A DNA stretch of 32,566 nucleotides from Alphaproteobacteria bacterium (GTDB taxonomy: Bacteria > Pseudomonadota > Alphaproteobacteria > Caulobacterales > Hyphomonadaceae), in NCBI GenBank assembly GCA_018969425.1, contig JAGWYJ010000039.1, forward strand, positions 1-32,566, read 5' to 3'. Position numbers and translations under genes: made by a program. The notes beneath the pieces were generated by a model that did not search any database, had not been told where the DNA came from, and saw only the letters and a program-made list of their open reading frames with translations. Below are positions 1 to 32,566 of the stretch, piece after piece. The stretch's first letter is position 1, and each line of letters opens with the position of its first letter.

Positions 1-284
1 GGTCCGTTGCGGGAGGCCTGCATGCAGGCGGGTGAGAATTGGAGGGCTTCCCGCTCTCCCTCCCACGAGGCGGCTGGCTGCGGCGGCGCCCAGCGTCGCT
101 CTCCGACCGGCGCCGCGGCGTAGGGAACGCCTTTGTAGCTGGCCACTCCCTCCGTCGCGTCCCCGATCAGTATGCCGCTGGCGGTTTGCGTCCGGATCGG
201 CTCGGCCATCGCGGTCTGGACCGACGGCCCGAGCGCAAGGCCGAACGCCAGAAAGGCAATCGCGCTCCGTCGAATGAAGGTCAT
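1..284 (-). CDS. Type-B carboxylesterase/lipase, N-terminal fragment (runs off window)
   Basis: This reading frame is open from an ATG at 284 down to base 1, so about 94 residues are visible and the gene is cut by the window edge. It begins with a signal peptide (basic MTFIRRS, a hydrophobic stretch, then a probable cut after TAMA). The mature start carries the hallmark of the carboxylesterase type B family: a short beta-hairpin with GILIGD, then YKGVPYAAAPVGERRWAPPQ, then a WEGEREA-like segment and a Cys before MQ, which in this family forms the first disulphide. The catalytic Ser, Glu and His lie outside the window. A purine-rich ribosome binding site (AGGGGAGAGAG) sits just before the ATG. 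The product should be an exported serine esterase; its substrate cannot be told from this fragment. Confidence 0.85.
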   Translation of the reverse strand, partial: MTFIRRSAIAFLAFGLALGPSVQTAMAEPIRTQTASGILIGDATEGVASYKGVPYAAAPVGERRWAPPQPAASWEGEREALQFSPACMQASRNG

Positions 285-591
285 GTCTCTCTCCCCTGTC
301 GCCGGCTGTTGATGTCCCGGCTTTGAGTGATGATTAGGCTGTCTTTTCGGCCGGATCATGTTCTTTTTTCAGAATCGGTCCGCCAAAATAATTGAGAGCC
401 TCGCCGCGAAGTCTTTGACTTCAGAGCGACACGACGGGAAGGCGGCCGGACCACTCGGACCGGTCTGGAAAATCGTTCAGGAGGAGCCGGGTGACGGGTC
501 GACGATTAGGGAGCGGCGCTGAGGCCGACGCCTGCGTAAGTTGATCTGAACCAGGACGCGGCGCGCCCCGGTTCAGACCAGACCCGTCGGA
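285..591. other. Gene-free stretch between esterase and dienelactone hydrolase genes
   Basis: I see no convincing gene here on either strand. It should hold the promoter of the esterase gene (minus strand), but I cannot pick a clear -35/-10 pair. The only structure noted is the inverted repeat listed separately at 546-576. Confidence 0.5.
546..576 (-). terminator. Possible hairpin downstream of the dienelactone hydrolase gene
   Basis: Arms CTGAACC (546-552) and GGTTCAG (570-576) are perfectly complementary around a GC-rich 17-nt loop. The hairpin lies 15 nt past the stop codon of the minus-strand hydrolase gene. No T-run follows it, so it is at best a weak or factor-assisted terminator or an mRNA 3'-end stabiliser. 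Confidence 0.3.
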
Positions 592-1467
592 TCAGGCGAG
601 AGCGGTTTCAAAGAGCGCGAGCAGACGGCTCCACGCCTTCTCGGCAGACGCCTCATTGTAGACAGCTGAATCGATCGCGCACCAGCCGTGCATCGCTCCG
701 GTATAGACCTCGATCTCCGCCGGCAGCTTGGCTGCGTCGAAGGCTTCCCGCAATGTCGTCTTCGCGGCCGGGTCTGACTTGTCGTCATTGTCCGCGATTG
801 CGATCAGAAAGCTGGCTTTCATGCTCGGAACCAGCAGGTGCGGGCTGTCGGCGCTCTTGGTTGCAAGTCCGCCGCCGTGGAATGATCCGCCCGCGCCGAT
901 ACGATCGGGGACCGCCGCCGCGGTTCTCATCGTCATCGGACCGCCCATGCAGTAGCCGGTGGTGCCGATCCTGCGCTTCGTGTCGACAGATTTCTGGCTG
1001 TCCAGGAATTTGACGAAGGCGACCGCATCCGTCCGGTTGGTCGCGGGCGTCAGAGACTGATAGAGAGGCATCAGGACAGCGCGGGTTGCTGGATCCTGGA
1101 AACTCGCGCCTTCGGCGGTGACCGGCGCCGGCGCCTTGCGATAATAGGGGTTTACGACCAGCACAGAGTATCCGGACTGCGCGAGGCGCTTGCCCATGAT
1201 CCTGAAGGCGGTCCGAAGGCCGAGGATATCCGGCCAGACGATGACCGCAGGATGCTTCCCTCCCGCCGGATGAACGAAGTAGCAGTCAGCCACGCCATCG
1301 GGCGTCTGAACCTTCACCTCGGCCTCGACGACGTCCTGCGCGTTCGCAGGCGGCGTCGCGCAGGCGGCCAGCGTGGCGGCTGACAGCACGGTGAAGCCGC
1401 GCCTCGACAGATCGCCGGATGATTTCAGAAACTCTTCGTTGTCCTGAACTGTATGCTCATCACACAT
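592..1467 (-). CDS. Exported dienelactone hydrolase family protein (Tat-type/lipoprotein leader)
   Basis: An alpha/beta-hydrolase of the dienelactone hydrolase (carboxymethylenebutenolidase) family, about 291 residues. The leader has a twin-arginine motif (SRRGFTVL) followed by a lipobox-like LAAC, so the protein is probably exported folded and perhaps lipid-anchored, unlike the cytoplasmic enzymes of aromatic degradation. The Cys nucleophile is in the elbow GYCMGG (about residue 173). A likely acid is the Asp in IADNDD (about 226) and the His is in GAMHGW (about 260). I chose the ATG at 1467 because GGTGGAG lies 6-7 nt before it; an upstream GTG at 1479 has no such site. The neighbours are an esterase fragment and a small exported protein, so no pathway can be read from context. 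The true substrate is unknown; such exported members are often annotated only to family. Confidence 0.85.
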   Translation of the reverse strand: MCDEHTVQDNEEFLKSSGDLSRRGFTVLSAATLAACATPPANAQDVVEAEVKVQTPDGVADCYFVHPAGGKHPAVIVWPDILGLRTAFRIMGKRLAQSGYSVLVVNPYYRKAPAPVTAEGASFQDPATRAVLMPLYQSLTPATNRTDAVAFVKFLDSQKSVDTKRRIGTTGYCMGGPMTMRTAAAVPDRIGAGGSFHGGGLATKSADSPHLLVPSMKASFLIAIADNDDKSDPAAKTTLREAFDAAKLPAEIEVYTGAMHGWCAIDSAVYNEASAEKAWSRLLALFETALA

Positions 1468-1632
1468 GTCGATCTCCACCCTGCTGCATCCGGCGTCATC
1501 GAGTGGCCGGACAATTCTCCTGAGCCTACACAGGCCCTGTCTGGCTCGGCAATTGAAAATTAGAGCCGTGACGACCTCGTGAGAATGCCCGATCCGCCTG
1601 TGAGCCGGCAGAGAGCAGGCAGACGGGGAGGG

Positions 1633-1986
1633 TCAGTGGCTGTGCCCGCCGCGCCCGCAGGACAGATGACGCGCGTGTCCCTCCATCCACATCAGCTGGA
1701 CGCCGGCGCTCCAGACCAGCGTGTGGGCCCCGTCGCTCCAGGTGATACGCACCGGTCCTGGTTCGAGGGGCTGGATGGGAAGGGCGTGACGTCCGCCCTC
1801 GAGGGCGACCACGGCGACGGAGCCCGCGGCATCGCTTGTGAATGCGATGGCCATCTCTTCCCCGCCCGCGCACTTGAAACGGGAAGCCTCGCGCATGTCG
1901 ATGTCGGCCCCGGGAGGCGCGGCGAGGGCTCCGGGCGCCAAGAGGGCGAAGCTAAGCGCTGCGATTTGCAGGCGGGAGAGAGGCAT
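1633..1986 (-). CDS. Small secreted protein, MliC-like (C-type lysozyme inhibitor fold?)
   Basis: A 117-residue protein with a clear signal peptide (MPLSRLQIAALSFALLAPGALA, probable cut after ALA). The mature part is about 95 residues with one Cys near the start (FKCAGGEE) and one near the end (HLSCGRGG), several short strands, and a WSDGAHTLVWS stretch followed by LMWMEGHARHL. This layout resembles the MliC/PliC family of periplasmic lysozyme inhibitors, in which an N-terminal Cys pairs with a C-terminal Cys and a glycine-rich strand precedes a Trp-x-x-Gly element. The match is by pattern only. The C-terminus GRGGHSH could bind metal. It lies 147 nt downstream of gspN in the same direction and may have its own promoter; AGGAAAGGA precedes the ATG. 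Confidence 0.6.
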   Translation of the reverse strand: MPLSRLQIAALSFALLAPGALAAPPGADIDMREASRFKCAGGEEMAIAFTSDAAGSVAVVALEGGRHALPIQPLEPGPVRITWSDGAHTLVWSAGVQLMWMEGHARHLSCGRGGHSH

Positions 1987-2133
1987 GCCGGCAGGTCCTT
2001 TCCTGGCAAAGCCGCCTCCACCGGGCCTGGGCAGGCTGGCCGGGGCGTCATGTCGACAGAGTTGACCGAAGCGGAAGGTTCGTCAAACCGGATTTATCGA
2101 GGGGTGTCCAAGCGGGGGCTCCGCCCTGACGGT

Positions 2134-2775
2134 TCAGGGGACGAGTGAAGAGAAAAGGGCCTTGAGGGTCGGGTCGTCCGTCTCCGCGGAGATGGACGGC
2201 TCTCCTCCCGGACCCATGCGAAACGAAAGCTGCGCGCGCGCCTGCGAGCCCTCAAAGCCGGCGTCTGAAACAATCAGCCCGTTCAGGCATGCGATCGGGC
2301 CGCGAACGGCCCCGGGAAGCCGTGATCCGTCATCCTCCAGGCGGAATTCGCCACTCGCCTCGAGGCATCCGGTGGACGTGAAACGTCCTGCCCCGCCATT
2401 CACGCGGAGAATCAGGCCCTGAGGAACGTTGGCGAGCAGCCCTGACAGGTCGGTCGCGACGGTGACATTCTCGACCAAAGCGCCCTGACCGTCGACCCCA
2501 ACGCGGAATGATCGCACGGGGCCCGAGGCGGAGACGTTCATCCTGACCATGCCCTGCAGCAGACTGAGGGGATCGAGAGAGAGTTTCATATCGCCAAGCG
2601 CGATCCCGCCGAGGCTGACCGTCGTCAGGGTTCCTGACCAGATGGTTCCGGAGGCGCGGACCACAGACAGCCCGGGGGCCCGCTCCAGGAGAGGCCCGGC
2701 CAACAGGCTGAGGGGAGCAAGGGCGATGCAAAACACGATGAAGGTGACGAGCAGGGCAAGCCAGCGGAGTCCCAT
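2134..2775 (-). CDS. gspN: Type II secretion system protein N (GspN)
   Basis: A 213-residue protein with one N-terminal membrane helix (about residues 5-27) and a beta-rich periplasmic part matching the T2SS N family. Typical features are the 'RASGTIWSGTL' segment after the helix and the alternating hydrophobic strands that follow. GspN is an accessory inner-membrane component found in a subset of T2SS clusters and is always the last gene, as here. Its ATG shares one base with the stop of gspM (TGATG), so it is translationally coupled. It is the end of the long minus-strand operon; only a weak 4-bp stem follows the stop. Confidence 0.85.
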   Translation of the reverse strand: MGLRWLALLVTFIVFCIALAPLSLLAGPLLERAPGLSVVRASGTIWSGTLTTVSLGGIALGDMKLSLDPLSLLQGMVRMNVSASGPVRSFRVGVDGQGALVENVTVATDLSGLLANVPQGLILRVNGGAGRFTSTGCLEASGEFRLEDDGSRLPGAVRGPIACLNGLIVSDAGFEGSQARAQLSFRMGPGGEPSISAETDDPTLKALFSSLVP

Positions 2776-3257
2776 CAGATAAGTCCTTCACTGAGACGGA
2801 TGCGGGCGGTCACTCCGGCGCCGGATGCGCGCTCGATCGTCAGGGCTTCCAGGCTGAGGCCTGTCCGTTCGCCGGCGATCTCGATCCATGCGAGAACGGC
2901 CGCCGACGAGGGTGACGCCAGTGTGATCGCAAGGCCGGCCTCGTCCCGATCCGCGCCCAGGAGCTGAACGCCCGTCTGTGCGGACACCTCCTGCAGAGTG
3001 ATGGTCAGCGCCTCGCCGGCTGCTGAGGCTCTGGCGGCGCGCTGCGCGCGGATCATCGCCGAAAGCGACTGCGCGTCAGCGAGGTCCGAGGCGGCGAGGC
3101 GGCTGCGATCCGAGGCGCTGCGCTCGGCGGCGACCCCTGGAGACCAGAGGCCGTAATACAGCCCCGACGGTATGGCCAGAGCGAGGGCCAGGGCGATGAG
3201 GAGCCGTTCGCGCGGACTGCGCTGCGACCAGCCTTTTTGGATTAGCGAGGACATCAT
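2775..3257 (-). CDS. gspM: Type II secretion system protein M (GspM)
   Basis: A 160-residue bitopic protein. A short cytoplasmic tail (WSQRSPRERLLI) leads into a single membrane helix (about 19-37, LLIALALALAIPSGLYYGLW). An Ala/Arg-rich helical region follows (about 45-85) and then a small ferredoxin-like periplasmic domain. GspM partners GspL in the inner-membrane platform. The start overlaps the gspL stop by 4 nt (ATGA), and a second Met follows immediately. Sequence conservation in this family is low, so the call rests on size, topology and position between gspL and gspN. Confidence 0.85.
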   Translation of the reverse strand: MMSSLIQKGWSQRSPRERLLIALALALAIPSGLYYGLWSPGVAAERSASDRSRLAASDLADAQSLSAMIRAQRAARASAAGEALTITLQEVSAQTGVQLLGADRDEAGLAITLASPSSAAVLAWIEIAGERTGLSLEALTIERASGAGVTARIRLSEGLI

Positions 3258-4336
3258 GGCGCGCTCCGGACCTGGAATTCCAGAAAGTCGGGGCGCTCGG
3301 CGACCGGAGAGACCGGATCCGTCATCTCGGCGCCGGAAGCTGTAAGAGACGCTCGCAAGCCGGAAAAGTCTGTTCCCGAAGCCGCTTCGAGTCGCACCGT
3401 CAGCGCCTCCCCGGCTCGTCCTTCGAGAGCGATCATGCGCACGGAAGGAAGCTTCCCCAGCTCCGCGATCAGGACCCGGCTCAGCGTCGTCACCCGCTTG
3501 CCGTTGAGATGAGAGGTCATCTGCTCGGCCAGCTGCGCCCGGGCGTTCACCAGTTTTGCGCCTGTCGGCAGAGTTCCGAGCGCCAGATCTGCCGCGGCCC
3601 TGCGAAGGGACGCAGCCTGCCCATCCTGACGAATGGCCGAGACCATGGGGATGGCCGCAGTGATCGCCCCGGCGAGGATCAGACCGGCGGCCAGACGCTG
3701 CAGGGCGCCAGCGTGCTTCGAGGCCTCGATCCGGCCGAGGGCCGGATCGAAGTGAAGCTCGGTCAGGACACGTCCCGAACGTATCGCCTCCCGAACGTCC
3801 GTCTCGAGGTCGCGCTCCGCGACGGTCTGCCCGCTGAACAGGATACGGGAGAGATCCTCTTCGCAGGAAAAGCCCCGCTCGGATCCTCTTGCAATGAGCC
3901 TGTCCTCACGCAGGGCCGCTGACCACTCCGATGTTGAGGGCTCCTGTAAAAGACAACATTCGGGCATGATGCGGTCGGGAACAAAGCCCCGTGCGCGGGC
4001 GGCGGCAAGCTGGGCTTCCAGATCCCGCCTTGAGGCGACGCTGACCAGGGCCATGCCCCCGGTCGCCGGTCCGAGGGCGACAACGCATCCCTCAGGCGGT
4101 TCTGCGAGATCGTCAGCCAGATCGAGGAGTGCGGCGGCTCTTTGCTGCGCCGGCGTCTCCCCGCGAAGCGTCATCCGACGGACCGGGCATGTCTCTCCGG
4201 GCGCCACGAGAATGCACAGGCGCCCTTTTCCTGCAGGGGGTCGTTCTGCATGCTGGACTGTTCCTGATGGGGTCGACCAGACATAGCGCCATGCGCCGCC
4301 TGCGACCGGGGGGAGGGCGAGACAGACTGGCGTCAT
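3254..4336 (-). CDS. gspL: Type II secretion system protein L (GspL)
   Basis: About 360 residues. The N-terminal half is the actin-like cytoplasmic domain that docks the GspE ATPase. A membrane helix follows at about 214-232 (LAAGLILAGAITAAIPMVSA), then a periplasmic ferredoxin-like domain ending in LEFQVRSAP. I place the start at the ATG at 4336, whose ATGA overlaps the gspK stop by 4 nt and is preceded by GGAG nine bases upstream. An in-frame ATG at 4351 would add five residues and reach further into gspK. Together with GspM, GspF and GspC it forms the inner-membrane platform. Confidence 0.9.
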   Translation of the reverse strand: MTPVCLALPPVAGGAWRYVWSTPSGTVQHAERPPAGKGRLCILVAPGETCPVRRMTLRGETPAQQRAAALLDLADDLAEPPEGCVVALGPATGGMALVSVASRRDLEAQLAAARARGFVPDRIMPECCLLQEPSTSEWSAALREDRLIARGSERGFSCEEDLSRILFSGQTVAERDLETDVREAIRSGRVLTELHFDPALGRIEASKHAGALQRLAAGLILAGAITAAIPMVSAIRQDGQAASLRRAAADLALGTLPTGAKLVNARAQLAEQMTSHLNGKRVTTLSRVLIAELGKLPSVRMIALEGRAGEALTVRLEAASGTDFSGLRASLTASGAEMTDPVSPVAERPDFLEFQVRSAP

Positions 4337-5322
4337 GGCGCATCGCTCCATCGTCGTGCAATCGGCCGCGCGGCGCCGTCTCTAAGGTCCAGGATTTCGC
4401 TCATCACGATGTCGGCGTCCAGATGGGTGATCTCCGCCGTCAGTTCGATGAACCGGGTCTTCAGACTCAGGGCTTCCATCGCTTCCTGCGGGAGTTCCAT
4501 ACTCCTGAGTTCGCGATGAGCGAAGAACTCCCCAAGACTTTTCCAGCCCTCGGCGGGACGGCTCCTGAGCACTTCCTCCGCTGCGCCTTCAGAAAGTCTC
4601 CCCAGAAGCGCAGCGGACAGGATCCTCGCCTGATCTGGTCTCAGAGTATTGATGCTGAGGGGCGAGGGGCCGGTGACGGGAAGGGTGCAGATATACGGGC
4701 GCAGGAGCGCATAGATCTCTGGTGTGAACCCCCGGATCGCCCGCAGTTCGGAGAGTTCGGAAAGGGGTTCTCCGCCGGTCAGGTATCGTCCTGCGCTCTG
4801 ACGATAGGCGATATCGTCTCCCGTGACCGCCGAACTCGAAGAGGCCGTATCCATCCACGCTCCGAGCGCCGCCACCAGCTCCTCGGCCTGGACGCTGGAG
4901 ATGCCGAGGCCGGTCATCAGTTCGCGCACCTGCGCCGATCCGGTGGGATTGATCGCGTAGATATCGCCCGCGCCGGAGACCACGCTGTTGAGGTTGATGC
5001 ATGAGCCGCCATCAACGGCCGATATCCTCATCAGGCCCTGATCCAGCGGGAAGGTCGCCTGCAGGGGGCCGGCCGCCAGAAGCGCCGTGAGTTCACCGGA
5101 TCGTTCAAGGCGCTGGGCGGATGAACGGGCATAGGCGTCGGCTCCTATGGCCAGCCATTGCGCCTGCATCTGGCTGGACAGGTTGGCGTCGAGACGTTGC
5201 GTTCGTCTCATGGTCTCCATCATCAGGGCGGCGAGCGAGGCGAGGGCGGCGACAATCACCAGCGCGGTCAGCAGGGCCGCTCCGCTTTGGGACGTGGACG
5301 GAAGTGTTCGTGTCGACCTCAT
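4333..5322 (-). CDS. gspK: Minor pseudopilin GspK
   Basis: A 329-residue large minor pseudopilin. The leader ends in SQSG, followed by the hydrophobic helix AALLTALVIVAALASLAALM. Position 5 after the cut is Thr rather than Glu, which is the known peculiarity of GspK. GspK caps the tip of the pseudopilus with GspI and GspJ and lacks the Glu5 needed to dock under another subunit. The bulky domain inserted after the helix contains the INLNSV and SINTL segments typical of the family. Its start overlaps the gspJ stop by 4 nt and its stop overlaps gspL. Confidence 0.92.
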   Translation of the reverse strand: MRSTRTLPSTSQSGAALLTALVIVAALASLAALMMETMRRTQRLDANLSSQMQAQWLAIGADAYARSSAQRLERSGELTALLAAGPLQATFPLDQGLMRISAVDGGSCINLNSVVSGAGDIYAINPTGSAQVRELMTGLGISSVQAEELVAALGAWMDTASSSSAVTGDDIAYRQSAGRYLTGGEPLSELSELRAIRGFTPEIYALLRPYICTLPVTGPSPLSINTLRPDQARILSAALLGRLSEGAAEEVLRSRPAEGWKSLGEFFAHRELRSMELPQEAMEALSLKTRFIELTAEITHLDADIVMSEILDLRDGAARPIARRWSDAP

Positions 5323-5906
5323 GCGCCGCCCCCGGGAATGAGGAAGAGCTGATCGAAGTCGCCGTCAGGCCCGAGATCGATCTGCAGACGCACGGCCCGT
5401 GGAAGGGGCCGTTCGGGAGAGCCTGGCCATCCTGAGACCCATTCATCTCCTTCCAGATAGCTGAGGGTCACAGCCCGAACTCCTGACAGGAGAGGCTGGG
5501 TGGAGGCGGGCGGCGCGCCGTCGACGAACCGGCGGGACCGTCGCTCGATCACGCCTGCCTCGATGCGGTACTCGACGCTCTGCACGTCAGGTCGATCGTC
5601 CGTCACCAGACCATTTGCGCCGCGTCGCACGAGCAAGAGGAAGGACCCCTCACCCTGAAGGCTCCGTCCCTGGAGGGCGGTCTGTGGCTTGCTCCCGTCC
5701 TCGGCCCGGGCTCGCCGGCTGGCCGCCTGAGTGAGGTCGAAGGAGAGCGCAGCCTGCAGACGCACCAGCTCGCCTGTGCGCAGCTCCCGCGTTTCAATCG
5801 TCTCCCGCGCATCCATGGCGTAGCCCGTCAGAAAGACGGATCCGACCGCCAGCAGCGACAGTGCGGCCATGGCGACAAGCAGTTCGACGAGCGAAAATCC
5901 TTTCAT
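5319..5906 (-). CDS. gspJ: Minor pseudopilin GspJ
   Basis: A 195-residue type IV-pilin-like protein with a very short leader: MKG, then FSLVELLVAM. The prepilin peptidase cuts after the Gly and Glu5 is present. The C-terminal part has the GspJ-type segment with VEYRIEAGVIERRSRRF and a final strand rich in charged residues. It belongs to the GspI-J-K tip complex of the pseudopilus. Start and stop overlap gspI and gspK by 4 nt each, implying tight translational coupling. Confidence 0.92.
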   Translation of the reverse strand: MKGFSLVELLVAMAALSLLAVGSVFLTGYAMDARETIETRELRTGELVRLQAALSFDLTQAASRRARAEDGSKPQTALQGRSLQGEGSFLLLVRRGANGLVTDDRPDVQSVEYRIEAGVIERRSRRFVDGAPPASTQPLLSGVRAVTLSYLEGDEWVSGWPGSPERPLPRAVRLQIDLGPDGDFDQLFLIPGGGA

Positions 5907-6277
5907 GGAAGGGCCATGAAGCTGGTCAGATTGAAGACGACCTGTCCCCGGGCCTCGGCCCGAACCTCGATATCAACCCTCAGCATGCCGGCGCCTGGGG
6001 CGGGCGAGACGGTCTGGGTCCATTCGAAGTCCTGATTGAGCGCGCTTTCGCGCCCCTGTGTCCGCCCTTGCGGCGGAGGTGAAAGACGCGCCAGTGTCTC
6101 CACCATCCGGTTCTGTGCGACAAGGCGCGCCAGCACTCGTTCTGAAGCGGCGCCCTGCGCGCGTGCGCCGCCCTCGATGGCGTTGATCATCGCCGCCGCC
6201 GCCAGCGCGACGACAGTAATCGCCACCATGACTTCCAGGAGAGAGAAACCTCTGTCTGCTGCGGGTCTGTCACTCAC
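5903..6277 (-). CDS. gspI: Minor pseudopilin GspI (probable GTG start)
   Basis: A small pilin-like protein. The leader ends in ADRG, followed by FSLLEVMVAITVVALA with Glu5. The remaining ~100 residues fit the GspI family (AQNRMVETL region, then a DFEWTQTV strand and a final VDIEVRAEARGQ strand). I favour the GTG at 6277: an excellent GGGAGG lies six bases before it, the overlap with gspH is only 8 nt, and the leader becomes a normal ten residues, giving about 124 aa. The ATG at 6304 would need a 35-nt overlap with gspH. Confidence 0.88.
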   Translation of the reverse strand: MSDRPAADRGFSLLEVMVAITVVALAAAAMINAIEGGARAQGAASERVLARLVAQNRMVETLARLSPPPQGRTQGRESALNQDFEWTQTVSPAPGAGMLRVDIEVRAEARGQVVFNLTSFMALP

Positions 6278-6767
6278 CGACCGCCTCCCGGAGGATGCGG
6301 CCATCGCCCGTGACGGTAAGGTCGTAGGCGCGCCCGTCTCTGAACAGGGTCAGCCGGGCTCCTTCGGTGAGCCCGGTCGCATCAAACACGATCGCCCCCT
6401 CCGGCCCGCTCTCGCCGATCTGAAGCGATGAACCGGCAACCCAGGGCGTCGGGGTTCCGGACGGATCGAGGGCCGTCCACCCGGCTCGCGTCCTGACCTT
6501 TCGCTCATAGCCTTCTGAGGAGAACAGGACCTGGACCGCCCGGTTCCGGATGAGCGCGGCGTCCCGCGCCCCGGAGATCGAGGCGGCGAGGCGATCGACC
6601 TCGCGCCCCAGCGTCTCGCGTGGCCCGCCCAGGGTCAGCATTGCGCCCGCGGTGATGAGGCCCATGATAAACAGCGCCGTCATCATCTCTATGAGAGAGA
6701 AGCCCTCATCCGCTCGGCGCGGAGTGTTCCTGTCAGGATCGGCGTCTGCGACGAACAGGCTCGGCAT
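6270..6767 (-). CDS. gspH: Minor pseudopilin GspH
   Basis: About 165 residues. A longish leader rich in Asp and Arg ends in ADEG, followed by FSLIEMMTALFIMGL with Glu5. The rest matches GspH: the helix continues through VDRLAASISGARDAALIRNRAVQVLF, followed by beta strands and a C-terminal ILREAVGE. GspH links the pseudopilus tip to the GspG shaft. The start is uncertain. The ATG at 6767 leaves a 5-nt gap to gspG; a TTG at 6776 would overlap the gspG stop by 4 nt, as the other genes in this operon do. Neither has a strong ribosome binding site. Confidence 0.9.
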   Translation of the reverse strand: MPSLFVADADPDRNTPRRADEGFSLIEMMTALFIMGLITAGAMLTLGGPRETLGREVDRLAASISGARDAALIRNRAVQVLFSSEGYERKVRTRAGWTALDPSGTPTPWVAGSSLQIGESGPEGAIVFDATGLTEGARLTLFRDGRAYDLTVTGDGRILREAVGE

Positions 6768-6772
6768 GGCGA

Positions 6773-7261
6773 TCAATCAGGCGATCCAGCAGGTCCGATG
6801 TCGGCATCAAGCCCCGATCCGCCTTCAAGTCCGTCCGCACCCAGCGAACGGATCTCGAACGCCCCGTTTCGTCCTGGGGCCGCATAAACATAGGGCTGCC
6901 CCCACGGGTCGTCCGGAAGTCGACGAATGTATCCGCCTTCCCGATAGAGTTCCGGGCGGCGAAGATCTCCCGGGGCTGTCACCAGGGCTTCAAGACCCTG
7001 TGCGGTCGTCGGGTAGGAGAACATGTCGAGACGAAAACTTTCGATCGCCTGTTCGAGGATCGCAATATCTGTCCGGGCCTTTTCCACCATCGCCTTATCC
7101 CGGCTCGGCAGGACGTTAATCAGGACAATCGTCGACAGAAGGCCGATGATGACGATGGTCACCATCAGCTCGATGAGACTGAAACCCGCTTGACGGCTCA
7201 GACGGCGCCGAGCGTGTTGATCTGCAGGATCGGAAGCAGGATGGACAGGATCACAAGGCAT
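6773..7261 (-). CDS. gspG: Major pseudopilin GspG
   Basis: The major subunit of the T2SS pseudopilus. The leader ends in RQAG, followed by FSLIELMVTIVIIGLLSTIV with Glu5. The mature protein shows the classic GspG signatures: a DIAILEQAIESFRLD helix, the YPTTAQGLEALV motif, the PDDPWGQPY motif, and a C-terminal Ca2+-binding loop with the acidic SLGADGLEGG region. The ATG at 7261 has GGGAGG six bases upstream but lies 64 nt inside gspF, giving a 26-residue leader. The only in-frame codon at the normal overlap distance is a CTG at 7201. The ATG is kept. Confidence 0.94.
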   Translation of the reverse strand: MPCDPVHPASDPADQHARRRLSRQAGFSLIELMVTIVIIGLLSTIVLINVLPSRDKAMVEKARTDIAILEQAIESFRLDMFSYPTTAQGLEALVTAPGDLRRPELYREGGYIRRLPDDPWGQPYVYAAPGRNGAFEIRSLGADGLEGGSGLDADIGPAGSPD

Positions 7262-8409
7262 ACGACGCCTCCCATGATAACGATGATTGCAGGTTCTAGC
7301 AGGCTGAGACCGACCGCGGTCGCCGTCCGGAATTCGCGTTCGAGATAGTCCGCGGCTCTCTCGAGCATCGCCTCCAGGCGGCCGCTCGTCTCGCCGCTCG
7401 CGGTCAGATAGACCAGGAGCGGCGGAAAGACCCCGGTGCGCTTCATGGCGGCCGACAATCCTGAACCCTCGCGCACTGACGTCGCCATCTGCGCCGCCGC
7501 CTGCCGCAGAACGGCGTTTCCGTTGGCGCGGCCGGCAAGTTCGAGGGCTTCGAGAACAGGCAGGCCGCTGGCGATCATCGTTGCAAGTGACCGCGACAGG
7601 TGGGCGGCCTCCACCTGTCGCAGAAGCGGGCCGATGAGAGGGAGCGACAGTGCGATCCCATCCGCCTTAAGTCTGATCGCCGGACGCGACAGGGCCCACG
7701 CGCAGGTGACGATGGTCAGGACGATCACGATGGCGAGAAGCCATCCCCAGTCCACCAGAAATCGTGAGAGGCCGATGATTGCAAGGGTGAGGCCCGGGAG
7801 CTCCTGTCCTGAGACGTTGAACTGGTCGACGACCCTGGGAACGACGAAGGTCATGAGGGCGGTGATCACCGCCATCGCCACCACAGCGAGGACAATGGGA
7901 TAGACCAGAGCGGTCGTGATCTTCGAACGGATCTCCTGCTGGGCTTCCAGAAGATCGGCGAGCCGTTCAAGGATGACCGGCAGCGAGCCGGAGGCTTCTC
8001 CTGCCGAGACCATAGCCCGATAGGTCGCCGGAAAGGCCCGGCCCGAGCGCGTCATGGCGTCCGAGAGGCGCAGGCCCTCGAGAACGCCTGCATGTGTCAG
8101 AGCCAGGACCTTGCGCGACCTGATGTCGGCGGTCTGCTCGGCGAGGGTCCGAAGCGCCTCTTCCAGAGGCGCGACGCTTGCGAGCGTCGAGAGCTGGCGT
8201 GTGATCAGAGCAAGGGATTTCGCCGACAGGCCGGGACCGCCGCCCTGAGCGACGGCTTCGGATCCCGTCCTCGAAACGGCGTGAATGGTGCTGAGTAGAA
8301 GACCCTGAGACTGCAGCAGAGCGCGCAGGGCATCGACATCCGCCGCCGTCAACCTCCGGCGACGGGTCCGGCCCTCACGGTCGATGACGGAGCATTCATA
8401 CGTCCGCAT
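7198..8409 (-). CDS. gspF: T2SS inner-membrane platform protein GspF
   Basis: A 403-residue polytopic protein with two copies of the T2SSF domain. The first begins near LALITRQLSTLASV (about 66) and the second near VEAAHLSRSLATMIASGLPVLEALE (about 272). Hydrophobic segments lie at about 166-195, 222-245 and 370-397. The motif SAGEASGSLPVILERLADLLE in the first repeat and TASGETSGRLEAMLERAADYLE in the second are typical of the family. GspF sits in the centre of the inner-membrane platform and couples the GspE ATPase to pseudopilus assembly. The start lies 14 nt inside the gspE end, with GGGAGG nine bases before it. Confidence 0.95.
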   Translation of the reverse strand: MRTYECSVIDREGRTRRRRLTAADVDALRALLQSQGLLLSTIHAVSRTGSEAVAQGGGPGLSAKSLALITRQLSTLASVAPLEEALRTLAEQTADIRSRKVLALTHAGVLEGLRLSDAMTRSGRAFPATYRAMVSAGEASGSLPVILERLADLLEAQQEIRSKITTALVYPIVLAVVAMAVITALMTFVVPRVVDQFNVSGQELPGLTLAIIGLSRFLVDWGWLLAIVIVLTIVTCAWALSRPAIRLKADGIALSLPLIGPLLRQVEAAHLSRSLATMIASGLPVLEALELAGRANGNAVLRQAAAQMATSVREGSGLSAAMKRTGVFPPLLVYLTASGETSGRLEAMLERAADYLEREFRTATAVGLSLLEPAIIVIMGGVVCLVILSILLPILQINTLGAV

Positions 8410-9883
8410 GGGCGTCCGCCTCCCGCCTCATCAGTCGCGCCGCTTCTTCCGGGCTGGTGACGCCTTCAGTCACCAGAACTCGTGCGCTGTCCGAGAGCCG
8501 GGCTGAGTCTGCAAATGCATGAACCGCCATCTCGGTTTCCGTCGCATTGGCCCCGATAAGCTGACGCATTGTCTCGTCGATCCGCACCGCCTCATAGACC
8601 CCGGTCCGGCCAATGAACCCGGTGTGCCCGCATTTCGCGCATCCGCCGGCCCGCCAGACAGGCGCATCTTCTGCAAGACCGATCAGGCGACCGACAGCCG
8701 CTCCAACGGGTTCGCAGCGCCGGCAGGATGGGCACAGCCGTCGAACCAGTCTTTGAGCAAGAACCATCCGCAGTGTCGAGGCGAGCAGGAAGGGCTCAAC
8801 TCCCATATCTCTCAGACGCGTGACGGCGCCGATAGCGTCGTTCGTATGGACGGTCGAAAGCACGAGGTGCCCCGTCAGGCTGGCCTGTACGGCGATCTGA
8901 GCGGTCTCAGAATCGCGGACCTCGCCGACCAGGACAATATCCGGATCCTGTCGGAGGATGGCTCTCAGACCGGCCGCGAAGGTCAGGCCGACCTTGGTGT
9001 TCACCTGGGTCTGGCCGACGCCGTCGACCGCGTATTCAACCGGATCCTCGATCGTCAGAATAGACCGGGCGCCGTCATTGAGCCGGCGAAGTCCGGCATA
9101 GAGCGTGGTGGTCTTTCCAGACCCGGTTGGTCCTGTGACCAGAACAATTCCATTGGGATCCGCAAGAGACGCCTCGAACGCGTCTCGGATCGCCGTCGGC
9201 ATGCCGAGGTCATCGAGGCCGAGGCCCGCCTTATCCCGGTCCAGAAGTCGCATCACCACCCTCTCGCCGACGCGTGAGGGCAGGGTTGAAACCCGCACAT
9301 CGAGCGCGCGTCCGCCGAGGGTCAGGGAGATACGTCCATCCTGCGGAAGGCGGCGCTCTGCGATATCCAGCCTCGCCATCACCTTGACACGAGAGACCAG
9401 CAACGGACCGAGCCGCGCCGTCAGCCTTGCGGCTTCTCGCAGGACCCCGTCGGTACGCAGACGAACGACGAGGTGGGTCTCATAGGGTTCGATATGTATG
9501 TCCGACGCTCCAAGGCGCGCGGCCTCCGCGATCAGACCGTTGATCAGGCGGATGATCGGAGCGTCGTCGTTTGTATCCAGAAGATCGGCGATCGCAGGCA
9601 TGTCCCCCAGAAGATCCGACAGCCCGCCGGCAAGTCCGGCCGCCTCAGCGTCCTCTATCCCCAGATCGCCTGCAGAATAATGCTCGGACAGCCGCGCTTC
9701 GAAGGCCGCTGCATCGAGCATGCTGACCGCAAGTGGTCCGCGGCTTGCGCGTCGGACCTCGAGCAGCGACATCGGGTCAGCGCCTTCTCGCACGAAGACC
9801 TGAGCGGCCTCCTCGCCGGGCAGCGCAATCACCCCGTTGCGGCGGGCGAACGCGTAGGGAAGAAGAGTTCCGGAACGGGTCAT
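8396..9883 (-). CDS. gspE: T2SS assembly ATPase GspE
   Basis: A 495-residue hexameric ATPase that powers pseudopilus assembly. An N-terminal domain (about 1-100) for docking to GspL precedes the ATPase core. Visible motifs: Walker A GPTGSGKTTT at 251-260, Asp box TIEDPVEY at 277-284, Walker B DIVLVGEVRD at 315-324, His box STVHTND at 343-349, and a zinc-binding tetracysteine motif (Cys384, 387, 415, 418; CPSC and CAKC) as expected in GspE rather than most PilB/PilT proteins. All key residues are present. It overlaps gspD by 4 nt and gspF by 14 nt. Confidence 0.96.
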   Translation of the reverse strand: MTRSGTLLPYAFARRNGVIALPGEEAAQVFVREGADPMSLLEVRRASRGPLAVSMLDAAAFEARLSEHYSAGDLGIEDAEAAGLAGGLSDLLGDMPAIADLLDTNDDAPIIRLINGLIAEAARLGASDIHIEPYETHLVVRLRTDGVLREAARLTARLGPLLVSRVKVMARLDIAERRLPQDGRISLTLGGRALDVRVSTLPSRVGERVVMRLLDRDKAGLGLDDLGMPTAIRDAFEASLADPNGIVLVTGPTGSGKTTTLYAGLRRLNDGARSILTIEDPVEYAVDGVGQTQVNTKVGLTFAAGLRAILRQDPDIVLVGEVRDSETAQIAVQASLTGHLVLSTVHTNDAIGAVTRLRDMGVEPFLLASTLRMVLAQRLVRRLCPSCRRCEPVGAAVGRLIGLAEDAPVWRAGGCAKCGHTGFIGRTGVYEAVRIDETMRQLIGANATETEMAVHAFADSARLSDSARVLVTEGVTSPEEAARLMRREADAHADV

Positions 9884-11850
9884 GGACGGCTCGCCTGCGC
9901 CCCCGGCGAGGGGGCGCCCAGCGCTTCAGTCAGGCTGGCCGTTCCGCTGGCCTCCGTTTGACGACGGACCATGTCCTCGATCTTCGGCGAGGTCGCAGCC
10001 CGGGCGTCGCCGGGAGATTTCAGAATAACAGGACGGATGAACACCATCAGATTGGTCCGGGTCTCATCGCGGGATTCGGAGCGGAACAGGCCTCCGACAA
10101 CGGGAATGTCTCCCAGCACCGGGACTTTTTCCACTCCGAGGCTTTCTCCGCGGTCAAGCAGTCCGCCCAGCACGACCACCTCGCCATTATCGACCATCAC
10201 CGTGGTCTCGATTTCGCGCTTGTTGAAAATGAGTTCCTGGCCGGGAGACAGAGGCGGCACGACGCTCGAGACTTCCTGCTTGAGGAAGAGCGTGATGGCG
10301 CCGTCCGCATTGATCTGCGGTCGCACGCGCAGCTTCACGCCGACATCCTGCCGCTCAATGGTGCGGAAGGGATTGGAGTTATTCTCCCCCAGAACCTCTC
10401 CGGTCGTGACGGGAACCTCCTGGCCGACCAGGATCGAGGCCTCACGATTGTTGAGTGTCAGGATCGAGGGCGTCGACAGAAGATTGGATCCGCTGTCTCG
10501 CCGGACGGCATTGATGATCATCCCGAAAAGGCCGTCGCCGGAGAGGTCGTCGGCGACGCCGGCGACCGCACCGGTCGCACGCGAAATTGACCCGGCCGCC
10601 GCTGTCTGAAGATCCTTGAGGAGGGAGGAGTCCTCAGGCAGGGAGCGTCCCGCCGTTGCGGCGCCGGCGACGGTGAGCAGATTGGGCCGTGCGCCGCTGT
10701 AGGCGGTGGCGAAGAACGGGATCGAGGCGCCATCCTGCCCTGAGAGAAGGAACTGTACGCCGAGGTCTTTGGCGACGCCGTCTGAGACCTCAACCACGAT
10801 CGCCTGGACAAGAACCTGTTCGCTGCGCTTGTCGATCTGGCGGACGATTGTCTCGATCTCTGACTGAACGGTGGGCTCGGCCCGCACGACGATGGCGTTG
10901 GCGCCTTCAAACAGTGCGACGCTGCCCTTTCCCCCGGGGCGCGGAGCGCCCTGCGCGGTTCCGGTTTGCTGGCTGCTGTCCGCCCCCTGACCGAGAAGGG
11001 TCCTGACGAGATCGAGAACTGCCGCCGCATCCGTGTTCTGCAGGAAGATTACCCGTGTGTCGCCGCTCGGCTGAGCCTGGTCGTCGAGCTGCGTGGTGAT
11101 CTCACGCAGCCGGCTTACCGTATCCGAAGGGCCGCGAATGACGAGGGAATTGGATGCCTCGACCGCTGTAAAGCTGGCGGACGACAGCGACTTGGACGGA
11201 TCGGCGCCCGCCCCGGTGATCTCGCGAAGCGCCTCGACCAGGACGCTCGGGCTTGAGTTCTTGAGCCTTACGATTTCGATGACATCCGTATCCCGGTCGA
11301 GATCGGTCACGAGCGAGGCGAGCCGGCGGACATTGTCTGCGAAATCGGTGATGACGATGGCGTTCGCGCGCGGAGCTGCGCTGACCTGTCCGCCTTTGCC
11401 GACCAGTCGTTCGATAACGGGCAGGATGGAGGCGGGATCCCGGGATTTCAGGCGTACCACCTGGGTCACGAAGCGTTCGGCCCCTGGGCCGGAGGGCTGG
11501 GTTGCCCCGTCCTCTCCGGGGGTGATCCGGATCGCTCCCGAGGCGGTGGGCACAGCGATGTATCCGTGCGCCCGGAGAGTGGCGAGAAAAACCTCATACA
11601 TCTGGTCGGAAGAGAGCGCTGCTCCTGAGGCGATGGTGACATTCCCCTGAACGCGGGGATCGATGACGAACGTCTTGCCGGTCATGCGGGAGACGTCCTG
11701 GATCAGGGCCCGGATGTCGGCGCTCTGGACATTGAGGGTCTGCTTACCGTTTTCCTGAGTTCCCGCCATAGGGGCTGTCGACAGGATCAGCGCCGTCGCG
11801 GCGGCGGCCTGCAGGAGAGAGCGCGCCAGGGTCCAGGTCCGCTTCGTCAT
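9880..11850 (-). CDS. gspD: T2SS outer-membrane secretin GspD
   Basis: A 656-residue secretin. Signal peptide at about 1-30. The N0 domain follows (NVQSADIRALIQDVSRMTG, then FVIDPRVQGNVTI), then three KH-like N1-N3 domains with the typical VRLKNSSPSVLVEALREI and RVIFLQNTDAAAVLDLVRTLL repeats. The C-terminal secretin pore has LLSTPSILTLNNREASILVG at about 455 and the signature VPVLGDIPVVGGLFR at about 576-590. No pilotin-binding S-domain is obvious; the last ~40 residues are low-complexity and Pro/Ala-rich. It overlaps gspC and gspE by 4 nt each. Confidence 0.96.
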   Translation of the reverse strand: MTKRTWTLARSLLQAAAATALILSTAPMAGTQENGKQTLNVQSADIRALIQDVSRMTGKTFVIDPRVQGNVTIASGAALSSDQMYEVFLATLRAHGYIAVPTASGAIRITPGEDGATQPSGPGAERFVTQVVRLKSRDPASILPVIERLVGKGGQVSAAPRANAIVITDFADNVRRLASLVTDLDRDTDVIEIVRLKNSSPSVLVEALREITGAGADPSKSLSSASFTAVEASNSLVIRGPSDTVSRLREITTQLDDQAQPSGDTRVIFLQNTDAAAVLDLVRTLLGQGADSSQQTGTAQGAPRPGGKGSVALFEGANAIVVRAEPTVQSEIETIVRQIDKRSEQVLVQAIVVEVSDGVAKDLGVQFLLSGQDGASIPFFATAYSGARPNLLTVAGAATAGRSLPEDSSLLKDLQTAAAGSISRATGAVAGVADDLSGDGLFGMIINAVRRDSGSNLLSTPSILTLNNREASILVGQEVPVTTGEVLGENNSNPFRTIERQDVGVKLRVRPQINADGAITLFLKQEVSSVVPPLSPGQELIFNKREIETTVMVDNGEVVVLGGLLDRGESLGVEKVPVLGDIPVVGGLFRSESRDETRTNLMVFIRPVILKSPGDARAATSPKIEDMVRRQTEASGTASLTEALGAPSPGAQASRP

Positions 11851-12593
11851 GGTCGGCTCCTTGAGGTATGGGTGATCATGGCCTGGCCGGCCCGCTCGAA
11901 ACGGATCTCAACAGGGGAGGCGGCCATGAGCGCGCGCTCGAAATCCGCTTGCTCGAGGCTGGAGGCCGACTTCCGGTCAATTTGCGTAATGATGTCGCCG
12001 TCGCGAAGGCCGGTCCCGCCGAGCTGTGAGGTCCTGCCCGACAGGACAATCCGGAGGCCTTGAGATCCGCCCGACGTTTCCGTCGGCAGGAGGCTCAGCC
12101 CCGCTATCGTCAGAGCCGGCGGCTCGGGTGGGGCAGAGAACGCGGTGACTATCGACGCTTGAGGAAACGCGATGGTCACCCGACCCGATGGTCCTTCGAG
12201 GATGACATGATCGGGAGCGATCGATACCAGCCGCAGGCCGGGCGCCGCTTCCTCTCCCAGTAGCACCAGCCTTTGGGCGCCTCCGGGAGGCGCAAGAATG
12301 GCTGACCCGCCGTCCGCGCCTGCTCTCACAGCCTGCAGAGTAAAGCCGGATGCGTTCGCAGCCGGCGCCATCGGCATGGCGCCTCGGTTGAATGGATCGT
12401 CCGCCAGGGGGGCTGACGGCGCCGTCACAGAGGCCATGACGGTTCTTGATGGACGAAAAATCGGAACAGGAGCGAGGGCGGTCCACACCATCATGGCGCC
12501 GGCTGCCGACAGAGACACGATCCAGAATGAATCAAGCGCGACGGCAAGGCCGTCGCGCCGAACGCGCTCCGCTAGAGGCTCAAACCGCTTCAT
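11847..12593 (-). CDS. gspC: T2SS inner-membrane protein GspC (HR and PDZ domains)
   Basis: About 248 residues from the ATG at 12593, which is preceded closely by AAGGG. An in-frame TTG at 12653 would read back into the receptor stop codon and is rejected. One membrane helix at about 23-41 (FWIVSLSAAGAMMVWTALA). A Pro-rich linker follows, then the homology-region domain that contacts the GspD N0 domain (GSAILAPPGGAQRLVLLGEE through GRVTIAF). A C-terminal PDZ domain at about 175-240 carries the GLRDGDIITQIDRK motif; PDZ domains in GspC help select substrates. It opens the gsp block, 56 nt after the receptor gene, with a hairpin in that gap. Confidence 0.93.
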   Translation of the reverse strand: MKRFEPLAERVRRDGLAVALDSFWIVSLSAAGAMMVWTALAPVPIFRPSRTVMASVTAPSAPLADDPFNRGAMPMAPAANASGFTLQAVRAGADGGSAILAPPGGAQRLVLLGEEAAPGLRLVSIAPDHVILEGPSGRVTIAFPQASIVTAFSAPPEPPALTIAGLSLLPTETSGGSQGLRIVLSGRTSQLGGTGLRDGDIITQIDRKSASSLEQADFERALMAASPVEIRFERAGQAMITHTSRSRP

Positions 12594-12602
12594 CACACCC
12601 TT

Positions 12603-12638
12603 CGTCGCTTCCTCTCCTTTATAGAGGAGGGAGCGACG
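12603..12638 (-). promoter_or_regulatory. Hairpin between the TonB-dependent receptor gene and gspC
   Basis: In the 56-nt gap the mRNA can form a stem from CGTCGCT and AGCGACG (perfect 7-bp outer arms at 12603-12609 and 12632-12638), with further CCTC/GAGG pairing inside. It ends about 9 nt before the gspC start and abuts its ribosome binding site. No T-run follows, so it is not an intrinsic terminator. An RNA-processing or stability element, or one that controls gspC translation, is more likely. Confidence 0.45.
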
Positions 12639-12649
12639 TTCGCTATAGG

Positions 12650-15316
12650 TCAATAGGCCGTGGAAAGTCCGAAGCTGATGGATCGGCCAAGATCATACTG
12701 ATTGATGATGATCTCGCCCCCGCCAAACGACTGACGCTCCACATAGTTCTCGTTGAGAAGATTGCCGGCCTTGACGCTTGCCGACACCTCGCGCCCTCCG
12801 ATTTCGAAGGTTTTACGGTAAACAAGATCAAGGATGATCCCCGGCTCCTGAATGTAATCGGGCTCGCCCGGTCGACCCCGCGCTGAGGATCTCTCGGACA
12901 CATAGGTGGCGATGAGGGTCGCCTGGGAATTCGCAGCGTCGTCCTCATATCCAAGCTGAAGATTGACCACGTGCTCAGACTGACCCTGAAGGCGGGAGCC
13001 GTCGACGATGTAGAGGGTGGCGTCAGCCGGATCTCCGCCCTCGCTGATGGGGTAGACCACGTCGCCAGCCTCAGCTGTCACCTCAGAGTTTGAATAAGTG
13101 TAATTCCCCTGAATGAGGAAGCTCTTTCCCTTGAGTAGGGCGCTGTCCGGGAAGGGATCGTCGAAGATGGACTTGAGCTCGATTTCAGCCCCGTAGAGGC
13201 GCGCCTCCGGAGCGTTTAGATAACTCTGCTGGATCGTGGCTCCCTGCTCGACGACAACCGACTCGATAGGGTTGGTGATCGTCTTGTAGAAGGCGCCGAG
13301 CGTGAAATACTGCTGATCGGCGAAGAAGAACTCGTAACGGCTGTCGACATTGAGCAGCTCGCTGTCCTTGAGGTAGGGATTGCCTACAAACAGCCGGTCG
13401 CTGTCCGGGTCGAGATACTGCTGCGGCGCCAGTTCCCGGAACTGGGGACGGGCGATCGTCTGCGACGCCCCGAAGCGGATCTGCTGATCCGGAGCGAAGT
13501 TCCAGGTCAGCGTCGCCGCCGGAAGGAGATAATCCTTCTCAATGGCAGGGGGCTGATCCGGCGTCCCCTCCACAGAGAAAAGGTTGCGGGGCGAGACAAA
13601 CTGCCGTCCCGACTCGGCTCGAAGGCCCAGCGCCGCCCTTACATAAGTGATCGGCTCGAAGTCCGCCTTGATGTAGGCCGATGACACCTCAAGCCCGGCG
13701 TCGTATGCGGCTGCGCCGTCCGACGCCGTCGTCTCCCGAATGACAAGGCGGCCCGGATTGATATTGTAGTCAGCGAAGAGGTAGTCGACGCGCGTCTGCT
13801 GAACGGCCAGCGGGAGGCCTTCGGCCACAAAGCGGAATGAGCGTGCCTCTGAGGACCGCGTATTGTCCGAATAGTCGAGTCCGCCGGAAATGACCGTATC
13901 CTTCGCACCCGCCCGCGGGATGGCGTAGGCAAGGTCGATGCCGAAGTTCTGAACCTTATCCGAGAGCTCGCTGAACGAAAGCCGGTTGGGCGCACGCGAG
14001 GTATCGTGAAGATAACGGTCGATGGAATCGTCAAAAAGGTAGCGAATCTGACGCTCGTAGGGCGCGTTTCGCGATGTCTCGGCAAGCGCCGCGCGCCAGC
14101 TCAGCGTGAACGGCTCAAAATCATGGCTGCCGCGGAGCTGTGTCGACAGAAGCTCCCGCTCATACCAGGCGGTGCGGTCGTCCCGTACATCCTCACCCGC
14201 CAGTTCGTCGAAGCCAAAGCGCACATAGGTCTGCTTGGTCGTGCGGCGGATCCACAGATTGGTCCAGTCGATCGTGTGGCGGCCAAACTCGACGCCCGCT
14301 CCGAAGAGACCATCCCAGCCGACCTTGTTGTCTGTCGAGGTGTAGTTGTAGTCAGACTTGGGCGTGATCACGCCTCCATCGATCCGGCCTTCCTGCTGGA
14401 TCCCGTCCTGCGTCTCCCAGTCATTGGCGTAGCCAAGCACTCCGATGACGCCGATGCTGGCGCCGCCGACATCCCAGCGATACCCGCCGCTGAGGTCCGC
14501 ACTCCCGTTGGCGGGAATGGAATGATTGACCTGGACAAGATTGGTCTTTGCATTTTCGAAGCTCTGTCCGATGCGCTGCAGCTGCGCAGGTGTGAAATTC
14601 GAGCCATTTATGCGCTTGCCGGTAGCAAGCGCCTCGCGCAGCTGCCCCGGCATCTTGCGAACGCCATCGTCGAACCCGAAGCGGTCCGCCTCGCCGCCAT
14701 TATACGTGTAGCCTGTCTCGAAACTCGTTTCCGAGTTGGCGCTGACGCCGACACCAACCTCGAGGAAGGGGTAATCAGGAAGGTTGAGTGTGGAAAGCTC
14801 GATAACCCCTCCGCCGAACTCCCCCGGAAACTCGGCTGAGTAGGACTTCTGGACCATCACCCCCTGAAGGATGCTGCTCGGAAACAGATCCAGCGGAACC
14901 ACGCGCTGGAGCGGCTCCGGGCTGGGCAGGGGAGACCCGTTGAGGATCGCTGACGAGTATCGCTCGCCAAGTCCGCGGACATAGACGAACTTTCCTTCCG
15001 CGATGCTGAGACCCGTAACGCGCGTCAGGGCCTCGGCGGCGTTGGAATCGCCCTGTCGTTCAAGATCGAGATTGCTGAGAAACTGAGCGACCTCAGAGGT
15101 CTCCTGGAGTGGCTCAGGGATGTAGGATCCGAGAACCCGGATAACGTCCCCTCCCTCGGAGTCGGTTGCCGATGCTTCGGGCGTATCGGCCTGCGCGGAC
15201 GCCGCCGGAGCCGGAGGAACCGCTTCCTGAGCAAAGGCCTGACCGCCGGTCAGCGCGGACGTCGCGAGCAGAAGAGCGCTCAGGGAGAAGCTGTAAGCAG
15301 TCATGGGCAACACCAT
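12650..15316 (-). CDS. TonB-dependent outer-membrane receptor linked to T2SS
   Basis: An 888-residue outer-membrane receptor. Signal peptide (cut after QAFA), then a Pro/Ala linker and a TonB-box-like DVIRVLGSYI (about 57-66). The plug domain at about 75-180 has NAAEALTRVTGLSI, FVYVRGLGERYSSAILNG and an EFGGGVIELST end motif. The rest is a 22-strand beta barrel with RPQFRELAP, YLKDSELLNVDSRYEFFF and the terminal strand GRSISFGLSTAY. It lies 62 nt downstream of the beta-helix lipoprotein gene and 56 nt upstream of gspC, on the same strand. Receptors of this kind import scarce ligands using TonB energy. The ligand is unknown; the Pho-box context suggests a phosphorus-containing compound (inference). 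The start could also be the ATG at 15304. Confidence 0.92.
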   Translation of the reverse strand: MVLPMTAYSFSLSALLLATSALTGGQAFAQEAVPPAPAASAQADTPEASATDSEGGDVIRVLGSYIPEPLQETSEVAQFLSNLDLERQGDSNAAEALTRVTGLSIAEGKFVYVRGLGERYSSAILNGSPLPSPEPLQRVVPLDLFPSSILQGVMVQKSYSAEFPGEFGGGVIELSTLNLPDYPFLEVGVGVSANSETSFETGYTYNGGEADRFGFDDGVRKMPGQLREALATGKRINGSNFTPAQLQRIGQSFENAKTNLVQVNHSIPANGSADLSGGYRWDVGGASIGVIGVLGYANDWETQDGIQQEGRIDGGVITPKSDYNYTSTDNKVGWDGLFGAGVEFGRHTIDWTNLWIRRTTKQTYVRFGFDELAGEDVRDDRTAWYERELLSTQLRGSHDFEPFTLSWRAALAETSRNAPYERQIRYLFDDSIDRYLHDTSRAPNRLSFSELSDKVQNFGIDLAYAIPRAGAKDTVISGGLDYSDNTRSSEARSFRFVAEGLPLAVQQTRVDYLFADYNINPGRLVIRETTASDGAAAYDAGLEVSSAYIKADFEPITYVRAALGLRAESGRQFVSPRNLFSVEGTPDQPPAIEKDYLLPAATLTWNFAPDQQIRFGASQTIARPQFRELAPQQYLDPDSDRLFVGNPYLKDSELLNVDSRYEFFFADQQYFTLGAFYKTITNPIESVVVEQGATIQQSYLNAPEARLYGAEIELKSIFDDPFPDSALLKGKSFLIQGNYTYSNSEVTAEAGDVVYPISEGGDPADATLYIVDGSRLQGQSEHVVNLQLGYEDDAANSQATLIATYVSERSSARGRPGEPDYIQEPGIILDLVYRKTFEIGGREVSASVKAGNLLNENYVERQSFGGGEIIINQYDLGRSISFGLSTAY

Positions 15317-15342
15317 CCGGATCCAAGTGTGTAGAAGGGAGT

Positions 15343-15370
15343 GGGGCGAGCGCCTGTGAGCGCTCGCCCC
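15343..15370 (-). promoter_or_regulatory. Perfect 10-bp hairpin between lipoprotein and receptor genes
   Basis: Arms GGGGCGAGCG (15343-15352) and CGCTCGCCCC (15361-15370) are perfectly complementary around an 8-nt loop, 8 nt after the lipoprotein stop codon. On the transcribed strand the following bases are C/T-rich (ACTCCCTTCT) but lack a true T-run. It probably acts as a partial terminator or as a 3' stabiliser, leaving more lipoprotein mRNA than receptor and T2SS mRNA. Confidence 0.6.
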
Positions 15371-15377
15371 GGGATCA

Positions 15378-16871
15378 TCAGCAGGAGGTCCCGCCGGTCA
15401 GGCCGCAACTCCAGGTCTTGTACCAGCTCACCGCACTGTCGCTGACCGCACCGATCTTGGTCGGCGTTGTCAGGAAGGTGGATCCGGCGTGGTTGACCGG
15501 CGCGGTGACCGTCACTGCGTTTTCGTTGGTTCCGTTGATGAAGGTACCCGACAGGCTCGAGGTTCCGGCCGAGGTGTTGTTCGCTCCGGCGTTGAACACC
15601 GCCGCCGTCTCGGTGAGGTTGCCATCATCGCGGAAGGGCGAGGTGCAGCTGAAGAAGACCGAGTTGAAGGTCGGAGCTGCGGTGATGGTGTCTGCATCAT
15701 CGATGTCGAGGCAGGCGCTGGTTCCGGTCTTCACCACGATCGAGTTCCAGAGCTTGATGCCATTGCCCGAGTTGATGACCATCGCATCGGAGGTTGAGGA
15801 GCGTCCGATGATTGTCGCATTCGAGATGCGGGGGATGGTGTTCAGCGAGAAACCGCCGGTGACGGGGGTTCGGGTTCCCGCAGAGCTGAACTCAAATCCA
15901 CGGTCGCCGCCATTGGCGCGCTGAACGATCAGCACGTTCTGGACGGCTCCGCGCCAGCCGGTGTCGACATCAAGACTGTCGTCATCATTGCCGGTCAGGA
16001 TGATGTTCCGCAGGTTGACCGTACCGCCGAAGACCTCGATCCCGTCGTCGGAGGAGTTATGGACCTGAACGTTTTCGATCGTGGTTCCGTTTCCAACCCC
16101 GGCGAGCGTGATGCCGTTGAGCTCGTTATTGGGAAGGATCTCGAAGCCCGAGTGCTGAACCCGCACAAAGCTCAGACGGCCGCTGTTATCCGCCGGCGTA
16201 TTGCCGCCGTAGAAGGCGTTGGTGCCCTCGACCTGAGCCACGCAGGCGATATTCGGCGGCGTCACCCCGCTAGGGCATCCCGCTGAGGTCGGTGCGCGGC
16301 CCAGGATTACGAGACCGCCCCACTGTCCGATCGAGTCGACGGTCGTCGATCCCTCGATGCCCTGCCGGCTGGTGAAGATAATCGGATCGGCGACAGTGCC
16401 GACGGCGAAGATCTGCGAGCCACGGTTGACCACGATGTAGTCAAGGCCGCCCGAGCCGAAAATGCGGACGCCCGGGTCGACGGTCAGAATGCCCTGGCTG
16501 CCCCCCGCGGCGGGAGAAGAGGGGTCTGCGCCGAGATCGACGCCCACGTTCACGCGGCCGCTGATCGAGTAGATCGTGCCGTCGCGCTTGGGGATCACGA
16601 AGTTGCCAGTGATCGTGCTCGGCAGCTGACAATTGCGGAGGCTGGAGACCACGCCGACATTGTTGAAGCCCGAGGGGCAATCAGCCGCAGGGCCGGCGGG
16701 CGGCGAGGGCGGCGGGGGCGGCGGGGGGGAAGGCGGGGGCGAGGGAGGAGGGGAAGGAATGAAGACGCCTTCTCCAGGGGAGGCGACGCCGTCGCTCCCG
16801 GAGCAGGCTGCGGCGCCGGTGACGGCGAGGCAGGCCAGTAGGGCCGCCCGGACGGCTTGGTTCGATGACAT
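15378..16871 (-). CDS. Putative surface lipoprotein, Pro-rich linker and right-handed beta-helix domain
   Basis: A 497-residue exported protein. The start at 16871 has GAGGGAG seven bases upstream and begins directly with a signal peptide (MSSNQAVRAALLACLAVTGA) ending at Cys23 in a weak lipobox (GAAAC). Residues about 35-58 are an almost pure Ser/Pro linker. The rest (about 65-480) has short repeating strands rich in Gly, Asn, Val and Ile: GILTVDPGVRIFG, IGQWGGLVILGRAP, TIENVQVHNSSDDGIEVFGG, LRNIILTGNDDDSLDVD. These look like rungs of a parallel beta-helix of the pectate-lyase type. The C-terminus is SWYKTWSCGLTGGTSC. It is the first gene after the Pho-box array and is followed by the receptor and the T2SS, so it is the prime candidate substrate of that T2SS. 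Enzymatic function is not known; carbohydrate or polyphosphate binding is speculative. Confidence 0.8.
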   Translation of the reverse strand: MSSNQAVRAALLACLAVTGAAACSGSDGVASPGEGVFIPSPPPSPPPSPPPPPPPSPPAGPAADCPSGFNNVGVVSSLRNCQLPSTITGNFVIPKRDGTIYSISGRVNVGVDLGADPSSPAAGGSQGILTVDPGVRIFGSGGLDYIVVNRGSQIFAVGTVADPIIFTSRQGIEGSTTVDSIGQWGGLVILGRAPTSAGCPSGVTPPNIACVAQVEGTNAFYGGNTPADNSGRLSFVRVQHSGFEILPNNELNGITLAGVGNGTTIENVQVHNSSDDGIEVFGGTVNLRNIILTGNDDDSLDVDTGWRGAVQNVLIVQRANGGDRGFEFSSAGTRTPVTGGFSLNTIPRISNATIIGRSSTSDAMVINSGNGIKLWNSIVVKTGTSACLDIDDADTITAAPTFNSVFFSCTSPFRDDGNLTETAAVFNAGANNTSAGTSSLSGTFINGTNENAVTVTAPVNHAGSTFLTTPTKIGAVSDSAVSWYKTWSCGLTGGTSC

Positions 16872-16961
16872 GGGTCTCTCCCTCGGAACATGGTCCGACC
16901 AGGAAGGAGACGCCCTTGTGTCAGGTCGCCCTTGCTGGTCCATGGGAGGTCGTTAACGTCT

Positions 16962-17005
16962 TTTGACGACGCTCTTTTGACAGTTGTATGACAGTTTTGT
17001 TTCAG
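16962..17005 (-). promoter_or_regulatory. Pho-box array (PhoB binding site) upstream of lipoprotein/receptor/T2SS operon
   Basis: On the minus strand, 16994-16977 reads CTGTCATACAACTGTCAA, which agrees with the PhoB consensus CTGTCATAWAWCTGTCAY at 16 of 18 positions. The 11-bp repeat continues on both sides: CTGAAACAAAA at 17005-16995, CTGTCATACAA at 16994-16984, CTGTCAAAAGA at 16983-16973, and a decayed GCGTCGTCAAA at 16972-16962. This 7+4 tandem layout is how PhoB dimers bind. The array overlaps the prepilin peptidase stop codon and ends about 90 nt before the lipoprotein ATG. In PhoB-dependent promoters the box replaces the -35 element; no strong -10 is evident. Confidence 0.8.
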
Positions 17006-17556
17006 TTGTAGGGAAGACCGGTCAGCCAGAGGATCCAGATTCCGGCTGCGAGAAATGGCCCAAAGGGAAGAGCCGTCTGTGGTTCCCAGCGCGTATTAAT
17101 CATTGATTTAATGATAAAAAACAGGATACCGGCGAGGGCGGCGATCAGGCAGATGAGGGGCAGGGCGCTCCAGCCCAGCCAGGCGCCGCCCGCGGCGGCA
17201 AGCTTGGCGTCTCCCCGGCCGAGCCCCTCGCGACCCCGCAGGTGTCGATAGAGTGTCTCGAGAGAGGCCAGCGCCAGGTATCCTGCGACACCGCCGATGA
17301 TCCGCGTGATCAGGGAAGGTTCGACGCCGAGCGTGCTCAGTCCCAGCCCGAAAATCACGAGGCCGATGGTCAGCTCGTCCGGAAGAATCATCCGGTCGAT
17401 GTCGACGAAGGCGGCCCAGGCAAGGCTGAAGGCAAGGATAGCGCCCGCAGGAGCAAGTCCTTGAGGGCCAAGAACGAGCCCGCTCAGGGCGGCGAGCGCG
17501 CCGACGCCTATGGCGGCGAGTGCGAGTCCCGGGGGCAGGGCCAGAGACCCTTTCAT
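17002..17556 (-). CDS. Prepilin peptidase (A24 family, short form lacking N-terminal domain)
   Basis: About 184 residues from the ATG at 17556, which has GAGGGGAG six bases upstream. It is an intramembrane aspartyl protease of the A24 family: about six hydrophobic segments, first catalytic Asp in FVDIDRMILPD (Asp52), second in the GRGD motif of GLGRGDAKL (Asp116). The N-terminal cysteine-rich methyltransferase domain of full-length PilD/GspO (about 270-290 aa) is absent, as in CpaA/TadV-type and some alphaproteobacterial T2SS peptidases. Its place directly upstream of the T2SS unit suggests that it processes GspG-K. Its stop codon is embedded in the Pho-box array, so it is transcribed from its own promoter and may read through. 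Confidence 0.9.
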   Translation of the reverse strand: MKGSLALPPGLALAAIGVGALAALSGLVLGPQGLAPAGAILAFSLAWAAFVDIDRMILPDELTIGLVIFGLGLSTLGVEPSLITRIIGGVAGYLALASLETLYRHLRGREGLGRGDAKLAAAGGAWLGWSALPLICLIAALAGILFFIIKSMINTRWEPQTALPFGPFLAAGIWILWLTGLPYN

Positions 17557-17602
17557 GTGATTCTCCCCTCGTTTCGACACTCTGGAGCGTGTGCGGGCGT
17601 CC

Positions 17603-17632
17603 TTGTCACCTCCAGTCAGCCGAGACTAGCAT
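17603..17632 (+). promoter_or_regulatory. Candidate sigma-70-type promoter of the S9/M28 peptidase operon
   Basis: TTGTCA (17603-17608) and TAGCAT (17627-17632) are separated by 18 nt. Transcription would begin near 17639, about 37 nt before the ATG at 17676. This supports that start over the in-frame ATG at 17637, which would sit at the transcription start itself. Confidence 0.45.
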
Positions 17633-17675
17633 TGGCATGCCGCGGACGCAGCGGCGTCTGAGGAGATTCGGCGGT

Positions 17676-19901
17676 ATGCGACTGACGATTTTGGCGGCTG
17701 TGGCGGTCGGACTCGCCGGGCTTTTTCCGGCCCATGCGGACAGGTTGACCCTCGACCGGGCGTTTTCCGACCCGCCGCTCTCGGGCCCGGTGGCGAGAGG
17801 GGTTCAGACCTCTCCGGATGGCCGCTTCGTGACCTGGATACGTCCTCAGGAAGGCCGTAGTCGGACAACGGATCTCTGGCTCCTCGAGACAGCCTCAGGC
17901 CAGTCGCGTCGTCTGATCGACGCAGGGGCTTTGATTGAAGCCGGCCGCGAACTGTCGGAAGAAGAAAAAAGCCGGCGCGAACGACAGGGCGTCCAGACTT
18001 CGGGCGTCGTCGACTATCAGTGGGATGAGGAAGGTCGGTTTATTCTCGCGCCGGTTGAGGGCGACTTGTTCCTTTATGAGATGGCGGGGTCAAAGCTTCG
18101 TCGTCTCACCGAGACCCCCGCCGACGAGATCGACGCCAAGGTGTCGCCCAGAGGGAGGTTCGTATCCTTCGTCCGGGATGATGATCTGATCATTCTCCCG
18201 TCGGGCGGCGGAGCGGAGCGCGCCCTGACCGAGGGCGGAACGAGCGACATCAGCTGGGGAACGGCTGAGTTCATCGCTCAGGAGGAGATGGGGCGCAGCA
18301 CGGGGTACTGGTGGTCGCCCGATGAAAGCCGCATCGCCGTCACCCGGGTGGATCAAACAGGCGTAGATATCGTTCCGCGTCCGGACGTGAACGCCTCCGG
18401 AGCCGTGATCGTCAATCAGCGCTATCCCCGGGTCGGTCGACCCAATGCGCGTGTCGAGCTCCATGTCGTATCCGTCTCAAACGGGGCGAAGGTTCGCGTC
18501 GATCTTGGCGCCGACAGCGACGTTTATCTGGCGAGGGTCGCCTGGGCGCGTGATGGGCGTATCCTCTATGTTCAGCGCCAGTCGCGCGACCAGAAGCGCC
18601 TCGATCTCCTGGCGGTCGATCCCTCCTCCGGACGATCCCGGGTGATCCTGACGGAGGAAAGTCCGCACTGGGTGGAGATCACCGACGATTTCCGGCCGCT
18701 CAAGACGGGCAATTTCCTCTGGTCCTCAGAGCGCAGCGGTCATCGTCATCTTTATCTCTACCGGGCCGATGGCGAGCTCATCCGTCAGGTGACCTTCGGC
18801 GACTGGCCGGTCGACGCCGTGATCGGGGTCGACGAGACCTCCAGAACGGTGTTTTTCGGAGCCAGTCGCGACACGCCCATCGAGCGAAGACTTTATTCAG
18901 AGAGCTATGGTCGTCCTGCAGGAGTGAAGGATCTGACCCCGGCGGGCGGATGGTGGACCGGCGAAGTGGCGAGTAACGGAAAGGCGTTCGTCGGCTCCTA
19001 TCAGGACCCTTCGACCCCGCCGCGTACAGGCGTCTACGCCCTCGACGGCCGTCTGATCCGCTGGATCGAGGAAAATCCCCTCGACGCCTCTCACCCCTAT
19101 TTTCCATTTGTCGGAAGGCATCGTGTTCCCGAGTTCGGGACAATCAAGGCCTCAGACGGCCAGGACATGCACTGGATGATGCGGACCCCGCCCGGCTTCG
19201 ATCCGAAAAAGAAGTACCCGGTCATCGTCACCGTCTACGGAGGTCCGGCGAGCGCGCTGGTGGCCCGACGGTGGATGTCGCCGACCGATCAGCTCTATCT
19301 GGAGGCGGGGTATATTCTCTTCACTCTCGATAATCGCGGAACCCCGAATCGTTCGACGGCGTTCAAGACGGCGATTCACCGGCGAATGGGACTTCCGGAG
19401 ACGGCCGATCAGGTCCTCGGTGCGCGCTTCCTCGCCGGGCTGCCCTATGTCGACGCCTCTCGCATCGGCGCCACGGGCTGGTCGAACGGAGGGTTCATGA
19501 CCCTTCTCATGCTGACCGAGCCCAGCTCTCCCTATGCGGCGGGCGTCGCTGGAGCGCCTCCGACGGATTTTCGTCTCTATGATACCCATTACACCGAACG
19601 CTTCATGGAGACAGATGCGAACAATCACGACAACTACGAAGCTTCCGACGTCGTCAACCGGATCAGCGCACTGCGCCCGGGCGCTCTCATGCTTATTCAC
19701 GGCATGGCGGACGACAATGTGACCTTCGACAACTCGACGCGTCTGATGGCGGCGCTTCAGGCGCGTGGAACGGCTTTTGAGACCATGCTCTATCCGGGCC
19801 TGCGTCATCGGGCAGGCTGGACTCAGGCGCATCTGCGGCATCGCATGGAGGCGACGCTTGATTTCTTCAACCGCAAGCTGAAGCCGGAGGCGGCCCCGTG
19901 A
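17676..19901 (+). CDS. Exported S9 family prolyl peptidase, dipeptidyl-peptidase IV type
   Basis: About 741 residues with a signal peptide (cut after PAHA). An N-terminal eight-bladed beta-propeller (DPPIV_N, about 60-500) precedes an alpha/beta-hydrolase domain. The substrate-anchoring double Glu is in QEEMGRSTGYWWSPD (Glu203-Glu204), a hallmark of DPP-IV-type enzymes that cut X-Pro/X-Ala dipeptides from free N-termini. The catalytic Ser603 is in GWSNGG, where most family members have GWSYGG; Asp679 is in MADDNV and His711 in GLRHRAG. Start chosen at 17676, with AGGAG ten bases upstream and a promoter placed to suit. The stop overlaps the start of the M28 peptidase by 4 nt, so the two are co-expressed and probably degrade peptides together in the periplasm or outside. 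Confidence 0.92.
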   Translation: MRLTILAAVAVGLAGLFPAHADRLTLDRAFSDPPLSGPVARGVQTSPDGRFVTWIRPQEGRSRTTDLWLLETASGQSRRLIDAGALIEAGRELSEEEKSRRERQGVQTSGVVDYQWDEEGRFILAPVEGDLFLYEMAGSKLRRLTETPADEIDAKVSPRGRFVSFVRDDDLIILPSGGGAERALTEGGTSDISWGTAEFIAQEEMGRSTGYWWSPDESRIAVTRVDQTGVDIVPRPDVNASGAVIVNQRYPRVGRPNARVELHVVSVSNGAKVRVDLGADSDVYLARVAWARDGRILYVQRQSRDQKRLDLLAVDPSSGRSRVILTEESPHWVEITDDFRPLKTGNFLWSSERSGHRHLYLYRADGELIRQVTFGDWPVDAVIGVDETSRTVFFGASRDTPIERRLYSESYGRPAGVKDLTPAGGWWTGEVASNGKAFVGSYQDPSTPPRTGVYALDGRLIRWIEENPLDASHPYFPFVGRHRVPEFGTIKASDGQDMHWMMRTPPGFDPKKKYPVIVTVYGGPASALVARRWMSPTDQLYLEAGYILFTLDNRGTPNRSTAFKTAIHRRMGLPETADQVLGARFLAGLPYVDASRIGATGWSNGGFMTLLMLTEPSSPYAAGVAGAPPTDFRLYDTHYTERFMETDANNHDNYEASDVVNRISALRPGALMLIHGMADDNVTFDNSTRLMAALQARGTAFETMLYPGLRHRAGWTQAHLRHRMEATLDFFNRKLKPEAAP

Positions 19902-21310
19902 ACTCACACTCCCTCATCGCAATCGGCCTCCTCAGCTTTCTCTCGGCGTGCGCAACTCCTCCGCCAGAGCAGCCGCCGGAGAGGTCGTCGTCCGCTGAGT
20001 TGTCCGCGAACGTCTCGAGCGACCGATGCCCGGTGCGCGCCTTGATGTCCGAGGTCGATCCGGCCCGACTGCGTTCGGACATCTCGACCATGGTCTCCTT
20101 TGGGACCCGACACACCCTGTCGGACGCCGTCTCGCCGACGAGAGGTATCGGCGCAGCGCGCCGGTGGGTCGAAAGCGAGTTCAGGCGCATGTCGCAGGGC
20201 TGCGGCCAGTGTCTGGAAATCGCCACCCCTTCGGACGACGTACGGGCGCCACGGAACCCCGAAGGCGTTCCGGTGGTCAATGTGCTGGCCATTCAGAAGG
20301 GACGGCGTGATCCGGGTCGGGTGATCATCATCTCGGGTCACCTGGACAGTCGGGTCAGCGATGTCATGGATGCGACCTCCGACGCTCCCGGCGCGAACGA
20401 TGACGCCTCGGGGACAGCTGCTGTCATCGAAGCGGCCCGCATTCTCTCGCGAAGAACCTTCGACGCTACGCTGGTCTACGCCGCCCTCAGCGGCGAGGAG
20501 CAGGGCCTTCTGGGGGGTAAAATACTCGCCGATTACGCAAAGCGCAGAGGCTGGAAGGTCGAAGCCGTTCTGAACAATGATATCATCGGCAACACCGGGG
20601 GAAGCTCCGGTGAACGGGTCGACGGGCGCGTCCGGGTCTTCACCGAGGGCGTGCGCAGCCTCGAGACGCAGGCCATGGCGGATGCCAGAACCTCAAATGG
20701 CGGGGAAGTGGACAGCCCGTCCCGAAACCTCGCTCGCTTCATCGATGGTGTCGCCAACGACTGTCTTGAATCTTTCGATGTCATGATGATTTACCGCCGT
20801 GATCGCTTCGGTCGCGGCGGCGATCAGGTGCGGATGCTTGAGGCGGGCTTCCCGTCCGTACGAGTGACGGAAGGCGCAGAGAACTACACACGCCAGCACC
20901 AGGATCTTCGCGTCGAGAACGGCATCGCCTATGGCGACACGCTCGAAGGCGTCGACTTTCCCTATCTTGCGAGGGTCGTCTCGCTGAATGTGGCCTCGCT
21001 CGCTAGTCTCGCCTCCGCGCCGCCGCCTCCGACAGAGGTTCGCATCGAAGGGGCGGTATCTCCCGATACGGTTGTCAGCTGGTCCAAGGTTGAAGGTGCA
21101 ACGGGCTATCGGATCTGGCGGCGTCCGACGACCGAGCCGGTCTGGACTTTGAGCGTTGAGACGGGTCCGGATGCAACCTCCCTGCGTTTGCCGGGCGTCA
21201 TCATTGACGACTGGTTCTTCGGCGTGGCTGCGCTGGGGCCGGATGGATTGTCATCACCGGTTCAGTTCGCTGGTCCTGTCGGGGCGTTCTTTCCTCCGCC
21301 GACAGACTGA
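19898..21310 (+). CDS. M28 family zinc aminopeptidase, lipoprotein, with C-terminal FnIII-like domain
   Basis: A 470-residue protein starting with GTG inside a GTGA overlap with the S9 gene. The signal peptide ends in a lipobox (FLSAC), so it is probably anchored to a membrane. The M28 metal site is complete: His148 in GHLDS, the bridging Asp in GANDDASG (168/169), catalytic Glu200 and Glu201 in SGEEQG, Asp228 in NNDIIG and His334 in TRQHQ. After a Pro-rich hinge (APPPPTEV), residues about 375-465 form a fibronectin-III-like domain (VVSWSKVEGATGYRIWRR). It should remove single residues from peptides and complement the dipeptidase upstream. Confidence 0.9.
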   Translation: MNSHSLIAIGLLSFLSACATPPPEQPPERSSSAELSANVSSDRCPVRALMSEVDPARLRSDISTMVSFGTRHTLSDAVSPTRGIGAARRWVESEFRRMSQGCGQCLEIATPSDDVRAPRNPEGVPVVNVLAIQKGRRDPGRVIIISGHLDSRVSDVMDATSDAPGANDDASGTAAVIEAARILSRRTFDATLVYAALSGEEQGLLGGKILADYAKRRGWKVEAVLNNDIIGNTGGSSGERVDGRVRVFTEGVRSLETQAMADARTSNGGEVDSPSRNLARFIDGVANDCLESFDVMMIYRRDRFGRGGDQVRMLEAGFPSVRVTEGAENYTRQHQDLRVENGIAYGDTLEGVDFPYLARVVSLNVASLASLASAPPPPTEVRIEGAVSPDTVVSWSKVEGATGYRIWRRPTTEPVWTLSVETGPDATSLRLPGVIIDDWFFGVAALGPDGLSSPVQFAGPVGAFFPPPTD

Positions 21311-21362
21311 ACAGGTCCGCTTGACCAGGCCCGATAAGGGCGCCGGCGCGACGCGTGGCCCG

Positions 21363-22454
21363 TCAGTCAGAACACGCATTCCGAATGGTCTCCCACGCCT
21401 CCTGAGACAATGAGGATGCGAACCCCTTGTCTCCCACAGCTCGGGCTCGTTCGATCCTTTTATCGGTGTCGGGGTGAGAGCTCAGCCATTCCGGCAGATC
21501 GATCTCGCCGGGACCCGCCGTCTCTTGTCCGGCGCTCCATGTCTGCATGCGCTCGAAGGCCTCGGCCAGAGCGGTGGGATTGATCTTCGAGGCTTCCAGG
21601 AGACGCAGCGCATCCTCGTCCGCTCGGGCCTCCTGAGCTCGGGTGTATTGCAGGCTGGTCGCCTGCCCGGCCAGCAGGATGATCTGCTGGCCCAGTCCTG
21701 ATCCCCCAGTGACCAGGTCCAGCAGGAGACCGAGGCCCGCGGACCGGTAAAGGCCCGTGAGGGCGTCCCTGTTGCGGACATGGGCGATTTCGTGAGCCAT
21801 CACAGCCGCAAACTGGTCAGGATGATCTAGCGTCTCGATGAGGCCTCGCGTGGCCATCACATAGCCGCCGGGAAGCGCCATGGCGTTGGGAACAGGCGTG
21901 TCCGCAAAATGGAAGGAAAGTTCGAAGGGTTCAAACTGGCTATTGTAGAGACGATCGAGAACAGGCCTTGCCGCCTGCTCCGCCGCCTGCGCCCGGGGAC
22001 CTTCACAACGCGGATAGATGAGAGCGAGCTGTCCGGACACGTTGGCCCCCAAAGTCGTCTCCGCCGATGGCGGAGTGATCAGGGTCAGGGGTCTAGCCGC
22101 AAGAGGCACGCCGATAAACAGGACCGCGCCGATCGCCGCTGCGCCTGCGGTGAGGGCTGCGATGAGGGCGAGCTGATCGCGGTTCCGCCCGCCGGAAGAG
22201 AAGACCTTGGGCGCAGCCCGAAAGAGCTGGTCGCTGAGGGAGTTGGAAAGTCTCAGTCGAGAGTCGGGATCGGCTGATGACCGCAGTCTCAATCCGTTGC
22301 CGCGATCAAGAACCTCGAGCGTGGAGTAAGGCCACTCTCGGACGTCTTCGCCGGGAGCGTGTATGATGAGCGCATCTCCGGAGACCTCGACGTCGACGGC
22401 TCGCGCGCCGGCTGAGCGTCCGTCAAAGAGAAGAGCATCATCTCCCCCCGACAT
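21363..22454 (-). CDS. M48 family zinc metalloprotease, membrane-anchored
   Basis: A 363-residue protein. An N-terminal domain of about 90 residues (MSGGDDALLFDGRSAGA) precedes one membrane helix (about 95-120), then an M48 peptidase domain. The zinc motif HEIAH is at 221-225 and the third ligand is probably Glu275 in EARADEDAL. The final part (WLSSHPDTDKRIERARA) is the usual M48 tail. Its ATG shares one base with the stop of the DUF898 gene (TGATG), so the two are coupled. This arrangement is seen in many proteobacteria, where the pair is thought to act in envelope maintenance; the substrate is unknown. Confidence 0.9.
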   Translation of the reverse strand: MSGGDDALLFDGRSAGARAVDVEVSGDALIIHAPGEDVREWPYSTLEVLDRGNGLRLRSSADPDSRLRLSNSLSDQLFRAAPKVFSSGGRNRDQLALIAALTAGAAAIGAVLFIGVPLAARPLTLITPPSAETTLGANVSGQLALIYPRCEGPRAQAAEQAARPVLDRLYNSQFEPFELSFHFADTPVPNAMALPGGYVMATRGLIETLDHPDQFAAVMAHEIAHVRNRDALTGLYRSAGLGLLLDLVTGGSGLGQQIILLAGQATSLQYTRAQEARADEDALRLLEASKINPTALAEAFERMQTWSAGQETAGPGEIDLPEWLSSHPDTDKRIERARAVGDKGFASSLSQEAWETIRNACSD

Positions 22455-23524
22455 CAGAAGGCGCCTCCCAGATCAAGGGCATCCGCCATACCTTCGCCGC
22501 TGGAAGGCCCTTTCGATGTGGCCTGGGCGATTTTTGCGTAATCAAGGGCGCCCTCAGTGCGAAGGCGCATCGCGGACTTTCGCCAGACCCGCATCTGCGC
22601 GGCCATTCCACCAAAGCCGAGGGTCAGGATAACAAGAGCGATGTTTCCAAAGATGAGGCTCAGCTGGTCCTTTGCGCTCATGGTGGAGGAGAGCTTGAGA
22701 TCTCCCAGGGTGAGACACCTCGCTACGCGTCGCTGCATGACCGCTTCATGCCAGGCCCCCAGAAGAAGGGCTGGCGGGAGAGAAAGGAAGAGCACGAGAT
22801 AGATGATGCCGATGAACCCTGCCGGGTCGGTTGAAGACGCCATATCGCCTCCAGCGGCTCCGGTGATGCCGAGAGCGACCAGAGGGATCAGGGACCCGAA
22901 CCACGACAGGGCGAAACTCGTCCAGACAGGATCGCTGCTCGAACGTCGGCTTTCGTCCCAGACGAAGGGCGTGTCTCCAAAACTCGCTTCGCTCCACATC
23001 CTCCTGGCGAGACGCAGGCGCATCACGGGAGCATACCATCCAAGTGTGATGAAGGTGAGGAACAGATAGCCCAGCGTGGCCGTGCCGTAACCCAGAGGAG
23101 AGCCGGACTGAGAGAAGCGCACCCCTCGCCAGAGTGTTCTCGACAGCTGGTATCTCCGGGCAAGATAAACTGCGGTTCCTATGAGAAGAAACAGGCCGAT
23201 ATAGATCAGAAGCACAATTGCGATCAGGAGCGGAGGAGAGCCCACGAGCAGCTGAACGGCAAGAAGTGCGACGGCAAGGGGAAGGCTGACCGTGACGATT
23301 CCGATCAGGAAGCCGATGAAAAGCTCGGAACCTTTGCCAGTATATTCCAGAGGCTCGCCGTCCACGAGGGTGTCGGCCCACAGTCTACGCCGCATCTGCG
23401 TGCGTCCCCAGAAACGAAACAGGGTCAGCGTCGGAATGGAAAGGAGGGCGGTATAAAAGCCCATCCAGACAAAAGATCCGATCCGGGATCGCTGGTCCAC
23501 GTTTATGGAGTTCTCAGCGCTCAT
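22454..23524 (-). CDS. DUF898 (YjgN-like) integral membrane protein
   Basis: About 356 residues from the ATG at 23524, preceded by GGGGGA seven bases upstream. Six to seven hydrophobic segments alternate with short loops. The family signatures are GFYTALLSIPTLTLFRFWGRTQMRRRLWADTLVDG near the start, TFITLGWYAPVMRLRLARRMW in the middle and FGGMAAQMRVWRKSAMRLR near the end, each built on an aromatic/Arg-rich loop after a helix. Function is not established. It is coupled to the M48 peptidase gene, so the two proteins may form a membrane complex. Confidence 0.85.
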   Translation of the reverse strand: MSAENSINVDQRSRIGSFVWMGFYTALLSIPTLTLFRFWGRTQMRRRLWADTLVDGEPLEYTGKGSELFIGFLIGIVTVSLPLAVALLAVQLLVGSPPLLIAIVLLIYIGLFLLIGTAVYLARRYQLSRTLWRGVRFSQSGSPLGYGTATLGYLFLTFITLGWYAPVMRLRLARRMWSEASFGDTPFVWDESRRSSSDPVWTSFALSWFGSLIPLVALGITGAAGGDMASSTDPAGFIGIIYLVLFLSLPPALLLGAWHEAVMQRRVARCLTLGDLKLSSTMSAKDQLSLIFGNIALVILTLGFGGMAAQMRVWRKSAMRLRTEGALDYAKIAQATSKGPSSGEGMADALDLGGAF

Positions 23525-23881
23525 TGTTCTATCCCCCGTCCCAATTCGCTCACGAGAAGCCGATACCAAGCCTAGAGGCGTCCGTGTTCACCAGTCAACG
23601 GGCGTCGGCTGGCTGATCATTGGCCACATAGAAGCAGAAGTCTCGATCAGACGCTCGGGTAAGTCTCTCACAAAGGGAGATGTCGTTTCTCAATCAATCT
23701 GGGAGCTCGGGAGAGCTCTGCGGGGGCAAAGCTGGGTCATCCTGTTTTTCGGGCGCCGAAAACGATCGTCTCTGAACGTTCGGACTTCATAGTCCTGGAG
23801 CCTACGGCAGTCGTTCATAGACCTGCGGTGCTGCGGTCTGCACATCAACAGGTGGTCGCTTCCACGGCTCAATCCAAGCGG
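23525..23881. other. Gene-free stretch between DUF898 and MFS genes
   Basis: No coding region is convincing. It should hold the promoter of the DUF898/M48 pair (minus strand). The only structure is the inverted repeat listed at 23746-23762 and a GAGCTC...GAGCTC palindrome at about 23703-23718. A plus-strand open frame across part of it has no recognisable features. Confidence 0.5.
23746..23762 (-). terminator. Possible terminator after the MFS gene
   Basis: TTTTCGG (23746-23752) and CCGAAAA (23756-23762) form a 7-bp stem with a 3-nt loop. The flanking A and T tracts would give a U-rich tail on the minus-strand transcript of the catabolic operon, which ends at 23882. It is short, so the call is tentative. 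Confidence 0.4.
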
Positions 23882-25330
23882 TCAGGCGTGTCGCCCCAGC
23901 GCGAGGGAAATCTCCCGGTGCCGCGCGCGCGTGATGGCGTAGGAGGAAAACACGACCATGGAGAGGATCGCCACCAGCGACGGCAGAGGGCCCCAGATCA
24001 GGACAAGCTGGGACTGCACGGTTTCAGGTATGACGGTCACATCTTCCGCGCTTACCGTCCTTGGGAAACTGATGAGGTCCAGTGCGAAGCCGGCGATCAT
24101 GACGCCAATGCTGCGTCCGGCGTTGTTCGCCAGGCCAAGTCCTGCGAAGTAAAGGCCCTCCCGGCGTTGATGAAAGAGCATTTCATGTTCATCAGCCGCA
24201 TCCGCCATCATTGAGGGATAAACGACGGAAATGAACCCGACCCCAAGGCCTGCGGTGAACGAGTTGATCTGCATGGGTAAGATGGCGTCGTCGCCCAGGG
24301 GGACGTAGAGCCCAGCAAGCTTGAGCCCCTGCAGAACAAGCCAGTTCGCGATCAGAAGTCCGAAGCCGATGAGAACGATATGTTTCTTCTCTAATCGTCT
24401 CTGGAATACGGGCGCGGAAACACCCCCGAGGAGAGTGCCGAGAAGGAACGCGTAAGTGACAAACTGAATCGTTTCGCTTCTCATCCTCCAGACGAAAAGG
24501 AATGAGTGGCTGTTGAGGCTCGCATTGACCCCCAGGGAGCCATAGAAAAGGACTGCTGCAACAAACAGAAATCGGAAGGATCGATTTCGGAAGATCTCGA
24601 CAACGCCCTCAGGAAGCCGCTTCCACATCGGGGCTGGACTTTGCGCCGGTTGGGGAAGGGCGGCGGCGAACCTGTAGATGCCGAGGCAGCACAAGGTCAT
24701 GCTTGTGAACAGAAAAGCCGCAACCGACCATCCGAACCCGGGATAGCTCTCGGCCTTGAGGAGGCCCCCTTCGGCGAAGTAGAACGAATAACCGACTGCG
24801 GTGATCATCACCGTGACCCCAAGCCCTGTGATGACGCGGTACATCACCAGTCCGGTTCGCGCCGAGTAGTCTGTCTCCAGCTCTGCGCCGAGGGTCAGGA
24901 ACGGAACGTTGAACAGGGACATGGCGCCGCGGGCGGCGATCGCCATACATGTCAGCCATGAGAACAGCGCAAATCCTTGGAGGCCTGGAGGCGGCGAGAA
25001 CAGCAGACCCATGAAGACGGCCACCAGCGGGGTTGCGATCAGCATGGGGGGCAGGCGTCGACCCAGGCGGGTCTTGAGGTTGTCAGACCAGGACCCGATG
25101 AAAGGGTCGACGAGCGCATCAAACAGAAGACCTATGGCGAGCGCGAGGCCCACCAGAGACGCGGATAATCCTAGAACCGCCGTATAGAAAAAGAAGGCGA
25201 ACCCGATGGCGGTGTCGAAGCCGCCATTCTGGACGGCGCCGCCGAGACCGTAGGCCAGCTTGACTGTGATTGGAGGCCTGCGTCTTGCTCCGGACAGGGC
25301 GCCAGCATCGTTGCTCGCGTCAGTGGACAT
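23882..25330 (-). CDS. MFS transporter, GPH (glycoside-pentoside-hexuronide)/MelB type
   Basis: About 482 residues and 12 membrane helices. The loop between helices 2 and 3 (DALVDPFIGSWSDNLKTRLGRRLPPM) is the signature of the GPH:cation symporter group. The start at 25330 has AAGG seven bases upstream; a longer frame reaches 25411 but lacks support. It follows a hydrolase gene by about 129 nt, downstream of aldo/keto reductase and PhyH-like genes, so it probably imports the compound that those enzymes process. The substrate could be a glycoside or a lipid-like or aromatic molecule; sequence alone does not decide. Confidence 0.85.
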   Translation of the reverse strand: MSTDASNDAGALSGARRRPPITVKLAYGLGGAVQNGGFDTAIGFAFFFYTAVLGLSASLVGLALAIGLLFDALVDPFIGSWSDNLKTRLGRRLPPMLIATPLVAVFMGLLFSPPPGLQGFALFSWLTCMAIAARGAMSLFNVPFLTLGAELETDYSARTGLVMYRVITGLGVTVMITAVGYSFYFAEGGLLKAESYPGFGWSVAAFLFTSMTLCCLGIYRFAAALPQPAQSPAPMWKRLPEGVVEIFRNRSFRFLFVAAVLFYGSLGVNASLNSHSFLFVWRMRSETIQFVTYAFLLGTLLGGVSAPVFQRRLEKKHIVLIGFGLLIANWLVLQGLKLAGLYVPLGDDAILPMQINSFTAGLGVGFISVVYPSMMADAADEHEMLFHQRREGLYFAGLGLANNAGRSIGVMIAGFALDLISFPRTVSAEDVTVIPETVQSQLVLIWGPLPSLVAILSMVVFSSYAITRARHREISLALGRHA

Positions 25331-25459
25331 GACGTGGCCTTTCCATCTCAAAGTCTGAACTGGCGGAAGTCGACCTGGCCGCGCCATTTCGGTCACTCCA
25401 GGCGGCGGCATGGCGGATCTCGATCCGACTGGAGGCGCCCGCGGACAGGACGGTCTGCA

Positions 25460-26254
25460 TCACGCGGCCTCCAGAAACGTTCGCACCGCCGAGAGGTACT
25501 CCGAAAACCTCTCGCGGCGGATATTGTGACCGGCCCCATGGATCCGGATGCACCGGATAAGCGGATTGAGGCTTCCCAGTTCCTGCACGGCCTCGTCCGG
25601 AACAAGGCTGCCCCTTGCCGGTTCGCCATGGATCAGAAGGGAGGGGGCTGAAACCCGGGAGAGCGCCTCCTGCCAGGGCTGTGACCAGGCCGGGTAGGCC
25701 TCTGGGTCGAACTGCCGCTTGGCTGCGGCCCACGCAGGAAAATCCTCATCGTGCCAATCGGGCGTTTGAGTCTTTCCGATGGCCATGATCTGCTCATCGG
25801 ACAGCTCCCGGAACGTCGCCGTTCGCTCTCTCAGCATGTCCACGCGCTTTCGCCGCTCAGCCGGGTCGGCAGGAGGGACAAGCGGCGGGTCCTCAAGGAT
25901 AAGTCGGCTGACCAGATCGGGGATCTCTCCGGCGCACCTCGCGGCGGCGCGGGCTCCGACCGAGTGACCAATGATCGTCACCGCCTGGAGGTCGAGCGCC
26001 GTCACGGCCTGCGCCAGATCATCGCCGGGATCGTGCATGACGTCCGCTGGTATGCGCGAGCTGTCCCCGTGTCCCCGCGCATCGAGCATCACGATATCAA
26101 ACTGATCGGACAGAGCCGCCGTAAGTCTCGCCCAGCACAATCCGTTATCGGTCAGTCCGTGCGCCAGAACAAGCGGCGGTCCCTTCGTTCCGGTGCGGCG
26201 ATAGGCCAGGTAACCGTCCGACACCTCGACACGTCCCGATCTCCAATCCGTCAT
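25460..26254 (-). CDS. Alpha/beta-fold hydrolase
   Basis: About 264 residues. A start at 26254 with GGAG nine bases upstream gives the normal short N-terminus of the family (MTDWRSGRVEVSDGYLAYRRTG). The oxyanion region is LAHGLTDNG, the nucleophile Ser is in GHSVGA and the His is in GAGHNIRRE; the acid is probably in the SLLIHGEPARGSLVPDE region. The protein lacks a signal peptide, so it is cytoplasmic. It is probably co-transcribed with the aldo/keto reductase (32-nt gap). Substrate unknown; an ester or lactone intermediate is plausible in this setting. Confidence 0.85.
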   Translation of the reverse strand: MTDWRSGRVEVSDGYLAYRRTGTKGPPLVLAHGLTDNGLCWARLTAALSDQFDIVMLDARGHGDSSRIPADVMHDPGDDLAQAVTALDLQAVTIIGHSVGARAAARCAGEIPDLVSRLILEDPPLVPPADPAERRKRVDMLRERTATFRELSDEQIMAIGKTQTPDWHDEDFPAWAAAKRQFDPEAYPAWSQPWQEALSRVSAPSLLIHGEPARGSLVPDEAVQELGSLNPLIRCIRIHGAGHNIRRERFSEYLSAVRTFLEAA

Positions 26255-26286
26255 CACCTTAAGCTCCGAAGGCCGGGCTGGGCTGG

Positions 26287-27252
26287 TCACCAGGCATAGG
26301 CTTCCGGGGACGGGCCGCACGGGGGGAAGATGGCGTCGAGCTGCACAAGGAGGTCCGGGTCGAGGCGTATCTCCGGCGCTTGCAGCACGCTGATGAGCTG
26401 GTCTTTCGTCCCCGGTCCGATGATGGCGGAGGTCAGCCCCTCCTGCGAGAGAAGCCAGCTCAGGGCGACGAGGCCTGGGGCGAGACAGGCCTCACTGCAG
26501 AGACGTTCGAACAGATCGAGGGCGTTCTGGTGAGCTCGGGCCGCTGTCCTTGCGCTTTCCGATGACCGTCGTCCGGCGGCGCCTCCGGCGCGTCCCGCCA
26601 GCAGCCCGCCTGCGAGAGGCGACCATGCGATGAGGCCTATCCCGTACTCACGGCAGGCAGGCAGGACCTCAAGCTCTGTGCGCCGCTCGAGGAGATTATA
26701 GAGCCCCTGCTCCGAGACGAGACCCAGCGAGTGGCGGGCCCCCGCCCGTTCGTTCATCTGAGCCAGCTTCCAGCCTGGAAAATTGCTGGATCCGACATAG
26801 GTGATCTTTCCCTGGCTGATCAGACGGTCCATCGCCTGCCAGATCTCCTCCGGCGGGGCCAGTCGGTCGATGTGATGCATCTGATAGAGGTCGATATGGT
26901 CGACACCCAGACGGCGCAGGCTCGCCTCGCACGCGGTCTGGATATGTCTCGCGGATAGGCCCCGATCATTGATGTCCGGAGACATCGGTTCATAGACTTT
27001 GGTCGCCAGAACAATTCCATCTCGACGGCTGGGCGATTCCCTGAACCACCTTCCGATGATCTCTTCAGAGGCCCCGACCCCCTTGTCTCCGCCGTACTGA
27101 TTGGCCGTATCGAAAAAATTGATCCCAAGCTCGAGCGCTGCAGACATGATCTGTCGGGACTCGTCTTCGGACGTTCGGGGGCCGAAGTTCATCGTTCCAA
27201 GGCATAGCGCGCTGACCTTGAGAGCAGACTTTCCCAGCTGACGATAAATCAT
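26287..27252 (-). CDS. Aldo/keto reductase
   Basis: A 321-residue (beta/alpha)8 NADPH-dependent oxidoreductase of the YajO/Tas-like group. The catalytic tetrad is visible: Asp48 in FFDTANQYG, Tyr53 in the same motif, Lys85 in LATKVYEP and His126 in YQMHHID. The C-terminal cofactor loop contains SAIIGPGTKDQL. The start has GAGG eight bases upstream and lies 22 nt after the dioxygenase gene, so it is in one operon with it. It reduces or oxidises a carbonyl/alcohol in the pathway encoded by these genes. Confidence 0.9.
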   Translation of the reverse strand: MIYRQLGKSALKVSALCLGTMNFGPRTSEDESRQIMSAALELGINFFDTANQYGGDKGVGASEEIIGRWFRESPSRRDGIVLATKVYEPMSPDINDRGLSARHIQTACEASLRRLGVDHIDLYQMHHIDRLAPPEEIWQAMDRLISQGKITYVGSSNFPGWKLAQMNERAGARHSLGLVSEQGLYNLLERRTELEVLPACREYGIGLIAWSPLAGGLLAGRAGGAAGRRSSESARTAARAHQNALDLFERLCSEACLAPGLVALSWLLSQEGLTSAIIGPGTKDQLISVLQAPEIRLDPDLLVQLDAIFPPCGPSPEAYAW

Positions 27253-27274
27253 GTCGCGACCTCAGGCTGGAGCG

Positions 27275-28201
27275 TCAGGGGGCGCGCAGAGTGACGCCGG
27301 TTGCCAGGGTTTCGCTGGAGTCCGCCACGCAGAGCCTTGCGAGCCTCTGAGCGCGTTCCGAGAGCGTCTTGAAGTCCCGGTAGCTGATGCCCGGAACAAT
27401 CGGCTCCCGGAACCATGGTGCGTAAAACTCGAGATTAGGGATGGAGCGGACGTCATCGGAAATGTTGGGCGTGCCGCCATGCCATGCGCGCACATCCCGG
27501 ATCATGACGGCCCCGGCAGGCGCGGGGCACACTGTGCTCAAGCGCATCCACTCCGGCTCCTCGGCCAGGGTGGGGATAGGCGTGCGGGAGTTCTGAGTGC
27601 CGGGTATTTGTCGCGTCGGGCCGTTCAGGCGGGTGACGTCCTGCGGCAGGAAGTTGACCGCGATATACGGACAGGGAAGGTCGCGAATGGAGATCTGTCC
27701 GCGCGGATCATAAAAGGAGCTGAACCGCGTCGTCTCATCCGCCCAGTCCCGGATGTCTGAGTGCAGGGGCTGATATCCGGTCGCCCCGGGAAGACAGAAG
27801 TCGCCGCTAGCGGCTCTCAGTACGAAGTCCTGGGAGCCGAAGATCGCGGACACGACATCCGTAACGGTCTCGAGCTCGAGCAGCATGCGCCATTCGGGCC
27901 GATGCAGCTGGCTTCTCGTCAGGCTGGATCCGCCGAAGGAGTAACGATGAGATCCCCGATTGCCTTTCCTGTCCTCATCCAGGCTGAGGATCTCGCCGAT
28001 CACCTCATCGCACCCTCGCTTGAGGATCTCCGTCTGCTCATCATTGAGGACGTCGGCGATGACCACAAAGCCGTCTCGACGAAAAAGGTCGACAGCGTGT
28101 CGGATGTCGGACGGAGCGAGGACATCGAGACCTCGGATGCCGTTGTGGGACTCCAGATGCGCCCGCAGGGCCTGAACCTCAGGATTTGTTCTCCAATCCA
28201 T
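27275..28201 (-). CDS. Phytanoyl-CoA dioxygenase (PhyH) family Fe(II)/2-oxoglutarate enzyme
   Basis: About 308 residues. The double-stranded beta-helix has its iron site complete: His148-x-Asp150 in LHSDIRDW and His242 in AWHGGTPN, with Arg253 (VRSIPN) as the probable 2-oxoglutarate ligand (numbered from the GTG at 28204). The N-terminal region FRRDGFVVIADVLNDEQ is typical of PhyH enzymes. The start could be GTG 28204 or ATG 28201; AGGAGGAAGGGG precedes both. It is the first gene of the operon dioxygenase-reductase-hydrolase-transporter. Such bacterial PhyH proteins hydroxylate small molecules of many kinds; phytanoyl-CoA is not implied. Confidence 0.87.
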   Translation of the reverse strand: MDWRTNPEVQALRAHLESHNGIRGLDVLAPSDIRHAVDLFRRDGFVVIADVLNDEQTEILKRGCDEVIGEILSLDEDRKGNRGSHRYSFGGSSLTRSQLHRPEWRMLLELETVTDVVSAIFGSQDFVLRAASGDFCLPGATGYQPLHSDIRDWADETTRFSSFYDPRGQISIRDLPCPYIAVNFLPQDVTRLNGPTRQIPGTQNSRTPIPTLAEEPEWMRLSTVCPAPAGAVMIRDVRAWHGGTPNISDDVRSIPNLEFYAPWFREPIVPGISYRDFKTLSERAQRLARLCVADSSETLATGVTLRAP

Positions 28202-28263
28202 CACGCTGACCCCTTCCTCCTGCCCGGACGCATAAGCGCCAACTTTCTGACGAGGACTGTTTC

Positions 28264-28285
28264 ACGCTATTCAATCAAGCGTCAA
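28264..28285 (-). promoter_or_regulatory. Candidate operator and -35 box in front of the PhyH-like gene
   Basis: Arms ACGCT (28264-28268) and AGCGT (28278-28282) flank a 9-nt AT-rich spacer, and the right arm overlaps a minus-strand TTGACG (28285-28280) that could serve as a -35 box. No good -10 is seen at the expected distance. A repressor bound here would block polymerase. The arms are short, so this is tentative. Confidence 0.3.
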
Positions 28286-28498
28286 TAGAGACGCAAAAGA
28301 GGTCCGTTTCGCCTGATAAAGGGCGCCTCGGCAGATGGTCCGGATGCGTCGATGTAGGGTTTGCCTGGCCCGCAGTCGTCGCTCAGTCCGATGAACGGAT
28401 CCCTGCCGCAGGCGTCTGGAGAGGCGGCGCGTTGCGACAGGTTGGAAGAGCGCCTGCCTGCGGCGGCGACCGTGATGTCTGTCGTGAGGTAAGGGCGG

Positions 28499-29599
28499 TC
28501 AAAGGGTCTCCAGCCGTTCGCCGATCGCCCGCAGCGCTTCAGGGAGGAGCTCGATCCAGTCCCGGAATTGCGGGCTGAACTGATAGGCGAGGGCCCCGGC
28601 TCCGATCATGACGATCAGGGTGATGACGCTGTCGGAGAGGCCTCCGGCGAGACGATAGCCGCTGGCGGCGGCGTAGGCGGCTCGGCGGAGATAGGCGAGA
28701 GGTGTCGATACGGCGCCGTAGACGATCAGCGCGATGACGACAGCGAGCCAGATCGGAACGTCCGCCGGCGGCGACCAGCCGAGGACGGAGCCTGCATTGA
28801 TCAGGGCGAACACGGCGATGAGGAGCGCGATCAGGAGGGCGGCGCTGATCAGGCTGAGGACAAAGCCGGCAAGGCCGGACAGAATGCGTGTCAGATAGCC
28901 GACAGGGGCTGGGGGCGAGACCAGCGGCGGACCTGAGTCCCAGTGGGTCCATGCGTGACGACGGCGATATCGTCTCTGCGCGCGTCTCTGGGCCCGCATG
29001 GAGCGCCGCCAGCTGCGCGACATGTTTTCGGCCATGGAGCGATACTCGCGCTGAGTCTGCTCGATGATCTTCTGAGTATTGAACGCCTCCCCATAAGCCG
29101 CCGCCCATTCCGCGCTCGTCTGCGCCGACGGTATGATGAACATGGCGATGAGATAGATCAGGAACGCCCATCCGCCGGTGACGAAACCGAGGATGACCGC
29201 GGCCAGTCGGACGATGACGACATCGATGTCCAGATAGGCGCTGAGGCCTGTGCAGATGCCGGCGATCCAGGCCTGATCCTGAATTCTGTAGAGGCGCTTG
29301 AGCGGCGGATCGGTCGCCTCCGGGTTCTCCGGCTGGCTGCCCGGCTCTCCCATAACGGGTCCCATCTCTTCGAGAACCTGCGTCATCTCCGGTCCTGTTA
29401 CGACGCTCTTGTGAGAAGACAGATGGGTCGAGGACTTCTCCGCGATCGCCTGTTCGAGGTCGCGCAGGATCTCGGCTTTGTCCGGATTGGCGACCAGAGC
29501 CGCCTCCGCGCGGTCGAGATAGGTGCGCAGAGCCTCGTAGGCAGGCTCTTCAAGAGAGTAGGAGTTGCCGTTCAGATTGACGGTGACGACGCGTTCCAT
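28499..29599 (-). CDS. PspC-domain membrane protein
   Basis: A 366-residue protein. An N-terminal region of about 95 residues (MERVVTVNLNGNSYSLEEPAYEALRTYLD) is typical of PspC proteins paired with PadR regulators. A PspC domain follows at about 100-162 (LYRIQDQAWIAGICTGLSAYLDID, then a long hydrophobic stretch). A basic, Arg-rich cytoplasmic linker (about 190-220) leads to three or four more membrane helices (about 235-345). PspC-family proteins sense or protect the inner membrane under envelope stress. Its start is 2 nt after the stop of the PadR gene, so the regulator controls it directly. Confidence 0.88.
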   Translation of the reverse strand: MERVVTVNLNGNSYSLEEPAYEALRTYLDRAEAALVANPDKAEILRDLEQAIAEKSSTHLSSHKSVVTGPEMTQVLEEMGPVMGEPGSQPENPEATDPPLKRLYRIQDQAWIAGICTGLSAYLDIDVVIVRLAAVILGFVTGGWAFLIYLIAMFIIPSAQTSAEWAAAYGEAFNTQKIIEQTQREYRSMAENMSRSWRRSMRAQRRAQRRYRRRHAWTHWDSGPPLVSPPAPVGYLTRILSGLAGFVLSLISAALLIALLIAVFALINAGSVLGWSPPADVPIWLAVVIALIVYGAVSTPLAYLRRAAYAAASGYRLAGGLSDSVITLIVMIGAGALAYQFSPQFRDWIELLPEALRAIGERLETL

Positions 29600-29601
29600 G
29601 A

Positions 29602-29925
29602 CTAGCGCCCCAGCTGTTCAAGAGTGGTTGTCAGCAGGCGCCAGTAGACGCCCAGGTCTTCGAGCCGCGCGCGGCCTTTTTCGGTCAGAGAGTAGTATTT
29701 GCGAGGCGGCCCGGCGTCGGATTCCACCCACTCGTACTGAACGACCTCATCGCGCCTCATCCGTGAGAGGAGGGGATAAAGAGTGCCCTCCTGAGTCGCG
29801 AACGGCGTCCGCCCGAGCCGGGTCAGGATATCGGCTGCATAGACCCGATTGGCCCCGATCAGGGACAGCAGGGCGAATTCGAGAAGCCCTTTACGAATAC
29901 CTGAAAATTGCTCGTCATGAATCAT
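29602..29925 (-). CDS. PadR family transcriptional regulator
   Basis: A 107-residue winged-helix protein. The start at 29925 has AAAGG eight bases upstream; a longer frame to 30087 has no supporting features. The PadR domain is complete: FSGIRKGLLEFALLSLIG, then YAADILTRLG, TQEGTLYPLLSRMRRDEVVQYEW, PPRKYYSLTEKGRARLEDL. PadR proteins are dimers that usually repress their own operon and release it in response to a ligand. An inverted repeat lies in the leader of this gene (see 29930-29953). It is coupled to the PspC-domain gene. Confidence 0.9.
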   Translation of the reverse strand: MIHDEQFSGIRKGLLEFALLSLIGANRVYAADILTRLGRTPFATQEGTLYPLLSRMRRDEVVQYEWVESDAGPPRKYYSLTEKGRARLEDLGVYWRLLTTTLEQLGR

Positions 29926-30235
29926 CGAAGATACCTTTACTGAAAAAGGTACCATTATCAGGAATTGCGTCAACCCTCCTTTTGGGGTGATGGCGGCGCT
30001 GCCGGTCTCAGGATGACTGCAACTGTCCGCTTCGCTTGAAGGCAAGCGGGCGGTTGGGGGGGGCGAGGCGGGTCGTGCCCGGCGCAATCGGCTTTCAGGT
30101 CCGCTAAAGGGCGGTCTCTTGACCTGCGGGGGAGAGCCGGCACGGGCGCTTCGTGAGGAGGGCCGTCACAGATCGGGGGCGCGCTGTCCGATAACGATGT
30201 CTGAGGACCCGCCTGTTCAGGACCGCGCGTCGCCT
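29926..30235. other. Gene-free stretch between PadR and Sel1 genes
   Basis: It contains the padR leader and promoter and the 3' flank of the Sel1 gene. A TTGACG (29973-29968, minus strand) and a GATAAT (about 29959-29954) occur but are too close together to be a -35/-10 pair. A G-run at 30056-30064 stands out as low complexity. No gene is supported. Confidence 0.45.
29930..29953 (-). promoter_or_regulatory. Inverted repeat, probable PadR operator
   Basis: GATACCTTT (29930-29938) and AAAGGTACC (29945-29953) are inverted copies with one mismatch and a 6-nt spacer. The site overlaps the ribosome binding region of the padR gene, so a bound PadR dimer would shut off the padR-pspC operon. Assignment to PadR is inferred from position only. 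Confidence 0.55.
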
Positions 30236-31018
30236 TTATTCGTCCTTCGAGGCTTCCCAAGCGTCGGCTTCGAGGGAGGCCTGATCGACCTGCTCTTTCG
30301 TAAAGGAGCCATTTTCAAGCAGGCTTTCGAGATAATCGAACGCGTCCATATCTCCCGCGCGCCCGGCAACGAGGAACCATTTGGCGGACTGCACCGGATC
30401 CCGCGGCACGCCGACGCCCTGAAGGTAGAGCGTCCCGAGAGCGACCTGGGCGCTGGTTGAGTCCTGCTCAGCGGCGATGCGGAAGAGACGGGCCGCCTCC
30501 CGCTCGTCCTTTGGAACGCCGTTCCCTTCCAGGTACATCGAGCCGAGATTCTCATGGGCCGTAACCTGACCGTGGTCCGCAGCGAGACGAAACCAGCGAG
30601 CCGCTTCGGTCGGATCTTCGGTAACCCCATCGCCGCTGAAGTACATGACGCCAAGAAGGTTCTCTGCGTCGGCGTTCTTTTTTCGGGCCGACTGACGGAG
30701 CCATTTCAGGGCGTTCTCAGAGTTCTTCTCAACCCCGTCGCCCTCAAAATACATCATGCCCAGATAATACTGCGCTTCCACATGTCCGCTGCGGGCGGCC
30801 TTTTCGAAAAAGCCGAAGGCGAGCTTTGACCGGAGACTGGTAAAGGCCTGCAGGCCCTTTTCGAAGTCAGACCCCGTATAGACAGGTTCGCTGTTCCGGA
30901 TGCTTCTCGATACGGAGAGAAAATCCTCGACATCCTTCGGGGCCTGAGCGAACGCGGTCTGAGCCGGGTGCGAGAGAGCAAGCGCTCCGATCAGGACGAT
31001 ACGCGCGGTCTTTATCAT
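30236..31018 (-). CDS. Exported Sel1-repeat protein
   Basis: About 260 residues from the ATG at 31018, which has AGGAG five to eight bases upstream; a longer frame to 31105 is unsupported. Signal peptide at about 1-24 (cut after AFA). Then a solenoid of four Sel1 repeats: AQYYLGMMYFEGDGV, AENLLGVMYFSGDGV, AHENLGSMYLEGNGV and AQVALGTLYLQGVGV, each with the ALG/LG-x-MY-x-x-G-x-GV pattern and an A-x-x-W or A-x-x-L helix. A charged C-terminus ends in ASKDE. Such repeats mediate protein-protein contacts in the periplasm. It is divergent from the XRE gene, with the palindromic operator between them. Confidence 0.88.
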   Translation of the reverse strand: MIKTARIVLIGALALSHPAQTAFAQAPKDVEDFLSVSRSIRNSEPVYTGSDFEKGLQAFTSLRSKLAFGFFEKAARSGHVEAQYYLGMMYFEGDGVEKNSENALKWLRQSARKKNADAENLLGVMYFSGDGVTEDPTEAARWFRLAADHGQVTAHENLGSMYLEGNGVPKDEREAARLFRIAAEQDSTSAQVALGTLYLQGVGVPRDPVQSAKWFLVAGRAGDMDAFDYLESLLENGSFTKEQVDQASLEADAWEASKDE

Positions 31019-31155
31019 GTCCTCTCCTGAGCAAGCCGTTGACGTCGCATGGTCACGAGCGCGGATTTGTCCATGAGCAGGATCCGATCCCCACTCGTTT
31101 GGCAAGTCGCGCCGGTCACGGGCCTGCGCGTTGGATAGAGGTCAGGGCAGGTGAA

Positions 31156-31199
31156 AAATGTCAGGTTCTCTTGACAAATGTCAGGATAACCTGACATTT
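31156..31199. promoter_or_regulatory. Palindromic operator with an extra half-site between sel1-repeat and XRE genes
   Basis: AAATGTCAGG (31176-31185) and CCTGACATTT (31190-31199) are a perfect 10-bp inverted repeat with a 4-nt spacer, ATAA. A third identical half-site, AAATGTCAGG, is at 31156-31165, 20 bp (about two helical turns) to the left. A TTGACA lies between them at 31171-31176 and could be the -35 box of the plus-strand XRE gene. The dyad suits a dimeric XRE regulator; autoregulation is the natural reading. Confidence 0.8.
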
Positions 31200-31250
31200 G
31201 GACAAATATGAGCGACGACCTGTTCCAGGCGGGAGGCGTTTCGGGCGCGT

Positions 31251-31454
31251 ATGAGGAACCGACTAAGGGTCTTGAGAGCGGAACGCGGCTGGAGCCAGGC
31301 GGAACTGGCCGGACGCATCCGGGTGTCCCGACAGGCCGTGAACGCGATCGAGACCGGCAAACACGATCCCTCCTTATCCCTCGCATTCCGCATCGCAGAG
31401 GAATTCGGCCTGTCCGTCGAGCAGGTGTTTCAACCGGAGACGACCCATGACTGA
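31251..31454 (+). CDS. Small XRE-family transcriptional regulator
   Basis: A 67-residue protein that is nothing but a helix-turn-helix domain: NRLRVLRAERGWSQAELAGRIRVSRQAVNAIETGKHDPSLSLAFRIAEEFGLSVEQVF. The recognition helix is VSRQAVNAIETG. This stand-alone type is widespread and usually lies before a small membrane protein, as here (8-nt overlap with the next gene). GGGAGG lies 14 nt before the ATG, which is a long spacing. A palindromic operator is just upstream, suggesting autorepression. Confidence 0.92.
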   Translation: MRNRLRVLRAERGWSQAELAGRIRVSRQAVNAIETGKHDPSLSLAFRIAEEFGLSVEQVFQPETTHD

Positions 31455-31875
31455 CATCGCGGCACGGAACAACACAGCCTCTCTCAGCGGCGAAGAACGC
31501 CTGCGGGCCCGCCGGAGGGTCGTCCTCGCGAGCGCCGTGATCCTGAGTTTGATCGGGTCCGTCATGGGGTTTGTGACCGGCTTTATCGGACCCGGGAGCA
31601 TGCCGGCCTGGCTGGCGATCGCTTCAAGCGTCGCCTCCGTGATCATCGTTTTCTCTGGAAGCTGGATCTACTTCGGGAACACGGACGAACTGGAGCTGCA
31701 GGACAATCTTGTCTCAGCCGCCGGCGGCTTTGCCGCCTACGTGCTGGGATATCCGATCTGGACCATGCTCGCGATCACCGGTGTGGCTCCTCGTGTTGAC
31801 CACACCCTGCTCTTTCTAGGGATGATGATGGTCGCAGGGCTCGTCTACCTCATGCGTAAGATCTCTCACGCCTGA
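31447..31875 (+). CDS. Small four-helix membrane protein paired with XRE regulator
   Basis: A 142-residue protein with a basic N-terminus (GEERLRARRR) and four hydrophobic helices: about 25-48, 55-75, 88-110 and 118-136. No enzymatic motif is seen. It starts inside the end of the XRE gene (8-nt overlap; GGAG seven bases before the ATG). Pairs of a 67-68-residue XRE regulator and a small membrane protein are common in bacteria; the membrane partner may sense a signal or hold the regulator, but its role here is unknown. Confidence 0.82.
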   Translation: MTDIAARNNTASLSGEERLRARRRVVLASAVILSLIGSVMGFVTGFIGPGSMPAWLAIASSVASVIIVFSGSWIYFGNTDELELQDNLVSAAGGFAAYVLGYPIWTMLAITGVAPRVDHTLLFLGMMMVAGLVYLMRKISHA

Positions 31876-31904
31876 CGCGTGATATCCTGAACAGGAGGAC
31901 GATC

Positions 31905-32566
31905 ATGAACCGTCAACTTGCCGCGTACATCTGCGCTCTTTGTCTCGCGGCCTTATGCGGGGGAGGTGCGTTCGCCCAGAGCCCGGCTCAGAAGCGCGAC
32001 GCGGATCCGGTGCTCTATGTCGTCCGAGACAGCGACACCACGATCTATCTCTTCGGAACAGCGCATCTTCTTCCTGCCGACCTCGACTGGTTCAATGACG
32101 AGGTGAAGAGAGCGTTCGACGACAGCGAGGAACTCTACCTCGAAATCATCCTGCCGGGGGATCCGTCCGAGCTGGCGCCGCTGATGTCGAGGCTCGCCAT
32201 CGACCCGAATGGCCGTAAGCTCTCTGCCGGGCTCGATAACCGGCAGCGGAGGATCGTCTCCGCAGGTCTGAGAAAACTAGGCATAAGGCTGGAGGAGATC
32301 GATCTGTTCGAACCATGGGCTGTGGGCATGCAGATCGCATCGCTGCTCGCTGTGTCTGCGGGCCTTGATCCGGCCAGCGGCGCCGAGACAGTCCTCGAAG
32401 CCGAGGCCAAAGGACAGGGAAAGACAGTCCGGGCGTTCGAGACAGCCGAGGAGCAGATGACAATGCTCGACCGCCTGCCGACGGACGAGCAGATCCTCTC
32501 CCTCGTTGAGACCCTCCGCGATGTCGATCAGTCGAAGAAGGATCTCTCCGACCTCATTGAAAGCTG
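31905..32566 (+). CDS. TraB/GumN family protein, N-terminal part (runs off window)
   Basis: An open frame from the ATG at 31905 to the window end, at least 220 residues. AGGAGG lies seven bases upstream. Signal peptide MNRQLAAYICALCLAALCGG (cut after AFA). The TraB/GumN (Tiki-like) family motifs are present: IYLFGTAHLLP (GxxH, about 47-57), SEELYLEI with its conserved Glu (about 74-81), and the LETxEEQ-like stretch RAFETAEEQMTML (about 176-188). In this family the conserved His and Glu residues form a metalloprotease-like site. The C-terminal second GxxH lies beyond the window. It starts 29 nt after the membrane protein gene and may be in the same operon. Confidence 0.85.
   Translation, partial: MNRQLAAYICALCLAALCGGGAFAQSPAQKRDADPVLYVVRDSDTTIYLFGTAHLLPADLDWFNDEVKRAFDDSEELYLEIILPGDPSELAPLMSRLAIDPNGRKLSAGLDNRQRRIVSAGLRKLGIRLEEIDLFEPWAVGMQIASLLAVSAGLDPASGAETVLEAEAKGQGKTVRAFETAEEQMTMLDRLPTDEQILSLVETLRDVDQSKKDLSDLIES

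Follow-up and report, generated by a model that had tools for sequence, protein, structure and literature searches.

A predicted PhoB-dependent promoter before an ElpS-type lipoprotein, TonB receptor and type II secretion operon in a Hyphomonadaceae bacterium

A set of type II secretion system (T2SS) genes in an alphaproteobacterium of the Hyphomonadaceae lies behind a tandem array resembling a PhoB-binding site, raising the question of whether phosphate starvation switches on this operon and, if so, for which of its genes the switch is meant. The whole stretch of DNA analysed, hereafter the window, is 32,566 nucleotides long. The original prediction was that an entire T2SS would be turned on by PhoB from this array. 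Judging from sequence comparisons, we consider it very likely that the window site is a PhoB-activated promoter, to which PhoB would bind and at which it would induce transcription, and we rate control of the whole T2SS by PhoB lower than PhoB control itself.

The window site and the operon behind it

The 18-mer CTGTCATACAACTGTCAA occupies positions 16994-16977 of the minus strand and comprises the half-sites CTGTCAT and CTGTCAA at a spacing of 11 bp. The PhoB consensus of E. coli is CTGTCATAWAWCTGTCAY, and a recount against it (a consensus of E. coli and not of the host) confirmed the proposed match at 16 of 18 positions. The surroundings had been described as three clear repeats and one decayed; the tandem 11-bp array is indeed there, but just two of its half-sites are clear (7/7 and 6/7 to the half-site consensus) and the other two match at 4/7. 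The site and its genes are arranged as follows:

16999..17005, minus strand: weak upstream repeat CTGAAAC (4/7), absent as such in the congeners G001 and G006
16988..16994, minus strand: Pho half-site 1, CTGTCAT (7/7), identical in G001, G006 and G002
16977..16983, minus strand: Pho half-site 2, CTGTCAA (6/7), with CTGTCA retained in G001, G006 and G002
16966..16972, minus strand: decayed half-site 3, GCGTCGT (4/7), in phase with half-sites 1 and 2
16952..16957, minus strand: proposed -10 element GTTAAC, whose TA lies at offset 39 counted from where the array starts; G001 and G006 have an identical CGTTAAC
15378..16871, minus strand: ElpS-type surface lipoprotein of 497 aa, start at 16871, parallel beta-helix model
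12650..15316, minus strand: TonB-dependent receptor (Pfam PF00593, PF07715)
2134..12653, minus strand: T2SS genes gspC, D, E, F, G, H, I, J, K, L, M and N (Pfam and NCBIfam)
17002..17580, minus strand: gspO, prepilin peptidase (Pfam PF01478), upstream on the same strand

The gspO stop codon TGA (17004-17002) falls within the repeat CTGAAAC (17005-16999), which probably lies outside the site. The motif CTGTCATNNNNCTGTCA has a single exact match within the window (11 matches with up to three mismatches, against 5.7 expected), and this is also its single exact match in the whole genome of 3,245,086 bp. Three further sites differ at one position (contigs C9, C21 and C64), and no phosphate gene was recognised at them from reading of their open reading frames. 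When the 400 bp before the lipoprotein gene were subjected to 200 dinucleotide shuffles, none matched the box as well.

Pfam and NCBIfam searches bore out the lipoprotein-receptor-gspC-N unit as first described, GspL scoring under its Pfam cut-off and over its NCBIfam cut-off. The set includes the secretin, ATPase, platform and pseudopilins (gspC-N) and the prepilin peptidase (gspO). The receptor and gspC genes overlap in the window, and no terminator-like site was found between the lipoprotein and receptor genes. Lipoprotein loci in named genomes (best 80 of at least 592) came from Hyphomonadaceae, Caulobacter, Brevundimonas, Phenylobacterium, Asticcacaulis and also Xanthomonadales; within these best 80, the receptor follows the lipoprotein at all 74 loci that are long enough, and gspD and gspE follow at 53 of 65. 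Beside gspO, on the plus strand (17520-21310), lie genes for an S9 peptidase of dipeptidyl peptidase IV type and an M28 peptidase; because the pair recurs, among the same best 80 of at least 592 loci, only at the same-species locus L150, these peptidases are no regular part of the operon.

The idea of a conserved 5' leader fold was rejected, since the window leader folds no better than its shuffles (z -0.64) and double changes in 14 Brevundimonas-type leaders affected 4 of 13 predicted pairs, which is insufficient. Rfam returned one match, under its gathering score. A possible stem-loop lies near the 5' end of the leader (16869-16945, minus strand), and several Caulobacteraceae leaders carry a G-rich block near their 5' end that pairs further on.

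The lipoprotein had been thought to be of a beta-helix type different from ElpS, a distinction not borne out here. Over 491 aa it shares 55% identity with the protein heading the corresponding operon in C. vibrioides T5M6 (locus L176), where receptor and gspC-F genes follow; this identity rules out a type distinct from ElpS, provided that the T5M6 protein, which is the sequence compared, is taken as ElpS (CC0170) from its species and gene order. No Pfam or NCBIfam family was found for the lipoprotein. Its predicted model is strand-rich (mean pLDDT 84), and a Foldseek search with it gave no match under E 0.001; the weak matches listed are largely beta-helix proteins. Since the window lipoprotein is of the ElpS type, the beta-helix model would speak for that type as a whole. 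A lipobox-like AAAC could be read by eye near residue 23 of the window protein. By the same kind of reading the T5M6 lipobox cysteine is residue 23, against residue 20 in the portion of PMC2996285 drawn on here, so that the ElpS start sites may differ. In many relatives (G008, G014, G017, G019, G020, G027, G043, G044 and others) the lipoprotein is about 930-1060 aa long, being an in-frame tandem duplication with two copies of the domain, compared with roughly 500 aa for the window protein.

Conservation and decay of the array

Lipoprotein matches were found in 52 of 61 genomes searched, the window's own included, and 45 of these contributed 400-bp upstream regions, after removal of G003 and G018 (contig ends) and of G005, G009, G013, G029 and G042 (weak or partial matches). 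The two-half-site box was present with up to two mismatches in 14 of the 45 regions, against 0.14 expected from shuffles, and with up to three in 25, against 1.8. At the named loci (best 80 of at least 592), a count made without shuffles gave a box with up to three mismatches within 350 bp at 30 of the 75 that had enough upstream DNA.

Three CTGTCA half-sites at a set spacing were then scored in 112 regions with 300 shuffles each. The regions comprised 44 of the 45 above (the near-identical G002 was dropped) and 68 of the 80 named loci (best 80 of at least 592), leaving out L150, L158, L159, L171, L173, L179, L181, L187, L189, L199, L206 and L223 as same species, cut sequence, redundant or doubtful. 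They are partly non-independent, since certain named loci and numbered genomes represent one and the same genome, and 105 are distinct. At a spacing of 11, p<=0.01 was reached in 41 of the 112 regions and the other 71 fell short of it, while the control spacings of 9, 10, 12 and 13 gave 1, 1, 1 and 0. A further control with the reversed motif ACTGTC (34 of 112 at p<=0.01) was discarded as invalid because the reverse of CTGTCA itself contains CTGTC, a flaw that in part also affects the backward control used when the genome was scanned. The arrays with p<=0.01 were distributed as follows, the group labels being assigned from record names and L169 (Rhizobium by name) being counted under Xanthomonadales:

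Own genus 6/8, with a genus-mate locus 1/1; named Hyphomonadaceae 2/2; rest of the family 3/17
Caulobacteraceae loci 16/38; Hyphomonas 0/3
Four further families (f2, f3, f4 and f5) 1/5, 3/4, 3/4 and 3/6, respectively
Xanthomonadales 2/22; others 1/2

Within the order, five families each have one or more members with the array ahead of the operon, and its support beyond the order is thin. In 48 of the 105 distinct regions an array scored at least 13/18, and in 29 of these 48 the dinucleotide TA falls at offset 39 from the array start (background 0.025), often within the -10-like contexts CTAAG, CTAG or CTATAA. The original prediction had named a lack of conservation of the repeats in related genomes as grounds for giving it up, and the reading survived this check with its 41 of 112 regions at spacing 11. 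A chance resemblance is hardly credible: the 13 specified bases are expected about 0.1 times in such a genome (an estimate with equal base frequencies), which leaves some room for accident, and the conservation, the spacing controls and the position of the -10 all contradict it.

Comparison within the genus bears on the imperfect half-site. The congeners G001 and G006 carry CTGTCATTTAACTGTCAGGTGACTGTCAT followed by CGTTAAC at the position equivalent to that in the window, and their half-site 3 reads CTGTCAT, whereas the window and G002 both read GCGTCGT there. Since G001 and G006 keep CTGTCAT at this place, the array probably once had three half-sites, of which the third, adjoining the -10, would have decayed in the lineage of the window and in G002. 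A Pho box is expected to replace the -35 element, one of its half-sites lying some 11 bp ahead of the -10. Relatives show this layout in 29 of 48 arrays; in the window the half-site at that place is decayed. In 54 arrays selected for a -10 TA, at least five of six bases are kept at half-sites 1, 2 and 3 in 72%, 20% and 81%, respectively, compared with which the window is unusual in keeping 6, 6 and 3 of 6. The middle half-site of these arrays is thus poorly kept relative to the outer two, which lie 22 bp apart.

The loss of the third half-site may have weakened the window promoter. Whether it went further, leaving a decayed promoter of weak or no activity through loss of the half-site nearest the -10, has to be weighed: the base changes shared with G002 lie in what is the best kept half-site of other arrays, but half-sites 1 and 2 of the window fit the box better than the one before pstC does (0 against 2 mismatches) and GTTAAC has been retained. 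We hold such a loss of function to be distinctly unlikely.

Pho-type sites in the genome and the target of the proposed switch

In the window's own genome, phoR, a box with two mismatches, pstC, pstA, pstB, phoU and phoB stand in one row (pstA, pstB and phoU were named by reading), and its PhoB clears the NCBIfam cut-off. Among relatives, pstC could be identified by similarity at 10 of 20 phoB loci; a box with up to three mismatches occurs at 8 of these 10 and at 12 of 29 pstS loci, and in 10 of these 20 pst boxes the last half-site and TA are as far apart as in the operon arrays. No box with up to three mismatches was found just before the genome's own pstS, which starts 35 bp behind another gene.

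When the whole genome was searched for a pair of half-sites together with TA, allowing one mismatch, five places emerged: phoX, pstC, the window site and two without a suitable gene. The window site was counted there only at the cost of a mismatch at TA, its -10 being displaced by one more half-site. The pstC and phoX promoters resemble that of the window in having TGTCA half-sites 11 bp apart and differ from it in that TA stands 11 bp after their last clear half-site, whereas that of the window comes after the decayed third half-site. At the two places without a suitably placed or oriented gene (L256:7384 on contig C43 and L258:3167 on contig C91), the pattern has 0 and 1 mismatch, respectively, and the latter precedes a TonB receptor gene read in the opposite direction. 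Both phoD genes have the pattern with two mismatches shortly before their likely starts, and the N-termini of PhoX and PhoD read as twin-arginine-like signals.

PhoB control is well supported by the conservation of the array, the spacing controls, the fixed -10 and the similar sites before pstC, phoX and phoD. Regulators of the OmpR type can bind tandem sites, and the array could accordingly be used by another member of that group, for example ChvI. The sites before pstC, phoX and phoD speak against any such regulator, and ChvI was rejected on its published C. crescentus consensus, TTGC-N3-GCAA in the part of PMC9731502 used here, which is unlike CTGTCA repeats; we regard this alternative as very improbable.

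Under PhoB control, phosphate shortage would place phosphorylated PhoB on the tandem CTGTCA half-sites 11 bp apart, from where it would recruit RNA polymerase to the -10 at 16957-16952, with a transcript predicted to start about 74 nt before the lipoprotein gene. The transcript would encode the ElpS-type lipoprotein and the TonB receptor and would probably continue through gspC-N, since no terminator was seen between them. PhoX and the two PhoD phosphatases, with their twin-arginine-like signals and similar Pho sites, would be the likeliest T2SS clients.

The position of gspD in relatives bears on which of these genes the switch belongs to. By comparison of coordinates by eye, with gspD searched at E<=1e-60, the gene follows the lipoprotein closely and in the same orientation in 30 of 45 relatives, nearby but divergent in 2, elsewhere in 7 and at a contig edge in 1; at that threshold it was not found in 5 of the 45 (G011, G038, G046, G053 and G054). 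Four of these five reach p<=0.01 for an array (the exception, G046, has p 0.09), which argues that the switch goes with the lipoprotein and receptor, the T2SS thus coming under it where it is attached. Of the predicted PhoB switch for an entire T2SS, control by PhoB stays very likely, but its being specific to the T2SS fails.

A stronger form of this separation is that the Pho promoter matters for lipoprotein and receptor only and that the T2SS, having a constitutive promoter as well, undergoes no true phosphate switch. T2SS production in C. crescentus is regarded as constitutive in the sections of PMC2996285 considered here, where gspE and gspL expression is seen in rich medium and rises 1.7-fold in poor medium, and the lipoprotein can occur without gspD or with it elsewhere or divergent, as counted above. 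On the other side, the portion of PMC11208175 (2024) relied on here includes the C. crescentus T2SS in a set of 47 genes that PhoB controls directly or indirectly, and the window has its receptor/gspC overlap and no terminator-like site between lipoprotein and receptor. We consider a T2SS wholly outside the switch rather unlikely.

A possible, if tentative, account of the arrangement is that the Pho-controlled unit is the lipoprotein-receptor pair, an old surface module for phosphate acquisition in which the beta-helix lipoprotein would hand a phosphorus-containing ligand to the TonB receptor. The T2SS may then have been added downstream of it, which would place the release of Tat-exported PhoX and PhoD under common control with the pair, and some lineages would have dropped the T2SS and kept the switch.

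Relation to known phosphate-controlled secretion systems

Direct PhoB targets of C. crescentus were reportedly listed by Lubin et al. in 2016. Phosphate control of an ElpS-receptor-T2SS operon was previously known from one laboratory species. A single promoter type, with 11-bp half-sites and a fixed -10, would offer a sequence test for deployment of this operon at phosphate exhaustion in environmental bacteria; the analysis also sets the lipoprotein-receptor core apart from the T2SS and puts forward PhoX and PhoD as candidate T2SS clients.

The promoter-operon arrangement of the window is already known from Caulobacter. According to the parts of Le Blastier et al. 2010 (PMC2996285) cited here, the order elpS-receptor-gsp is found in C. 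crescentus and similarly in three other species, and C. crescentus ElpS is made at low phosphate, its release then depending on the T2SS. The C. crescentus order of elpS (cc0170), the TonB receptor gene cc0171 and gspC-N, as given in excerpts of PMC2996285 and PMC11208175, equals that of the window, and in those same excerpts the lipoprotein is phosphate-repressed (PMC2996285) and the T2SS belongs to the PhoB regulon (PMC11208175). The two differ at gspO, which is upstream on the same strand in the window and downstream of gspN in the opposite orientation in C. crescentus (PMC2996285, same excerpts). C. vibrioides T5M6 has GTGTCAC and CTGTCTT 22 bp apart and TA at the same distance as in other arrays, its intact half-sites being 1 and 3, whereas those of the window are 1 and 2.

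For P. aeruginosa, the portion of PMC9769906 used here describes an increase of the Hxc T2SS and its phosphatases when phosphate is limiting, likewise a low-phosphate T2SS alongside secreted phosphatases, in another host group and with other clients (LapA and LapB). Given the C. crescentus and Hxc precedents, phosphate control of a T2SS is nothing new in kind, the nearest example being the orthologous operon of C. crescentus.
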